A stretch of DNA of 61,089 nt. Source: Actinopolyspora xinjiangensis. Its GTDB lineage: Bacteria; Actinomycetota; Actinomycetes; Mycobacteriales; Pseudonocardiaceae. Positions 1 to 61,089 of the stretch are shown in pieces; the stretch's first letter is position 1, and the number at the start of each line of letters is the position of its first letter. Below the pieces are notes generated by a model, which searched no databases, was not told where the DNA came from, and saw nothing but the letters and a program-made list of their open reading frames with translations. The translations under genes and the position numbers were made by a program. Location: positions 1 through 61,089 of the forward strand of contig NZ_FNJR01000020.1 of the NCBI RefSeq assembly GCF_900104475.1, written 5' to 3'.

Positions 1-855
1 TGTTCTTAGCTGACACGTTGGTGATCTTGGGCTGGGATGATCTTGGTGATGGTTGCGCCGTGGGTGGTCTCGGGCGAGTTGTGGGAGCGGGTCGAGCCGT
101 TGCTGCCGGTGTGCCCGGCCGGTAAGACGGGGCCGAAGCCGCTGGATGACCGCCGGGTGCTGCAAGGAATCTTGTTCGTGCTCTACACGGGCATCGGCTG
201 GGAAGATCTGCCGCAGGAGTTGGGGTTCGGGTCCGGGATGACCTGCTGGCGCCGCTTACGGGACTGGCAGGCCGCCGGGGTCTTCGACCGACTGCACGAG
301 GTGTTGCTGGCGCAACTCCATGCTGCCGGGCCCATCGACTGGTCGCGAGCGTGTGCGGATGCTTCCCACATTCGCACGAAAAAAAAGGGGGCGCGGCCAC
401 GGGGCCGAGCCCTCCTCGACCGAGGCACAACCGGCGCGAAGCACCACCTGATCTGTGACGGGGGTGGCATTCCGCTGGCCGTCATCCTCACCGGCGGCAA
501 CCGGCACGACAGCACCCAGCTGCTGCCGTTGGTCGAGGCGATACCGCCGGTGCGAGGGCGGCGCGGGCGCCCGCGCCGCAAGCCCGACATGCTCGTCGCG
601 CACCGCGGCTACGACGACGAGCCCTACCGCGAGCAGCTCCGGCAGCGTGGGATCACGCCACTGATCAGCCGGAAACGCACCCGCGACACCAACCAGCCCG
701 TCCGCTGTTGTGGAACACACCCTGGCACTGCTGCACCAGTTCCGACGTCTGGCGACCCGGTGGGAACGCCGCACCGACATCCACCACGACTTCCTCGCCC
801 TGGCCACCAGCCTCATCTGCTGGCGCCGACTACCCAACCGAATACGTTAGGAACT
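1..855 (+). mobile_element. IS5-type insertion sequence, decayed
   Basis: The element carries one transposase gene reading rightwards. The first bases (tgttcttagc) match the reverse complement of the bases ending at 855 (agttcctaac) at 8 of 10 positions, so these look like imperfect terminal inverted repeats and the element is probably almost complete at about 855 bp. Its right end touches the stop codon of the relaxase gene on the other strand (856-858). The true left end could lie just outside the window. No target duplication can be checked. Confidence 0.6.
37..850 (+). pseudogene. IS5-family transposase, frameshifted and mutated
   Basis: The N-terminal two thirds is a recognisable IS5/IS427-group DDE transposase: a helix-turn-helix-like start, the GIGWEDLPQELGFGSGMTCW segment and the first acidic motif (CADASHI). 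The second catalytic motif, usually ADRGYD, reads AHRGYD here, so Asp is replaced by His (gac to cac). Near 699-712 the frame is broken: the C-terminal part with the catalytic Glu (VVEHTLALLHQFRRLATRW) continues in another frame to a stop at 848-850. An intact A8 run at 379-386 recalls IS427 frameshift sites, but the frame is open through it. Losing both an active-site residue and the frame makes it very likely inactive. If the frame did not break, the first frame would read on to 1308, which is antisense to the relaxase and not a real product. Confidence 0.8.
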
Positions 856-3800
856 CTAAAGCCCCAGCCCGGACTGCAGGTCGTTGTCCTGGTCGAGTTC
901 GTCATCGTCGTCATAGCGGTAGTGCTCGTCGGAGTTTTCGTTGTCCCGGTCATCGGCACGCCACGTGCGCTGTTCGTCGCGGGAGGCTTCGCTGTTGTCG
1001 AGCACAGCGTCCCGGAGGGCTTCGAGGCGGGCGAGTGTGTCGTCGTGGTGGTCGTTGTCGTTCGGGATGCTCATGGTCTGCCTCCATGTCTCGGTAATGG
1101 TTTGCCAGGCTTCGGCCTTGGTGTTCTGCCCGCCGGGTTCCGGCCCCAGCGGTGTGTCGGGGTTGGTGCTGCGGATGTTGTAGGTCTCGCGGTAGGCGGC
1201 GGCCAGGCCCGCGAGTTCGTCCCAGTACTCGGCGGCGGTCGGCTCCTCGGGCCGTGGCCCCAGTCCGGAGGTCCAGTCAGGAGGTTCGGCCGAGACCTGC
1301 TCGCGTAGTTCGGCCAGGCGGGCGTGTGCTGCCTCGGTGACCTGTGCGAGCTGGTCTGCGAGGTCGGGATCGGCGGCGCGCACGGTGTGGTGCGGGGCGG
1401 CCAGCCAGGGCAGCACCGGAACGTCGGCGGTATTCTGCTCGCGTTGCTCGTCTAGCTGGTCGACCACGAGCTGGGCGGCGTAGCGGTGTGCCTCGGTGGG
1501 GTCGCCGTCGGCTCGGTAGGTCAGTTGTTCGGCGGCGGTGGAGACGGCGGTGTCGGCGTCGAGCCCGTCGGCGGCTCCTGCGGCGGCGTGGCGCCACACC
1601 AGCTGCCAAGCGGGGTCGGTGACCGTGAGATCAGGGTTGGTGTGGGCGGTCACGGTTTGCCACCGGCGGACCTGCTCCTCGTCGGGTTCGGTCACACGGG
1701 CGGGGGGATGACGATCGGCGATGTGGGACTCGATGCGGCGCGCCAGCACAGCGGCCGGATCGGCGACCGCGTCGAGATCGCCTTGAGCTGTAGTCGTGTC
1801 GACGAGCCGATTGGCATCCCACCCGTCGCGTTGGGCGCGGCGCAGCACCGCTCGGAGTGCGGGTTCGGCGGGTTGATCCAGGGGCGTGGGGGCGTGCTCG
1901 ACGAGGGCGTGCTGCGCGGCGGTGTCGAACAAGGTGTCGGCGAGTCGCTGATGGCGTTCGGTCAGCACCGCCAGCGAGTCCTCGGTACGCGGTGTCGTGC
2001 TGGCGGTGTCGGTCTCGGTGACGGCGTTGGACAGCTCATCGGCGTCGAATTCGGCGCGGATCCGCTCGATCGGGTCGAGGTCGGCGGTGTCGTGGGCGGA
2101 CTCGCTGGGAGTGTGAGAGTCGACAGGGTGCCATTGGTCGATGAGGGCGCGCCAAGCGCGGGCGCGTGGTCCCTGGCTCTCGGGTTCGGGGCCCAGTGGT
2201 TGGGCGGGATCGCGGGTGGTGATGCTGTAGGTCTCGCGGTAGGCGGCGGCCAGGCCCGCGAGTTCGTCCCAGTGCTCGGCGGCGACCGGATCGTCGGGTC
2301 GTGGGCCGAGTGCGGTGGTCCAGCGTGGCGGGTCGGCGATGATCTGTTCGCGTAGTTCGTGATGACGGTGTTCGATGGCGGTGTTGAGTTGACGTGTGTA
2401 GTTGGTCAGCTCCTCGGTGAGCGTGGGGAAGTCGGGTCGGGCCAGCCAGGGAAGGGCGGGGTGGTGTCCGGCTCCGTCGGCTCGTTGCTCGTCCAACGCG
2501 GTGGTGAGCACACTGGCCGCGTACTCGGGGGCGGGCAGCGGGTCGTGGGTGGGTCGGTGGGCGAGTTGAAAGGCGGCGGTGTCCAGGGCGGCATCCGCGT
2601 CGAGTCCGTCCGCGGTGGCCGCGGACGCCTGGCGCCACACCGGCATCCACGAGGGGTCCTCGACATCGGCGGTGGGTACGTAGGTCGCGATGAGTTCGCG
2701 CCAGTGGGGAATCTGCGTGGTGGTGGGTTCGAGACCGCGCGGGGGTGGCTGTTCGTGCAGCAGGCGTTGTTCGAGGCGCCACCGCAGCAACGCGGCCGGA
2801 TCGTCTGCGGCGTCCAGCGGGCCTTGGTCCAGGACGGCGGGAATGAGGTGCTCGGGTTGCCAGCCGAGTTCGCAGGCGGTGCGCGCGGTTTGCTGCAGCG
2901 CGGGTGCGGCTGGCAGCTCCATTAGCTGGGGAACGTGTTCGTTGAGCACGGCCTCGATGCGCTTGTCGGTGCCGAGGTGTGCGACGTGATCGTGCTGGGC
3001 GACCAGGGTGCGCAGCGATTCGGTGGTGTGCAGGGCGGCGCGCAGTTCCTCGGTGGCCGAGGTCTCGGCTGAGGAGCGTTGTAGCGCGGCCTCGAGGACC
3101 CCGCGGGCGGTGCGGTCGGGTGGGGTTTCCTGGTGGGAGTCGATGGTGTGCTGGGTGGTTTCGACGTAGAGCCGGTTGTCGTGTTCGGCGCGGGTGATCT
3201 GGGTGTAGAGCTGCTCGCGGGAGAGCCCTTGGGGCACGAGGCTGTGTGAGGTGCCGCCGGTGACCGACATGCCCTGGCTGCGGTTGACGGTGGTGGCGTA
3301 GGCCAGTTCGACGTGTTCGGCGACGTACTCGGCCGGCAGCAGGACGGTGCCGCCGCTGGCCTGGTGGCGAACCTTGAGTGCTCCGCCCTCGCGCACGGTC
3401 CGTACCTGCCAGGTGTCGCCGTTTTTGACGAAGTCCTTGCCGCCGAACAGGGTTTTGAGTCGGTCGTTGCGGCGGGTGACCACCAGATCGCCGGCGCTGG
3501 CCGCAGTGCCGTCGTGCAGCCGCACCGCGCGAGTGTCGTCGACGTCGCCGCGCTGCAGGCGTAGTTCGCGGGCTTGGCGGTTCAGGGCGGTGACGTCGTC
3601 GGTGGCGGGCACGATCAGCAGCGACGGGCGTCCGATGTCGAGGTCGGTGCGCCAGGCATGGTGGGCGGCCTCGCGCATCGTCTCTCGGCTGCCTTCCCGT
3701 ACCCAGTTCTGCTCGACGTAGTAGTCCAGCCCGGACGGATCGCCGGAGTGCAGCTTCACCGAGGCCTTCGCCTGCCGCGGGTCGGCGAAACGCACGACCT

Positions 3801-5961
3801 CGCGCAGGTGCAGCGCCCCGTTGGTGTGGGCGAACCAGCGCACCGCCCCACCGGCCTCGACGGCCGCGAGCTGTTTGTCGTCACCGACCAGCCGCACGTC
3901 GGCACCACGGTTGAGGGCGTAGCGCACCACGTCGTGCAGCGTGTGCGTACCGGCCATGGCGGCCTCGTCGATGACGAGTACGTCACCACGGGTGAACGGA
4001 AACACCGTCTCGGCCGTGCCGAGCCGCAGCGCCGTGGTGACCTGATGCAACGTGTGCGGGCGTGCTTGCAGGGACCGGCCCAGTTCCTGGGCCGCCCGGG
4101 CCGAGGGGCCGAATGCGTACACCTCGCCGGCCTCGGCGCGCCACGCGTCGGCGAAGACCCGCATGGTGGTGGTTTTGCCCGCACCGGCCGGGGCATACAG
4201 CAGCTGCACTCGACGTCCGGAGGTGGCGAACCCGCTCACCGCGCGCTGCTGCCCGGCATTGAGCCGCGCGCGGCCGAGCGCGCACCGCACCGTCCCGTCG
4301 CTGATGCGCACCCCGTCACTCCGTCGTCCCCACGCTGCCAACGCCGACTCCTCGCGCAGCGTGCGTTGGGTGGTCAACCGCTGCGCGTTGTGCTCGGTGA
4401 ACACGCTCTCACCGCTGGCCCGGCGCAGCTCCGACGGTTCCTCGACCGCGGGCGGGGGCTGCAGCGAAACCGTGTCGGGATCTGCCAGAACCGCCTCGAC
4501 GACCCTGTCCACGAGCCGCTCGCGGGTGCCGTCTTCCACCCGCAGATGCGCACTCTGCCGATGCGCCTCGGCCTCCAGATTCCAGCGATTGAAATGGCTG
4601 TAGTGGTCGGAGACCACCGCCAGCGTGCCCTGAGCCAGCTCGGCGACATCGACCTCGTCGGGCTCGCGCCCTGGGGTGGTGAACACCCGCATGCCGAGCT
4701 GTTCGAGCTCGGCGGCATCGAGCATCTCGCGGGCCTGCCCCTGCCACCGGTGCAGATGCTGGGCCAGGGTGTGTGGTTCCTGCTTGGGATCGCGCGTGCC
4801 GTACTGCGCGCGGCGACTGATCTCGAGCATGTCGGTCGGGCCGGGTTCGCGGCCGTGTTCACGACGGAAGTCGACGATGCGCGCTGCACGATCGGCCTCC
4901 ACATCAGAGGCCCGCTGGGAAAACCCGGTCAGCAGCTCAGTGGGCACCCCGTCGAGCTCCCACACCGGGCGTTTCAGATCGATCCCGCCCTGGGGACGTT
5001 CACTCCAACTCGCCCCGTGTTCGCGGAACAGGTCCCGCAGCCGCGAGTTGTAGTACTCGCTGGTGGTCACCGACGCGGCCAGCACACTGCGCCCGTCCAA
5101 GCTGGTCCATTTTCCGTCCGGACCCTGCACTTTGGCGCTGATCGGCACGTGGGTGTGCAGATGCGGATCCCCGGCACGCGAATCCCAGTGCTCGAACAGC
5201 GCGGCGGTAATACCGCGCACATCGTGCTGGGCGTAGCCGCCGTCTCCTTTGCGGGTGAACGCGGCGTTGTTCTCGAACCAGGTCAGCGTGTCGCGCACCG
5301 CCTGGCGGTGCAACCCGGCGATGTGCTCACGGGTGTCTTCGTCGGAGAGTGCCCAGGCCACGCTGACGCTCTTGGGTGGGGCGAACACGAGCTCGTAGCC
5401 GGCTGTGGCGTCTTTCTGCTGCCGGTTCTGCTCGGCCAACCACCGGCGCAGCTGCTCCTCACTCGGCTGTGCTCCGCCGTGGGCCTCGGCGTAGGCCTCG
5501 GACCGCACTTGGTGCCGAATCCGCGCGCGAGTGTCCGCATCGATCGCCGCCCCAGCAGGCCGACCGTGCTCCTCGTTGTATGCCCGGTAGGCCTCGGCGA
5601 CCTTACGGCGCAGCTCGTCGGCACCACTGTGCTGCCGGAACCGGTAGCCCAACTTTGTTTCGGCCAGCGCGTCGTCCTTCGACGCGCCATCGGCGATTTT
5701 CTCCGCCTCGATGCGGTCGGCATCCGGATGTCGCCCCTCACCGAACAACGCATTCATCTGCGCCGCGGTCACCTCGCCGGAGACTCCCAGCGCTGCAGCA
5801 CCGGAACCGAACCACTCACCGGCTGGGTATCCGTGGGCGGCGTAGTAGTCGAACAACGCTTCGCCGGGTTCGAGGTCGCGATCGCCGCACGCGACGCTGC
5901 CGGTCAGGTACTCGTGCCCGCTGGGCGAGAGCTTGCGCACCGCGATCACGACACACCCCAC
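856..5961 (-). CDS. MobF-family conjugative relaxase-helicase (TrwC/TraA-like)
   Basis: This 1701-residue protein would nick the transfer origin and unwind the transferred strand. The N-terminal TrwC relaxase domain (about 1-400) has a candidate catalytic Tyr near 19 with a YY pair near 39, and the metal-binding HLHTH triad near 267-271. A RecD-like helicase follows, with Walker A (APAGAGKTTT, near 590), VIDEAAMAG (near 660), GDDKQLAAVEAGG and the C-terminal VNRSQGMSVTGG motif near 885. The remaining 650 residues are unusual: two similar segments of about 215 residues (near 1060-1277 and 1409-1620) each end in a stretch like LGPRPDDPVAAEHWDELAGL. The start at 5961 gives MGCVVIAVRKLS; an internal start a few codons later is possible. 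The tail is acidic. No coupling protein or type IV secretion gene is in the window. Confidence 0.93.
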   Translation of the reverse strand: MGCVVIAVRKLSPSGHEYLTGSVACGDRDLEPGEALFDYYAAHGYPAGEWFGSGAAALGVSGEVTAAQMNALFGEGRHPDADRIEAEKIADGASKDDALAETKLGYRFRQHSGADELRRKVAEAYRAYNEEHGRPAGAAIDADTRARIRHQVRSEAYAEAHGGAQPSEEQLRRWLAEQNRQQKDATAGYELVFAPPKSVSVAWALSDEDTREHIAGLHRQAVRDTLTWFENNAAFTRKGDGGYAQHDVRGITAALFEHWDSRAGDPHLHTHVPISAKVQGPDGKWTSLDGRSVLAASVTTSEYYNSRLRDLFREHGASWSERPQGGIDLKRPVWELDGVPTELLTGFSQRASDVEADRAARIVDFRREHGREPGPTDMLEISRRAQYGTRDPKQEPHTLAQHLHRWQGQAREMLDAAELEQLGMRVFTTPGREPDEVDVAELAQGTLAVVSDHYSHFNRWNLEAEAHRQSAHLRVEDGTRERLVDRVVEAVLADPDTVSLQPPPAVEEPSELRRASGESVFTEHNAQRLTTQRTLREESALAAWGRRSDGVRISDGTVRCALGRARLNAGQQRAVSGFATSGRRVQLLYAPAGAGKTTTMRVFADAWRAEAGEVYAFGPSARAAQELGRSLQARPHTLHQVTTALRLGTAETVFPFTRGDVLVIDEAAMAGTHTLHDVVRYALNRGADVRLVGDDKQLAAVEAGGAVRWFAHTNGALHLREVVRFADPRQAKASVKLHSGDPSGLDYYVEQNWVREGSRETMREAAHHAWRTDLDIGRPSLLIVPATDDVTALNRQARELRLQRGDVDDTRAVRLHDGTAASAGDLVVTRRNDRLKTLFGGKDFVKNGDTWQVRTVREGGALKVRHQASGGTVLLPAEYVAEHVELAYATTVNRSQGMSVTGGTSHSLVPQGLSREQLYTQITRAEHDNRLYVETTQHTIDSHQETPPDRTARGVLEAALQRSSAETSATEELRAALHTTESLRTLVAQHDHVAHLGTDKRIEAVLNEHVPQLMELPAAPALQQTARTACELGWQPEHLIPAVLDQGPLDAADDPAALLRWRLEQRLLHEQPPPRGLEPTTTQIPHWRELIATYVPTADVEDPSWMPVWRQASAATADGLDADAALDTAAFQLAHRPTHDPLPAPEYAASVLTTALDEQRADGAGHHPALPWLARPDFPTLTEELTNYTRQLNTAIEHRHHELREQIIADPPRWTTALGPRPDDPVAAEHWDELAGLAAAYRETYSITTRDPAQPLGPEPESQGPRARAWRALIDQWHPVDSHTPSESAHDTADLDPIERIRAEFDADELSNAVTETDTASTTPRTEDSLAVLTERHQRLADTLFDTAAQHALVEHAPTPLDQPAEPALRAVLRRAQRDGWDANRLVDTTTAQGDLDAVADPAAVLARRIESHIADRHPPARVTEPDEEQVRRWQTVTAHTNPDLTVTDPAWQLVWRHAAAGAADGLDADTAVSTAAEQLTYRADGDPTEAHRYAAQLVVDQLDEQREQNTADVPVLPWLAAPHHTVRAADPDLADQLAQVTEAAHARLAELREQVSAEPPDWTSGLGPRPEEPTAAEYWDELAGLAAAYRETYNIRSTNPDTPLGPEPGGQNTKAEAWQTITETWRQTMSIPNDNDHHDDTLARLEALRDAVLDNSEASRDEQRTWRADDRDNENSDEHYRYDDDDELDQDNDLQSGLGL

Positions 5962-6287
5962 CAGTCGAGCTGTCCACGTCAGCTGTCTTCGTCACGTTAA
6001 GCCGCCGCAGCCGTTACCCCGGCCGCAGCTGTCGCGATTCAGAACCGGGTTCGGAGGGAAATGCAAGAGGTGCTGTCCGGCTGGCCGGAGGTACCGGGAT
6101 GTCCGGAGGGGCGGGGTCGGTATGTCGGGCGCGCGGGCTGGGCAGGTCCGGGGCGGGGCCCGGTACGGGCGGGGAAGTGGGCGAGCGGGGGTGCGATGCG
6201 GGATCGGCTGCGTGGTGGGGTGGGTGGGGCATGACAAACGGTCCCCCGGTCGGTGACCGGGGGACCGTGGCGGCGGGTGCGGGGTGG
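5962..6287. other. Non-coding gap upstream of the relaxase
   Basis: There is no convincing gene in these 326 bases. The stretch is very G-rich on the plus strand with repeated short gtccgg words. It should contain the relaxase promoter and, because MobF relaxases often sit beside their substrate, is a possible transfer-origin site, but I see no clear nic-like motif. Confidence 0.4.
6238..6268 (-). terminator. Intrinsic terminator after the 6288-7313 gene
   Basis: A perfect 14-bp stem (acggtcccccggtc and its complement) with a 3-base loop lies 20 bases past the stop codon of the minus-strand gene at 6288. On that strand it is followed by tttgtcat, a weak U tract. Confidence 0.8.
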
Positions 6288-7313
6288 TTAGACGGTGGCA
6301 GCGGTGAGCTGCTCGGCGTCGGTGCGGCAGGCTCGGCACTCGCCGTCATCGGTGTTCACGCGGGCGAGATCACGCGGGTTGCGGCGGGTGCCGCATTGCT
6401 CGCACGGGGTGAGCTCGCTCGGCGCGGCGGTCTGCTCGGCGGGCAGGTTCGCCGTGACCCATTGTGCGATCGTGTCGCGGTCGGCCTGGTTGGCCTGCTG
6501 CCACAGCGTGCGCAGATGCTTTGTCGGGTAAGGGTAGTACTCGGCGAAGTAGGCGCACCTCGCCTCGATCACCTGGGTGTGGCTGGCCGTGGCGGACACG
6601 TCCAGCCCGGGGCGGCCGACGTCGCGGCACTCTTCGCACAGTCCGTCACCGACACGAAGGTCAGCGTGGCTCGTGATGAGCTGGCACCCCAGCGCGATAC
6701 AGCATTGACCGTCCCGCGCGGGGGTGGTGCGGGGATCGCGACGCTCGGAGTCGCGGGCATCGGGGTAGACGGCCATGTCTTCGTAATTGATGGCGTAGCC
6801 GTCGGGCTGGGCGCCTCGTGCGGGCGCGTCGTCAACTCCGGCGCGGGCATCGAGGTAGTCGTGGGTGGTGGCGGCTTCCTCGCGCATGACACGGCGAGCA
6901 CGGGCGCGGTTCTGGGGCGGGGAGCTGCGGCGCTGCGGATCGGTGGTGGTGCGCACCGTGCCACCGGTGCGGCGTTGGGCGCGGGCGCCTTCGATGGCTC
7001 GGCGGTCCCATCGGGGGGAACGGTCGGGCTGCGGCTCGGTCTGCTTGCGGTGTTCTTCGGGAGTCGGGGCGCATGCTTCGATGACAGCGCGGGTACGTTC
7101 GTCGGCCTGGCGCCAGTAGGCGCGCAACCGTGTCAGCGCGGTGCGGGGATAATGCGCCAGGATGCGGGCGCACTCGGTCAGGGCGGCGCGTTCGTCCTGC
7201 TCGGCGCTGCTCATGGTCTCGGACCACTGGCGGCGCGCGTCACGCACGTTGCCAGTGCGCAGCAAAGCGGCGACGGCGGACACAGAGTCGGAAATCGTGC
7301 CAGACTGTGGCAT
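6288..7313 (-). CDS. Hypothetical protein with two Cys-rich clusters
   Basis: I do not recognise a family. The 341-residue protein has a helical N-terminal third, an Arg/Pro-rich linker (about 100-150), and two Cys clusters: CCIALGCQLI...CEEC in the middle and CEQCGTRRNPRDLARVNTD...CRAC at the C-terminal end, the latter a likely zinc ribbon of CxxC-x18-CxxC type. Two repeated helical segments (YPRTALTRLRAYWRQADERTR and YPTKHLRTLWQQANQADRD) look like an internal duplication. It follows a long AT-richer gap and has its own terminator, so it is probably monocistronic. A DNA- or RNA-binding accessory role on the mobile element is only inference. Confidence 0.7.
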   Translation of the reverse strand: MPQSGTISDSVSAVAALLRTGNVRDARRQWSETMSSAEQDERAALTECARILAHYPRTALTRLRAYWRQADERTRAVIEACAPTPEEHRKQTEPQPDRSPRWDRRAIEGARAQRRTGGTVRTTTDPQRRSSPPQNRARARRVMREEAATTHDYLDARAGVDDAPARGAQPDGYAINYEDMAVYPDARDSERRDPRTTPARDGQCCIALGCQLITSHADLRVGDGLCEECRDVGRPGLDVSATASHTQVIEARCAYFAEYYPYPTKHLRTLWQQANQADRDTIAQWVTANLPAEQTAAPSELTPCEQCGTRRNPRDLARVNTDDGECRACRTDAEQLTAATV

Positions 7314-8210
7314 GACAGAAAATCCTTATATAGTGATTTGTACGGTAGTCGGGCTTGGCGTTCCCGGCTTTCCTTGCGATTTCTAGTATAGCTCCTTGGT
7401 GAAATAATTGCAAGCTGTGGGAGGTTTCTTGGTCCTTGTTTTTGGCGCTTATTTGATCATGGATGATCAGCCATTGCGCTGCTGTTTCTGTAAAAATAGA
7501 TCAGACACGAAAAAGCGAGTGTGTACGTGGCTGCGTGTTTTTCCTTGTTCCTTCGTGTGGGCCTTTTTCGTCGCGCGGGGTTGTCGAGTCAAGGGCGGGA
7601 CCCGCAATTTTTTTCTGAGCATGTCGGCACCAATGTCGGTGTCGGGAGCGAAAAAAATTGTGGGTACCTTGACGCGACGTTCCCGCGCGCCACGACAATT
7701 CGGCCTCGAAGGATCGAGGAAAGACGGGCAGCCTTCCCGCCACAGCACCCCGCCGTGCTCAGGGAGCTCGACGTCGGGCGAAGTCCGACCTTGACGGGTC
7801 TGGGGCAGGAACGGGCACCCTGCGGGACGAACAACCCGCTCAACGGTGAAGCCGCCCTCTCCACCGGGAGCAGGTGGGACGGCATAACTCACCGTCCGGC
7901 TCGAACACGGTGGACGGCGGAGCGCTACACTGGATCATGCGTTCTGGTGGAACGGCTTTTAGTGAGCCTGTACGGTACCGGACGTGATGTCGACGCGGTC
8001 TTGGCGGAGCCATCGTTCGCGGTGGCAAGCCTTCCGGGGCTTCCGCGTCGACGCGGGCGTGTCCGGCTGCGGTCGGGCACGCCCTCCATGTCTACGTGCC
8101 CCCGTGTCGGGCTGCCGAGCCAGAAGATGGCGTCCCGACGGTCGGGCGACCTTGCTTGCGGTGCTGGCTAGCCTGTCGCTGACGTCGCATCGTTGGGGAG
8201 GGGCACGGTC
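7314..8210. other. Non-coding region with several hairpins
   Basis: About 900 bases without a supported gene. The part next to 7314 is clearly AT-richer than the rest of the window and contains the very long inverted repeat at 7568-7695. From 7700 to 8190 there are several short hairpins, for example gtcgg-gcgaagt-ccgac near 7774. Apparent reading frames here overlap one another on both strands and none has a ribosome site. The region is the best candidate in the window for an origin or a structured RNA. Confidence 0.5.
7568..7695. repeat. Long imperfect inverted repeat (origin candidate)
   Basis: The left arm (7568-7615) and right arm (7650-7695) pair over nearly their full length: tcgt, cgcgcggg, gtcaagg and accc(g/a)caatttttttc all recur as reverse complements in the same order, with a few small bulges. 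The 34-base centre carries two gtcgg words (catgtcggcacc and aatgtcggtgtc). The ends of the stem nearest the loop are A/T tracts, as at many origins of transfer or replication. Confidence 0.7.
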
Positions 8211-8813
8211 ATGACCGAATCCGGCACAAGCAAAGCTCGTCGTCGCTCCAGCAGAGTCAGCCAGCAGCTGGAGCGGGCCCGGCAGCGCAACGCGGAACAA
8301 CTCGCCGAACAGCGCGCGAGGGAACAGCGGGTGGAGGCCGCGCTGCGGCAGTACGTCGAGGCAGGCGAGACGATCGCGGCCGAACATGCCCGCTGTGAGG
8401 AGAAGGTCGCCGTCTACCAACGCAAGATCGACAAGCTGCGCGCTGATTCTCAGGAGAAGGTCGCCGACCAGCACACCCGGCAGGCCCAGGCGGCGCTATC
8501 TCTCCACGAGGGTGGCGGCCGCACGGTGGAGCAGGTGGCCGAGCTGCTCGAACTCGACTCGGAGAAACAGGCCCGACGACTGATCGCGACCGGCCGGGAG
8601 GCCGTCGCCCCGACTACGGATACCGAGTCGTCACCCGGCGATAGTCAGCGGGAAGGAAGCCGGCTCCGGCAGGAAGCCCCGTCCGCCAACGCGACGTCAG
8701 CGGACGGCTCGGGGGAACAGGCTGAGTCAGTCGGGGATGTTGGTCAGCAGCACGGTGTCCAGACCGGCCTCGTCCCGGTTTCTACCGCGCATGACGATGG
8801 ACAGGGCACGTAA
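8211..8813 (+). CDS. Coiled-coil protein with a C-terminal HTH-like segment
   Basis: A 200-residue hypothetical protein. The ATG at 8211 is preferred over the upstream TTG at 8193 because gggaggggca lies at the right distance before it. Residues 1-25 are basic (KARRRSSR). Residues 20-100 are a long charged helix (QQLERARQRNAEQLAEQRAREQ...) that should form a coiled coil. A segment near 105-130 (TVEQVAELLELDSEKQARRLI) resembles the helix-turn-helix of small regulators that act on mobile elements. The tail is Ser/Gly/Gln-rich and probably disordered. DNA binding is plausible but unproven. Confidence 0.65.
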   Translation: MTESGTSKARRRSSRVSQQLERARQRNAEQLAEQRAREQRVEAALRQYVEAGETIAAEHARCEEKVAVYQRKIDKLRADSQEKVADQHTRQAQAALSLHEGGGRTVEQVAELLELDSEKQARRLIATGREAVAPTTDTESSPGDSQREGSRLRQEAPSANATSADGSGEQAESVGDVGQQHGVQTGLVPVSTAHDDGQGT

Positions 8814-8852
8814 CCGCTCGATACGTTCGTGCCGGTCCGGTCCAGTTACCTG

Positions 8853-9326
8853 TCAGCTCCACCGCCTCGAGCCACCGCGATCTTGAGGTCCGTGCGAGTG
8901 CCGCCGAATGAAGCGTCCGTACCGGAGCGCTTGACCCGGGGCGATTTCCCGGCGGAAGCCGCGCTGCCACAGCATCGCGGTCGTGATCCCACCGATGGCG
9001 GTGATCGGGAAGACTACCGCGTTGCTCATCTCTCCTTGGCCGACAGCGGTGGCCAGCGGTAGGGCGAGGAGACCGGCGGCGGTGAAGAGCAGCCAACGGC
9101 GGGGTGTCGCAGGGAGGAACCAGTGGCGGGTCAGCCATGCGACGACGGCTCCGAGGGGCATTCCGAACACGGCGAGTATGGGCACACCGGCCAACCATTC
9201 GGTGCCGTCGGCGAAGTCACGGCCGGTGACGATCCCGACCAGCCCCGCGGTAGCCAGACCGAGAAACACCCCGAACCCGGCGGCTCCGCACAGCCGGAGG
9301 AACACCACGTGCGGGTGGACCCTCAT
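8853..9326 (-). CDS. Small integral membrane protein
   Basis: A 157-residue protein with about four hydrophobic segments (for example LCGAAGFGVFLGLATAGLV, VPILAVFGMPLGAVVAWL, WLLFTAAGLLALPLATAV and AVVFPITAIGGITTAML), ending in a basic tail. I chose ATG 9326 (MRVHPHVVFLRL) because the longer frame upstream to 9596 is Arg/Pro-rich and does not look like protein. No family is recognised. It is transcribed convergently with the coiled-coil gene. Confidence 0.55.
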   Translation of the reverse strand: MRVHPHVVFLRLCGAAGFGVFLGLATAGLVGIVTGRDFADGTEWLAGVPILAVFGMPLGAVVAWLTRHWFLPATPRRWLLFTAAGLLALPLATAVGQGEMSNAVVFPITAIGGITTAMLWQRGFRREIAPGQALRYGRFIRRHSHGPQDRGGSRRWS

Positions 9327-9633
9327 GGTCGAGGAGGCTATGCCACCACGACGGCGTGGTCGGTCCCTGTTGCTTCGATCCCGTCCGGCCGGGGTTCGGT
9401 CTCGCTGTTTCATGCCGATGCGATGACCTCCACGCTCTCCCGGCAGGGGCGGTGGTGAGCACGATAGGCGGCGGCGCGGGGAGTCCGAGGCGGGCTCGTC
9501 CCGCACCGGCCGCCGGGCGGCGGGTGCCACGCCCCATCGGTCGTCGGGACGTGCATCCGCGCCCCTTCCCGGCAGTGGGGGTACCCGCCTCGGCACCCGT
9601 GCTTCGGAGAGTCCCCGGACACGCTCTCGAAGG
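9327..9633. other. Intergenic stretch without a supported gene
   Basis: About 300 bases between two minus-strand genes. Several frames are open on both strands but all have Arg/Pro-rich, shadow-like composition. I see no hairpin with a U tract here. Confidence 0.4.
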
Positions 9634-10677
9634 TCAGGCCTGCGTTGAGGCGGTGAAGGGGTTCGTGCCCCACCCGAGCTCCTCGAGGATGCCGTGGGCC
9701 GCGCCGTTGACGAGTGTGATCAGTTCAGCGGGTGGGATGCCTTGGTCGAGAGCCTGGTGGAGCAGGGCGCCCAACCGGTGGTCGGGCTGGGACTGTTCGA
9801 GGTTTTCCAACACGACCCTGGCCAGGGGGCCATCGCCACACAGGTAGGCATGGACAGCCAACAAGGAGGCGACTTCGCCTCTCTCCGGGGTGGGGGCTTT
9901 GCGGATCAGCGTTCGCCAGAGTTCGTCGGCGGCCTGACTCCAGTCACCGAGTGCCGCACTCAAGGCGAGGTCGCGAACGCGGGTATCGGCGACCGCGATC
10001 AACACACGCAGCAGCTGTTCCTCGGACAGCGACTTGCCGGCGGCGGTGGCTTGAAGCGCCTCCCTGACGGTGTGGATGCGGTGGGGCAGTGTCTCGGACG
10101 GAGCGGGGATGGGCTGTGATCGCAGCGCGGCGAGTTTCGCGGACAGCGCCTGCTCGGAATCCTCGGCGGCGATGAGGGCGTGCAGGTCCTGCCTGCTCGG
10201 GCGGGTGGTCGAGCCGCGGACTGCCTGCGCTGCGGCCAGTGGGGATATCGCCGGGTTGGGAAGTGTGCCGGAGCGAGTGGGGTCGAGATACGACCGCCAC
10301 GGAGCTCCTTCCCGGATCGCGGGGGCCCACAGCGCGTCGAGCGTGCTGATGCTGGCCTGGTTGAGCGTGTCGCGGAGCGTGGTGACCAGCTCGGTATGCG
10401 GCAAGCCGGGACTGGCGTTATCGGTGATCAGGAGCATGATCACCGCGTCGACGGGATGTTGCTCGAAAGGCCCTGTGAGCAGATAGTCGGCGAACTCCTG
10501 GGCGTACGTCGAGTTGGGGAGATCGACGCGTAGGGTCATTCCCAGCTGCGTTGTGCTTTCTCGGCGGTGCAGTGTGCTGAGGACCAGCGACTCGGTCGGG
10601 TAGAACCCCAGCATGTGCGGAGTCGCTGCTAGCAGTTCAGCGGGGGTGGACAGTGAGATGGTGTTGAGCATGTCCAT
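9634..10677 (-). CDS. DUF4192 family protein
   Basis: A 347-residue DUF4192 protein: the start (LSTPAELLAATPHMLGFYPTESLV) and the following LGMTLRVDLP strand are typical of this actinobacterial family, which is often found in pairs with replication or stress genes and has no settled function. The start at 10677 is set by a perfect aaggagg seven bases upstream; an in-frame extension to 10731 lacks a ribosome site. The gene is monocistronic by its spacing. Confidence 0.85.
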   Translation of the reverse strand: MDMLNTISLSTPAELLAATPHMLGFYPTESLVLSTLHRRESTTQLGMTLRVDLPNSTYAQEFADYLLTGPFEQHPVDAVIMLLITDNASPGLPHTELVTTLRDTLNQASISTLDALWAPAIREGAPWRSYLDPTRSGTLPNPAISPLAAAQAVRGSTTRPSRQDLHALIAAEDSEQALSAKLAALRSQPIPAPSETLPHRIHTVREALQATAAGKSLSEEQLLRVLIAVADTRVRDLALSAALGDWSQAADELWRTLIRKAPTPERGEVASLLAVHAYLCGDGPLARVVLENLEQSQPDHRLGALLHQALDQGIPPAELITLVNGAAHGILEELGWGTNPFTASTQA

Positions 10678-10766
10678 GGTGCCTCCTTGCTTCGGATTGT
10701 TGAGGCAGGAACCACGCCGGGGAGATCTCACGGCGTGGGGAACTGGGTGACCAGCGGAGTGAGCAT

Positions 10767-10796
10767 GAAAAACCGGGCCCGGTCTGGTCCGGGCCC
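10767..10796 (-). terminator. Intrinsic terminator after the 10816 gene
   Basis: The stem gggcccgg/ccgggccc is followed on the minus strand by ggtttttc. It lies 20 bases past the stop of the minus-strand gene at 10816-11106. Confidence 0.85.
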
Positions 10797-10815
10797 TGCA
10801 GGTGGACGTGTGGGG

Positions 10816-11106
10816 TCAGGTCACGTCCAGGCCGCAGCGGCGACAGGCGAGGATGGTGGCTTCGCCTTCGGTGTGGGAGCCGTACCACTCGTTGGCGAGT
10901 GGATCGTCATTGGTGCACCGTTCCGGGGAATCCGGCCACGGTCGGCCTGGCAGTATCAGTACCGCCCGTCCGGGGTGGACGTACCCACCGGCGTGGTGGG
11001 CGGGGGCGTGTCCCCAGCTGGCTCCTTCCGGTAGCGGGGGCCGTTCGTAGCTGTGCGGGTACGGGGTGTCGTCAGCGACCGGTGTCGTCGCCATCAGCAT
11101 CGTCAT
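10816..11106 (-). CDS. Small hypothetical protein with a CxxC ending
   Basis: A 96-residue protein of unknown function. The ribosome site ccaggagaac lies directly before ATG 11106. It is rich in Pro, His and Tyr, and ends in ACRRCGLDVT, a CxxC that together with the Cys of PERCTNDD could bind a metal. It sits 46 bases downstream of the 11153 gene and may share its transcript. Confidence 0.65.
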   Translation of the reverse strand: MTMLMATTPVADDTPYPHSYERPPLPEGASWGHAPAHHAGGYVHPGRAVLILPGRPWPDSPERCTNDDPLANEWYGSHTEGEATILACRRCGLDVT

Positions 11107-11152
11107 CGTTCTCCTGGAGTGGGCGAGTGCGTTCTCGGCTGATGTCGCAGGG

Positions 11153-11707
11153 TCAGGCTCGTGTGGTCACTGCCCCTGGGGGGTCGAGTCGGCAGTGGGC
11201 ACACGCAGGTCTCGGCGTTGCCGCCTGGGTGGCGTGGCGGGCAACCAGGGAGGCGAAGTCGCTGCCGCCGGGGTAGGGGGCGATGTCGAGGGCCAGCCAC
11301 CCCGGCACGGTTGGGCCGACGATCCGCAGTGCCCAGCAGGCGGCCTGTTCCCAGTACGGCAACGGCGGGTCGGCATACGGGGCACCGTCGTCCCACGGGA
11401 AGAGAATGTCTCCGAGCGCATCACAGAACCACGCCACGAAGCGTTCCCGGTAGTCCGCCGGTGCAGCTGGCGAGCACGCGCGGGTATAGGCCACTCGGGC
11501 CAGCTGATCACGAGTGAGGAATCGGCCGGTCGAGATCTGGGTGACCGCGAACATGGTCTCGGTGGCGAGTATGCCGCGGCAGGATCGGTCGACGAGTTCA
11601 AGCGCCTGCAGCGCTCCCACGTTTCGATGGGTTTCCTGCCACAGCGGGGTGGCGTCGGGATCGCAGAGGACGTCGTCGAAGCGGGTGATGAGCACATGAA
11701 GTGACAC
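11153..11707 (-). CDS. Hypothetical protein, paralogue of the 20798 gene
   Basis: A 184-residue protein. GTG 11707 is chosen because tcggaggaaa precedes it closely. It is homologous to the protein at 20798-21340: both begin with an HV-TR(F/Y) strand, share LW(Q/E)xT, ALEL, a RERFxxWF block, a YWxxxACWA block near residue 130 and an ARH...RPxC ending. I know no domain name. Trp and Cys in the shared ACWA block are the most conserved points. A conserved element-borne function is likely since two diverged copies are kept. Confidence 0.7.
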   Translation of the reverse strand: MSLHVLITRFDDVLCDPDATPLWQETHRNVGALQALELVDRSCRGILATETMFAVTQISTGRFLTRDQLARVAYTRACSPAAPADYRERFVAWFCDALGDILFPWDDGAPYADPPLPYWEQAACWALRIVGPTVPGWLALDIAPYPGGSDFASLVARHATQAATPRPACAHCRLDPPGAVTTRA

Positions 11708-11743
11708 GGTTTTCCTCCGACCAGAAGTGGTACGAAAGCACAC

Positions 11744-11779
11744 CGGGCAGGCCCGGACTCACGGAGCCGGGCCTGCCCG
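11744..11779 (-). terminator. Strong hairpin downstream of ssb
   Basis: A perfect 13-bp stem (cgggcaggcccgg and its complement) with a 10-base loop lies 60 bases past the ssb stop. There is no strong U tract, so it is a terminator-like hairpin rather than a textbook one. Confidence 0.65.
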
Positions 11780-11837
11780 TTAGGAAGGGACACGCGCTCT
11801 CCGGGCCTGGAGACTTCCCCGAAGCCCGGGCAGAACG

Positions 11838-12284
11838 TCAGAAGGGGATCTCCTTGTCCGCTTCTGTATCCGCGGGAACCGAGCCTCCCGCTGTCTCCTC
11901 GGGGAAGGCGCTGGAGGATCGGGACACCTTGGCCACTCGGGCGGTGGCATAGCGCAGCGAGGGGCCGATCTCGTCGACCTCCATCTCGACCACGGTGCGC
12001 TTGGCTCCGTCCCTCGTTTCGAAGGAGCGTTGCCGCAACCGTCCCTGCACGATTACCCGCATCCCGCGGGTGAGCGTCTCGGCGGCGTTCTCCGCGGCCT
12101 GTCGCCACAGGGTGCAGCGCAGGAAGAGGGCCTCGCCGTCTTTCCATTCCCCGCTGTGGCGGTCGAAGAAGGAGGGATTGTTGGCCACGGTGAAGTTGAG
12201 CACCGCATCGCCGCTGGGGGTGAACCGCAGCTCGGGGTCGGCGGTCAGGTTGCCGATGACGGTGGTCTGGGTCTCTCCGGCCAT
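11838..12284 (-). CDS. ssb: Single-stranded DNA-binding protein
   Basis: A 148-residue OB-fold SSB: it opens with the usual [22 protein letters not shown], continues with [29 protein letters not shown] and [11 protein letters not shown], and ends in an acidic tail tipped EIPF, the site that recruits partner proteins. ATG 12284 follows taaggagcgtccc. It is shorter than chromosomal actinobacterial SSBs (about 160-200 residues with a Gly-rich linker), as is common for element-encoded copies. With the Prim-Pol and clamp genes it suggests the element supplies part of its own replication or conjugative DNA handling. Confidence 0.95.
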
Positions 12285-12404
12285 GGTGGGACGCTCCTTA
12301 GGGACGGGACGAGCTGTCGAAACGAACCGAGCCCTTCGGCGGGCCGCTGCCCCGATACGGGATCGGGTTCGTGCCCGGATGGGCTGTCGATCTGCGGCCC
12401 TCGG

Positions 12405-12494
12405 ATCAGGACGTGGCTGCTGGGGCACGGGTGCGCGCAGCGCATCGCGTCAGCGACGCCGAAGGCGCCCGTGCGTCAGCAGCCACGTCCTGAT
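12405..12494. repeat. Long hairpin upstream of ssb
   Basis: The left arm starting at 12405 (atcaggacgtggctgctg) and the right arm ending at 12494 are perfect 18-bp complements. After a 2-base mismatch the stem resumes with gcacggg/cccgtgc and gcgc, so the stem is near 30 bp. The centre has a further small gcgtc-agc-gacgc hairpin. It lies 100 bases past the stop of the gene at 12594 and 120 bases before ssb, and has no U tract. It could be a single-strand initiation site, an origin, or a regulatory structure. Confidence 0.75.
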
Positions 12495-12593
12495 GGACTC
12501 CGTGGTGATCGACAACCGGCCGGGCACGAACCCCGCCCCTCCTAGTTCTTCATCGCTCTTGCCTGGGCACGCGGCTGGTGGGAGAGCGCGCGA

Positions 12594-12899
12594 TCACACC
12601 GGCCAATGCGGCGAGTAGCGGTGCAGTTCCTGCTCGCGCCGGTAGTAGCGGCGCTCCTCCGGCGACGGGACCATGACGCGGGTGTAGTGTGCCCAGCCCG
12701 GCGTCATCAGGAGCGGGGTCGGCAGGTCGTCGGCGAAGCAGAGTTGCCACCAGCTGCCAGGATCGTGCATCGAGCCAAGGGGAGCGCTGCTCTCCACGCG
12801 GCGGGTGGTCCACTCCGCGCACGGGTCGCGGTAGCTCCGCCGGACGCGGAGGTACACGGTCTCGGTCGGCAGCGTGTTGTAGATGTCGAGGGGACGCAC
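12594..12899 (-). CDS. Small hypothetical protein
   Basis: A 101-residue protein starting at GTG 12899 (MRPLDIYNTLPTETVYLRVRRS). It is rich in aromatic residues (WTTRR, WWQLCF, WAHYTR, YYRRE) and has no motif that I recognise. It lies 96 bases after the Prim-Pol gene on the same strand and may be co-transcribed with it. Composition and codon use look like those of its neighbours. Confidence 0.6.
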   Translation of the reverse strand: MRPLDIYNTLPTETVYLRVRRSYRDPCAEWTTRRVESSAPLGSMHDPGSWWQLCFADDLPTPLLMTPGWAHYTRVMVPSPEERRYYRREQELHRYSPHWPV

Positions 12900-12995
12900 G
12901 AGTTCGTCTCCGTTTCTGTGAACACACGGGGGTGCAGGGCGTGCTGCTGCGGGCCCGGAACGCTCGACGGGCGAGAGGACTGTGCGGGGGTGGTC

Positions 12996-13916
12996 TCACT
13001 CGGCCCGGCTGGTGATGTGGCGGGGACGGTTCCTGCCCCAGATCAGCCCGTCGCGGATGGTGTTGGTGGCTTCGCGGGTGGTGAACCCGTCGTGGCCGAT
13101 GTGCACGGCGGCGGCGGTGTGCAGGGCCTGCTGGGCGGTGTGCTCGTCGAGGTCACCGCTGCCGACCAGCTGGCCGAGCCGCCCGGCGGCGCGCAGCAGG
13201 GTGTCGTGGCGCTGTCCCGGCAGGGCCTCGGAGACGGCCCTGGTTTCGCCGTCGACGATGGCGGCCACGTAGGCCCCGGCGCGGCCGTTCGGCAGATTCA
13301 GCTCCACCGGTTCCGGCTGGGGTGGTGGTTTTACCGCGTCGACCAGCCAGGCCGGCAGCGGCGCGATCGCGACGGAACTGGCCACGCGGTAGGCACCGCC
13401 AGTCAGCACGGATCCGGCGGCGACGATGTAGCCCCCGGCTCCGCGGGTGTCGATCCGCCACCCGAGCCGAGCGACGGTGGAGTGCAGTTCCGGTTCGGCC
13501 GGAGCGCGGAAGTACAGATGCTGCCCACCGCTGGGGGTGGTCACGGTGTAGGTGTGACTCGGGTAGGGCTGCCCGGTGGCCGTGGCGAGACGGGCGAGCA
13601 CTTCTTGCCCATCGCGAGCACCGGACCATGCCGGTGGCGGCTCGTGCTCGTGAGCCTGGTCGAGGTCGAGCACGTGCAGTCCGCTGGGGCCGCAGGCGAT
13701 ACCGATGTTGTACGGCCGCTGCGACCACCAGGAGCGGATCGCACGGGGATCGGTGGTGGCCGCCGATTCCCAGTCGGGGAGCACGGCCGTTTTGCTGCGC
13801 GGCCACAGCGGGATCACATGGTGCCCGGCGTGGGTGGCCCGCAGCGCGTGGCGCATCAGCCGCGGTTCCTGCCCCCGTCCGCGGCCCGAAGCAGGGGCGG
13901 ATCTCGATGACGCCAT
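12996..13916 (-). CDS. Prim-Pol domain protein (primase/polymerase)
   Basis: A 306-residue protein with the bifunctional DNA primase/polymerase N-terminal domain of the archaeo-eukaryotic primase superfamily. The key motifs are visible: an IGIACGPSGLHVLDLD strand with the two metal-binding Asp near 82-84, SGGQHLYF near 130 with the nucleotide-binding His, and the following GWRIDTRGAGGYIVAAGS. There is no helicase module after it, only about 100 helical residues, so it is a stand-alone form. ATG 13916 follows gaaggaagagtct. It probably primes or starts replication of the mobile element, together with ssb and the clamp homologue. Confidence 0.9.
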   Translation of the reverse strand: MASSRSAPASGRGRGQEPRLMRHALRATHAGHHVIPLWPRSKTAVLPDWESAATTDPRAIRSWWSQRPYNIGIACGPSGLHVLDLDQAHEHEPPPAWSGARDGQEVLARLATATGQPYPSHTYTVTTPSGGQHLYFRAPAEPELHSTVARLGWRIDTRGAGGYIVAAGSVLTGGAYRVASSVAIAPLPAWLVDAVKPPPQPEPVELNLPNGRAGAYVAAIVDGETRAVSEALPGQRHDTLLRAAGRLGQLVGSGDLDEHTAQQALHTAAAVHIGHDGFTTREATNTIRDGLIWGRNRPRHITSRAE

Positions 13917-14915
13917 GAGACTCTTCCTTCGCGGTCGTAGTGTGCGCTGAGCAGCGCTGGTTTGCGAGTAAGGTCGTGCCGCACACGAGCCCGGCTGTCT
14001 CCGGTAGCAAGGGCCAGGACGTCCACTTCGTCGCTGTCGGTGCGGAGCGCGCCGCGTGGCAGCTGTCGAGGGGCTTCGCGGATCCGTGGGGTGGCATGGC
14101 GGTGGCAGAACCCGCCGATCAGATCGTCGGTGAACCGTCGGGAATGGGGTTCTGTTGCCGCTCGGCAGTCAGGCTGAGTCGAGGACGAGCTTGCGAGACG
14201 GCGGCGCGAGCGCGGACAGGCCGCGCGGTCGAATCGGTCACGCCGACTCAGCGGGTGACAGCAGCCGAGCCTTTCGCGCTGGTATTGACCACCGAGGGTT
14301 CGGCCACTGAGTACCTTGACCAGCTCCGCGCTGTTAACCAGGGACGCAGCTGCTGGCCATTGTGCTCCGCTCCTGGAGACAGAAGTGGTCCCCGCGCCGA
14401 TCTTCGGCGCGGGGACCACGGGGGTAGTGTTCTCCTGTCCAGTCGATAAGGTCGGCGACCGGAGAGGCCAGGGTAGGATTGGCCCGTCTCCGTCCGTCGT
14501 TACCTGGGTGGTGCCTGGACGGTGTGTTGGCGTAGGGGACGTTCACTGCCGGTGCGTTCTCGGTTCGGACGAGTGATTTCTGGGGCCAAGAGCGGAACAC
14601 GCAGGCCCCGAGAGGACACCACGTTCGTCAGGGCCGTACCTCCGAATACGGGCTATGCACGGAGTGGATTGTGTCGACTCTCGGACAGCTGAGGAGTTTC
14701 GCTTCCCAGGTGCCCTGCTGTGCTGGGCGTGCGTTCTCTTGGTGGCGGCGTTTTTCTGCGTTCGTTTGGTGCGGCATTGATGCCGCAGAATTCCTATGAC
14801 CGGTTGCAGTGGTGGCGCGAACTGTTCACCCGCTTTCGGCCTCGGCGATGAGCCGGATCACCGGTGCAGATCCCGAAGGGGCGAGGTGAGTGGTTCGGGT
14901 GCGTAAGGAGGGGTG
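13917..14915. other. 1-kb non-coding gap between divergent genes
   Basis: I see no convincing gene in this kilobase between the Prim-Pol gene (leftwards) and the 14916 gene (rightwards). It contains one very strong hairpin (14385-14419) and must hold both promoters. Its size and its place next to the primase make it a candidate replication origin, although I see no clear array of iterons. Confidence 0.45.
14385..14419. terminator. Strong hairpin in the Prim-Pol upstream gap
   Basis: A perfect 14-bp stem (gtggtccccgcgcc and its complement) with a 7-base loop. No flanking gene clearly needs a terminator here, and the U tract is weak on both strands, so it may instead be a structural element. 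Confidence 0.6.
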
Positions 14916-15365
14916 ATGGCGCGGTTGTTGGCGGCGACCGATCTGGTGGTGACGGTGGATCACCATTTGTTCGGGATTGTTGATCAGGCTTGTGAGCAGG
15001 ATCGGACGGATCCGCCTCAGGCGCCGTCCGAGCTTGGTCAGTGGATGAGTGTGGGGGTCGCGGCGGTGTATGTGGAGGCCGAGCAGGACATCATCACTGC
15101 TGGTCTGCGTCTGGAGTGCTGGGATGGCCCGGCCCCGTTCGAGGAGCGGGACTGGCCGCGTAGTGAGCTGGCCGTGGTGCGGATGCCCAGTGGACGCCTG
15201 GGGATCGACGAGATCGCCGCGGGCGGTCAAGGGGACGTGTTCGTGTTGCCGGAACCTGGGGAGTATCAGCTGCGGGTGGCGTGGCGGGAACGGGACCTGG
15301 ACCAGCACGACGAGGACGGCAATCCGGAGGCGTTCGCTCTCGTGCAGTACTGGCCGCGCTGTTGA
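14916..15365 (+). CDS. Small hypothetical protein
   Basis: A 149-residue acidic protein. A textbook aaggagg lies 5-6 bases before ATG 14916, so this start is preferred over the GTG just upstream. It has an alternating strand pattern (LVVTVDHHLFGIVDQ, VGVAAVYVEAEQDIITAGLRLECW, GDVFVLPEPGEYQLRVAWRER) that suggests a beta-rich fold, ending in LVQYWPRC. No catalytic motif is visible. It is the only plus-strand gene between 9 and 17 kb. Confidence 0.65.
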   Translation: MARLLAATDLVVTVDHHLFGIVDQACEQDRTDPPQAPSELGQWMSVGVAAVYVEAEQDIITAGLRLECWDGPAPFEERDWPRSELAVVRMPSGRLGIDEIAAGGQGDVFVLPEPGEYQLRVAWRERDLDQHDEDGNPEAFALVQYWPRC

Positions 15366-15451
15366 TCAGCCACGAGTGGTCAGGCCTGGTATTGACCGGT
15401 GTCGGCAGGCACGCAGGGGCCCACCGGCACCGGCAGTGTCACGTTAGTCGT

Positions 15452-16885
15452 TTAGTCGATGGGCACGAAGAATTCGTCGCCGTTGAGGATGCGGTCGTTG
15501 GTGTACCAGCGGCCCAGGCGACTGCCGGCTTCCCGGTTCTGGCTGCGGTTGACCCAGCGCACCGAGTAGTGCCCCTCGTGCTGGCTGCCCTCGTACTCGT
15601 GGCGGGCAGCGCCCTCGTAGGTGGAGGCGAAGGCGTACTCGTCGCAGTCGTAGAGGCCGGGCCCTGGTTTGGGGGGCATGGCCGCACTGCGGCAGAAGTT
15701 GCGGACCACGCGGCGATTGGCGGCGTAGCGCTCCTGCTGTGACTGCCCCGCCCCGGGGGCGAGTCTGCGCAGCGTGTCCTGTGGTCCGGAGCCCTCCAGG
15801 GTTTTGTCCGAGCGGGAGGGGATCGTGCCCGAGGGGTTCTGGCGAGCGTCACCGATGTGGTCGGCCACTCCCGCCACGGGCGTGTCGTCCCGGCGGTAGG
15901 TCATGCCCGGGGTGGTGCGGTCGAACACCGACCCGAGCTGCTGGCCGGGTTCCTGCGGCGCCAGGTACCAAGCGCTGTCGAAACGCATACCGCCCTCGTG
16001 GCCGTGAGCTTCGCTGCCCGGGTCGAACCCGACCAGGTCGAAATCGTAGACCGGGTGGAACGTGCACGTCGCGATCTGCTGGCCTTGCTCCGCTGAGGGA
16101 GCGTCGGCCTCGGAGACGAGTTCGACCTCGGCTCCGTCATTGGCCCGCCACGACAGGAGACTGTCGTCACGGCCTTCCTTGTCGCCGATGGCGCAGGGGT
16201 CTTCGAACCAGTCTCCTCCGTTTTCGTACTCGCCGTCGGTTTCGAAGTAGACTTCCAGATCGGCGCGTCGCATCGTGCCCGAGAGGAACGAGGGGTTGAG
16301 CCGCACGTCGAAATGGGCCCACCGGTCATCCGCGCCGTAGCCACCCTGTTTCCCGTGTCCGATGATCATCGGCCGTGCGACCAACAATCCCGTCGGGCGA
16401 CAACCCCCAAACGGGAAACGACACCCTACGTCTTGAATGACCATCAACGTGCGTTGACAGTAGGAAAAGTGGTTTTTGATCCATCCCTGCGGGCGGGAGG
16501 CTTTCTCGCCTGCCTGTTCACACTCCTGCTCGGTGATGTACTGGTACGGATCAGCCGGTTTTGTGCCCTGCGGGAAGCGGGAACTGTCCACAGTGTACGA
16601 CGCTGGCTCCTGCTGATACGGCTTCGGCCGCGTCATGTCCGTGACCGGCGCGATCCCTAACGTGTCCAGCGAGCCCGTGCGTCGCAGCGTGTCGAGGACC
16701 CGTTGCTGGTTTTTGATCAGTTCTGGATCATTGATCAGCCAAGTCCGCAGATGATGCTTCGTCCCCGTCTCCCGTGGCGTCGCGGGTGACGGATTGTCCG
16801 GTTCCTGCCCGGCGGCCGTACCCGCCGGCACCAGTACCAGCAACGCGGCGGCCGCGAGCACGGCGACACTTCGTCCATACTTCAT
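15452..16885 (-). CDS. Secreted protein with a NucA/NucB-type nuclease domain
   Basis: A 477-residue exported protein. ATG 16885 gives a clear Sec signal peptide (MKYGRSVAVLAAAALLVLV, cleavage near AAGQ). The middle (about 60-370) is a long beta-rich region with many Cys pairs and no family that I can name. The last 80 residues carry the NucA/NucB deoxyribonuclease signature: YDCDEYAFAST followed by an EGA, SVRWVNRSQNREAG and SRLGRWYTNDRILNGDEFFV, with the acidic CDE pair expected to be catalytic. It could degrade DNA outside the cell, act against competitors or serve nutrient uptake. No dedicated immunity or secretion gene adjoins it. Confidence 0.85.
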   Translation of the reverse strand: MKYGRSVAVLAAAALLVLVPAGTAAGQEPDNPSPATPRETGTKHHLRTWLINDPELIKNQQRVLDTLRRTGSLDTLGIAPVTDMTRPKPYQQEPASYTVDSSRFPQGTKPADPYQYITEQECEQAGEKASRPQGWIKNHFSYCQRTLMVIQDVGCRFPFGGCRPTGLLVARPMIIGHGKQGGYGADDRWAHFDVRLNPSFLSGTMRRADLEVYFETDGEYENGGDWFEDPCAIGDKEGRDDSLLSWRANDGAEVELVSEADAPSAEQGQQIATCTFHPVYDFDLVGFDPGSEAHGHEGGMRFDSAWYLAPQEPGQQLGSVFDRTTPGMTYRRDDTPVAGVADHIGDARQNPSGTIPSRSDKTLEGSGPQDTLRRLAPGAGQSQQERYAANRRVVRNFCRSAAMPPKPGPGLYDCDEYAFASTYEGAARHEYEGSQHEGHYSVRWVNRSQNREAGSRLGRWYTNDRILNGDEFFVPID

Positions 16886-17039
16886 GATCGCACCACCCCC
16901 AAGCAATGCTCAGTCCACGTCGGCGGTGGTGAGGCGACGACGATATCGACATCCCACGAGTACACAAGCACTCCTTCATCACGTGTTGTAACCACGTGGG
17001 CAGGAAAACAAAGTAGCCACCAAAGCGATACGAAACCCA

Positions 17040-17430
17040 GCACCAATCACTCGCATGGAGGCGCTAAAAAACCACGAGCGGAGCAATATGGACTATTGCT
17101 GGCGTTGCCCACCGAAAAACTGCTCTCGGACATCCGTGCGCTGGCCGGGCTGCGCGTGCTGGCCAGCCACCGCACGGATCTGGAGGCGATGGACCGCCTA
17201 CTGATCGAGAGACCTACATGGACCGTGCCGGCACCTGGCACGCCGGGCGACCGTCAACCACTACGTCGGCCACGACCACCTGAGACATGCGGCTCGCCGT
17301 AGCGACCGGAGAACTACGCCTACTGGGGGAAGGTCGCCTTCTTCTGCTTCCAGGTGGCTGTTTCGACGTAGACGATTTTCGGGAATATCTGTTGCTGAGC
17401 GGTTGGAAGGTCTGGTTCAGGGGTGGATGA
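17040..17430 (+). other. Possible gene remnants
   Basis: One frame from about 17040 to 17215 reads like the end of a real protein (LLALPTEKLLSDIRALAGLRVL, then DLEAMDRLLIERPTWTVPA) but has no start codon with a ribosome site. A second short frame, 17287-17430, would give a 47-residue peptide beginning MRLAVATGELRLLGEG. Both are probably debris between the nuclease gene and the IS481 element. Confidence 0.3.
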
Positions 17431-17509
17431 TGTTGTCCAGGCGTGGAAACACCTGAGCCTCCCCCCCCCGGGGCCTGGGTGGGGAAGCCCAGAGCTGAGG
17501 GAGGGGATC

Positions 17510-18058
17510 GTGTCAGGGTTCGAGGAGAAAGCCACCAAGTACGCGCGCTGGCTGAGGGAGCGCGCCGCGCAGAAGGCTGAGACCGAACGGACCGCCGCAC
17601 GGGAGGAGGCCCGGCAGCGCCGCCAGGTGCAGGAGTTCTTCACCCTCGCCCGCCGCCATGGTGCGCCTGCGCTGCCCCGCTATATCGCGCGGGATGCCGG
17701 CTTCGAGGGGCGGCAGACGCGCTACGAACGGACCGACGAAGTGTACGTCGTGGCTTGCGAGTGGATCGAGGCAGTCACGCGGTTTGATGGCCCGTCCTGG
17801 GCCGTCGACGCCGACGGCACAGTTCACCGCCCCGTGTCGGGCGGCGCCATACCGAGCTACACCACCGGCAGCCCACTCGGTATCGTCGACCGCCAGTTCT
17901 TCATCACGCATGATTTCAGCAGCAGCGGGCCGACAGGCGGCTTCGTCGACGAAACCCTCCCCGCGGCGGCCGCGGCGCTGCTGGAGCCCGCGCCACTGGC
18001 CCAGGGCATGAGGACGGGAGTGCAGGACAACGGCTGGATCGGTTACCTGGCCCCCTGA
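17510..18058 (+). CDS. Hypothetical protein
   Basis: A 182-residue protein. GTG 17510 is preferred because gagggagg precedes it; an in-frame extension to 17423 runs through a C-rich tract that looks non-coding. It starts with a charged helix (about 1-60, EEKATKYARWLRERAAQKAETERT) and then a mixed domain with VYVVACEWIEAV and DRQFFITHDF. No family is recognised. The gene is antisense to the read-through tail of the IS481 transposase frame. Confidence 0.55.
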   Translation: MSGFEEKATKYARWLRERAAQKAETERTAAREEARQRRQVQEFFTLARRHGAPALPRYIARDAGFEGRQTRYERTDEVYVVACEWIEAVTRFDGPSWAVDADGTVHRPVSGGAIPSYTTGSPLGIVDRQFFITHDFSSSGPTGGFVDETLPAAAAALLEPAPLAQGMRTGVQDNGWIGYLAP

Positions 18059-19303
18059 GAGACCGGCACCGGCGAAGGCCGCGTGATCCGACAGTGACTC
18101 GACGCCCGCAGCGGACAGAATGACCGAGACACCCCTCGAGACCGCACCGCGTTCAGCACCGGGCCCGTTCTTCCCCGTTGTGAGGTGAGAGGGCTGGCCT
18201 TGTTGTGTCGCTGCAGCCGAATGCTCCCCCTCGTGGTGTGCGGCTGGAGGACCTAGCTGTATGAGGTTTTGGAGGTTGGTGACGCCGGTGTGGAGCCGGG
18301 AGGCCGGGGGCTGGTTTCCGGCGGCAGTGTGTGGTCGATGGTAGTTGTCGTGGATGTTCCATACGGGCAGTGCCTGGGCACGCTGCCCTTCGCTGGTCCA
18401 GGTGCGGGCGTAGAGGAACTCCTCGGCCAGGATTCGGTTGTAGCGCTCGACTTTCCCGTTGTGTCGGGGTGTGTACGGGGTGATGCGCTGATGCCGGGCT
18501 CCGCGCAGAACGGTGGCGACGTCGACGGCCCTGTAGCAGGCCCCGTTGTCAGTCACGATCCGCTGGATGTGTGTGATGCCGTGCGCGGCGAAGAACGCCC
18601 GTGCCCGGTGCGTGAAAGCGATCGCCGTGCCGGCTTTCTCGTCGGGCAGGGCTTCGGTGTAGGCCAGCCGCGAGTAGCCGTCGACCGCGGAGTGCAGATA
18701 CACATACCCGGCCCGCGCACCGGCGGCCTTACGTCGTTCGACGGTCTTGGCCTGGTGGCTGCCGCGCTCGTGAGCACGCCAACCGCCGCCGTCAGGGATG
18801 CGGCCGACTTTCTTCACGTCGAGGTGGACCATGTGCCCGGGTCGGCGGGCGATGATCCGACGCGGGGTGCGATTCGAGCCGCCGGTGGGGTCGATGAAAC
18901 GGCGACGTGGAAGGCCCGGACGCCGTAGGTGGCGGGTGACCGTGCGGCGAGTGATGTGCACACCCTCGGCCCACAGGTCGACGGTGATCCGGTTCGCTGA
19001 GGCCTTCCGGGTGCGACGGAGTGACTCGATCCGGGCCACAGTCTGGGCTGGGGTCGCCGTCGGCTGCCGGTGCGGCGTCGACGGCCGGTCGGTCAGGCCG
19101 AGTTCGCCGAACCGGCGGTAGCGGTTGACCCACTTCGACGCGCACTGCCGCGAAATCCCCATCTCGGCGGCCACATGAGCGATCGGACGGCGCTGGCACC
19201 AAGCGATGCGACGACGGCGGCCCTCAACGGACAGCGGGGCGTTACTGTGTGACACGGGACGGGTCCTTGCAAATCGGCGGACGAGGGACTTGGCGGTTCT
19301 CAT
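17513..19303 (-). CDS. IS481-family transposase, reading past the IS end
   Basis: The first 350 residues are a full IS481 transposase: an N-terminal HTH (HVAAEMGISRQCASKWVNRYR) and a DDE integrase core with Asp in VHLDVKKVG, Asp in IVTDNGACY and Glu in HNGKVERYNRILAEEF, then the usual PPASRLHTGVTNLQNL ending. There is no stop codon inside the IS: the frame passes through the left inverted repeat at 18253 and stays open to 17513, adding about 245 residues antisense to the 17510 gene. The tail has no protein-like features, so the functional product is the part from 18253 to 19303. The catalytic residues look intact. Confidence 0.8.
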   Translation of the reverse strand: MRTAKSLVRRFARTRPVSHSNAPLSVEGRRRRIAWCQRRPIAHVAAEMGISRQCASKWVNRYRRFGELGLTDRPSTPHRQPTATPAQTVARIESLRRTRKASANRITVDLWAEGVHITRRTVTRHLRRPGLPRRRFIDPTGGSNRTPRRIIARRPGHMVHLDVKKVGRIPDGGGWRAHERGSHQAKTVERRKAAGARAGYVYLHSAVDGYSRLAYTEALPDEKAGTAIAFTHRARAFFAAHGITHIQRIVTDNGACYRAVDVATVLRGARHQRITPYTPRHNGKVERYNRILAEEFLYARTWTSEGQRAQALPVWNIHDNYHRPHTAAGNQPPASRLHTGVTNLQNLIQLGPPAAHHEGEHSAAATQQGQPSHLTTGKNGPGAERGAVSRGVSVILSAAGVESLSDHAAFAGAGLSGGQVTDPAVVLHSRPHALGQWRGLQQRRGRRGEGFVDEAACRPAAAEIMRDEELAVDDTEWAAGGVARYGAARHGAVNCAVGVDGPGRAIKPRDCLDPLASHDVHFVGPFVARLPPLEAGIPRDIAGQRRRTMAAGEGEELLHLAALPGLLPCGGPFGLSLLRGALPQPARVLGGFLLEP

Positions 19304-19381
19304 CCTGCCGCCGCAAGACCCGTCCCCTCAGCCAACCCCGAGCACCCCAGCATCAACAACCACCCAACCCGCAACAGCTAG
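18253..19381 (-). mobile_element. IS481-family insertion sequence
   Basis: About 1129 bp. The ends ctagctgtatgaggtt (18253 on) and ctagctgttgcgggtt (reverse complement ending at 19381) match at 12 of 16 positions and are taken as the terminal inverted repeats. One transposase gene reads leftwards. I see no clear target duplication. Confidence 0.7.
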
Positions 19382-19500
19382 CTCCAGATACGCCTCTCCA
19401 CAACGGAATTGTCAACAGGGGAAGGTGACTCCGGCCGCGCCCCGGCGCCCGTGGTCGATGGGGGATTGGCTACGGGACGCTAGTGACCGGATAGCGGAGG

Positions 19501-20685
19501 TTAGCGCCTGGGGGTACGCATTGGCATCAGCAGGTGTCGGAACAAGCCGTCGTCGTCGGAGAACACGGCCGGTGTGTACGAACCGGTCACCGTCAGTGCG
19601 ACGGTGGAGGTGTGCAGGGTGCTCAGCGCGTCGGCCAGTCGTTCGGCGTGAAACCGCATCCGCATCGGCTGCTCGATAGTGCCGCTGCGCAGTGGGTGCC
19701 AGGGGGCTGTGACGGTCTCGGGATCGTCGTCGACGACCGGGGCGAGCGCGACGCGGTCACCGGCCAGACGCAGTACCATCGCATCGGAGTCTGTGGCTGT
19801 GGCCAGGGCGGCGGCTGTGTTGGCCGCCCGTGCCAGCGGGTCCCGTTCGAACCGCACCGTGGTGCCGCCGGTGGGCATCAGCCGTTCCCACTTGGGGTAA
19901 CGGGCGTGCTCGTCCGGGGCAGTGGCTATCACGGTGGTGGTCTCGGTGGTCAGCGTCGCCATCCCGGACTCGGTGAGCCCGATGCGTAGACGTTGTCCTG
20001 TCAGGCGCGTGATCACCGAAGCCAGCAGTTCGGCCGGGATCAGCACCGTCTGCTCCGTGTCATGAGTGGTGGTGGCGGGGCAGTCGGCGATGGCCAGTCG
20101 GTAGCGGTCGGTGGCGACCAGCCGTAGCTGGTTCGGGGTGATGGTTACCGACACTCCGCTCAGAGCGGGCATCGACGGTTCGCGGTCCGTGTCGGCGGCC
20201 ACCAGCACTCGCTGGGCCTGGTGGGTGAAGGTGGTCCAGTCCAGCTCGGCGCAGCTGGCTTCCGCGCGGGGGAGGTCCGGGAACTCCTCGGGTGCGTAGC
20301 TGGTCACCGACAGGTGATAGCCGTGGGCGCTGAGTTGGCCGGTGCCGTCGTCGGTGGCCCGTAGCCGCACCGGCATGTCCTCGGCCTCGCGGGTGCGCAG
20401 TCCTTTGCCCAGACCGGTCAGCAGTTTGGTGAGCTCGTGGTGGTTGAGCAGCATCCGCCCCGGCGTAGTGATTCGGGCGGGCAGGCGGGTGGTTACCGTG
20501 CACTGGTAGTCGGTGCTGCTCACGCGGAGACTGTGTTCGTCGGTTTCAAGGAGCACCCCGCACAGCGCCGGTATCGGCGAGGTACGTGCGACGGTCATCC
20601 CGACGGTGTGCAGCGCTTGCCGCAGGCTCTTCCGGTCGGTGTGGATCTGCAGACCGGTCACGCTGGGGCTGTCCACAGTAGTCAT
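19501..20685 (-). CDS. DNA polymerase III beta subunit homologue (sliding clamp)
   Basis: A 394-residue clamp of normal DnaN length with the usual three repeated domains: residues near 20-130 (LRQALHTVGMTVARTSPIPALCGVLLET), the middle domain with ALSGVSVTITPNQLRLVATDRYRLAI, and a C-terminal domain ending LLMPMRTPRR in place of the usual LLMPVRL. ATG 20685 follows acaaggagttcgc. It lies far from any dnaA or recF and among accessory genes, so it is an extra copy carried by the element, not the chromosomal dnaN. It may recruit the host polymerase to the element or rival the host clamp. Confidence 0.9.
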   Translation of the reverse strand: MTTVDSPSVTGLQIHTDRKSLRQALHTVGMTVARTSPIPALCGVLLETDEHSLRVSSTDYQCTVTTRLPARITTPGRMLLNHHELTKLLTGLGKGLRTREAEDMPVRLRATDDGTGQLSAHGYHLSVTSYAPEEFPDLPRAEASCAELDWTTFTHQAQRVLVAADTDREPSMPALSGVSVTITPNQLRLVATDRYRLAIADCPATTTHDTEQTVLIPAELLASVITRLTGQRLRIGLTESGMATLTTETTTVIATAPDEHARYPKWERLMPTGGTTVRFERDPLARAANTAAALATATDSDAMVLRLAGDRVALAPVVDDDPETVTAPWHPLRSGTIEQPMRMRFHAERLADALSTLHTSTVALTVTGSYTPAVFSDDDGLFRHLLMPMRTPRR

Positions 20686-20749
20686 GTGCGAACTCCTTGT
20701 CCTTCGGGCTGATCGGGGCGTGCGGGCACGCACCGGTCGGTGGTTACGC

Positions 20750-20780
20750 AAAAAGCCCCGGCCAGCACGCTGGCCGGGGC
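20750..20780 (-). terminator. Intrinsic terminator after the 20798 gene
   Basis: A perfect 12-bp stem (gccccggccagc and its complement) followed on the minus strand by tttttgcg. It lies between the 20798 gene and the clamp gene. Confidence 0.92.
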
Positions 20781-20797
20781 GAGGGTGTGGGGTGGTG

Positions 20798-21340
20798 TCA
20801 CCACGACGGTTCGCTTCCGGTCGGTGTTGGCGAGCCCGCGGTGTGCCGACGGCACGACGGTCGGTGCGCGGCCAACTCGGCTTCGTGCCGGGCGATCACG
20901 GTGCTCAGGGCGGTGCCATAGGCGGTGGCTACGGCGTGGTCGAGCCACTCGTCGATCGGGTCGAGCAGGGGAGCTGCCCAGCAAGCCACGTCGGACCAGT
21001 ACGGCCGCGAACCGGGCGGGGTCGACGGGGTCTCCTCGTCGGGCAGCAACATGCGGTGCACCTGCGCGAGAAACCACTCCAGGAATCGTTCCCGAACGCT
21101 CGGGGTGCTGCGTCCGTGAGCGTAGGCACGGCGGACCAGTTCCTCGACCGAGAGCGGCGCGAGATCGTCGGCCGCTTCGAACAGCGTGTCCGCGGCGTGG
21201 GGCCCGCCGCAGTGGCCCTGATGCAGTTCCAACGCCGCGACCTCGTCGATGCCGTGATAGGTGGCTTCCCACAACACCTCGGCACGGCGAGCGCTGATAG
21301 CGGTGGCGTAGCGGGTCACGGCAACATGAATCGAACACAC
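20798..21340 (-). CDS. Hypothetical protein, paralogue of the 11153 gene
   Basis: A 180-residue protein starting at GTG 21340, eight bases after ggaggt. It aligns end to end with the 11153-11707 product: HVAVTRY, LWEATYH, ALEL, RERFLEWFL, YWSDVACWA, VIARHEAELAAHRPSC. The function is unknown. It has its own strong terminator and so is monocistronic. Confidence 0.7.
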   Translation of the reverse strand: MCSIHVAVTRYATAISARRAEVLWEATYHGIDEVAALELHQGHCGGPHAADTLFEAADDLAPLSVEELVRRAYAHGRSTPSVRERFLEWFLAQVHRMLLPDEETPSTPPGSRPYWSDVACWAAPLLDPIDEWLDHAVATAYGTALSTVIARHEAELAAHRPSCRRHTAGSPTPTGSEPSW

Positions 21341-21501
21341 AACGACCTCCTGGAAGCGGAGTAGGAGCGCCCTGCCCGGGCCCGGCAGGCGGTAGTGACC
21401 ACACCGGGCGCGAGAGCACTGCTGCGTCGGGCTGGGTGCGGGCAGTGGGCTGCTGGGTTCGGTGGGGAGTACGCTGCGGTGCTTGACGTGCCGAGTGAGG
21501 T

Positions 21502-22116
21502 TCACGTCGACCAGGGGGACAGGTGCGGCTGGTCGCGGGTCCACAGCCAGGCGTGTTCGGGGTGTTTTTTCGCGCGGTACATGGCCACGTCGGCCGCGCG
21601 CAGCGCATCCGACAGCACCCGGGCGGCAGACTGGCCCCGGCGTGGGGCCGTAGGCGCCATTCCCAGCGCGACCCCCACGCGCACCGTGGTGTCCTGCTCG
21701 GACAGCCGGATCGGGTGAGTCAGCTCGGTCACGAGCGCGTCGAGCTGCCGGTGCGTGGGAGTGGTCGGGGACAAAAGCACGAACTCGTCCCCGCCGAGAC
21801 GGCCGATGACCGCATCCTTGCCGAGTTCGGTAGTCAGCCGGGTGGCGAGGACACGGAGCACCTCGTCGCCGGCGTGGTGTCCGTGCAGGTCGTTGACGGT
21901 TTTGAGTCCGTCGACATCCAGCAGCCCGAGCGTGGCCGTAGGGCCGAGACACCGGCGGGCGTGAGCGTGCCAGGCGGCGCGGGTCAATACCCCGGTCAAC
22001 GCGTCATGCCGGGCCTGGTGCAGACGTCGCAGCGTCACACACAGCCACACGCTGGTGAACAGCCATCCCACCAGCGCGGCTGTCGCCAGCAGCCGATATG
22101 TGCTAATCCAGGACAT
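21502..22116 (-). CDS. Membrane-anchored GGDEF diguanylate cyclase
   Basis: A 204-residue protein with one N-terminal membrane segment (about 8-28, LLATAALVGWLFTSVWLCV) and a GGDEF domain: HDALTGVLTRAAW, then LGLLDVDGLKTVNDLHGHHAGDEVL, and the intact active-site loop GRLGGDEFVLL near 105-115. The product would be cyclic di-GMP. I see no RxxD inhibitory site at the expected place before the loop and no sensor domain. It is unusual cargo for an actinobacterial mobile element and could alter the host's development or surface. Confidence 0.9.
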   Translation of the reverse strand: MSWISTYRLLATAALVGWLFTSVWLCVTLRRLHQARHDALTGVLTRAAWHAHARRCLGPTATLGLLDVDGLKTVNDLHGHHAGDEVLRVLATRLTTELGKDAVIGRLGGDEFVLLSPTTPTHRQLDALVTELTHPIRLSEQDTTVRVGVALGMAPTAPRRGQSAARVLSDALRAADVAMYRAKKHPEHAWLWTRDQPHLSPWST

Positions 22117-22141
22117 GATCTCTCCTTCGCAGGGGGATCAC

Positions 22142-22183
22142 CCCGGCGCGGGCGCAGGCTGGACACGCACGGCCCGCGCCGGG
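22142..22183 (-). terminator. Hairpin after the 22229 gene
   Basis: A 12-bp GC stem (cccggcgcgggc and its complement) between the 22229 gene and the GGDEF gene, on the minus strand. No U tract follows. Confidence 0.6.
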
Positions 22184-22228
22184 ATCTCCTCGAAACATCG
22201 GGCAGGACCAGGCCCGCCCACGGAAGAT

Positions 22229-22594
22229 TCAGCCGTCGAGGTGGTCGAGCTCGGCCAGACGCCGCAGCTGAATAACCACGCGCTCGATCTCGTCGGCCGA
22301 CCATTCGGGCGGACGGTGCGAGGCATAGGGCGTGGTCAACAGCCGCTCGAGCTGATTGCGTTGGTGATGTTCGATCCGGCACAGCAGTTCCCCGACCGGG
22401 GTGTACAGATGCAGCACCGGACGGAAGGGGCCACCAGCGGCGTAGGCCGGGCACAGACGCGCCAACTCGGCCAACACCAGCCCCCGCCGGTCTTTGCCGG
22501 CGAGGCGTTGTTCACGGTGGACCGAATTCGCAGGAGGCGTCACCGGGGACAAGGAAGGATCGGAGCAGCGGCGGCAACGACGGAACAGTGGCAC
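22229..22594 (-). CDS. Small hypothetical protein
   Basis: A 121-residue protein. GTG 22594 with ctggagg eight bases upstream is preferred over the longer frame to 22636. It has an N-terminal Cys pair (FRRCRRCSD), a segment FRPVLHLYTPVGELLCRIEHHQRNQ and a helical C-terminus (SADEIERVVIQLRRLAELDHL). No family is recognised. Confidence 0.6.
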   Translation of the reverse strand: MPLFRRCRRCSDPSLSPVTPPANSVHREQRLAGKDRRGLVLAELARLCPAYAAGGPFRPVLHLYTPVGELLCRIEHHQRNQLERLLTTPYASHRPPEWSADEIERVVIQLRRLAELDHLDG

Positions 22595-22624
22595 ACACGT
22601 CACCTCCAGAGGTGCGAACACACA

Positions 22625-22658
22625 GCGCCCCGCCATCCGGGCAGGGATGACGGGGCGC
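22625..22658 (-). terminator. Hairpin after the 22688 gene
   Basis: A 14-bp stem with one mismatch (gcgccccgccatcc against ggatgacggggcgc) 30 bases past the stop of the minus-strand gene at 22688. Confidence 0.65.
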
Positions 22659-22687
22659 GCACTCGGGTGTGGGACGGATACGTGGGG

Positions 22688-22903
22688 TTAGTGCCGGTGG
22701 GGCTCGTCGCAGTCGTTCTGGTGGACGTCCAACCAGCAGCGGGCACCCTCATGACGGTGAAATGACTCCAACAGGCCCGCCAAGACATTGACTTCGTCGC
22801 AGGTGAATAACGTCGCCAGGTGCTCGGCCAGCATTCCGTCGTCGAACGTCTCGGCAAAGACCGCCACCGGGTCGTAGTGGCTGGGTAGGTCGGTAGTGGT
22901 CAT
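22688..22903 (-). CDS. Very small acidic hypothetical protein
   Basis: A 71-residue protein starting at ATG 22903, after cttggagaac. It is acidic with a His-rich end (WLDVHQNDCDEPHRH). There is a helical middle (LAEHLATLFTCDEVNVLAGLLESFHRH). Nothing more can be said of its role. Confidence 0.6.
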   Translation of the reverse strand: MTTTDLPSHYDPVAVFAETFDDGMLAEHLATLFTCDEVNVLAGLLESFHRHEGARCWLDVHQNDCDEPHRH

Positions 22904-22979
22904 TCGAAGTTCTCCAAGCAGAACGGACACACCCCCGACCCCGGCTCGACCTGGGCCGGGAGAGGCCCGAGAGGCGGGA

Positions 22980-23429
22980 TCAGTACACGCGGAACCCGTC
23001 GCACTGCGCGGCGGTGCGCAAAAACGGGACCACGTCACCCTCCAACTCGTTCGGGTGCGGCGTCCCCGCTGTCCTCGCCCGGTCGTAGGCGGCCACCGCG
23101 TCGGCGCATTCAACGGCGGTGACATGCCACCCGTCGTTGGAACCGAACTTGTGCAGCGGAATCCCCGCTCCGTCGCCGCCGTGGGCGGACAGCGTCTCGT
23201 CCAGTTGGGCCAGATACGTACGGGCCTGCTCAGTGACCGGTTCCCCCTGGTTGGTGAACTCCTCCTCGGAGAGATGCCCTGACTCGGGAAACGTGGGCAT
23301 GTCACTGGTAAACGCCATACCCAGGCGAACCATCTCCTGGGCGGTGACCAGCATCCCGAAAACACCGCGGCGCAGATAGCGATGCGAATGCTGGCGCGGA
23401 GCGCCCTGCACGACCATGTCGAAGCCCAT
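22980..23429 (-). CDS. Hypothetical protein
   Basis: A 149-residue protein starting at ATG 23429 after gtgaaaggacg. The N-terminus MGFDMVVQGAPRQHSHRYLRRG and the block FGSNDGWHVTAVECADAVAAYD resemble uncharacterised actinobacterial proteins found on plasmids, but I know no domain name. It has its own ribosome site and lies 76 bases before the next small gene. Confidence 0.65.
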   Translation of the reverse strand: MGFDMVVQGAPRQHSHRYLRRGVFGMLVTAQEMVRLGMAFTSDMPTFPESGHLSEEEFTNQGEPVTEQARTYLAQLDETLSAHGGDGAGIPLHKFGSNDGWHVTAVECADAVAAYDRARTAGTPHPNELEGDVVPFLRTAAQCDGFRVY

Positions 23430-23563
23430 GAAACGTCCTTTCACTCGGGTGGATACGGCGGGATGGTCGGTGCCCGCCCGCGCGTCGACGGCACGCGTCC
23501 GTCCACGCGCGGCCGGGCCGGCAGACACCGCTGTGTACTGCCGACCCCACCGGTCGAAACGAT

Positions 23564-23809
23564 TCAGGCGTGCTGGTCAGCGACCAGAGCCGCCACGAGA
23601 TCGGGTGGGATGAGAGCCCACTGGCGGGCGGTAGCCACCACGGCCCGCGGGTCGGTGATCCGGTCGTAGAGATCACCTCGGTTGACCACAGTCGCGTGGT
23701 TGGGGCCGTGGACGTGGATGACGAACGTGGACAACAGGCGGTGCCACCCCACGATGACGGCGGTGGCCCCGGTGTGTTTCCGGACGGGCAGGCTGTAGCG
23801 CGTGTGCAT
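23564..23809 (-). CDS. Small hypothetical protein
   Basis: An 81-residue protein starting at ATG 23809 right after gagaggtcacc. It has a strand-rich N-terminal half (ATAVIVGWHRLLSTFVIHVHGP) and a helical end (PPDLVAALVADQHA). The same frame is open upstream to 24214, but the hairpin at 23881-23909 and the ribosome site argue for a separate gene. Confidence 0.6.
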   Translation of the reverse strand: MHTRYSLPVRKHTGATAVIVGWHRLLSTFVIHVHGPNHATVVNRGDLYDRITDPRAVVATARQWALIPPDLVAALVADQHA

Positions 23810-23880
23810 GGTGACCTCTCGTCTTCGGCCGGGACGGACAACGAAAGCCCCACCGCGCCGAAGCGGGTGTTGCCGTGCCT

Positions 23881-23909
23881 CGGTGGGGCGTGGCGAGTGC
23901 GCCCCACCG
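23881..23909 (-). terminator. Hairpin between two small genes
   Basis: A perfect 10-bp stem (cggtggggcg and its complement) with a 9-base loop. A second, overlapping stem (gccccaccg at 23848 with cggtggggc at 23881) could compete with it. Confidence 0.55.
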
Positions 23910-23911
23910 AG

Positions 23912-24214
23912 CACACCGGCACACCCGCCCCGAGACGACGTATTCCCCGCAGCTGCACACCGAGAGCCCGTTAAGCCGTCGCTCGATGAGCACATGGCCG
24001 TCGCCGTGATCGGCGACCCTGTCTGCGGTGTCGACCTCGACGGCGGCCGTGCCTCGGTGACAGCTGGAGCGGGACTGGCGTAGAACAGCGAGACCACCCA
24101 GCCGTTAGACCGTCCGGGCAGTCGGGCGTGGTGGGCCGTGCGTGTGATGACTGGCTCGTCGTGTTCATCAGCGGCGGTCAGCAGAGCGGCCAGTGTGCTC
24201 GTGACAGCCTCCAT
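23912..24214 (-). pseudogene. Small gene, probably frameshifted
   Basis: ATG 24214 starts a protein-like sequence (MEAVTSTLAALLTAADEHDEP, then NGWVVSLFYASPAP). After about residue 55 the protein-like, GC3-rich reading continues in another frame (TAAVEVDTADRVADHGDGHVL, then RRLNGLSVCSCGEYVVSG), with a single-base shift near 24050-24065. The original frame stays open but turns Ser/Pro/Arg-rich. The best explanation is a frameshifted gene or a sequencing error. The function is unknown; the CSC near the end may bind metal. Confidence 0.45.
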
Positions 24215-24238
24215 CGGGTGCTCCTGAAAACAGCCAAC

Positions 24239-24268
24239 GCTGGGGGCGCCCCGGCGGGCGCCCCCAGC
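24239..24268 (-). terminator. Strong GC hairpin
   Basis: A perfect 12-bp stem (gctgggggcgcc and its complement) with a short loop, between the DUF932 gene and the small gene starting at 24214 on the minus strand. It has no U tract. Confidence 0.65.
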
Positions 24269-24489
24269 GCATAGCGACAGGTGGGAATTCGGACTGCACC
24301 AGCACGAGCTCGTGGTGTTGGGCTAGCCTGGCCGGTGGAAGAGGTGTTTCTCTTTCACCCGGAAATCAGCGGCCGGTGGATGCTTTGGTCGGCCGCAGCC
24401 ACGCGCGTTGGCTGCGGATCCCTGTACAGGGGTGGTTCACCGGCTGCGCCGGCCCGCCCGGAGACCTCTCCGGGTGGACCCTGGCGCTT

Positions 24490-25479
24490 TCACAGCGCCA
24501 GCAGCTCGTAGGCGCGCTGTTTGCGGTCGGCGATCGCGTCGCTGGACACGACTCGCTTGGCGCGCACGGTGGTATCCGCGGCCGGCGAGTAGTGGTCCAG
24601 GTACTCGGTGATTGCCTGCACTCCGGCCCACCGGGTGCCGCGGATCGACTGTTGGGTGTCGGCCTCGCGCCACAACCGCAGCAACGCGGTGGTACGACGT
24701 TCGGCATTGTTGCGGGTCCGACTCGAGGGATTGCTCTCGAGCGGCCATACCTGGTCGATGACCTCCCGGAACCCGTCGGTGGACAACTCGGCGTTGATCA
24801 TCCGTTCGGCCTCGTTCTCGAAGGCCTCACAGTAGTCCCACATCAAGCCCAACTTCTGGCGAACCTCAGCGATCTTGATCCTGGCGGACTTGGTGTGGCG
24901 GATAGCATGCGAAGCGCGCGCTGTGTGCAGCGCCATGTGCTGGGTGTTGGCGCAGACCACCCGCACCGGCGTGATCACCACCCGAAACGAACTCGACCCG
25001 TCGTGGCTGTTGAGTACCACCAGATACAGGTCGATCTCGTCGGTGCCGGCCAGCCGCATCGCCTCCGGCAGCTTCATGGTCACGAACGTCTGCGTGCCAC
25101 CCCGCAGGCTGCCCGCGGTCTCGAAATGCGCCCCGGACTCGTCGACCAACGCGTCCAGCAGCTCGACCTGCTGCTCGTTCTGCCTGATCTCGTAGTCTTT
25201 ACCTACCGTGCCCAGGTAGTCCAGCTCACCGGTGACCGGATGCGTTCGCACCGTGGCGAACCGGTCGGGAACCGCGAGGCTGGTAACCCCCTCGTCAGTG
25301 AGCTCGGTGGCGGTCAACCCGAGCTTGCGCACGTTCCACCCACCCAGTCGGGCCAGCCGCAGTACCTCCTGGCCGGTCATGGCCTCACGAGTGACCGTGC
25401 CCAGCTGGTGCCACGCGTCCAGGCGGGCACTGGCGAAAGCGGCACTGCCGTCGGCGAAGCGTTCGATGTGATGTGACAT
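24490..25479 (-). CDS. DUF932 / phage-plasmid primase-like protein (TIGR03299 type)
   Basis: A 329-residue protein of the DUF932 family common on actinobacterial plasmids and phages: MSHHIERFADGSAAFASARLDAWHQLG at the start, FATVRTHPVTGELDYLGTVGKDYEI, and the conserved SSFRVVITPVRVVCANTQHMAL block. ATG 25479 follows tgaaagga. The family's biochemical role is not established; it is a marker of mobile DNA. Upstream lies a conserved structured element (25577-25689), and the untranslated leader also has a 9-bp stem (cgtgatgcg/cgcatcacg, near 25514-25557). Confidence 0.85.
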   Translation of the reverse strand: MSHHIERFADGSAAFASARLDAWHQLGTVTREAMTGQEVLRLARLGGWNVRKLGLTATELTDEGVTSLAVPDRFATVRTHPVTGELDYLGTVGKDYEIRQNEQQVELLDALVDESGAHFETAGSLRGGTQTFVTMKLPEAMRLAGTDEIDLYLVVLNSHDGSSSFRVVITPVRVVCANTQHMALHTARASHAIRHTKSARIKIAEVRQKLGLMWDYCEAFENEAERMINAELSTDGFREVIDQVWPLESNPSSRTRNNAERRTTALLRLWREADTQQSIRGTRWAGVQAITEYLDHYSPAADTTVRAKRVVSSDAIADRKQRAYELLAL

Positions 25480-25576
25480 GACAATCGTGTTCCTTTCACA
25501 GGGAAATTGGTCGTGATGCGCACAGGGGTTTGGTCGGTTCCTGCTCACGCATCACGCAGGAAGAATTCGCCCGTCT

Positions 25577-25689
25577 CGGTGAGGCTCACTCAACAAGCCC
25601 CGCTGTCGCGGTGAGGGCCTCAAGCGCGTCCGGTTCAGCCCTCGACTTCCGCTGCTGACGGGGCAGAGCTCTCCCCGCTTCCCACCGAC
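25577..25689 (-). ncRNA. Structured intergenic element, copy A
   Basis: This stretch aligns over about 110 bases with copy B at 27401-27510. Shared blocks in order are cggtg-gg, cact, caagc, tcaagcgcg, cggttcagc, gcagag and cccaccgac. Copy A keeps an outer cggtg/caccg pairing and a gccccg/cggggc stem. It lies about 100 bases upstream of the DUF932 start on the minus strand. It could be an RNA leader, a small RNA or a DNA structure. Confidence 0.5.
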
Positions 25690-25753
25690 ACCGCAGCAGA
25701 GCACCCACTGCCGAAGATTTCTGACTGGGAAGTCGGAGAGCAGCGCGATCGAC

Positions 25754-26251
25754 TCACTCGTCCCGGGCGGATTCGAACAGTTCGTACGCGAGTCGTTCAG
25801 CCTCGTCCGCGTCCTCGGCGGTTACCGTGTCGACGACCCGCTGGTACCCGCCCTCGTCGCCGGGTTCGCTGTCCCGGCAGAAGTGCTGACCAGCGAACAC
25901 CGCGGCGATCAACGTTTCACCAGGTGAGGCCTGGTTGCGCAGGCCTGCCACTGTCCACAACGCTTCCTTCGTTTCTGCCATGGTTTCTAGCCGAGATCGG
26001 GCGTTATCGAGTTCCTCGTCAGGGTCCAGTCCGACATCGGCCAGCCACTCGTTGAGCACCTCGACGAGGTCCCCACCAGGCCAAGAGCCGTCCGGCTCCT
26101 CGACGAGGACTTTGATCCGGCGGAACAGACCAAAGATCGCCGCCCCCTCCGGAGTGCGCAGGTCGATCCGCCCAGACGGGTCCATCAGACCGACCGGGGG
26201 AGGCGAGTCATCGCCGGTGCCGGGGTGGGCAACTGTCTCTTGCTGGGACAT
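25754..26251 (-). CDS. Hypothetical acidic protein
   Basis: A 165-residue acidic protein starting at ATG 26251 after ggaaggaaaa. It is mostly helical (PEGAAIFGLFRRIKVLVEEPDG, LVEVLNEWLADVGLDPDEE) and ends in a region reminiscent of small plasmid proteins (VVDTVTAEDADEAERLAYELFE). No motif is recognised. A palindrome lies about 90 bases upstream. Confidence 0.65.
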   Translation of the reverse strand: MSQQETVAHPGTGDDSPPPVGLMDPSGRIDLRTPEGAAIFGLFRRIKVLVEEPDGSWPGGDLVEVLNEWLADVGLDPDEELDNARSRLETMAETKEALWTVAGLRNQASPGETLIAAVFAGQHFCRDSEPGDEGGYQRVVDTVTAEDADEAERLAYELFESARDE

Positions 26252-26571
26252 GCGGTTTTCCTTCCATTCGAGTACGACACCGCACAACGAGATAATCAGC
26301 CAACTGTGCGACATCGAGATAGCCGGACAACGAATTACTGTCCATCGTTGGACAGAAACATCCGATGATTTCTGCGAGGGATCCGGGTGAGTGATCTGAT
26401 TTACAAGAGAAGCGAGCGCGGAAATCCTGTTCTGGCATGGTGATCCATCGAGAGCTACGCAGTTGACGGATACTGTCGTCACCGGTGAGATCGACACGTG
26501 GAAACTCGCCGCGGATCCCTGGTCGCGAGTCCTATCCGAATATTAGGGCGGCCCAACACGCGCACAATGGG
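26252..26571. other. Intergenic stretch with an operator-like palindrome
   Basis: This 320-base stretch has no supported gene. It is less GC-rich than its surroundings and contains the palindrome at 26338-26355, so it probably holds the promoter of the 25754-26251 gene. Confidence 0.45.
26338..26355. promoter_or_regulatory. Operator-like palindrome
   Basis: The 18 bases form a 7-bp inverted repeat (ctgtcca / tggacag) around 4 bases, about 90 bases upstream of the start of the 25754-26251 gene. It may bind a dimeric regulator or form a hairpin. Confidence 0.4.
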
Positions 26572-27171
26572 TCACCGTGTTGCCCATGTGGGGCACGAGG
26601 AGCTCTCGTCGATAGAGGGAGCATTCGGGGCGTAGGAACACGTGACTCGTTCACCGTGATGCCGCCCGTGGCACTCGATCTTCGCCAGCGTAACTGTCCG
26701 AGTAGTGACACTTGTTTTGCTGCGCATCAGGGATTCGACATCGTCGATCCGGTCGTTGTACAGCGTTTCACGGTGAGAGCGATGGAGATCGATGTCCTGC
26801 TGGTCGGGAAACGCCTCGGCCCACAGGCGGAAGAGCACGCCCTCGGCCGCCGTGGTGATCGGAGTGGTCTTGGCGACCTCGCACAGGGCGATGACGATTT
26901 CGGCCGCCGATCCGGGGCGGGTGTCCTCACCGGCCGCGACCCGCTCGAGGATTTCGCGACCGTGGCTGCGGTAGACGAACTCGGTGCTCATCCGCGCGGT
27001 AGTGGGGTGGAGGAGCGTCCATGAGTGATACAGCGTGTCCGCTGCGTGCGGGTGACGCCGTTGTGCTGCCTGGATCTCGTCCTCGCACCAGGCCATCTGA
27101 TCGAATACCGGGGCACACGCAGCGGATGTGGTCTCCAGGATGTCGGTGAGTGTCCTCGATTCGAGAGGCAT
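26572..27171 (-). CDS. Hypothetical protein
   Basis: A 199-residue, mostly helical protein. ATG 27171 with gaggagatc directly upstream is chosen over the in-frame ATG at 27189. It has a long helical stretch (FDQMAWCEDEIQAAQRRHPHAADTLY) and AAEIVIALCEVAKTTPITTAAE, then a basic, His-rich tail. I do not recognise it. A T6 intrinsic terminator and structured copy B lie upstream in what would be its leader if it is transcribed from beyond them. Confidence 0.6.
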   Translation of the reverse strand: MPLESRTLTDILETTSAACAPVFDQMAWCEDEIQAAQRRHPHAADTLYHSWTLLHPTTARMSTEFVYRSHGREILERVAAGEDTRPGSAAEIVIALCEVAKTTPITTAAEGVLFRLWAEAFPDQQDIDLHRSHRETLYNDRIDDVESLMRSKTSVTTRTVTLAKIECHGRHHGERVTCSYAPNAPSIDESSSCPTWATR

Positions 27172-27254
27172 GATGATCTCCTCAGTCACTCGATGTCGTT
27201 GTCTTGGGGCAGTACCTCCGGCCGTGTCGCGGCCGGAAACGGGCAGTGCTCAGC

Positions 27255-27299
27255 AAAAAACCCGGCCCGTTCGGTCGGGGCGACCACAACGGAGCCGGG
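27255..27299 (-). terminator. Intrinsic terminator with a T6 tract
   Basis: An outer cccggc/gccggg stem encloses an inner ggtc/gacc hairpin and is followed on the minus strand by tttttt. It lies about 100 bases past structured copy B and 85 bases before the start of the 26572-27171 gene, so it could end a small RNA from copy B or act as an attenuator of that gene. Confidence 0.85.
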
Positions 27300-27400
27300 T
27301 CCGGGGCGGGCGGCATGCGCCCGTTGGCGCTCAAATTCCCGGCGTTATCGCCGAGGACAGTGATGGCTGGTCACACTGAAACTGTTTCCGTCGGCCGTGC

Positions 27401-27510
27401 CGGTGGGGCGCACTCGGCAAGCACCGCCGTCGGTGGCAAAGGAGTCAAGCGCGCTCGGTTCAGCGCTTGACCTCGCCGACGGCGGTGCAGAGTGCCCACG
27501 CCCCACCGAC
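27401..27510 (-). ncRNA. Structured intergenic element, copy B
   Basis: A nested three-layer hairpin: an outer 10-bp stem (27401-27410 with 27499-27508), a perfect 13-bp middle stem (27421-27433 with 27476-27488) and a perfect 9-bp inner stem (27444-27452 with 27463-27471, gtcaagcgc/gcgcttgac). It aligns with copy A at 25577-25689. In the middle stem an A-T pair of copy B is a C-G pair in copy A, a compensatory change. On the minus strand it is followed after about 100 bases by a T6 terminator. Confidence 0.6.
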
Positions 27511-27691
27511 GCGGCGTGGACTACACGGCGTTAATGCCGGGCGTCGTTGGTGACATGTCCGGATACGGGAAATGTCCGGCGCCCTCATCCACACAGCACC
27601 CCGTCGTCGACGCGGTGCTGATATAGCTGGGGAAGAGACTGCGCTGGCCGGTGCCGTGCACGATGTTTTCAGCTAACAAGAGGCATCGAGG

Positions 27692-28210
27692 TCACGGGCG
27701 TCTGGTCACGAACGTGGTGCGGCGGTTACGCACATCCACGCGGAGGATCGGGCGATGTTGGTCCCAGGCACGACGCATCGTCGACAGGCTTCCTCCGCTG
27801 CGGTGGCAGGGATCGTGGGCGGCGACTACGGCCTCGCTGTCGGCGACGAGCCGGGCGTTGCGCTCGTGCAGCAGCTGCACGCAGTAGCGCGTGCCGAGCA
27901 TGACCACTCGGCCTGCCCCGTCGACGGCTGCGGCCAGCCGGTTCCGCCACGGCCGCGTCCACCGCGCATCCAGGTCTGGGCAGGGAAGGTAGAGCCACGT
28001 CGTCAACCCAGCCTCCTGAGCGGCCTCCGCCCACAGCAGATCCGCTCCCGCCGCTCCACCGCTGAGGGCGATCGTGGTGCCATACTCCTCCCGTAACCGC
28101 ACCGCGATCCGGATGAACTCGCCGAACAGCCACTGCTGACTGCCGGTGGGCAAATGCTGTGGTCGGTGCCCAGTACAGGCAACCCGACCCCATGGCGGGA
28201 CATGTTCCAT
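27692..28210 (-). CDS. SLOG-superfamily protein (YpsA/DprA-like)
   Basis: A 172-residue Rossmann-like protein. The N-terminal VACTGHRPQHL with the TGHRP motif (residues 13-17), the helix-strand TTIALSGGAAGADLLWAE and the strand GAGRVVMLG fit the DUF1273/YpsA branch of the SLOG superfamily, which binds nucleotide-like ligands and is frequent in conflict systems. ATG 28210 follows gaggagcggg. No partner effector, such as a nuclease or membrane protein, lies beside it. Confidence 0.7.
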   Translation of the reverse strand: MEHVPPWGRVACTGHRPQHLPTGSQQWLFGEFIRIAVRLREEYGTTIALSGGAAGADLLWAEAAQEAGLTTWLYLPCPDLDARWTRPWRNRLAAAVDGAGRVVMLGTRYCVQLLHERNARLVADSEAVVAAHDPCHRSGGSLSTMRRAWDQHRPILRVDVRNRRTTFVTRRP

Positions 28211-28330
28211 CCCGCTCCTCCTCGTCGTTCTGCCCGAACCTCTCCGGGATTCCCTGCCTGGTTGGCAGAGCTGTGTCCTGTCCGCTACTACTCGCATCAC
28301 AGAAACGCGAGCGGACCCCCAGTGTCGGCG

Positions 28331-28594
28331 TTACTCGTCGCTGATTCCGAGGTAGATCTCCGACCAGCGTTCACCAGTATCGGCGAGCCCAACTTCGGAA
28401 ACGGGAAGCAGGCTGGCCTCATGGCAGGCCCGGCAGCGCCCGTTGACCCTGATCGTCATGGCTTCTCCACAGGACGGGCAGTATTCCCGGAAGATAGGCA
28501 TCCCCTCCTCATCGGCACCCTCATAGGAAAACCATGAACGCCCGGTCCATTCCGCGTGTTCAGGGACCGTATGAGGACGCGACGGAGAATTCAT
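28331..28594 (-). CDS. Small zinc-ribbon protein
   Basis: An 87-residue protein starting at ATG 28594 after ggaaggagca. Four Cys in CPSC and CRAC (12 residues between the pairs) form a short zinc ribbon in the middle. The C-terminal part (LADTGERWSEIYLGISDE) is acidic. A role in nucleic-acid binding is plausible only by analogy. Confidence 0.65.
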   Translation of the reverse strand: MNSPSRPHTVPEHAEWTGRSWFSYEGADEEGMPIFREYCPSCGEAMTIRVNGRCRACHEASLLPVSEVGLADTGERWSEIYLGISDE

Positions 28595-29438
28595 CGGTGC
28601 TCCTTCCGAGTAGAGACCGACCTGGTGTGGCCGGTCATTGTGTTCTCGGCTGATGCCGACTCGACGCGGAGCGGGAGGCGGCAGCAAGCCCTGAAGAACG
28701 CGACGTTTCGCAGCGAGGAACGAGCGAAGAAACTCGCGTGGGGGCTTGCTGCCAACGACTGGTCCGCGTAGGCATCAACACAGCCGAGAACACACCGGCA
28801 ACAGCGGGTGCCCGACATAATGTGGCGTCTCGCTTGGACGTAGTAGCTGCGGAGAGCTTTTCTCGTGACGAGGCTTTTCCGCAGCCAAACAGGGTCCGGG
28901 ATTTGAGGTCTGTCGATGTCTTGGTGTTGTGGGGTTATGGATGGGTGGCGATGATGGATTCGGTTGTGATGGTGTCGGTGAAATCGCCGTGGGGAACCGC
29001 GTGGCGAGTTCTGTGCGTAGGTCGTGCTCTGATCGTGCTCGGGTGTCTACACGTGACTGAATGGGCTGGGAAACAGCACCTCGATGTGGGAGCTGTTCGG
29101 ATCAGTGTAGGTGCCTGAGCCTGTGCGATGGGCCGGGCCCAGATACCTGCTTCGGATTTCAGTGATGGACGTCGATACTGTAGCCGCCCACGCAGCTGCG
29201 AGTTCCAGGAGAGTATTGCCCAGTGCTCGAGTGCGGTGGCCCATGCGGTTGGGGCTGAGAGTCAGCGGGTGTGTCCGGCCTGGCGGTAGCTCTCGACCGT
29301 CTCGGCGAATTCTGTGGGGCTCATCCTGGCGGGAGCTCTACGCTGTTTTGATATGATACGTAATCCAGCGGCCTGAGTTTTCATCGGTTGCTGTTGAGGT
29401 CAGGGGTGTGCCCCAGCAGAAATGTATGAGGCACGATA
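28595..29438. other. Gap with no confident gene
   Basis: About 840 bases. A possible minus-strand 65-residue frame (29047-29244, with LGNTLLELAAAWAATVSTS) and a 20-residue frame starting MSPTEFAETVE at about 29323 look slightly protein-like and could be pieces of one broken gene. The plus-strand frames are not convincing. Several short inverted repeats occur but none is a clear terminator. Confidence 0.35.
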
Positions 29439-29479
29439 CGGATGTGCCCCGGCTCCCACGGTAAGCCGGGGCACATCCG
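29439..29479 (-). terminator. Strong terminator-like hairpin after the DUF397 gene
   Basis: A perfect 16-bp stem (cggatgtgccccggct and its complement) 22 bases past the stop of the DUF397 gene. The following minus-strand sequence is only weakly T-rich. Confidence 0.8.
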
Positions 29480-29500
29480 ATTATGTCGTTGTTGACGCGC

Positions 29501-29755
29501 TCAGATCAGGTGGTCGTAGCGTCCTGCCTTGGCGTCGGCCACGAACGCGGCGAGTTCGGCCGGGGTATAGATCTGGGTGCGTGCTTGCCGGTCGTTGTCG
29601 TCGAGTTTGCTGTCCTGGAACGAGATGTAGCCGTCTGTCGAGGCGACGGTGATGCAGGCGCCGTTGCCGGTGCTCGCGGCCGGTGCCGCGTGCTCGGCGT
29701 GGACGAGTTGCTCGTACACCTCGTCGGGGATGTCGTGGTAGGGGTTGCTGCTCAT
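29501..29755 (-). CDS. DUF397 domain protein
   Basis: An 84-residue DUF397 protein: the core GNGACITVAST, then YISFQDSKLDD and the C-terminal IYTPAELAAFVADAKAGRYDHL are typical. In actinomycetes these small proteins are encoded beside Scr1-type XRE regulators and act as their partners or antagonists. Its ATG overlaps the stop of the regulator gene by four bases, so the two are translationally coupled. Confidence 0.9.
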   Translation of the reverse strand: MSSNPYHDIPDEVYEQLVHAEHAAPAASTGNGACITVASTDGYISFQDSKLDDNDRQARTQIYTPAELAAFVADAKAGRYDHLI

Positions 29756-30624
29756 GTGTCCAGTTCCTTCATTACGGTGCGGTACAGGTTCAGGCTTTCC
29801 CGGGCGGGCAGTGCCTTGGCCAGTGCCGCGTTGAACGTATACGTCAGTGCTGAGATGGGCTCGCGGTCTTCGTAGATTCCGGCGCCGAGGTCTCCATCGA
29901 CTTGCACCACCTCCGCATCCTCTTCGTCCGGGAACGAGTAGATCAGGAAACCGCCCAAACCCGGCCACGGTCCCTCCTCGTAGGGTAGGACGTGTACGGC
30001 GGCGGTTCCCTCTTCTGTGATCTGGCACAGCTTCTCCAGCTGGGCGCGCATGACCGCGCGGCTGCCCACTTGGTGGCGCAGTGAGGCTTCGGTGATCACA
30101 GCAGTGAGCCCGCCGAAGTCGTCGTCAGCCAGGCGTTTCTGTCGTCGCATGCGCAGCTCGACGAGCATGTCGACATCCGTGGGACGCACCCAGGCACGGC
30201 TGGACTCGATGATCGTTCGGGCGTAGTCCTCGGTCTGCAGCAGTCCCTGTACCACGCTGGTGTCGTAGGTGCGGATGGCTCGCGCGTCCTCACCGAGTTC
30301 GATGGTCAGTTCCAGCGTCTCGTGAATGTAGGGGCTGTATTCGGACCACCAGCCTGGTTCTTCGGCGCGGGCTCGCAGTGTTTCCAGCCGTGCGGCGGTG
30401 TCCTCGTTCGCACCGACCGCGGTCAGGATGCGTTCGAGCTGCGTGGCGTCCAGTCGTGCGGCCCCGACCTCGATCTTGGACAGCTGTCCTTGGCTCACGG
30501 AGGCTCGGCGTTCCTGCCCAGCATTGATCGCCTCGCACAGTTGGTCTTGGTTGAAGCCAGCCCGCTCACGCAGCTTCCGGATCTGCTTGCCGAGTCGACG
30601 TGCCCTGATCGTTTTGCGTGCCAC
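29752..30624 (-). CDS. XRE-family regulator, Scr1/DUF5753 type
   Basis: A 290-residue regulator. Residues 10-70 are the HTH (LGKQIRKLRERAGFNQDQL, then SVSQGQLSKIE). Residues 90-285 are the DUF5753-like domain (EYSPYIHETLELTIELGEDARAI, then VVQGLLQTEDYARTI). GTG 30624 follows gaggagcgac. It forms a bicistron with the DUF397 gene. It probably controls itself and possibly the divergent operon starting at 30888, 260 bases away. Confidence 0.92.
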   Translation of the reverse strand: MARKTIRARRLGKQIRKLRERAGFNQDQLCEAINAGQERRASVSQGQLSKIEVGAARLDATQLERILTAVGANEDTAARLETLRARAEEPGWWSEYSPYIHETLELTIELGEDARAIRTYDTSVVQGLLQTEDYARTIIESSRAWVRPTDVDMLVELRMRRQKRLADDDFGGLTAVITEASLRHQVGSRAVMRAQLEKLCQITEEGTAAVHVLPYEEGPWPGLGGFLIYSFPDEEDAEVVQVDGDLGAGIYEDREPISALTYTFNAALAKALPARESLNLYRTVMKELDT

Positions 30625-30887
30625 CTGTCGCTCCTCAACGGGGTCGTTGCACCGCTACACCCGCAGGATGCGGCCACGGTGTCAACGAGGATCACCCGAT
30701 CGGACGTCTAGACTGATCGGAATAATTCCAGCATCATTCTCTCATGTGTCGGGAATCACTAGAGCATCATAACTCCCCGATCGGTGCTCGGTCCTGACAC
30801 CACAGACACGGCGGCCCCGTCGTTGCCCCCGACCTCCGACGGGGTCGCCGTGACCACGCTGGACTCGCACATGAATGGACCGACTAC

Positions 30888-31307
30888 ATGGGCAATCACA
30901 GCCTCACGACCGGGGACGCGCGGCCGTTCGTCGTGGCCGTTGGCGAAGGAGAGGCTGCCCGGCAGCTCACCGTCAGCGATCCCGAGACCGCGTTTGACAC
31001 TCTGGTGCGGATCCTTGCCGAATCCCTTCCCGATGTCTCCGGTGCATGGGGGCTCTCGGCTGAGTGGCCCGAGCCGATCTCACTTGTCGTTCGCTACCGG
31101 CGTGGGGTTGTCGGCGAAACCAGACGGGCCGCACACATCGTTGTGATGCGCCCCGGTGACTGGCACGGGGACACACTGAGCGCGTGGTGCGGAGCGACTA
31201 TCGCGATCACCGATCTGGAATTCCTCACCCCGGGTGAGGGGATGCCCTGCATACCCTGTCTACGACGAGCTCCGCTGTCGAACACGCCCCAGCAGGTACG
31301 GGCATGA
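30888..31307 (+). CDS. Small protein with a CxxC ending, first gene of the plus-strand operon
   Basis: A 139-residue protein from ATG 30888 (MGNHSLTTGDARPFVVAVG). The middle has strands (PISLVVRYRRGVVGETRRAAHIVV) and the end has WCGAT, then MPCIPCLRR, so three Cys could bind a metal. Its TGA overlaps the ATG of the next gene, which also ends in a CxxC. No family is recognised. Confidence 0.6.
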   Translation: MGNHSLTTGDARPFVVAVGEGEAARQLTVSDPETAFDTLVRILAESLPDVSGAWGLSAEWPEPISLVVRYRRGVVGETRRAAHIVVMRPGDWHGDTLSAWCGATIAITDLEFLTPGEGMPCIPCLRRAPLSNTPQQVRA

Positions 31308-31513
31308 CGACCGCGGACGAGTCCCACTGCGTTGCCCGCGTGTGGATCGACCACACCGGAACAGTGCACGAACGAATCGCGGCCGATACCGCCCGCACAC
31401 TGTGCGGTCTCAACGCTGGTGTCAACAACGACCTCGAACCGGCAGGCCCGCGAGCCTGCGGCACGTGTGTACGGCGGCATGTTGACGCCGAGACTCCCGT
31501 CTCGAACGGCTGA
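31304..31513 (+). CDS. Very small Cys-containing protein
   Basis: A 69-residue protein coupled to the previous gene by a 4-base overlap. It carries CGLNAG and a CGTCVRRH motif. It is similar in size and layout to small zinc-binding proteins often found in actinobacterial clusters. The function is unknown. Confidence 0.6.
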   Translation: MTTADESHCVARVWIDHTGTVHERIAADTARTLCGLNAGVNNDLEPAGPRACGTCVRRHVDAETPVSNG

Positions 31514-31603
31514 GCCGCTCGACAGACAGGTGGCCCGGACCCGGCTCCCTCCCCCGTGCTCGGGCCACCTTCCCACCCCACTGTCGTCCTGAAAGGACCT
31601 TCA

Positions 31604-31942
31604 ATGACGATCACTGTTCCGCTGCTGAGACTTCAACACTCCATCGAAGCCGAACGACCGGCGTCGGTGCCTCCCCACCTCGGTGGCCACGAGGTGCGTG
31701 CGCTGATCGCCGATACCTACCCCGATCTGGAACAGGCCCACCAGCTACACCGCTCCCGAGGAGAGACCGTGCACGGCTATCGGGACCGTCGAACAGGGGA
31801 TTGGGTCATCGTGTTCGAGCGTGCCGAGAAGCAGTCCACGGTCAAAGAACACGGCGGTCCGCTGTGGGACCGTCTCGTCGCGCTCGTGAGCATGTGGCAG
31901 GCCACCAGCCGCCCCACCGATCACTACTCGCGGCAGGGGTGA
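31604..31942 (+). CDS. Small hypothetical protein
   Basis: A 112-residue protein from ATG 31604, eight bases after gaaagga. HEVRALIADTYPDLEQAHQLHR and WVIVFERAEKQ suggest an alpha/beta fold. It lies 3 bases upstream of the GT2 gene and so belongs to the same operon. Confidence 0.65.
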   Translation: MTITVPLLRLQHSIEAERPASVPPHLGGHEVRALIADTYPDLEQAHQLHRSRGETVHGYRDRRTGDWVIVFERAEKQSTVKEHGGPLWDRLVALVSMWQATSRPTDHYSRQG

Positions 31943-31945
31943 ACG

Positions 31946-32845
31946 ATGTGCACAGCGAACATCGTGGTCGCTGTCCGTGGCAGTCACCGGGAATTGGCGG
32001 GTCTGCTACGGCACATCGCCGTCCAGGATTTCGCCGGGCGGATCGAGGTGATCGTGGTGGACAACCACCGTCGCCGCAGGATCTCGCCGTCGGTGCTGGT
32101 CGAGGCGGGGCTGTCCGGGACCGTGGTCCACGAGCCCCGCGCCGGGCTGAGCCGGGCCCGCAACACCGGGGTGGGGCACGTGACCGGCGAGTTCGTGCTG
32201 TTCACCGATCCGGACTCGCGTCCCGAGCCGGGCTGGGCCAGTGGTCTGGTTCGAGCTCTCACCGAGACGGGCGCCTACTGCGCGGGTGGCCGAGTCGTCC
32301 CCCGTTTCGTGGGTTTTTCCGAACCGCCGGCGCTTGAGCCGGGCATCGCGCAGTTTTTCGTCCCACCCGACTGGCCGAGCGAGCCGCGCGAGCTGCGCCC
32401 GCCGTTCTGGCTGGTCGGATGCAACCTGGCCACCCGTGCCAGGCCGAGGCCGGTGTTCGACGAGCGGCTCGGTGTCCGCCCGTGGCGACATCTGTCCTGC
32501 GAGGATCTGGAGCTGACCGTGCGCGCCGAGCACGCCGGACTCGGGGTGGTCGTGGCGCCGGACGCGATCGTGCGTCGGGCCATCCACGCCGCCGACGTGC
32601 GTCTGCCTCGGTTGTTGGCGCGTGGTTTCTGGCACGGCGTATCGGTCGCACGACTGCGCCGCCGCCACCCGGAGGCAGTGATCTACGACAGCGTGCGGCT
32701 CTCCGACGTGCTCGGCGCGGTCCCGCGCGAGCACTGGCGCACCGTGGCCACGCACCTGGCCCGCATCACCGGCTGGCGGCTGGAAACGCTCCGGCCGACG
32801 CAGCGGGCATCAGCCGGCAAGGACGAGGGGGTGAAGAGCCGATGA
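31946..32845 (+). CDS. GT2-family glycosyltransferase
   Basis: A 299-residue GT-A fold enzyme. It has the nucleotide-sugar binding start (TANIVVAVRGSHRELAGLL), VIVVDN, the RAGLSRARNTGVGHVTGE helix and the metal-binding LFTDPDSRPEPGW (DPDS in the DxD position). The acceptor half has ELRPPFWLVGCNLATRA and the catalytic-base-like CEDLELTVRA segment. It has no membrane segment, so it would act in the cytoplasm on a small molecule, peptide or lipid carrier. Its TGA overlaps the next gene's ATG. Confidence 0.88.
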   Translation: MCTANIVVAVRGSHRELAGLLRHIAVQDFAGRIEVIVVDNHRRRRISPSVLVEAGLSGTVVHEPRAGLSRARNTGVGHVTGEFVLFTDPDSRPEPGWASGLVRALTETGAYCAGGRVVPRFVGFSEPPALEPGIAQFFVPPDWPSEPRELRPPFWLVGCNLATRARPRPVFDERLGVRPWRHLSCEDLELTVRAEHAGLGVVVAPDAIVRRAIHAADVRLPRLLARGFWHGVSVARLRRRHPEAVIYDSVRLSDVLGAVPREHWRTVATHLARITGWRLETLRPTQRASAGKDEGVKSR

Positions 32846-34074
32846 GCGCCCCACTGCGGCCACGGCCAACCAGCGCTGCAAGCAGCAGCCCGACCGTGGC
32901 GGTGTTGCTGGACACGGCCGGGTTTCTGCACACCCTGCCGCTGACCGGCGCGGCCGCGCGCACGGCACGGTTGAACGCGTGGCTGCATCGGCGGGGAGCG
33001 GAGACGACCCTGCTGTTGTGCGATCTGAACCCGGCCTCGCGGCCGAGCGGGGCTTGGCCGCTGCCGGTGCGCTATCTGCCCTATGCCAGCGTCTACGAGC
33101 GTCCCGACCGGCTGCGGCTGCACCTGGCCGAGCTGGCACCGGACGTGCTGGTGCTGTCCAACACCCAGCTGACCGTGCGCTATGGCCGCCAACTGGCCGA
33201 GGAGGCCGGGGCAGCACTGGTCTACGAGATGCACGACGACGAGCCCACCCTGCTGCGCTCGATCGACGACGCGGGACAGGACACCGCGGCGGTGCTGCAA
33301 ACCGCCGCCGTGGCCGCCGCCGACGGAGTGATCACGTTCACCGACCGCGATGCCGCGACCGCCCGGAGACTCGGCGCCACAGCGGTGCACGTAGTGCCCT
33401 GCGGAGTCGACCCCGGACCTGCCCCGAGGCCGCGGTCGAGTGCCGAGTCGCGGGTGGTGTTCGTCGGCAACTGCTATTACGAGCCGAACCGCCGTGCGGT
33501 GCGGTGGTTGCACGAGGTGCTCGCACCGAGCCTGCCGCCGGAGACGGTGATCGAGGTGATAGGCCGCTATCCCGCCTCGTTGCGGGAACTCGCTGACCGT
33601 GTGCGGCTGCGCGGCCCGCTGCGCGACCTGCGTTCGGCATTGGAGACCGCGACCGTGGCCGTCGCCCCACGGGAGAGCGGCGGGGGCATGAAGCTCAAAG
33701 TCCTCGACTATTGCGCCGCCGGGCTGCCCGTGGTTGGCACGGCCGAGGCGTTCGTCGGGTTCGCCGAGACCGGGCAGTGGGCGGTCGAGGCCGACCTGGC
33801 CGAGTTGCCCGGACACGTGACCGCGCTGCTGGGCGACGAGGTGCGCCGCCACCGTCTGGGCAGACGCGCACGGCACCTAGTCGAACAGTACTACTCCTGG
33901 TCGGCCCAGGCACGGGCCGCACACGCGGCCTACAGCGCCATCCTCGAGCGGCACCGCGCCGGCACACGCGGCAGCGTTCCCGACACCGAGATACGGGCCT
34001 TGGCTGCCGAGCCGCCGTACTGGCTGCGGGAATGGCGCGGCCACACCACTCCTCGCACGCATGCTTCCGAGTAA
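32842..34074 (+). CDS. GT4-family glycosyltransferase
   Basis: A 410-residue GT-B enzyme. The N-terminal domain holds VAVLLDTAGFLHTLPLTGAAAR; the C-terminal domain has VVFVGNCYYEPNRRAVRWL, the VIEVIGRYP strand and the donor-binding segment APRESGGGMKLKVLDYCAAGLPVVGT, typical of GT4 (the usual E-x7-E is replaced by a shorter E...K/L pattern). It is translationally coupled to the GT2. The two probably add successive sugars to the same product. Confidence 0.88.
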   Translation: MSAPLRPRPTSAASSSPTVAVLLDTAGFLHTLPLTGAAARTARLNAWLHRRGAETTLLLCDLNPASRPSGAWPLPVRYLPYASVYERPDRLRLHLAELAPDVLVLSNTQLTVRYGRQLAEEAGAALVYEMHDDEPTLLRSIDDAGQDTAAVLQTAAVAAADGVITFTDRDAATARRLGATAVHVVPCGVDPGPAPRPRSSAESRVVFVGNCYYEPNRRAVRWLHEVLAPSLPPETVIEVIGRYPASLRELADRVRLRGPLRDLRSALETATVAVAPRESGGGMKLKVLDYCAAGLPVVGTAEAFVGFAETGQWAVEADLAELPGHVTALLGDEVRRHRLGRRARHLVEQYYSWSAQARAAHAAYSAILERHRAGTRGSVPDTEIRALAAEPPYWLREWRGHTTPRTHASE

Positions 34075-34083
34075 GGATTCGAC

Positions 34084-34998
34084 ATGGACGACGACACCAC
34101 CAACAGCGACGAGGACGTCAGCAGCGAGTTCGCCGAAGCCATCGACTGTGCCCGCCTCGCCGCTACCGCGGCCGTAGGCACGACATTCGCCTCCCACGCC
34201 CTGGTCGGCTACGGCGGACGCTCCGCGATATTCCTGGCCGAGCACGCGGTGCTGAAGGTCTACACCCACCGGGGGCAGGAACGGTGCCACCGTGAGGCCG
34301 CCGGGCTGCGCACGGCCGCCCACACCCCCGAACTGCGCGTGCCCGAGGTGCTGGCCCACGACGAACAGGCCGGACAGCTGCCCTGGCTGGCAGCCACCCG
34401 ATTGAACGGCACCCAACCGTCTCCGCACGAGGCAACCACGACGCTCGGCCAAGTCGCCGCCCAGCTGCACAGCCTGCCCGGTGAACTCCTCACGGCAATG
34501 CCCGAACACCGCCGACGGCTGCGCGAGCTACCGGACGGCACCAGCCCCGCACGTGCGGCCGCAGGCCGGCTCGACACCGCCCTGACCGAGGCGGCACCAG
34601 CGGCCGAGACGCGCTGCACGCGCGAGCGCGGGTTCGTGCACGGGGACTTCTCCCGCCGCAACATCCTGCTCGCCGAGGACCAGGCGCCGGGCGTCATCGA
34701 CTTCGAGGGCTCCGGCATCGGCTGCCGCTACGACGACCTCGGCACGCTGGTGCTGCACGAGAGCCTGCTCGGCACGCACGACCGGCGCGTGCTGCTGGCC
34801 GCCTACGACGCCGAACGCCGCCGCTGGACCCCCAACGCCGACCCGGTCAGCGGTGAACACCTCGCCTATCACCTGGCCCTGCGTGCCCGCTGGATCCTGC
34901 AGTGGGCCCTCGAGCTGGACCCCGAGCTGGCCGAACAGGTCGCCGCCCTGGCCCCGTGGCTGCTGGCGGGCCTGCACGGCACCGGGCAGGTGCTGTGA
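34084..34998 (+). CDS. APH-fold small-molecule kinase
   Basis: A 304-residue aminoglycoside-phosphotransferase-like kinase: HAVLKVYTHRGQERCHREAAGL with the ATP-binding Lys, the catalytic loop FVHGDFSRRNILL near 185-197 and the metal-binding GVIDFEGSGIG near 205. The substrate need not be an antibiotic; in this operon of glycosyltransferases a sugar, nucleoside or biosynthetic intermediate is more likely. The gene starts 9 bases after the GT4 stop and ends one base before the next. Confidence 0.85.
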   Translation: MDDDTTNSDEDVSSEFAEAIDCARLAATAAVGTTFASHALVGYGGRSAIFLAEHAVLKVYTHRGQERCHREAAGLRTAAHTPELRVPEVLAHDEQAGQLPWLAATRLNGTQPSPHEATTTLGQVAAQLHSLPGELLTAMPEHRRRLRELPDGTSPARAAAGRLDTALTEAAPAAETRCTRERGFVHGDFSRRNILLAEDQAPGVIDFEGSGIGCRYDDLGTLVLHESLLGTHDRRVLLAAYDAERRRWTPNADPVSGEHLAYHLALRARWILQWALELDPELAEQVAALAPWLLAGLHGTGQVL

Positions 34999-34999
34999 C

Positions 35000-35821
35000 G
35001 TGCTGATCCTCGACGGGATGCCCGGGGCAGGCAAAACCACGCTCCTCGGAACACTGCTCACCCAGTGGCAGGCCGTGGTCTTTCCCGAAGCCCGCCCACC
35101 GGCCGAGGGCGGTGACGAGACCGTGCTGCGGCACCTGCTGGCCGAGGATCACGCGCGCACCACCGAGGCCGCCCGGCTGCACACGCACACTCCGGAGCGG
35201 GTGATCGCCTCCGACCGCTGTCACCTCGGAGTGCTGGCCTACCGCTACGCCCTGGCCCGACTCACCGGCCAGTGGCACGACTTCGACCGCGCCCTGGCCC
35301 ACAGCCACGAGCTCGCCCTCGACCAGCGCCACCACAACGACACCGTGCTGATCCTGCACCTGGAACCCGACGAGTCACGACACCGCCGCCGCGACCGAGC
35401 CGATGACCCCCGCTATCGCCTCTGGTACGACCAGGCCTTCCTAGAGGCGTACGGCGAGTTCTTCCGCGAGCTCCCCCGGTGGATCAGCCCCGGGCCCAGT
35501 TGGCAACACCACCAGGTCACCGACACCGACCTGACCGCCACCGCGGCCACCCTGCTGCCCGCACCCACGGCCCCGCTGGCCGTCTCCAACGCCGACCTGG
35601 CCTGCGGACGTGACTGCGGCCAACCGCGCTCGACGAGCGTGACCAGCCCGCACGGACGCACACAACTGTTCAGCCGCGCCCTGCACCACCAACCCCGCGG
35701 CGGGCCGGTGCGCTGCCTGACCAGTGCCACCGAGATCACCGACCATGCTGAAGGGAACCTCGATGGAGGACGACACCGCGACCGCACGCACCCTCCTGGC
35801 GACCTTGGCCAACGACCCTGA
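35000..35821 (+). CDS. P-loop nucleoside/nucleotide kinase-like protein
   Basis: A 273-residue protein starting at GTG 35000. It opens with a strand and Walker A (LILDGMPGAGKTTLLG), then has ERVIASDRCHLGVLAYRYALARL with a DRxH motif as in thymidylate or deoxynucleoside kinases, and an Arg-rich lid (HRRRDRADDPRYR). The last 80 residues are an unrelated-looking Pro/Thr-rich tail. The substrate is unknown. The next gene starts within its last 59 bases. Confidence 0.8.
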   Translation: MLILDGMPGAGKTTLLGTLLTQWQAVVFPEARPPAEGGDETVLRHLLAEDHARTTEAARLHTHTPERVIASDRCHLGVLAYRYALARLTGQWHDFDRALAHSHELALDQRHHNDTVLILHLEPDESRHRRRDRADDPRYRLWYDQAFLEAYGEFFRELPRWISPGPSWQHHQVTDTDLTATAATLLPAPTAPLAVSNADLACGRDCGQPRSTSVTSPHGRTQLFSRALHHQPRGGPVRCLTSATEITDHAEGNLDGGRHRDRTHPPGDLGQRP

Positions 35822-36155
35822 CCCACACACCCAGACAGCCTGGAGCGCCCCCGCCCGACAGACCGCCACAGCGATCCGCGAACACCTCATCAACGCCACC
35901 CAGCACAGACACACCACCGTGACCTTCACCGAACTACACCGCTGGCGCCGCGACCTCGACACCACCCTGGACCACCTCGCCACCACCGACCCCGCTCTAT
36001 GGCGGCACTGGCAGTACCCCGGCACGTGGCTGGACTCCCTGCTACGGCTGCGATCCCTGATCGCCCACGTACTCGCCAAGGCGTACTGGAACGAGACCGA
36101 CCAGGTCGCCTACGCCGAAATGGACATACCCCGCTACCTCTGGGGAGCCCGATGA
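35763..36155 (+). CDS. Small helical hypothetical protein
   Basis: A 130-residue protein from ATG 35763, eight bases after gaagggaac, overlapping the kinase gene by 59 bases in another frame. It is almost all helical (ARTLLATLANDPDPH, then LHRWRRDLDTTLDHLA and LLRLRSLIAHVLAKAYW). Its stop overlaps the next start by four bases. The function is unknown. Confidence 0.65.
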   Translation: MEDDTATARTLLATLANDPDPHTQTAWSAPARQTATAIREHLINATQHRHTTVTFTELHRWRRDLDTTLDHLATTDPALWRHWQYPGTWLDSLLRLRSLIAHVLAKAYWNETDQVAYAEMDIPRYLWGAR

Positions 36156-36583
36156 CACCACCAGAACAATCCACCTCGAACCCCTACACCCGCACCGCCA
36201 ACGAGCTGCTGACCCTGCTCGGCGGGGCCGAAAACATCATCACGGTGACCCACTGCGTCACCCGCCTACGCATCACCCTGGCCGACCACCAGACCGTCGA
36301 CAACACCGGACTACGCGACCACCCCGCCGTTCTCGGCCGCATCGAAAACGACGAGACCTTCCACCTCCTCGTCGGCCCCGCCACAGCCACACCACTCGCC
36401 CACGCCTGCACCGAACTCCTCACCAACCACGACGACAACGTGCATTCAGAAAGGAACATCCCCTTGAACGACTCCCATGAAGAAGAACCTCCGAAGCCGT
36501 CCCCGCACTCTCACGGTCCCCAGCCCGAGCCCCGCGACCCAAAGACCTGGATCTACCGATCGTCTCCTGATCGGAGCACGTGA
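36152..36583 (+). CDS. Free-standing PTS EIIB-like domain protein
   Basis: A 143-residue protein. Residues 10-80 match the type 1 (glucose/sucrose class) EIIB domain of the phosphotransferase system: ANELLTLLGGAENIITVTHCVTRLRITLADHQ, with the phosphorylated Cys near 34 in the usual C-x-T-R-L-R context, then LGRIENDETFHLLVGP. The remainder is a Pro/Glu/Ser-rich tail. No EIIC permease or EIIA is in the window. Translational coupling to the previous gene puts it in the glycosyltransferase operon, so it may be a phosphate or sulphur carrier or a sugar-linked sensor rather than a transporter part. Confidence 0.75.
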   Translation: MTPPEQSTSNPYTRTANELLTLLGGAENIITVTHCVTRLRITLADHQTVDNTGLRDHPAVLGRIENDETFHLLVGPATATPLAHACTELLTNHDDNVHSERNIPLNDSHEEEPPKPSPHSHGPQPEPRDPKTWIYRSSPDRST

Positions 36584-36758
36584 TGATCAGGCCTTCGCTC
36601 ATGTTGTGGAGGATATCCTGCAGGCAGCGCACATCATGCTCGATCACTCGGCGTGGACCGTCGGTGAGAACGGCGTCGTCTGTCGCGGAATCCGCTACGC
36701 AGCGGCGACATGGATGGTCTCAGCCCACCCCACTGCCGTGGGTTCTGCTGGTCGATGA
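36477..36758 (+). CDS. Possible small protein overlapping the EIIB tail
   Basis: A 93-residue frame from ATG 36477. Its second half (DDQAFAHVVEDILQAAHIML, then DHSAWTVGENGVVCRGIRYA) looks like real protein, but there is no ribosome site and it overlaps the EIIB gene by 107 bases. It may be the last gene of the operon or a remnant. Confidence 0.35.
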   Translation: MKKNLRSRPRTLTVPSPSPATQRPGSTDRLLIGARDDQAFAHVVEDILQAAHIMLDHSAWTVGENGVVCRGIRYAAATWMVSAHPTAVGSAGR

Positions 36759-36977
36759 ACTGCGAGAACCACACAGCCCCACAGGGCGAGCACCCCACCC
36801 CGTCTGCAAGGTGATCGATCCCGCACAGCTATACGTCCAAACCGACACTCCCGGTCGGGAGGACAGCTCAGCGAGCTCCGCACGGGCTCACGGCAGATGA
36901 TGCCACCGCCCGCTGCACGGCGACAGCTCTTATCGCGTTCAGTCCACGATGGCGTGACCAGGACGATCTGACGGTCA

Positions 36978-38192
36978 TCATTCTTCGGAGTAGGTAACGA
37001 GGAGTTTGCTGTGCCGCTTGTCGATGGATGCTCGCGGGGGGTTGGTGTGGGCTGGGTAGGCGGTCACGGTGGGGCGTGCGTCGCGGGCGGGTGACCAGTG
37101 GTCGATCATCTCGATCAGTCGGTCGGTCAGGGTTTCGGCGGCCGGTCCGTGGCCGATCGCGCCGAGTTCCCAGCGGGAGCCGTTGTCGGTCTGGTGTCGG
37201 TGCTTGGTCACGTAGGCCAGTGATTCGCCCGCCGCGAGTGCTGGGGACCGCATCGGCGCAAGCGGGTCGGCGACCTCGCTGGGCACGTCCGGGTGTACGT
37301 CGAGTCGGCAAGTGCGGTTGTCCTCGGCGGTCATCCGCAGCCAGATCCCGTCGAAGGGTTCGCTACCGCCCATCGTGTGCCCGGACCAGCGTGTGATGCT
37401 CGGAGCATCGAGCACGCCGTGCAGCGTGTTGTGATCGAGTGGTTGGTCGCGGTCCCAGTGCAGACTGATGGTGCCGTCGTCGGTGATCGCGCCGCTCTGT
37501 TCTCCTTCGGTCTCCCCGGTCAGGTTCACAAAGCCGCACAACTCCACCGAGTCCGAGACGAGCGTGCCGTCCTGTTCGGCGAAGGCCACGGCGCGGGTTT
37601 GGCCGCGCCAGCGCAGGGGGAGCACCATGCGTCCGCCGGGGATGAGTTGGTGCCACCAGGCCGGTGGGATGTCCCAGGGGGAGACGGTGGCGATGATCCG
37701 GTCGTAGGGTCCGTGCTCGGCTACCCCGTCGGTGCCGTCCCCGGTGACCACACGCACGTCGCCGTACCCGGCCGCGTTGAGATTTCGTCGGGCCTGCGTG
37801 GTGACGTCGGGGTCCACGTCGATGGTGGTCACGAGTTGCGTGTCGCCGGTGAGGTCGGCGAGCAGGGCGGCGTTGTAGCCGGTTCCGACGCCGATCTCCA
37901 GCACACGATCGCCGGGGCGCACGTCGAGTTGGTCGAGCATCATCGCCACGACGAACGGGGCGCTGGCACAGCTCAGGGAGCTGCCGTCGGCGAACCGGTG
38001 GGTGATCACCGCTTGGAACGGGTGGTACGCGGTGTCCAGGTCGTGTCCGGGCACGAAGTCGTGGCGCGGCATGTCCCGCAGGACCTGCTCCACACGCGAG
38101 TTCGCGGCGAATCCTTTGCTGCGGACTTTCTCGACCATGCGGGCACGCAGTTCCTCGGCTGACGCGGCCTCGGTGGTGATCTCGGTGTTCAT
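36978..38192 (-). CDS. FxLD-system O-methyltransferase 1 (PIMT-like)
   Basis: A 404-residue SAM-dependent methyltransferase of the protein-L-isoaspartate methyltransferase superfamily, closest to the FxLD lanthipeptide type. It has VEQVLRDMPRHDFVPGHD at the front, the SAM motif RVLEIGVGTGYNAALL near 100, TTIDVDPDV and YDRIIATVSPWDIPPAWW. The extra C-terminal domain of about 190 residues is typical of lanthipeptide-associated enzymes. ATG 38192 follows gcaaggaagg. It would methylate an Asp side chain of the peptide, giving a methyl ester, succinimide or isoAsp. It lies at the 3' end of the cluster, next to a LanC remnant. Confidence 0.9.
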   Translation of the reverse strand: MNTEITTEAASAEELRARMVEKVRSKGFAANSRVEQVLRDMPRHDFVPGHDLDTAYHPFQAVITHRFADGSSLSCASAPFVVAMMLDQLDVRPGDRVLEIGVGTGYNAALLADLTGDTQLVTTIDVDPDVTTQARRNLNAAGYGDVRVVTGDGTDGVAEHGPYDRIIATVSPWDIPPAWWHQLIPGGRMVLPLRWRGQTRAVAFAEQDGTLVSDSVELCGFVNLTGETEGEQSGAITDDGTISLHWDRDQPLDHNTLHGVLDAPSITRWSGHTMGGSEPFDGIWLRMTAEDNRTCRLDVHPDVPSEVADPLAPMRSPALAAGESLAYVTKHRHQTDNGSRWELGAIGHGPAAETLTDRLIEMIDHWSPARDARPTVTAYPAHTNPPRASIDKRHSKLLVTYSEE

Positions 38193-38220
38193 CGTGTCCC
38201 TTCCTTGCTTCTTCGTCGTG

Positions 38221-38523
38221 TCAACCATCCAGCAGCAGGCAGGCATCCCACCGCGTGACGGGGGGCTGATCGGTGGTGACGGCGTGCAGCGCCAGCCGGG
38301 CTCCCGTTGCTCCGGTGAGCAGGCCCGCCGCCGGTGAGGAGTGCTCGTCCAGCCGCTCCGTGACTCGGTCGATCAGCCTCGGCAGGTGCGCGCGGAGCCG
38401 CGGGGCGTGCTGGCTCATGCGCCAGGTGGTGTGCAGCAGCCCCGCCCACCCGTGGCAAAGGGAGACGTCTGTGAGCTGGGCGAGCTGCCCGTTGTCGGCC
38501 CTGGTAACGACATCTAGCCGGGT
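38221..38523 (-). pseudogene. Remnant of a second LanC-like cyclase
   Basis: About 100 codons in one minus-strand frame end in VTRWDACLLLDG, closely matching the end of the intact LanC (TGWDTCLLLA). Upstream in the same frame are the zinc-ligand motif LTDVSLCHGWAGLLHTTWRM and SSPAAGLLTGATGARLALHAV, again parallel to LanC. Everything before the CHG motif is missing, including the first zinc Cys, so it cannot be a complete cyclase. Confidence 0.75.
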
Positions 38524-38717
38524 CGGTGGCGGGCGTCGTACGGGGCGGTCGAGGCGAACAACTCGGTGGGGACGTGGAAGACATTCAACAGTTCTCCAGT
38601 CACGGGCACGGCTGTGTAGTCGCTGAGCAGTTCTCGAGACGTGTCCCAGGGCCTGACGAGCGGGAAAGTGACGTCAGCTCCCAGGGTGGATTTTCCACGT
38701 GCTGCCGTTTCACGGTC
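38524..38717 (-). other. Open stretch between the TPR gene and the LanC remnant
   Basis: After the stop of the TPR-like gene the same frame stays open for about 65 codons (TLGADVTFPLVRPWDTSREL, then PVTGELLNVFHVPTELFAST) to a stop at about 38518, without a start codon. It reads like the end of a protein, so it is probably another remnant of the deleted copy of the cluster. Confidence 0.4.
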
Positions 38718-39977
38718 TTAGTAGCGAGGTATCCCTCGCGGCGCTGCCTCTGTCGTGTCTCCCGGTCCGGCCAGGTCATCGCCGAGTTCGCCCGGTGGCT
38801 GTGGGGCAGTCGTGCTGGGGTAGTTCCTTCGGGGCTGGTCGTGAGCTGACTGTGGTCGTGTGAGTGCGTGAGCCAGGCTGGTTTCGCTTGCGGCTATTGC
38901 GTCGGTGAGTTCGGTGAGGGGCTCGGCTGGTGCTTCCTCGCCGTGGTGGAGGCCGGCGGTGGTGATGATGTGGGTTAGCGCGTGCTGGTCAGTGTCGGAC
39001 ATGTTCTGCGCGCAGGCTGGGTGGGTGAGCACGTCGTGGGCGGCGTAGGCGTCTGCTGCGGCGATGGCTTGTCGAGTGATGTCGGTGGTGATTGGTGTGT
39101 GAGGTGTGTGGTTGGTGAGGTCGAGTACGCATAGACCGAGGCGGCAGCGAAACACCGGTGGTGTGGACTGGTGGGGGAGTGCGAGGTAGCGCTCGACCAT
39201 CTCTGTGTCAGCTGGCTGGGTCTCGCGTTCTGCGGTGGTCAGGCACAGCGTGGTGAGGTAGGACGCGACGGCTTGTTCCCACGTTTCCGGGGTGGAGCTG
39301 TGTGCGAGCAGGTCGAGGGCGTGCTCGTGGTCGTCGTTGATGATGCGGGTGAGGATGGCGACTTGTCTGCCGTCGAGCATGCGGTCGCCGATGCCTTTGT
39401 GGCGTTCGAGGTGTTCGAGCGCGTCGTTCCATCGTCCGGCTCGGGTCAGGGCTCGGGTGCCGTCGGCCAGCAGCACTGTCCAGAGGAATCGGGCGAGGTC
39501 GCCTCGTGCTGCGCTGTGATCGTCGGTGAGGTCGGTGAGGTCGATGTTCCGACCGTCGATCGTGGTCGCCGTTCTCGTGCGCAGGGCTTGGTAGGCGTGG
39601 GTGAACAGCTGGTGGGCGCGGTTGGCCTGCCCGGTGCGGATGTGCAGTCGTCCGAGGTTGACGAGGGGTTGCAGGGCGAGTTTGGCCGTTGTCGGTGCCA
39701 GCGGCCGGTGGGCGTGGAAGAGGTCGAATTGTCGCCGGCACAGCTGGTGGGCGCGGTCGGGCAGGCCGCAGTCGCTGAGGATGAGCGCGGCCTTGTTGCA
39801 GGCTTCGGCGGCGGTGGTGATGCGTTGTTCCGGTGGGCCGTGTGCGGCGATGTGGGCGAGGTGGTTGATCTCGTCGACGCGCTCGGTGAGTGCTCGGCAG
39901 GCGGGCCGTGGCCGTGGCAGGAGCGGGAACCACGCGGCGAGTCGTTCGTGGAGGTGGTCGTTGCTCGGGAGGGGCAT
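38718..39977 (-). CDS. TPR-like helical protein of the lanthipeptide cluster
   Basis: A 419-residue helical-repeat protein: ITTAAEACNKAALILSDCGLPDRAHQL, LGRLHIRTGQANRAHQLFTHAYQAL and TRALTRAGRWNDALEHLERH are TPR-like pairs. Such proteins without an HTH occur in actinobacterial lanthipeptide clusters and may be scaffolds or regulators. It starts 13 bases after the SpaB_C gene stop, in the same operon. The C-terminal 60 residues are Pro-rich and probably disordered. Confidence 0.75.
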   Translation of the reverse strand: MPLPSNDHLHERLAAWFPLLPRPRPACRALTERVDEINHLAHIAAHGPPEQRITTAAEACNKAALILSDCGLPDRAHQLCRRQFDLFHAHRPLAPTTAKLALQPLVNLGRLHIRTGQANRAHQLFTHAYQALRTRTATTIDGRNIDLTDLTDDHSAARGDLARFLWTVLLADGTRALTRAGRWNDALEHLERHKGIGDRMLDGRQVAILTRIINDDHEHALDLLAHSSTPETWEQAVASYLTTLCLTTAERETQPADTEMVERYLALPHQSTPPVFRCRLGLCVLDLTNHTPHTPITTDITRQAIAAADAYAAHDVLTHPACAQNMSDTDQHALTHIITTAGLHHGEEAPAEPLTELTDAIAASETSLAHALTRPQSAHDQPRRNYPSTTAPQPPGELGDDLAGPGDTTEAAPRGIPRY

Positions 39978-39990
39978 CGCAAGGGTCCGA

Positions 39991-40824
39991 TCAGTCGAAG
40001 ACGAGCGTGGCCGCGGTGTGGGCGAGCAGGGTCTGGCTTGCGGGGCTGAGACCGAAGCGGTTGAACGCGAACAGGGCGTGGTGGGCCAGCACGGCGCGCA
40101 GGCCGCGCTCGAGGACGCCCTCGTGGGCCAGGCGCGCTAGCTGTGTGCCCGCGTCGTCGAAGGCGGTGAACCAGTCCGCCGCGACGGCGAGGCCGCTGGT
40201 GGGATCGCGTGCCAGCTGCGCGGTGTCGACGGTCATCAGGCGACGTAGTGCGGGGTGCAGCGCGTGCACGGTCTCCGGTGGGAGCTCGTGGATCGGGCGA
40301 CGGTTCTGCGCGATCCGGGCCCAGATGTCTCCCTGCTCGTACCAGTCCTGCCCGGCCGCGCGGAACAGGCGGCTGCACAGCAGCATCGCAAGTTCTTTTC
40401 GCTGCACCCTCCGGGGCGCGGTGTCGAGGTGGTTGAGGTAGGTCAGGATGTGGTGGCTGTCCTGGTGGAACAGGGTGTGGGCCAGCGCCATGCCGGTGGC
40501 CCCGCCGAAGGCGTGGACCTCGGGTTCGTAGATGACCGGGGTGGCCCGGGGAAGGTGCGCGTGGAGGAGGGCGAGCGCCTCGGAGACGGTGTCTTCGTCT
40601 GGTCCCTGGATGCGCACTCGCCAGCACGGGCGCGGAGCTCCCTGCGCGGCGACGCCGTGGCCATCGGGGTGTAGCTGTTCGGCCTTGCGTGTGAAGAACC
40701 AGGCTTCGATCAGCCCGGCGTGGCTGGCTTCGGTGAGGGCGGGCCCGAGGTGGGTCACTGCGGTGTGTTCGACGGTGTCCCAGTCGTCGAATCGAACGTT
40801 GAGTTGGCGCCAGGACGGGGTCAC
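39991..40824 (-). CDS. Thiopeptide-type bacteriocin biosynthesis protein (SpaB_C-like)
   Basis: A 277-residue protein of the stand-alone SpaB C-terminal family: WRQLNVRFDDWDTVEHTAVTHL at the start, EAWFFTRK, CWRVRIQG, VIYEPEVHAFGG and SHHILTYLN are characteristic. In glutamylation-dependent dehydratases this fold removes glutamate from glutamylated Ser/Thr. Here LanB has its own copy at its C-terminus, so this second copy may act on other residues or bind the peptide. GTG 40824 follows acaaggagcc, 20 bases after the LanC stop. Confidence 0.9.
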   Translation of the reverse strand: MTPSWRQLNVRFDDWDTVEHTAVTHLGPALTEASHAGLIEAWFFTRKAEQLHPDGHGVAAQGAPRPCWRVRIQGPDEDTVSEALALLHAHLPRATPVIYEPEVHAFGGATGMALAHTLFHQDSHHILTYLNHLDTAPRRVQRKELAMLLCSRLFRAAGQDWYEQGDIWARIAQNRRPIHELPPETVHALHPALRRLMTVDTAQLARDPTSGLAVAADWFTAFDDAGTQLARLAHEGVLERGLRAVLAHHALFAFNRFGLSPASQTLLAHTAATLVFD

Positions 40825-40843
40825 GCGATGGCTCCTTGTCGGG

Positions 40844-42073
40844 TCAGGCCAGCAGCAGGCAGGTATCCCAGCCGGTGTGCGGTGCCTGGTGGGTGCCGAG
40901 GGTGTGCAGGGCCAGGGCGATGCCGGCGGTTCCGTCGAGGAGTTCGGGATCTGACGGGGGTGGTGACAGCCGTGCGAGGAGCCGTCGGCACAGGTGGGGC
41001 AGTTCGCCGGTGATCTCGCCGGTGTCGGCGTCGGCGGCCATGCGCCAGGCGGTCTGGCCGATTCCGGCCAGCCCGTGGCACAGGCCGGTGTCGGTGACGC
41101 GGTCGAGCTGGTCGGGCTCGCGCAGCAGGCCCAGCATCGCGGCCTCGGCGGTGCGTTGTCGGGCGGTGTCGCCGGTGGCGATCCCGGCGAGTTGCAGTGC
41201 GCGGGCCAGCCCGGCGGTGCCGTAACACCAGCGCGGCGCTTGTCGCTGGGAGGGGGCGATCTGTCCGGTTTCGACGTTGGTGCGGGTGATCACTCCGGGC
41301 CACCAGGGGCCCGGTTGTTGCCAGGTGTCGAGCCAGCTGCAGATCCGTTCGAGCGCGTCGCGCTGGCCGTCGACAGCCACACCGCGCAGCAGGGCCAGGG
41401 ACAACAGCGCCAGTGGTCCGGCGATGCCGTGGGACAGGCCGATATTTCCGTGCCCACCGGGGAAATCGGCGGTGATCTCTCCGTTGGGCGAGACCTCGGT
41501 CCACCATCCTGGTAGGCCGTCCGAGGTGGACGGCAGGGGTTCGGTCAGCCGGACGAGGTAGTTCAGCACGGCGCGGGTGATGGCGTGCCGGCGGTGGTGG
41601 CGCAGGTGGTAGGCGCCGAGTCCGGCCAGGCCCCGGAAGAGGTCGAACTCGGACAGCAGGGGGAGCTCGCCCCGATCGAGACGCGCGTGGGCCAGGGTGA
41701 GACGGGCCCGGGTCAGTGCGATGGTTTTGCTGTCCAGTGCGGCCAGCACGGGGGGACACCGGTGGGGCTCGTCGGCGACCGAGCGGGTGAGAAACCCCAG
41801 CGCCGGTGCCCCGTAGAACAGGGTCGCGTTGCGGCCGGTGGAGACTTCCTCGCGTGCGGCCGCGGTCAGCCAGGCGCGGGCGGTGTCCCAGCTGCCGCGG
41901 CCGCTGCGGGCACGTTCGAGGTGCAGCAGCGCGAGGCCGGCCGCGCCGCCGAGCAGCGACTGCGGCCGGGTGCGGCCCACGCCGCCGTGCGGGTAGAGCG
42001 TGTGCGGGTCGGAAAGAGGCTCGGCGAGCTCGTCGACCGCGGCGAGGATGTCGACGGTGTTGAGGGTGTTCAC
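40844..42073 (-). CDS. lanC: Lanthionine synthetase C-family cyclase
   Basis: A 409-residue LanC. The zinc ligands are present: Cys in RWCYGTAGL near 282, and Cys-His in GLCHGLAGIG near 331. The repeated G-x-x-G helical hairpins (SLLGGAAGLALLHL, GLAGLGAYHL, GIAGPLALLSLALL, LDGTAGIALALH) give the alpha/alpha barrel. It would join Cys thiols to dehydrated Ser/Thr in the FxLD peptide. Its GTG overlaps the LanB stop (gtga), so the two are made together. The C-terminal WDTCLLLA is also seen in the remnant at 38221. Confidence 0.95.
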   Translation of the reverse strand: MNTLNTVDILAAVDELAEPLSDPHTLYPHGGVGRTRPQSLLGGAAGLALLHLERARSGRGSWDTARAWLTAAAREEVSTGRNATLFYGAPALGFLTRSVADEPHRCPPVLAALDSKTIALTRARLTLAHARLDRGELPLLSEFDLFRGLAGLGAYHLRHHRRHAITRAVLNYLVRLTEPLPSTSDGLPGWWTEVSPNGEITADFPGGHGNIGLSHGIAGPLALLSLALLRGVAVDGQRDALERICSWLDTWQQPGPWWPGVITRTNVETGQIAPSQRQAPRWCYGTAGLARALQLAGIATGDTARQRTAEAAMLGLLREPDQLDRVTDTGLCHGLAGIGQTAWRMAADADTGEITGELPHLCRRLLARLSPPPSDPELLDGTAGIALALHTLGTHQAPHTGWDTCLLLA

Positions 42074-45000
42074 GGGGCTCCCTGGGTGCGGGCGGTCCAG
42101 CTCAGAGCGGCGGCGCGGGCCAGGCGCAGGCACGTCCGCTCGGTCTCGGGAGCCACGCCGGTCATGCGCACGTGGTGCAGGTGCAGCAGGTCGGTCAGCA
42201 CGCCGGCGGGTTCGCGGTGCCCGGACTCGGTCAGGGTGCTGCGGTAGGCGGTCAGCGCTGTCCGACGCCGGTGCCAGGCGGCCGCGAGGTCCTCGCCGCC
42301 CGGCAGGGCGCGTACCGCGGCCCAGTCCTCGCGTGGCTCGGCCAGCCGCAGTGCCTGTTCACGCAGAGCTCGCTCGGGGGCCGGGCCCGAGGGGGTGTGG
42401 GCGTGCTCGATCAGCCACCGCATTCCGGTGGCCGGATCGTCGTGGAACGAGCACACGAGCTGGACCATGCTCGCCGCGGTCAGAGCCAGCGGCCGAGCAC
42501 CGTCGTGGTGCTCGATAGCGTGCAGCTGGGCGAGCACCGCGCTCGAATCGGCGGCGAAGACCGACTCGGCGGCCCGCATCGCCGTTCCGGCGCCGAACCG
42601 GCCGGTTTCGGGATAGTAGGTGTCGACCTGGGCGCGGCCTACGAGCCCCCGCTGGCGCAGCTGGGCGAGCCAGGCGTTGACCCTGGCCAGAACAGGGGCG
42701 CTCTCGTCGTGCTGGCCGACCCGGATCCGCAGCCGCAGGTGCGGATCCGGGTCGGCATAGCGCACGAACCACCACTCCGGCGCGGTGTCCCAGCTCGACA
42801 GCAGCTCGGGCAGATGATTCGTGAGCACCGTGTTCTGCCGGTGGGGATGCCCGTAGAGCTTGAGGTAGAGCCAGGACTCGCTGCCGGGCAGGTGCCCGTG
42901 CCCGCGGTCGAGGTGCTGGGCCGACCACCTCGGCGGCGAAGCGGCCGTGGCGGTGGTCGCCAGCGGGATCACCACCTCGTGGGCGTGCCCGTCGAACCAG
43001 CCGAACTCCTCGTCGGCCGGTGCTTCCCGCAGGGTGACTTCTCCCGTGCGTTCCAGCTCGGTGCGCAGCAGGGACACGTGCGCCGGAGTGTGCAGATGCA
43101 GCCGCATCCGCTGATCGCTGTCACCGAGAGAGACCAGATCCGGCACGGCGAAGTGCTGCCGCCACGCTTGAAAGCCCTGCATCCAGTCCTGCCACGAGGC
43201 CCCGGAACCGGGAAGCTCGCTTGCTTCCAACCGCCACCGCGCTGGTGCCAGGATCGTGCGACGGTAGCGCACTCGGGGCAGAAACGGCAGCCGAGCCGCC
43301 GCTGCCCACGAGAACGGCACGCACGGCCTGGCACGGGCGGTGCTGAGCTCGGTGACGAACCGCACGAGCGGATGCGCGTGGCCGACCATCTCCACCGCGT
43401 TGAAACCCACCGGTTCGACCGGACGCTGCTGCGACAGCGACAGCAGCACCAGCCGTTCGGCGTCGGCGGTGACGGCGAGATCGTCCAACGGCACCACATC
43501 GTGACCCGACTCGCGGTGTTCGCCCAGCGAGACCACCGCGGGCAGCACCTGTCGACTGCGAGCGACGTTGTCGGTGCGCGCATACAGCGCCGGCGCCGAG
43601 ATCTGGGCCGGGCGCGCGTTCGCACACACTGTGGGCAGTTCGGCATAGGCCGCGACCGCACGCTGCTGGTCCTCGTCGTCGAGCAGGTCGACAAAGCGGC
43701 CGGTGGTAGCTCCGGCCGAGCGTGAGACCCCGGCCAGAGCCAGCTCGAACTCGCCGCGATCAAGGGCGTCCCGCGTCCGGGCCCGCACCTGCACGCGCAG
43801 CTCGGTATGCGGCTGGACCGTCGTCTCCCTCGTCCCCGCGGTCTCGAGACGACTGATCGTGGCCTCGTCGAGCACGATTTCGGTACGGCCTTCCCAGACC
43901 GCTCGCTGGGCCAGGGCCAGCAACTCCGCATCCCGCTCCGAGACCGGACCGGATTCCGGTGTGCCCCACGGGCAGTCGCGGTAACCGGCCGGGAAACCGA
44001 GTCCGGTATCGGCCACCAGCTCGGCCACCGGCACGACCGCTCGTGGCCCGTACCGTTCCAGGAACCGACCGTGGTACTGCCGCCACGCCGGGGTGCCGAA
44101 CGGCTCCGAAGCCAGCCGCACCAACGCCGCGGCCGCGGCTTCGGCCTCCCGGGCCACCCCCTGCGGCAGGGTCAGGTCACAGTCCAACCGCAGATCCACC
44201 CCGACCGGCCGCTGGCTCGGCGCCAGCCGGGTCATCGCCCGCGAGAGCCCGGCACGGCGCTGGTCTGCTCGGGTCGGTGCGCCAACGGCGTTGTGCCCCA
44301 CCATGTCCTGGTGGAGGGCACGGAGCTGGGCCACCCGCCCCGACACCCCGGCCATCGTGTCGGCCTCGATCTCGTCCAGCGCCGCCACGACATGGGCCAG
44401 GGGATCGGTGGCCGTCATGGGAGCCCGCACCTGAGTGATCAGGAACCCCTGCTCAACCAGCGCCCCCAGCATCGGCTCCACTGCGGCGGCGGAGGCGTTG
44501 ACCTCAGCCGCGACCTTCTCGGCCGCCTCGCACACCCGGATCGGCGCGGCCACGGCCCGCATGATGGCCCGCACCACCCGGCTGTGGCGCACCGAGACCT
44601 CTCCCAGCCAGCCGTCCTCGGAACGGCGCTGCCAGCCCAGCACCATCCTGCCGTCACGGACCACAGCGGCCGAGTTCGCCACAACCAGCAGCCGGGCACG
44701 CAGCTGCGGATCAGACTCCAGATCCGCCAGTACCGCCGACAACCACTCCGCATCGACCCGCGCCACCGCCCGAGGCCGGTGGCCCCAGCGCACCGTCGTG
44801 GCACGGTCGAACCGGGCAGCGGCAACGCCCGCGAACAACCCGAACGGGGTCGCCCGAGTGGTGGCACGCAGCAGATACCGCATCATCGAACTCGTCACAC
44901 GACGAACCTCACGGGCACGCAGCTCCTCGCCCGCGCAGATCGCACGCACACGATCGGCCAGCACCGGGCTGGCCACCTCCACGGCCGCCGCGAACTCCTC

Positions 45001-45195
45001 AACCGCCCACACCCGCCGTAACCACGAACACCACTGCCGCACGTGCGCATCCGTACTTCCGGTCAGATCCGGCCACGATCCACCATCCACCCCGCTGGGG
45101 AGCAGGGTCGCCCGGATCATGGCGGTGTCGAGCAACCGATACACCTGGGCCCCTAACGACAGGAAAAGCGTGATGCCGGGCGACAGCGCGAACAC
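42070..45195 (-). CDS. lanB: Class I lanthipeptide dehydratase (LanB)
   Basis: A 1041-residue full-length LanB. Residues 1-700 form the glutamylation domain (RVTSSMMRYLLRATTRATPFGLFAGVA and ARPCVPFSWAAAARLPFLPRVRYRR are hallmark blocks); residues 780-1040 are the SpaB_C elimination domain (SWLYLKLYGHPHRQ, WWFVRYADPDPHLRLRIRVG, VDTYYPETGRFG). It would use glutamyl-tRNA to dehydrate Ser/Thr of the peptide encoded just upstream (45-base gap). GTG 45195 gives MFALSPGITLFLSLGAQVYR; a later Met (IRATLLPS) is possible. All catalytic regions appear complete. Confidence 0.95.
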   Translation of the reverse strand: MFALSPGITLFLSLGAQVYRLLDTAMIRATLLPSGVDGGSWPDLTGSTDAHVRQWCSWLRRVWAVEEFAAAVEVASPVLADRVRAICAGEELRAREVRRVTSSMMRYLLRATTRATPFGLFAGVAAARFDRATTVRWGHRPRAVARVDAEWLSAVLADLESDPQLRARLLVVANSAAVVRDGRMVLGWQRRSEDGWLGEVSVRHSRVVRAIMRAVAAPIRVCEAAEKVAAEVNASAAAVEPMLGALVEQGFLITQVRAPMTATDPLAHVVAALDEIEADTMAGVSGRVAQLRALHQDMVGHNAVGAPTRADQRRAGLSRAMTRLAPSQRPVGVDLRLDCDLTLPQGVAREAEAAAAALVRLASEPFGTPAWRQYHGRFLERYGPRAVVPVAELVADTGLGFPAGYRDCPWGTPESGPVSERDAELLALAQRAVWEGRTEIVLDEATISRLETAGTRETTVQPHTELRVQVRARTRDALDRGEFELALAGVSRSAGATTGRFVDLLDDEDQQRAVAAYAELPTVCANARPAQISAPALYARTDNVARSRQVLPAVVSLGEHRESGHDVVPLDDLAVTADAERLVLLSLSQQRPVEPVGFNAVEMVGHAHPLVRFVTELSTARARPCVPFSWAAAARLPFLPRVRYRRTILAPARWRLEASELPGSGASWQDWMQGFQAWRQHFAVPDLVSLGDSDQRMRLHLHTPAHVSLLRTELERTGEVTLREAPADEEFGWFDGHAHEVVIPLATTATAASPPRWSAQHLDRGHGHLPGSESWLYLKLYGHPHRQNTVLTNHLPELLSSWDTAPEWWFVRYADPDPHLRLRIRVGQHDESAPVLARVNAWLAQLRQRGLVGRAQVDTYYPETGRFGAGTAMRAAESVFAADSSAVLAQLHAIEHHDGARPLALTAASMVQLVCSFHDDPATGMRWLIEHAHTPSGPAPERALREQALRLAEPREDWAAVRALPGGEDLAAAWHRRRTALTAYRSTLTESGHREPAGVLTDLLHLHHVRMTGVAPETERTCLRLARAAALSWTARTQGAP

Positions 45196-45239
45196 TGCCG
45201 CCCGGCTTCCTGATTCACATCAGGACTGCAACGAACTAC

Positions 45240-45437
45240 TTACTCCGGGCAGGAATTGCAGGCCGATTCACAGGTGTGCCCACAGCCGTCATCAGTGGGA
45301 CGCATGAGTTCCTCGACGACCGGCCCCGACTCGACAAAACGAATGTCGAGATCGAAGTCGTCGGGAAGGAGGGGCTGCTCGCCAGCGAAATCTCCCACCT
45401 CGTCCACTGTGCTGGTGGTGTTGTCCGGAACTGCCAC
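45240..45437 (-). CDS. FxLD-family lanthipeptide precursor
   Basis: A 65-residue precursor peptide. GTG 45437 follows gaaggagattcct. The leader contains the family motif F-D-L-D (residues 28-31) in an acidic context. The C-terminal core from about residue 48 (TDDGCGHTCESACNSCPE) has four Cys (52, 56, 60, 63) and four Ser/Thr (48, 55, 58, 62), enough for up to four (methyl)lanthionine rings. The Asp-Gly at 50-51 is the natural target of the adjacent PIMT-like methyltransferases. No exporter or leader protease is encoded in the window. Confidence 0.93.
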   Translation of the reverse strand: MAVPDNTTSTVDEVGDFAGEQPLLPDDFDLDIRFVESGPVVEELMRPTDDGCGHTCESACNSCPE

Positions 45438-45486
45438 AGGAATCTCCTTCGTTTCTCAATCACCGTGATGCCGCGGGCCCTGCCTG

Positions 45487-46722
45487 TCAGGGATTCCGCG
45501 CTCCTGGCCAGGAGACGGCGACGCGCGTGTGCGCTTTCTCGACGATGCGTCCCCTGGGGAGTTCACTGGTCGGCCGCGTAGCGGGAAACACCTCGATACG
45601 CGCGCCGGGACCGCCCCGCAGATCGCGGTCCCATCGGCGCAGCAGCTCGACGTACTCGTCGGCCACCGCGTCCGCCTCGGGGCCGTGGGCATAGACCCCG
45701 GTCTCGAATTCGTCGGTGCCCTCGATCGGACGTTTCGTGCGGTAGGCGAAACCGCTGCCCCGGAGCAACGTCGGAACCCCGCGCAACGCGGCACGTGTGA
45801 CGAGCCCGCGTTCGACCGCGTCTTGCCGTGCCACGAGCAACCCGAACACCGGGGCTTGCGTGGCGATCCAGAAATCCAACTCGTCGACCTGGTCGAACCG
45901 CACACCGGACCAGTGCTGCACCCACTGCCCGTACAACGCCTGCCGCAGGCCACTCACGTCGAGCAGCTGCTCTTCCTCGGCCCGCAGCGCCACCTCGGAC
46001 CCGTCGAGCGGGATCAGACGTTCCTCGCGGGCGCTGACACCCTGCATCGGGACGAACCCGCACAGGCGATATCCCGTGCTGACCAGGTGATCCCCGTCGT
46101 GGGCGAAGACCACCGACCGAGTCAGCCCCCGCATCCGCAGTGGGACCACGATCCGCCCACCCGGCGCGAGCTGCTCGATCCAGGCCGGGGGGATGTCCCA
46201 CGCGCCGGCCGTGACGATGATCCGGTCGTACGGAGCCTCCGGCGCATGTCCGTGCTCGGCATCCCCGTGCACCACCCTGACCGGCTCGTAGCCGGCAGTC
46301 TGCAGGCAGCTGCGGGCACGTTCGACGATGTCGCCATCGATGTCGAGCGAGACGACCGTGCCGGCCTCGCCCACGAGTTCGGCGAGCAGGGCGGCGTTGT
46401 AGCCACCGCTTCCGACCTCCAGAACCCGCATTCCCGGCTGGAGTTGAGCCTGCTCCAGCATCGTGACCTGGATGTGGGTGGCCGACAGCGAGCTGGTGGC
46501 CAGTCCCTGCTCGTCCCGCTTGGTCACCACAGCCTGGTTCGCCGCATACACGTCCTCCAGCGACTCACCCGGTGCGAACAGATGCCGCGGCACCGTTCGC
46601 AGCGCTTCCGCGACCGAATCACTACGCAGGTCGCCCCACTCGCGCAGTTCGGAGATCATCGTTTCCCGCCGTGTGCTCGCCTCGTCGGCAGCACCGCTAC
46701 CGGTCTCACATGCCCTTGTCAC
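45487..46722 (-). CDS. FxLD-system O-methyltransferase 2 (PIMT-like)
   Basis: A 411-residue homologue of methyltransferase 1, directly before the precursor gene. GTG 46722 with aggaaggtg upstream is chosen; the frame extends to 46974 but without a ribosome site. It has LRTVPRHLFAPGESLEDVYA, the SAM motif VLEVGSGGYNAALLAELVG near 100 (one residue shorter than in enzyme 1), SLDIDGDIVERAR and YDRIIVTAGAWDIPPAWI, then the lanthipeptide-type C-terminal domain. Being next to the precursor, it is the more likely primary modifier. Confidence 0.92.
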   Translation of the reverse strand: MTRACETGSGAADEASTRRETMISELREWGDLRSDSVAEALRTVPRHLFAPGESLEDVYAANQAVVTKRDEQGLATSSLSATHIQVTMLEQAQLQPGMRVLEVGSGGYNAALLAELVGEAGTVVSLDIDGDIVERARSCLQTAGYEPVRVVHGDAEHGHAPEAPYDRIIVTAGAWDIPPAWIEQLAPGGRIVVPLRMRGLTRSVVFAHDGDHLVSTGYRLCGFVPMQGVSAREERLIPLDGSEVALRAEEEQLLDVSGLRQALYGQWVQHWSGVRFDQVDELDFWIATQAPVFGLLVARQDAVERGLVTRAALRGVPTLLRGSGFAYRTKRPIEGTDEFETGVYAHGPEADAVADEYVELLRRWDRDLRGGPGARIEVFPATRPTSELPRGRIVEKAHTRVAVSWPGARNP

Positions 46723-47022
46723 GAAACACCTTCCTGTGTCACGAAGTCCTTCCCGGTCGTTATGGGAACTCCTGCTTCCCGCCGCTGGCCCGGTGCTCAC
46801 GAGCCGGTAAGGAACTCGGCGGAAATTCCGGAGCTCTACAGTCGGTAGAGACAAGAAATGGTTTTGAATCTCATGTTTGGCCGAAACCGGATTCGGCGGA
46901 GTCAACTGTCTTGTCGAGGTGCCTCTGGTTGTTCCGCTCTTCCCCAGTGAGCAGCCGAACCAGTTGCGGACCATCGGACTCGCTGGTTCTTCTGTTCTTT
47001 CCCGGAAAGGCAGTACGTCGCC
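46723..47022. other. Promoter region of the lanthipeptide operon
   Basis: This 300-base gap between two minus-strand genes is less GC-rich than the neighbouring genes and holds the inverted repeat at 46834. I see no gene in it. Confidence 0.5.
46834..46850. promoter_or_regulatory. Operator-like inverted repeat before the lanthipeptide operon
   Basis: A 6-bp inverted repeat (ctctac / gtagag) around 5 bases, about 115 bases upstream of the methyltransferase 2 start. It could be a regulator site of the lanthipeptide operon. Confidence 0.4.
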
Positions 47023-47511
47023 TCAGCGATATTGTTCGTGCCGCTCCGATTGCTCATGGCTCACCTCGTTTTGCGCTGTTGATAGGTCGTCTCGGGATGC
47101 TAGGGCCGAAGCGAGTCGGTTCTGCCGCGCTTGGGCGACTAGCAGGGAGGGTGGATGAACGGTGAGCGGACACCGCCTCGCGCTCGGGATGTGCAACGTG
47201 TCCGGTGCTGGTGCTGGCTCGTGGGGTGCTCGGGGATGGTCGGGATGGGGGAGATCCAGCAGTGCCTGCAGCGCCTGATGTGCTTCACCAACGTAGACCC
47301 ACAGGATGGTTTCGGGAGCGAAGATGTCGGTGTTGTGCGTGATGGGCAGCCGCGCGGTGATGACGTCGTCGCGATCGCGGATCAGTGCGAGATCGATGAC
47401 GTCGTCCCATTCGTAGGTCGCCACCAGGGCGGTGGGTCGGTGAGGTCCGTTGCAGAACCGCCAGGTGAAGCCATCCCGAGTTATAGCGGTCAGCAGGTTG
47501 CCGACTTCCAT
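47023..47511 (-). CDS. Hypothetical protein
   Basis: A 162-residue protein from ATG 47511 (MEVGNLLTAITRDGFTWRFCNGPHRPT); an in-frame ATG at 47550 is an alternative. It has a strand-rich front (ALVATYEWDDVIDLALIRDRDDVITARLP, interrupted) and a helical middle (VYVGEAHQALQALLDL) with a basic tail. It is similar in style to small proteins found beside XRE regulators, but I know no family. It is divergent from the XRE-TPR gene. Confidence 0.6.
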   Translation of the reverse strand: MEVGNLLTAITRDGFTWRFCNGPHRPTALVATYEWDDVIDLALIRDRDDVITARLPITHNTDIFAPETILWVYVGEAHQALQALLDLPHPDHPRAPHEPAPAPDTLHIPSARRCPLTVHPPSLLVAQARQNRLASALASRDDLSTAQNEVSHEQSERHEQYR

Positions 47512-47737
47512 CGGGAACGGAGTATCCCGGGACTGGTGGCTGTGGTGCATGAGCGAGCGGTACCGGTTCGCAGGTCGACTACAAGGAGGCAGGCTGCGGC
47601 GAGAGGTCGGGGCTCTCGCCGCAGCCGAGGGCAGTCAACCGCTTCACCCCAGGCCTCGACCAGAGCGGATTCGCTGCACGAATGCTGCACCGATGATGCA
47701 CACGAATCATTGACCTGCGCTGATGCTGTGACTACTA

Positions 47738-47751
47738 CGATCACGTGATCG
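47738..47751. promoter_or_regulatory. Palindromic operator candidate
   Basis: The 14 bases cgatcacgtgatcg form a perfect palindrome about 70 bases upstream of the XRE-TPR start, in the gap between two divergent genes. It is probably an autoregulatory site. Just upstream, tgcacgaat-like words recur at 11-base spacing (47677-47710). Confidence 0.55.
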
Positions 47752-47820
47752 AAGGTGACCGAGATTGAAACTGATTTCGGTGGCCTCAAGCGACATCCGA
47801 TGTACGTACTCGGGGAAGTT

Positions 47821-49095
47821 ATGCCGCGTCAACGACGAGGCCTGGCCGCACGTCGGGCAGGCCTAGGCTATACGCAAGAGCGTTTTGCGGAGACGGTCGG
47901 AGTGGAACGCAGCACCGTCTGGCGGTGGGAGAAGGGAACGGCGGCTCCGTTACCGGAACAGCGCCCACGAATTGTCTCCGTACTCGGTGTGACTCCCGAA
48001 GAACTCGATGACCTGCTCAACGAGACCGCTGCTAAGGACACGTCCTCACCACAGTCACATGTGCCCGAACACCCCGGGGTCACCTCGACCTCCTCCTGGG
48101 ACGATCCGGACGAGCTCTGGTTGCAGCTGCAGGAACTGCAGGAGTCCAACGTCGGTGACGAGCAGCTGCGGTTCCTGGAGGATCAGGTGCCGCGCATTGT
48201 TGCCGAGTACGAACACCGTGGCCCCGTCGAGCTCGGACCTGTCGTCGTCCGAGCACGCAGGCAGGTCCACCAGCTCCTGCGTGGACGTCAGACCCTGCGG
48301 ATCCGTTACCGGCTGCACCGGCTCGCGGGTCAGCTTGCCGGGCTGGCCGGCTACATGGCCGTCAACATGGGGCGGTTTCGATTGGCCAATGTCTATTGCC
48401 AGGAGGCACTGCTCTGTGCGACAGAGATCGGGGATGTGGACCTGCAAGCATGGGTGTGGGGCACCTATTCGCTGGGAGCGTACTACCAGGGAGACTTCCA
48501 GCAGGCGTATTCCCATGCCGGACGGGGGAGAGCGCTGGCACCGCAGAGTCCGCAGAGCATCCGCCTGTTGGTCAACGGGCAGGCGCGAGCGCTGGGAAAG
48601 CTCGGTGACCGTGCCGGTGTGGAGAAGGCTGTCGGCCAGGCGCTGAGCTTGCTCGATCACCACGAGATCAGCCCCGAGCTCACGCCGTGCCTGTCCTTCG
48701 AACCGTACGGCTATGCCCGCCTGGCCGCGAACGCGGCGACGGCGTACGTGCCCTTGGGGGACACGGAACGTGTGCTGCACTACACCGGCGATGTTGATAC
48801 CGCCGTGGAACAGGCCGATTCCGACTGGAGCCGAGCTCTGGTGCGGCTCGATGTTGCCACGGCGCTGTTGCGCCAGCCGGATCCGGACTTGGAACACGCA
48901 CTTGCCTTGGGCACCGAGTCGGTGCGGATCTGTGCCGATCACCCGATTCGTTCGGTGTGGCAACGTGCCCACACCCTGTACGGACTTGCTCAACGTTGGG
49001 CAGGAGACGCACGCGTGACCGAGTTCACCGAGGTGCTGCGCACCTGGTGGAGCCGTCCTCAAGTGCGCGACGTCGCTGGGGGACCAACCCGGTGA
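47821..49095 (+). CDS. XRE-family regulator with TPR-like C-terminal domain
   Basis: A 424-residue regulator. ATG 47821 (MPRQRRGLAARRAGLGYTQE) is preferred as it follows gggga and begins the HTH; the frame is open back to GTG 47755. HTH residues are about 3-60 (ERFAETVGVERSTVWRWEKG). The rest is helical repeats (LRIRYRLHRLAGQLAGLAGYMAVN, GRFRLANVYCQEALLCATEIGD and so on) as in peptide-responsive or stress regulators of actinomycetes. Its stop overlaps the start of the 2H phosphoesterase gene. It could also regulate the neighbouring lanthipeptide cluster. Confidence 0.88.
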   Translation: MPRQRRGLAARRAGLGYTQERFAETVGVERSTVWRWEKGTAAPLPEQRPRIVSVLGVTPEELDDLLNETAAKDTSSPQSHVPEHPGVTSTSSWDDPDELWLQLQELQESNVGDEQLRFLEDQVPRIVAEYEHRGPVELGPVVVRARRQVHQLLRGRQTLRIRYRLHRLAGQLAGLAGYMAVNMGRFRLANVYCQEALLCATEIGDVDLQAWVWGTYSLGAYYQGDFQQAYSHAGRGRALAPQSPQSIRLLVNGQARALGKLGDRAGVEKAVGQALSLLDHHEISPELTPCLSFEPYGYARLAANAATAYVPLGDTERVLHYTGDVDTAVEQADSDWSRALVRLDVATALLRQPDPDLEHALALGTESVRICADHPIRSVWQRAHTLYGLAQRWAGDARVTEFTEVLRTWWSRPQVRDVAGGPTR

Positions 49096-49823
49096 CGGAT
49101 GAGCAGCGGGTGCGGGTCAGGCTGGTCGGTGTGGGTAGTTCTTACAGTTCGATGTTCCCGGCCGATCCACCGGATGATCACGAGGATCCGGTGGGTATCG
49201 CGGTCCACGATCAGGCCGCGTTCGAGCGGGTCGAGCGGATGCTGTGTCACTGGGACCGTCCACACCGGCGTTCCTATCACTGGATGATCACCCTGGACGA
49301 GCACGAACCGGCCCGTGCGTTGAGCCGGCGTTGTCAGCAGCTACTGCCCGCGGAGGGGCTCGATCTGGTTCCGCCGGAGAGTCTGCACCTGACCGTGCGC
49401 CGTCTGGGCTATGTCGATGAGGTGCCCGTGCCGACGTTGCGGGCCGCGGCCAGGGACGTGGGGGAACACTGCCGTGGGATCGAGCCGTTTCGTCTGAAAC
49501 TGATCCCGTTGGCCGGTTCTCCGGGGGCTGTGCGGTTCAGCGTTGCTCCGTGGTCTCCGCTGCTTGGGGTGTATCGCGCGGTGTCGACGGCCTCGGGCTA
49601 TGCCGACATCGACCCGCTGCGGATGTACCGACCCCATGTGGGTATTGCCTACAGCAATCGGGTGCAATCACCGGAGGAGATCATTCGCGCTGTGCGGCGG
49701 GCACGGGAACTGACTCCTGTCGAGGTCACCATCACTGAACTGCGCCTGGTCGAACTCACCCGCGCCGATCACCACTACACCTGGCACGTCCTCGAGCGGT
49801 TTCCCACCACGGGAAACTGCTAG
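49092..49823 (+). CDS. 2H phosphoesterase (2'-5' RNA ligase-like)
   Basis: A 243-residue protein coupled (gtga) to the XRE-TPR regulator. It has the LigT/2H layout: the first motif SLHLTVRRLG near 98 with the expected His-x-Thr, and the second YRPHVGIAYS near 180 where His is present but Thr/Ser is replaced by Gly. The family hydrolyses or forms 2'-5' phosphodiester or cyclic phosphate bonds in RNA or nucleotides. The N-terminal 50 residues precede the core and include a Ser-rich, acidic stretch. The changed second motif may lower activity or change specificity. Confidence 0.8.
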   Translation: MTDEQRVRVRLVGVGSSYSSMFPADPPDDHEDPVGIAVHDQAAFERVERMLCHWDRPHRRSYHWMITLDEHEPARALSRRCQQLLPAEGLDLVPPESLHLTVRRLGYVDEVPVPTLRAAARDVGEHCRGIEPFRLKLIPLAGSPGAVRFSVAPWSPLLGVYRAVSTASGYADIDPLRMYRPHVGIAYSNRVQSPEEIIRAVRRARELTPVEVTITELRLVELTRADHHYTWHVLERFPTTGNC

Positions 49824-49841
49824 CTGCAGTGCCCGATGAGT

Positions 49842-51339
49842 CTAGTTGCCCCGCGCGAGCGGGGAAACCATGGAGAACCAGGACTGGGCGGTCGAGCTGA
49901 CCGGCTCACCCCCGCGCGAGCGGGGAAACCGGCCATGTCGTACCAGCGCACGTAGGCGGCCCAGGCTCACCCCCGCGCGAGCGGGGAAACCGTCGACGGC
50001 GAACTTCTCCAGGTCCACCGGGCGGGCTCACCCCCGCGCGAGCGGGGAAACCGCAGCACGCTCCGCCCGGCGGCCCTGCCGCGTCGGCTCACCCCCGCGC
50101 GAGCGGGGAAACCAGCTGCCCGTGCATCGTGTAGTACGGCCCGCCGGGCTCACCCCCGCGCGAGCGGGGAAACCCAGCGCCTCGGCGGGAACGTCCACGC
50201 CGGTCTCGGCTCACCCCCGCGCGAGCGGGGAAACCTCGTGCTGCTCGTCCGTCTCGACCTCGTCGCCCGGCTCACCCCCGCGCGAGCGGGGAAACCCCGC
50301 GCGTTCACCGTCTACGAGGCCGCCGGGTGGGCTCACCCCCGCGCGAGCGGGGAAACCTGCTGGACAGGTTGCCCACTTGAAAACTCCAACGGCTCACCCC
50401 CGCGCGAGCGGGGAAACCATCACAACTGGCTGGGCACCCAGCTACGTGGCCGGCTCACCCCCGCGCGAGCGGGGAAACCGTCGCAGCGCCCCGGCGGGCA
50501 CGTCCACGCCGGGGCTCACCCCCGCGCGAGCGGGGAAACCTCAGCCCTGGACTCGTCCGCATCGTCACCGGCGAGGCTCACCCCCGCGCGAGCGGGGAAA
50601 CCCTCCAACGCGATCGTGTCGACGTGGGGCCAGGACGGCTCACCCCCGCGCGAGCGGGGAAACCGTTGTCGTAGTGCGCGGCGGCGGACGACTCCTGGGC
50701 TCACCCCCGCGCGAGCGGGGAAACCTGGTGGCTGGTGGGGCGGTCATTCGGGGTGGCCGGCTCACCCCCGCGCGAGCGGGGAAACCACGTTCATCGTTTT
50801 CTGTGCGTACTGGGCGGCTGGCTCACCCCCGCGCGAGCGGGGAAACCTGGGGGCACGGGCCGCCGCCGAGGATGTCGTAGGGCTCACCCCCGCGCGAGCG
50901 GGGAAACCTTCTGGAAATTCGAGTTGACCAGCTTTTCCAACGGCTCACCCCCGCGCGAGCGGGGAAACCACACCCCCGGCCGTCTCCCGACGCGGGGGGT
51001 GTGGCTCACCCCCGCGCGAGCGGGGAAACCTCGGTGCCCCACGTGGCCACGTGCCCGTACACCCTGGCTCACCCCCGCGCGAGCGGGGAAACCGACGGTC
51101 ACTTGATCACGGAAACTGGAATCAGTGGCTCACCCCCGCGCGAGCGGGGAAACCGTGGTGCTTGTCGTAGTGGCTGGTGGCGGTCAGGGCTCACCCCCGC
51201 GCGAGCGGGGAAACCCTCCTTCGGTCACTCGGTGGTCATCTGTGCTTCGGCTCACCCCCGCGCGAGCGGGGAAACCTCGGTGCCCCACGTGGCCACGTGC
51301 CCGTACACCCTGGCTCACCCCCGCGCGAGCGGGGAAACC
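49842..51339 (-). CRISPR. Type I-E CRISPR array 1 (25 repeats, 24 spacers)
   Basis: Twenty-four near-perfect 28-nt repeats (plus-strand reading ggctcacccccgcgcg then agcggggaaacc) plus one degenerate repeat at the left end (49842-49869, starting ctagttgcc). Spacers are mostly 33 nt, with two of 34 and two of 35. The degenerate end marks the trailer, so the array is read leftwards from the cas2 side, where the repeat starts ggtttccccgc. The 35-nt spacers at 51031-51065 and 51277-51311 are identical. Spacers at 50175-50207 and 50480-50512 overlap with a 4-nt offset. Confidence 0.98.
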
Positions 51340-51368
51340 CCTTTTTGTGCTGGGAAAACAGTTGTGCT
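51340..51368 (-). promoter_or_regulatory. CRISPR array 1 leader (very short, running into cas2)
   Basis: Only 29 bases separate the last repeat from the cas2 stop codon. They are AT-rich (runs of ttttt and aaaa) as in leaders. Because type I-E leaders are usually longer, the integration signals or promoter probably extend into the 3' end of cas2, or the array is co-transcribed with the cas operon. Confidence 0.55.
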
Positions 51369-51704
51369 TTACCGTTTTGTGATCTCAGCTTCGGGATCGC
51401 TGTCAGGAGTCAGTGTCCAGGACACGAGCGAGAGGCCGTCGAGATCGACGATCGTTCGGCCTCTGGTGCCGGGGCCGTGGGTGTGGATGTCGTAGCCTTG
51501 TTCGTTGTCGGCGTTGCAGATGAGTGCGGCCCAGCCTTCCTGGTCGTCGATGCTCTCGCAGACGGCTTCCCACAGGTATTCCCGGACACGGTTGGTCAGC
51601 GTGCCGACGTAGACTCCTGGAGCAGGTTCGAGCATCCAGCGGGTCAGGGCTCCGCGAGTGCCGTCCGCGACGGCGCTGGTGGTGATAACGGCGAAGGTGC
51701 TCAT
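51369..51704 (-). CDS. cas2: CRISPR-associated endonuclease Cas2, type I-E
   Basis: A 111-residue Cas2e: TRGALTRWMLEPAPGVYVGTLTNRVREYLWEAV is the family hallmark, followed by GWAALICNADNEQGYDIHTHG. It forms the Cas1-Cas2 integrase core for spacer acquisition. Its ATG overlaps the Cas1 stop. It is the last gene of the cas operon, directly before array 1. Confidence 0.96.
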   Translation of the reverse strand: MSTFAVITTSAVADGTRGALTRWMLEPAPGVYVGTLTNRVREYLWEAVCESIDDQEGWAALICNADNEQGYDIHTHGPGTRGRTIVDLDGLSLVSWTLTPDSDPEAEITKR

Positions 51705-52684
51705 CAGAATTCCGGGTCATCGTTGTTTTCGTCCAGGCTGGCGTAGTTGACCCCGGCGGGCACGTTGGTGTCTGGATCCCACAGGTCGACCACTCCGGTG
51801 GGAGTGTCTTTCGGGGGTGCGGTGCCGCCGTTGAGGACGTAGCGGATGTCGCGGATCATACGGGGAACGAGTTTGAGTAGTCGGGCGTTTTCACGTAGCC
51901 GGTAGCGCATTTCCCGGTCGGGATGTGTGCTTTGGGCGAGGGCAAAAGCGATCGGAACGGTGAGTTCCGCTTTGTACAGATCAGCGATGTCGTAAGTGAA
52001 GGCGCGTTGGTTGTGCTCGTGTATAACGCCCAAGGCGGGCGAGGCTCCGAGACTGAGCAGTACGGCGGTGCATATTCCGTAGAGTGCGCTGTTGCCTGCG
52101 GTGATTGCCTGGTTGACCGGATCGCTGGCGCTGAAGTCGTTGGGATCGTAGGAGCGGCGGAACGGCCCCACCCGATGCTTTTTCGCCAGCGCTTTGTAGG
52201 TGGCCTTCATTCTGGCTCCCTCCAGACTTCTCAACCGAGCTACGGTCGCGTCATCTGGAGGTGATTCCCCGAAACGGAGTTGGAAGTGCCGGTGCGCCGC
52301 TGTGATGCGCTGGTCGTCATTGGCCAGTAGCTGGACTTGTTGGTGCAGCAGTTCGGTGGAGGTGCTTTCGTGCAGGAAGGCTGAATAGCAGCGCACTCCA
52401 CCGGAGCCGACCCAGCCGAGTACGGTCCCGTCTCTGGTCAAGGCGGTGGCGGCGGCATGGGTGACGCTGGTGCCTGGACCGAGCAGGACGCAGGCCAGGC
52501 TGGCGGTCGGTAAGTAGACGCGGTCGATCGTGCCGGTATCGGGGTGTTCGGTCTGTGCGCACACACCGTTGCGGTCGGCCACGACTCGAACGCTGTCCAC
52601 GTAGAGATAGGTGATGCGGTCTTTGACTGGGTGCAGCCCGAGCACGCTGGGTGTGCCGAGTGCTTTGGGAAGTCGTTGGTTCAC
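51704..52684 (-). CDS. cas1: CRISPR-associated endonuclease Cas1, type I-E
   Basis: A 326-residue Cas1e integrase. The metal-binding residues are visible: Glu in LRSLEGARMKATYKALAKKH, His in ALGVIHEHNQRAFTYDIADLYK and the following Asp. ITYLYVDSVRVVADRNGV at the front forms the beta domain. It starts within the last bases of cas6e (atga overlap). Confidence 0.97.
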   Translation of the reverse strand: MNQRLPKALGTPSVLGLHPVKDRITYLYVDSVRVVADRNGVCAQTEHPDTGTIDRVYLPTASLACVLLGPGTSVTHAAATALTRDGTVLGWVGSGGVRCYSAFLHESTSTELLHQQVQLLANDDQRITAAHRHFQLRFGESPPDDATVARLRSLEGARMKATYKALAKKHRVGPFRRSYDPNDFSASDPVNQAITAGNSALYGICTAVLLSLGASPALGVIHEHNQRAFTYDIADLYKAELTVPIAFALAQSTHPDREMRYRLRENARLLKLVPRMIRDIRYVLNGGTAPPKDTPTGVVDLWDPDTNVPAGVNYASLDENNDDPEF

Positions 52685-53346
52685 TGGTCACCCTCCGCCA
52701 TGGGGACGAGGGACAGCATTCCGCAGCCGTAGGATTTCGCACGTCCGATCCCTTCCAGGACAGCGCGGAAGGTTGTCTCGGGGTGGGTGACCGTGGCGGT
52801 GCCGTCGAACTGGGCGGCCCCGTGGTAGTGGGTGCGCCGTGCACGCCGCGGTTTGTCCCCCACCAGTTGGTACTCGCGGGTGAGCATGGCTGACTCGAGG
52901 TCGAGTCCTGCTTCCTCGGCGCGACGATGCCACCAGGACAGGGCATGATCCCCGGACAACTGGCGCCGGTGTTTTCTGCCGTCGTCGGTGGTTTCGACGC
53001 GGGTGGGGTTGGCGACGATCCGGTAGCGTACCCGCGTCCCGGGTTTCAGAGCGCTGAGCAGGGGGTCGAGCTCGCGGTGTGCGGCGTTGGCGTAGCCGTG
53101 TGGGAGCCGTGTGATGTCGGGGGTGAGGGTGGATTGGATGAGCACCACCGCTGCTGCGTGACTGTGTTCCACGCGGTGGAGGACACCGGCTTCGGAGCGG
53201 GGGTTGTCCCCGAGGGAGTCGGGGAACAGGGACATGACACGGCGGTGCATCCCGTCTACATTGGCTAATTCCCGACCGGTGGCTGGGTGACGCGGATTTA
53301 GCCTGAGCTGAGTCAGCATCGCGGTGCGTGGTGCGGTTGTGGTCAT
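52681..53346 (-). CDS. cas6e: CRISPR RNA endonuclease Cas6e (Cse3/CasE)
   Basis: A 221-residue Cas6e with two ferredoxin-like halves. The N-terminal LTQLRLNPRHPATGRELANVDGMHRRVM holds the likely catalytic His near 33; the C-terminal glycine-rich loop GIGRAKSYGCGMLSLVP binds the repeat hairpin. It would cut both arrays, whose repeats share the stem but differ in the loop. It overlaps cas5 and cas1 by four bases each. Confidence 0.96.
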   Translation of the reverse strand: MTTTAPRTAMLTQLRLNPRHPATGRELANVDGMHRRVMSLFPDSLGDNPRSEAGVLHRVEHSHAAAVVLIQSTLTPDITRLPHGYANAAHRELDPLLSALKPGTRVRYRIVANPTRVETTDDGRKHRRQLSGDHALSWWHRRAEEAGLDLESAMLTREYQLVGDKPRRARRTHYHGAAQFDGTATVTHPETTFRAVLEGIGRAKSYGCGMLSLVPMAEGDQ

Positions 53347-54095
53347 GCGGCTTCCTCCAAGGCCGTGGAGAGGGCATCGAGGTAGTCGGTGCCGTACCCG
53401 CCGCACAGGCCGGCGGGGAGGACGCGCCGGTATCGGTAGGCGGGGCGGCTGCGGTAGCTGCGGTGGTCGGGGGTGAAGTCCCGTGGATCGTCGGCGACGT
53501 TGTCGGTCCAGCCGGTGGGCTCGTCCGGAGGGTGCTCGGCGACGAATTCCACGGTCACCGACTCCTCGTATGGAGTGGGGCGGGCCAGCGGGAGGCGCTG
53601 GTGCAGCCAGATGTGGGGATCGTCCACTGCGGTGATCAGGAACGGAGTGTCCGGAGGGCATGCTCGGCGTCCGAGATACCCGGCCCAGTAGGGACGGCGC
53701 AGCGCCTGCTCGGTCTCGGTGAGCATCGTGCCGTCCGAGCTGGTCACCGCCACGGTGAACACAGCGTCGGACAAGTGGTGCCGGTTGGAGACCAGCGTGC
53801 CCGTGCCCTCTTGCCGGTAACCGCCTTTGGCGGTCGGGACGGTCTGCTTCGGGGGCCGTCCCCCACCGACGGTGTGGAAGTCGACGAGATGGGTGCCGGG
53901 CCGGTCGATACGCACCAGAAACCGCAGTGGGGAAAAACGGTCGGGGTCCATGGTGCGGGAATGTCCTCCGGCGGCGGCGATGAGGCCGATCAGCCCGGAC
54001 CGGGTCGGGTAGGGATGTGTGTCCCGCTCGGTCCAAGTCGAGTGGGTGCCCCACGACTGCAGGGGGCCGCCCAGACGGAGTAGGAGCCCTGTCAT
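53343..54095 (-). CDS. cas5: Cascade subunit Cas5e (CasD)
   Basis: A 250-residue Cas5e: LLLRLGGPLQSWGTHSTWTERDTHPYPTRSGLIGLIAAAGG is the family signature, and LRFLVRIDRPGTHLVDFHTVGGG follows. It binds the 5' handle of the crRNA in Cascade. It overlaps cas7 and cas6e by four bases each. Confidence 0.96.
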   Translation of the reverse strand: MTGLLLRLGGPLQSWGTHSTWTERDTHPYPTRSGLIGLIAAAGGHSRTMDPDRFSPLRFLVRIDRPGTHLVDFHTVGGGRPPKQTVPTAKGGYRQEGTGTLVSNRHHLSDAVFTVAVTSSDGTMLTETEQALRRPYWAGYLGRRACPPDTPFLITAVDDPHIWLHQRLPLARPTPYEESVTVEFVAEHPPDEPTGWTDNVADDPRDFTPDHRSYRSRPAYRYRRVLPAGLCGGYGTDYLDALSTALEEAA

Positions 54096-55285
54096 GCCGC
54101 ATCCCCCGCTCGGTTCGTGCTGTCGGTGATCAGGTCGTGCAGGCTGTCGTAGCCTTCGCCGAGTTGCTCGTAGGGCTCGGCGGCGATCGAGGCGTGGCCG
54201 TGCCAGAGCAGTCCGTCGGTGCCGAGGAAGCGGTGGAGCCTGCCGGTGTAGTTGGCGAGTTGCTCCCGCGACGGTTCCGCGTAGCCGCTTCCGCTGTGAC
54301 TACGCACGGGCTTTTCGAACGCTCCTGCCAGCGACAGCGGATCGTGCCGCAGCGCCAGGTACACCAGCTCGGGACGGGTGGTGGCTCCGGTGGTGCGTTG
54401 TTTTCCGCTGGGGACGGCTTCACAGAAGGCGCGCAGGTAGGCGTCGACCACTCGTAGGGCGTCGTCGAAGCCGTCCTGCGTCTTGTCCGTGCCGCTGAGG
54501 TTGGTGGCGAGGTCGGTGAGGTTGACGCTGCTGTAGCGATAGAACACACCGCTGGTGAACTCGGCCGTGGCCAAATGTCCGGAGCCTGTCGCATCCGGAG
54601 GATTGAGGTCGTCGACGGCGGTGAAGAAGTCGAAGTCCATCGCTGATTCGTGCGTGGTGAACGCGTGGGCGAACAGGCTCGCCCCGTCAACGCGGTGGCC
54701 AGGGATCTCGGCCAGCATCCGGCCGAGCAGGTTGATCGACGGGGAACGGCGACGCAGGATGTCCTCCACGGTTGCCACCGGCAGCACCGGCTGCGGCTTG
54801 TCCTGTTTCTTCGGACGTTCCTTCTTGGTGACTTCCTGCTTCGACGGCAACGGCATGTCCGCGATGGCATCGGGGTACTGCTCGGCCAGATCGGCGAGGT
54901 CCGTGATCACAGCTCGAGGGACCCAGAACAGTACATCGGACTGGTCGTCATCCGGTGTGGGGAACAACCCGCCTTCCTTGCTGTCTTTGCGGGTGGCTGC
55001 CTGATCGGCGCTGATGAGTACAGCACGTCCGGCCCTGCGTGCCGTGTCGTGATCCCAACCGCGGTGTTCCAGCTCCTTTCGCACGGCTTCGGGGATTCGG
55101 CGGGTGCGGACCGTAGGTTCGTCGAGTTGCTGCTCGAGTTCGAAACGGACGGCGCGTTTCCAGGACTGGCTGGACACGCGTGTGCGCGTCGATCCACCGT
55201 AGACACAACTTTTCGGGCTGCCCAGCGCGTCGCGGTTCAAATTCGAGTAGGGGACAGGCTGCAAGGCGTGAATGTCCAAGTGCAT
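54092..55285 (-). CDS. cas7: Cascade backbone Cas7e (Cse4/CasC)
   Basis: A 397-residue Cas7e: MHLDIHALQPVPYSNLNRDALGSPKSCVYGG and TRVSSQSWKRAVR are typical, as is IDLFARMLAE-like LLGRMLAEIPGHRVDGASLFAHAFTTHE. Six copies normally line the crRNA. It starts 72 bases after cse2 with its own ribosome site (ggaaag). Confidence 0.96.
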   Translation of the reverse strand: MHLDIHALQPVPYSNLNRDALGSPKSCVYGGSTRTRVSSQSWKRAVRFELEQQLDEPTVRTRRIPEAVRKELEHRGWDHDTARRAGRAVLISADQAATRKDSKEGGLFPTPDDDQSDVLFWVPRAVITDLADLAEQYPDAIADMPLPSKQEVTKKERPKKQDKPQPVLPVATVEDILRRRSPSINLLGRMLAEIPGHRVDGASLFAHAFTTHESAMDFDFFTAVDDLNPPDATGSGHLATAEFTSGVFYRYSSVNLTDLATNLSGTDKTQDGFDDALRVVDAYLRAFCEAVPSGKQRTTGATTRPELVYLALRHDPLSLAGAFEKPVRSHSGSGYAEPSREQLANYTGRLHRFLGTDGLLWHGHASIAAEPYEQLGEGYDSLHDLITDSTNRAGDAA

Positions 55286-55357
55286 GTTCTTTCCTTTCGG
55301 AAATCTTTGTCTGTTTCTTTGACCGATATCGGGGAGGAGTGAGGGAGGTAACGGAGC

Positions 55358-55894
55358 TTAGGAGGAGGAAGTCTTGGAAGCGACGGAGCGGTAGTAGCTT
55401 TGCAGCCAGGTCTTGGCGATCCGGCGAGACTGCCAGGGCCAGCGGCCGGCATCGTCGAACAGCCGCGCGAAATCGACCGGTATCCCGGTGTCGCGCAACG
55501 AGAGCACGACGGTGGTGAGGTAGCGGCAGAGCGTACCGGGGTTTTGACGGACCACCAGATGCAGGTAGTTCTCCGTAGTGGCGGAGGCGAGGACGTGGTG
55601 CTGGGCGGCGCGGGCCAGGGACTCGCCGAGATCGCCGGATGCGTCTTCGTCGGTGGGGACTGCGGTTTCGGGGGCGTGTGCGATGAGTGCGGCGATCGTG
55701 TAGTGGACGCGTTCCTTGTCGGGGTGGGAGTCTTCCTCCAGCCACGGGGCGACGAAGGCGTGCATGCGGTGGCACTGGTCGGGTTCGCGTCCGAGCCCGG
55801 TGCGTAGTGCGGTGCGTACGGCCGGGTTCGCAGTGGCCTGGGTGGCGATGTCGGTGACGAATCGGGTCGCGTAGTCGCTGGCTGCACGGGCCAT
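55358..55894 (-). CDS. cse2: Cascade small subunit Cse2 (CasB)
   Basis: A 178-residue Cse2: a helical protein with the conserved VHYTIAALIAHAPE, ARAAQHHVLASATTENYLHLVVRQ-like region and the FARLFDDAGRWPWQSRRIAKTWLQSYYR ending. It stabilises the target strands on Cascade. ATG 55894 lies 13 bases after the cse1 stop. Confidence 0.95.
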   Translation of the reverse strand: MARAASDYATRFVTDIATQATANPAVRTALRTGLGREPDQCHRMHAFVAPWLEEDSHPDKERVHYTIAALIAHAPETAVPTDEDASGDLGESLARAAQHHVLASATTENYLHLVVRQNPGTLCRYLTTVVLSLRDTGIPVDFARLFDDAGRWPWQSRRIAKTWLQSYYRSVASKTSSS

Positions 55895-55907
55895 GGGTGG
55901 TTTCCTC

Positions 55908-60034
<4,127 letters not shown>

Positions 60035-60060
60035 TGAACCCCAGGTTTCTTGTAAAACAA

Positions 60061-60075
60061 TCAATCTTTGATTGA
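60061..60075. promoter_or_regulatory. Operator-like palindrome before cas3
   Basis: The 15 bases tcaatctttgattga form a perfect 6-bp inverted repeat around ttt, 27 bases upstream of the cas3 start and inside the only AT-rich stretch near it. A further gattgag lies 14 bases beyond. It is a likely regulator site or core promoter of the cas operon. Confidence 0.5.
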
Positions 60076-60422
60076 AAGCTACTGTAGCTGATTGAGCACG
60101 CGGGGTGAACAAGGGGGGTAGATATCAAACGGAGCTGCTAGCTCTGTCCGAAGAGCCCAGTGTGCCAGGATTGTCTCCTTATTGCCCCACAAGCAGTACG
60201 GTATGCGCCCATTGAGGGGACGGAGGTACTTACTGGCTTCCTGTTCGACTAACCTTGGGGAATCCCCACCCGGTGGGGGTGCACCGATTGAGTGTTTGAC
60301 GAGAGGTGTCTTGTCGCAGTTCCCCACGACCACGCAGCAGGGCCTGATCATGGACCGAATTACCTGGTCAGAACTCTGCTCGCTAGTGGGGGTAGACAAC
60401 GGTTAACAAGAGCGGAAGCGAT
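60076..60422. other. Gap between cas3 and array 2 without a confident gene
   Basis: Short frames exist on both strands (a 106-codon minus-strand frame at 60079-60399 is the longest), but codon use is unlike the neighbours, no ribosome site is visible and no family is recognised. A hairpin (ccccacccggtgggg) sits near 60266. Confidence 0.4.
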
Positions 60423-60464
60423 CTCTGACGGTGGCGGTACCTCAGCGTGCCACCACCGTCAGAG
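60423..60464 (-). terminator. Hairpin after the trailer of array 2
   Basis: An 18-bp stem with two mismatches (ctctgacggtgg is perfect) lies 45 bases past the trailer repeat of array 2. If the array is read leftwards, this would end its transcript before it reaches the cas promoter. Confidence 0.6.
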
Positions 60465-60508
60465 GCCGGATGCTTCCTGTCATTTATCGGTGACTCAGAG
60501 CGTCTTCG

Positions 60509-61083
60509 GTCTCACCCCCGCTCGCGCGGGGAAACCGTTCCCCGCTGGTCCATATCCGACAACGCGCCCGGCTCACCCCCGCTCGCGCGGGGAAACCCGT
60601 TGGACAGGGACACGGAGCCGATCGAGACGTGGCTCCCCCCGCTCGCGCGGGGAAACCTCGATCGTCGATCTGGCAGGCCGTTCAGGCGGGGGCTCACCCC
60701 CGCTCGCGCGGGGAAACCCTCACGGGCGTACGCGAGCGCGTGCTCGGACCAGGCTCACCCCCGCTCGCGCGGGGAAACCTTGCTTCCGTCCCACCGGTAG
60801 ATCGCGCCTTCGGGCTCACCCCCGCTCGCGCGGGGAAACCCCGTACAAGGGGATGAGCTGGATGCGCACGGTCGGCTCACCCCCGCTCGCGCGGGGAAAC
60901 CCGCCTGCCGGTCAGCGGAAGTGGGCCGCCAGCCGGCTCACCCCCGCTCGCGCGGGGAAACCACACGCCACGCTCGCGAGTGCGGCAGCCCTTAGGCTCA
61001 CCCCCGCTCGCGCGGGGAAACCGCCGGATCGCCAGGGTTCGGTGGCGAATAGCGGGGCTCACCCCCGCTCGCGCGGGGAAACC
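60509..61083 (-). CRISPR. Type I-E CRISPR array 2 (at least 10 repeats, continues beyond the window)
   Basis: Ten repeats of 28 nt with 33-nt spacers, in plus-strand reading ggctcacccccgctcg then cgcggggaaacc. The leftmost repeat (60509) and the third (60631, one base deleted, 27 nt) are degenerate, so the left is the trailer end and the leader is to the right of the window. Flanks of the repeat match array 1, but the loop reads tcgc where array 1 has gcga. Spacers show no obvious repeat of those in array 1. Confidence 0.97.
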
Positions 61084-61089
61084 TCGGGA

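Follow-up and report, generated by a model that had tools for sequence, protein, structure and literature searches.

Why should a gene cluster for one short lanthipeptide carry two different PIMT-like methyltransferases, one at each end? The question is raised by a locus of Actinopolyspora xinjiangensis on contig NZ_FNJR01000020.1, of which we analysed 61,089 nucleotides (hereafter the window), and where a first-pass annotation had claimed a six-gene FxLD cluster at 36978-46722. Profile matches bear this out, with a precursor, LanB, LanC, a separate SpaB_C protein and two methyltransferases, MT1 and MT2 (Table 1). Chance is not behind this arrangement: all six genes score above one or more curated cut-offs, and among the actinobacterial loci examined dozens repeat the gene order. 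To all appearance the cluster is complete; it is predicted to be of the "MT first" type and to specify an FxLD class I lanthipeptide, which would carry lanthionine rings. MT2 is first in transcription order and MT1 last; a search of the locus for sigma-70-like promoters found none, and terminator-like sites were found on the opposite strand only. Two parts were absent from the earlier annotation: a TPR-like protein and an 80-codon LanC remnant before MT1.

Table 1 Features of the cluster in order of transcription; curated cut-offs are 320 bits (TIGR04364) and 30 bits (TIGR04363)
Feature	Coordinates	Strand	Evidence
MT2, FxLD-system PIMT-like O-methyltransferase (LanSA), 5' branch	45487..46722	-	TIGR04364 569 bits, PF01135, tree, motif, AlphaFold
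FxLD precursor	45240..45437	-	TIGR04363 72.8 bits, motif survey
LanB, full-length class I dehydratase	42070..45195	-	PF04738 693 bits, PF14028; Lant_dehydr_N + Lant_dehydr_C
LanC cyclase	40844..42133 (start likely near 42079)	-	PF05147 110.9 bits, LANC_like
Stand-alone SpaB_C protein, predicted syn-glutamyl lyase	39991..40824	-	TIGR03891 162.8 bits, PF14028, alignment
TPR-like protein, 419 aa	38718..39977	-	weak sub-threshold TPR matches, synteny
LanC remnant of replaced cluster, C-terminal 80 codons	38224..38463	-	86% to intact LanC of L043
MT1, second FxLD-system O-methyltransferase (LanSA), 3' branch	36978..38192	-	TIGR04364 406 bits, tree, motif, AlphaFold

The precursor is flanked by a full LanB and a LanC (PF04738, PF14028 and PF05147 matches). 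The LanB has both a glutamylation and a canonical elimination domain, and was the only match when its own genome was searched for a second Lant_dehydr_N protein. The LanC start is placed near 42079 because the match of its relatives begins at residue 1 counted from there. Aligned with LanB, the separate SpaB_C protein has Lys47 in place of Tyr (RK versus RY) and Ala in place of the Arg826-like residue (HAFGG versus GRFGA), and the substrate Arg pair R69/R71 is invariant. This agrees with the residue rule for syn-glutamyl lyases given in PMC9486935 (Lys for Tyr, a hydrophobic residue for Arg826, the substrate Arg pair kept), and we predict that the stand-alone protein is such a lyase.

Both methyltransferases are full-length FxLD-system enzymes with intact frames, each exceeds the TIGR04364 cut-off and contains a PIMT domain and a C-terminal domain, and they are 38% identical, as diverged as had been claimed. 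The best start of MT1 is the ATG at 38192, with a ribosome-binding-like sequence just upstream (judged by eye; alternative start 38246). AlphaFold predicts confident folds for both (mean pLDDT 89.4 for MT1, 90.0 for MT2), and the best solved fold for the MT1 model, the only one searched, is the T. maritima PIMT 1dl5 (TM 0.5 by query length). SAM motif I is canonical in MT1 (VLEIGVGTGYNAAL) and one residue shorter in MT2 (VLEVGSG-GYNAAL). The first-pass annotation had proposed a phylogenetic comparison of the two enzymes; in a tree of 109 rows they fall into separate branches (SH-aLRT 99 for the 3' group), and the motif follows gene position: 59 of 60 genes at the 5' position are short of that one residue, as are 15/15 in a further sample, against 0/33 and 0/18 of the 3' genes. 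Pooled, with loci common to both samples removed, this gives 74/75 versus 0/51. By sequence, MT1 and MT2 fall into two LanSA branches, both old and each linked to a gene position. They share a family and a cluster, but that they are recent duplicates within one cluster is hardly credible and was rejected on their low identity and separate branches, as well as on the different SAM motif I and a donor cluster visible at the nucleotide level (below); rather than one of two young copies having lost its SAM-binding residues, both enzymes are of old descent and keep their SAM motifs.

That donor cluster is found in relatives of the same genus. Type A clusters ("MT first") run MT2-precursor-LanB-LanC-SpaB_C-TPR and are known with a single methyltransferase from the same genus (L045) and from other genera; the TPR-like protein recurs at the same place in these clusters, its TPR matches being weak and below cut-off. 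Type B clusters ("MT last") run precursor-LanB-LanC-MT1 and occur alone, intact in the relative L043 and also in L061-L063 and others. In two further loci, L039 and L040, a type A cluster stands where the old LanB/LanC were, and the old precursor and MT1 remain. At the nucleotide level L039 and L043 are 95.6% identical in the left flank, where the old precursor lies, and equally 95.6% identical from the LanC 3' end through MT1 to the right flank; between these, L039 has an 8.5 kb type A cluster and L043 a 3.7 kb LanB/LanC. The right junction is the same to the base in the window, L039 and L040. The LanC remnant of the window is without the N-terminal part and only 45% identical to the LanC of the window cluster; its nonsynonymous to synonymous ratio, from few changes, is not different from neutral, and it appears to behave as a non-coding, neutral-like relic. 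A mosaic identity profile indicates that the window MT1 allele was exchanged by recombination relative to this flanking remnant. An open stretch of 54 residues (38678-38517), conserved in L039 and L040, lies in the gap that separates the TPR gene from the LanC stub.

The remnant before MT1 explains why there is a second enzyme at the far end: this LanC stub and MT1 are the 3' end of another FxLD cluster, which had lost its own LanB/LanC to a replacement. On the evidence of these junctions, MT1 is an inheritance from the replaced cluster and not a recent duplicate. Three readings had first been offered for the pair: that the peptide is modified twice, that there are two target Asp, or that one enzyme is a leftover of a second cluster. 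The sequence supports the last of these. The reading we favour, at a probability of roughly 0.64, is that a type A cluster replaced the resident type B LanB/LanC and that MT1 was left over and is most likely not needed. The incoming cluster would have replaced nearly all of LanB and three quarters of LanC in an ancestor common to at least three Actinopolyspora genomes, with the old MT1 and LanC stub staying in place, and in the window the old precursor would have been lost and the MT1 allele swapped by recombination. To judge from relatives that have been characterised, the thioether rings would be built by LanB, LanC and the stand-alone lyase. MT2 would then methylate the second Asp of TDDGC (Asp50), and the resulting aspartimide would be hydrolysed, for the most part to isoAsp. 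MT1 is most likely not required for this; if active, it would be a redundant LanSA with the same target, Asp50 or its isoAsp form.

The precursor itself reads as first described, with an FDLD leader motif (residues 28-31) and a core that contains four Cys (Cys52/56/60/63), four Ser/Thr (Thr48/55, Ser58/62) and Asp49-Asp50-Gly51 within TDDGC and reads ...RPTDDGCGHTCESACNSCPE; it lies well above the TIGR04363 cut-off. OlvSA is reported to methylate a conserved core Asp, resulting in aspartimide or isoAsp (PMC13001092), and by analogy we predict the same for the conserved core Asp here, by MT1 or MT2. The adjacent Asp49 and Asp50 could invite the view that each enzyme modifies its own residue, which we consider very improbable. 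In the motif survey, TxD[G/N]C has its conserved Asp at Asp50 and its variable x at Asp49, and x is as often Asp in one-methyltransferase loci (29/54 precursors) as in two-methyltransferase loci (9/22; p = 0.45; this group takes in L052, L053 and L111, with the second gene on the other strand, and two precursor-like frames that lack the motif are left out), on which ground the two-target reading was rejected. Furthermore, PIMTs are reported in a review to recognise a single core Asp in lanthipeptides, lasso peptides, graspetides and cysimiditides (PMC13001092). A precursor 95% identical to that of the window is found in the one-methyltransferase cluster L045, although its genome (G007) holds an intact MT1 elsewhere (L044). 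The single target is likely Asp50.

The fate of second copies elsewhere bears on whether MT1 is needed. Second methyltransferase genes with MT1 as their best match are broken in 8 of 15 loci, compared with 0/15 of their partners (p = 0.002), or in 6/13 when the identical L160-L162 are counted once (p = 0.015). Another five second copies of the 3' branch (L096, L102, L108, L113 and L117), for which a different query gives the better match, are whole, so that 8/20 of all 3'-branch second copies are broken (p = 0.003). Also whole are the tandem pairs L065, L112 and L127, which stand outside these counts. In L039 and L040 the substitutions in MT1 are indistinguishable from neutral, whilst those in MT2 are constrained.

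Other observations run against a mere leftover. The window MT1, compared with MT1 of L041 and L042, gives dN/dS of 0.33 and 0.42 (p = 6e-7 and 1e-3), and being intact, constrained and in possession of its SAM motifs it could be functional; part of this constraint may be history from before the fusion or from the donor of the allele. In G007 the intact MT1 stands beside a frameshifted LanC, with neither LanB nor precursor found in the 20 kb fetched, and in G001 an intact MT1 is the last gene of a third cluster type. G004 and G009 hold orphan methyltransferases of a third cluster, where one common deletion took most of the precursor and no LanB was found nearby; these differ by 18 synonymous changes in 315 sites and 13 nonsynonymous in 921 (p = 1e-4), which suggests constraint after the loss of their cluster. 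Mixed 5'/3'-branch pairs occur in unrelated taxa in 9/79 loci (L058, L060, L077, L083, L096, L102, L108, L113 and L117; L083 is the same locus as L055, its second gene typed from a sequence piece), and chance fusions alone explain these less well.

Such pairs, together with the intact and constrained window MT1, would fit a system in which MT2 and MT1 act in succession on Asp50; one might, for example, methylate Asp and the other methylate isoAsp anew, which would hold the peptide in its aspartimide form. We regard this as rather unlikely: most of the loci examined hold one methyltransferase, including L045 with its near-identical precursor (and MT1 elsewhere in the genome), MT1-type second copies often decay, and the pairs recur in part through the default positions of the branches at the 5' and 3' ends. 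A second enzyme is also not required, as OlvSA reportedly methylates isoAsp as well as Asp unaided (PMC13001092). Unlikely, too, is a broader reading in which FxLD clusters employ LanSA enzymes of two lines that parted long ago and whose SAM pockets differ, the GxGxG loop being shortened in the 5' branch and canonical in the 3' branch. When paired, the two would form a cycle in which one installs the aspartimide from Asp and the other recharges it from isoAsp, and their genes would be traded between clusters and selected even without a LanB of their own. Action of MT1 in trans on another peptide, such as the precursor of the lost cluster or another product, seems distinctly unlikely. L039 and L040 do hold the old precursor beside the new cluster, and the constrained orphans of G004 and G009 point the same way, but the window's own genome has a single LanB and is without an old-type precursor: a family search and a direct search found only the window precursor and two core-less relics, and an old precursor elsewhere in the genome was rejected.

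In class I lanthipeptide clusters no accessory enzyme is commoner than the PIMT-type methyltransferase (PMC13001092). The olv cluster of Streptomyces olivaceus (OlvA, OlvB, OlvC and OlvSA), which encodes an isoAsp class I lanthipeptide, shares with the window a LanB, a LanC and a PIMT-like methyltransferase with a C-terminal domain, but as described has one methyltransferase and no extra lyase. By cluster type MT1 is the olv-like "MT last" enzyme (the olv gene order being taken from gene names), whereas MT2 precedes the precursor and is a member of the 5' branch. The coi cluster of Streptomyces coelicolor (CoiA1, CoiB, CoiC and CoiSA) resembles the window in its methyltransferase family and in an extra glutamyl lyase beside a full LanB; there the lyase is fused to the methyltransferase, whereas the window lyase stands alone and both window methyltransferases are unfused. 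In the class I families I 1-4 of Walker et al. 2020 (PMC7268733), conserved-Asp actinobacterial precursors are accompanied by a PF01135 methyltransferase and an additional elimination-domain protein, as here, and the excerpt of that paper does not mention two such methyltransferases per cluster. The literature searched yielded no lanthipeptide cluster with two PIMT-type methyltransferases (PMC12402327, on "two O-methyltransferases", is outside this scope). Also among the closest systems are type A clusters in Saccharomonospora iraqiensis (L126) and Actinopolyspora mortivallis (L109/L045), which have the same gene order from MT to TPR and parts 66-95% identical to those here; within the sequence fetched, their 3' end has no MT1.

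We found no description, in the literature searched, of what becomes of accessory methyltransferases when clusters recombine; the junctions here capture a cluster replacement with the methyltransferase as the surviving part. OlvSA and CoiSA appear to belong to the 3' branch by cluster architecture, the placement of OlvSA resting on cluster type and gene names, and if so the 5' branch would be biochemically unexplored. The link between gene position and the SAM loop divides the FxLD methyltransferase family into two testable branches.

The window, which is contig 33 in a genome of 5.04 Mb, carries on its minus strand, in this order, MT2, the FxLD precursor, LanB, LanC, a stand-alone SpaB_C protein, a protein resembling TPR proteins, the remnant of a LanC gene and MT1; MT2 and MT1 are two FxLD-system methyltransferases (MTs) of the PIMT-like LanSA family. 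Both are full length with a confidently predicted fold, score above the curated cut-off of 320 bits for 'methyltransferase, FxLD system' (MT2 569 bits, MT1 406 bits) and share 38% identity; the top solved-structure match for the MT1 model is the Thermotoga maritima PIMT 1dl5, the sole solved enzyme of the clade with the shared C-terminal domain according to PMC10787088. Upstream of MT1, a LanC-like stretch of 80 codons corresponds to the C terminus of the LanC in the cluster (45% identity) and lacks any N-terminal part. Between the TPR gene and this stub lies an open stretch of 54 residues, kept in two relatives' loci (L039 and L040) and assigned to no family.

FxLD MTs above the cut-off occur in seven of ten same-genus genomes, the window's own included, and two MTs share a single locus in five (G000, the window's own; G001, Actinopolyspora alba; G002, A. 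biskrensis; G003; G009). Three cluster types are found in the genus: type A (MT2-precursor-LanB-LanC-SpaB_C-TPR; on its own in L045 of A. mortivallis), type B (precursor-LanB-LanC-MT1; on its own in L043) and type C (MT-precursor-LanB-LanC-SpaB_C, then MT1; L041 and L042). L039 and L040 combine the first two, with the type B precursor followed by an entire type A cluster, the LanC 3' end and MT1, and L039 aligns with L043 at 95.6% nucleotide identity in each of two blocks. Read from these sequences, type A has taken the place of the type B LanB, apart from roughly its first 17 codons, and of some three quarters of the type B LanC. The window has its right junction at the identical base as L039 and L040, which makes a single replacement event common to all three the simplest reading. 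The identity profile of the window breaks at the MT1 start: per 100-base bin, L039, L040 and L043 match its LanC remnant at 90-98% identity but its MT1 frame at 60-93%, whereas another relative's locus, L050, matches that frame at 93-100%, which indicates that the MT1 allele was exchanged by recombination.

Coordinates of the features in the window and in compared loci
Feature	Sequence	Position	Strand
MT2, 5' end of cluster	window	45487-46722	-
MT1, 3' end of cluster	window	36978-38192	-
Open stretch of 54 residues	window	38517-38678	-
Type I-E CRISPR array and cas genes	window	49839-51340 and 51704-60112	
Duplicated spacer	window	51003 and 51249	
Aligned block 1 (oriented coordinates)	L039/L043	122-4842/544-5257	
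Aligned block 2 (oriented coordinates)	L039/L043	13360-17457/8971-13069	
Contig 16 relic: intact MT (51% to MT2), then precursor leader without core	L020 (G000)	10161-11580	
Contig 25, remains of another type A cluster: C-terminal MT fragment (88% to MT2), then precursor leader	L021 (G000)	10900-11480	
Streptomyces nigrescens cluster: three FxLD precursor-like frames, two MTs from different branches	L117	11155-11900	

A search of the window genome found one LanB and two further FxLD relic sites, on contig 16 and contig 25, the latter with a leader that reads through to RPTDD and no core beyond; the old type B precursor, which scores 49-54 bits in relatives, was not found in this genome with the family model or by direct search. 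Orphan intact FxLD MTs at L020, L046 and L048 have no precursor core or LanB nearby. Nei-Gojobori counts gave MT1 dN/dS values of 0.33 (window-L041) and 0.42 (window-L042), both under neutral, which may be partly due to the allele's donor, and of 0.60 (L039-L040) and 0.49 (L039-L043), where neutrality was not rejected; MT2 gave 0.16 (L039-L040; MT1 versus MT2 p = 0.044), and the LanC remnant 1.2-2.1 between the window and L039, L040 and L043, from few changes. A reading of MT1 as purely a relic is favoured by the L042 match, which stops at residue 354, and the interrupted MT1 of L050 (both in G003). Against it, MT1 of A. mortivallis (G007) is intact next to a LanC that carries a frameshift, with neither LanB nor precursor in the 20 kb fetched, and contig-16-type orphan MTs in G004 and G009, which have one common deletion, continue to look constrained.

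In published work, OlvSA methylates the conserved Asp once rings have formed, leading through aspartimide to 70-80% isoAsp, and likewise accepts isoAsp (PMC13001092), the core motif is TxDGC (PMC10787088), and additional SpaB_C proteins are reported beside a full LanB (PMC7268733) and taken as syn-lyases (PMC9486935). With the syn-lyase residues present in the aligned window SpaB_C, we infer from these that the product would be a peptide bearing as many as four thioether rings, one of them possibly an allo-methyllanthionine, that carries Asp50 of its TDDGC core as aspartimide/isoAsp. MT2 by itself should be enough, by analogy with the one-MT type A clusters of Saccharomonospora iraqiensis (L126) and A. 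mortivallis (L045; G007 retains MT1 elsewhere). MT1 is, by its sequence context, the survivor of the replaced cluster, an enzyme left over being one of the options raised by the first-pass annotation, and is most likely redundant; to this explanation as a whole, type A replacing type B and leaving MT1 behind, we assign a probability of roughly 0.64.

The placement of MTs was compared in a first sample of 109 genes (79 named loci from a single scan of the collection, among the best 80 of 125 relatives ranked by likeness to the alignment with MT1 first, plus genus and family loci), 60 of them 5' of LanB/LanC, 33 3' and 16 unplaced. SAM motif I is one residue short in 59 of the 60 5' genes versus none of the 33 3' genes, counting as undeleted one 3' row that scores short merely through a gap outside the motif; the unplaced genes divide into 11 with the deletion and five without. 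The sole 5' exception, L081, falls in the 3' branch (SH-aLRT 99; quick search, midpoint root, loci sampled by similarity), together with the 33 3' genes and five unplaced ones. A second sample of 40 loci, hand-picked among the family matches listed, showed the deletion in 18/18 5' and 0/18 3' genes, with six unplaced; three 5' genes and one unplaced gene overlap the first sample, leaving 15/15 and 0/18 (three of the 18 identical) among new genes. Open frames of ~700 aa resembling a fused lyase-MT sit in the 3' group among the family matches listed, which suggests that CoiSA belongs to the 3' branch, as judged by these frames.

Two MTs on one strand (each >150 bits) were present in 12 of the 79 loci, a sample biased toward MT1-like loci: nine 5'+3' pairs (L058, L060, L077, L083, L096, L102, L108, L113, L117), two 5'+5' (L112, L127) and one 3'+3' (L065); in L111 the second MT sits on the opposite strand. 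L113, with an additional LanC fragment and second SpaB_C, looks like another fusion. Eight loci of the 40-locus sample have a second MT1-like gene behind a coi-like cluster, both MTs being of the 3' branch; this gene is intact in L166 and L169 and truncated or frameshifted in L157-L162. In two groups of species, those of L158 and L160-L162 stop at one point (...LVAPLRFPVKSAC, ~residue 195), a truncation that is thus old or shared. Across the 15 loci whose second gene best matches MT1 (the window, L039-L042, L055, which is the same locus as L083, L077, L157-L162, L166 and L169), seven second copies are full length versus 15 partners, and 12/20 second 3'-branch copies once L096, L102, L108, L113 and L117, all whole, are added; L065, L112 and L127, with all six MT genes whole, were excluded because in none of the three is one gene clearly the added one. 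Those five whole copies take weight from the leftover explanation and lend it to two others: that MT2 and MT1 act in succession on Asp50, which we consider unlikely, and, slightly less probable again, that the two LanSA branches form a functional Asp/isoAsp cycle, with LanSA genes traded as selected accessory parts. The component parts are already known; no description was found in the literature searched of the chimeric form with two LanSA enzymes, of the rule linking motif to position or of the captured replacement.

The lanthipeptide locus is adjoined by a Type I-E CRISPR array that repeats every 61 bp (main repeat family with 21 listed copies, one spacer duplicated) and by cas matches to Cas1e, Cas6e, Cas7e, Cas8e and Cas3e. 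Matching 61-bp repeats adjoin the FxLD clusters of L039, L040, L041, L043 and L044.
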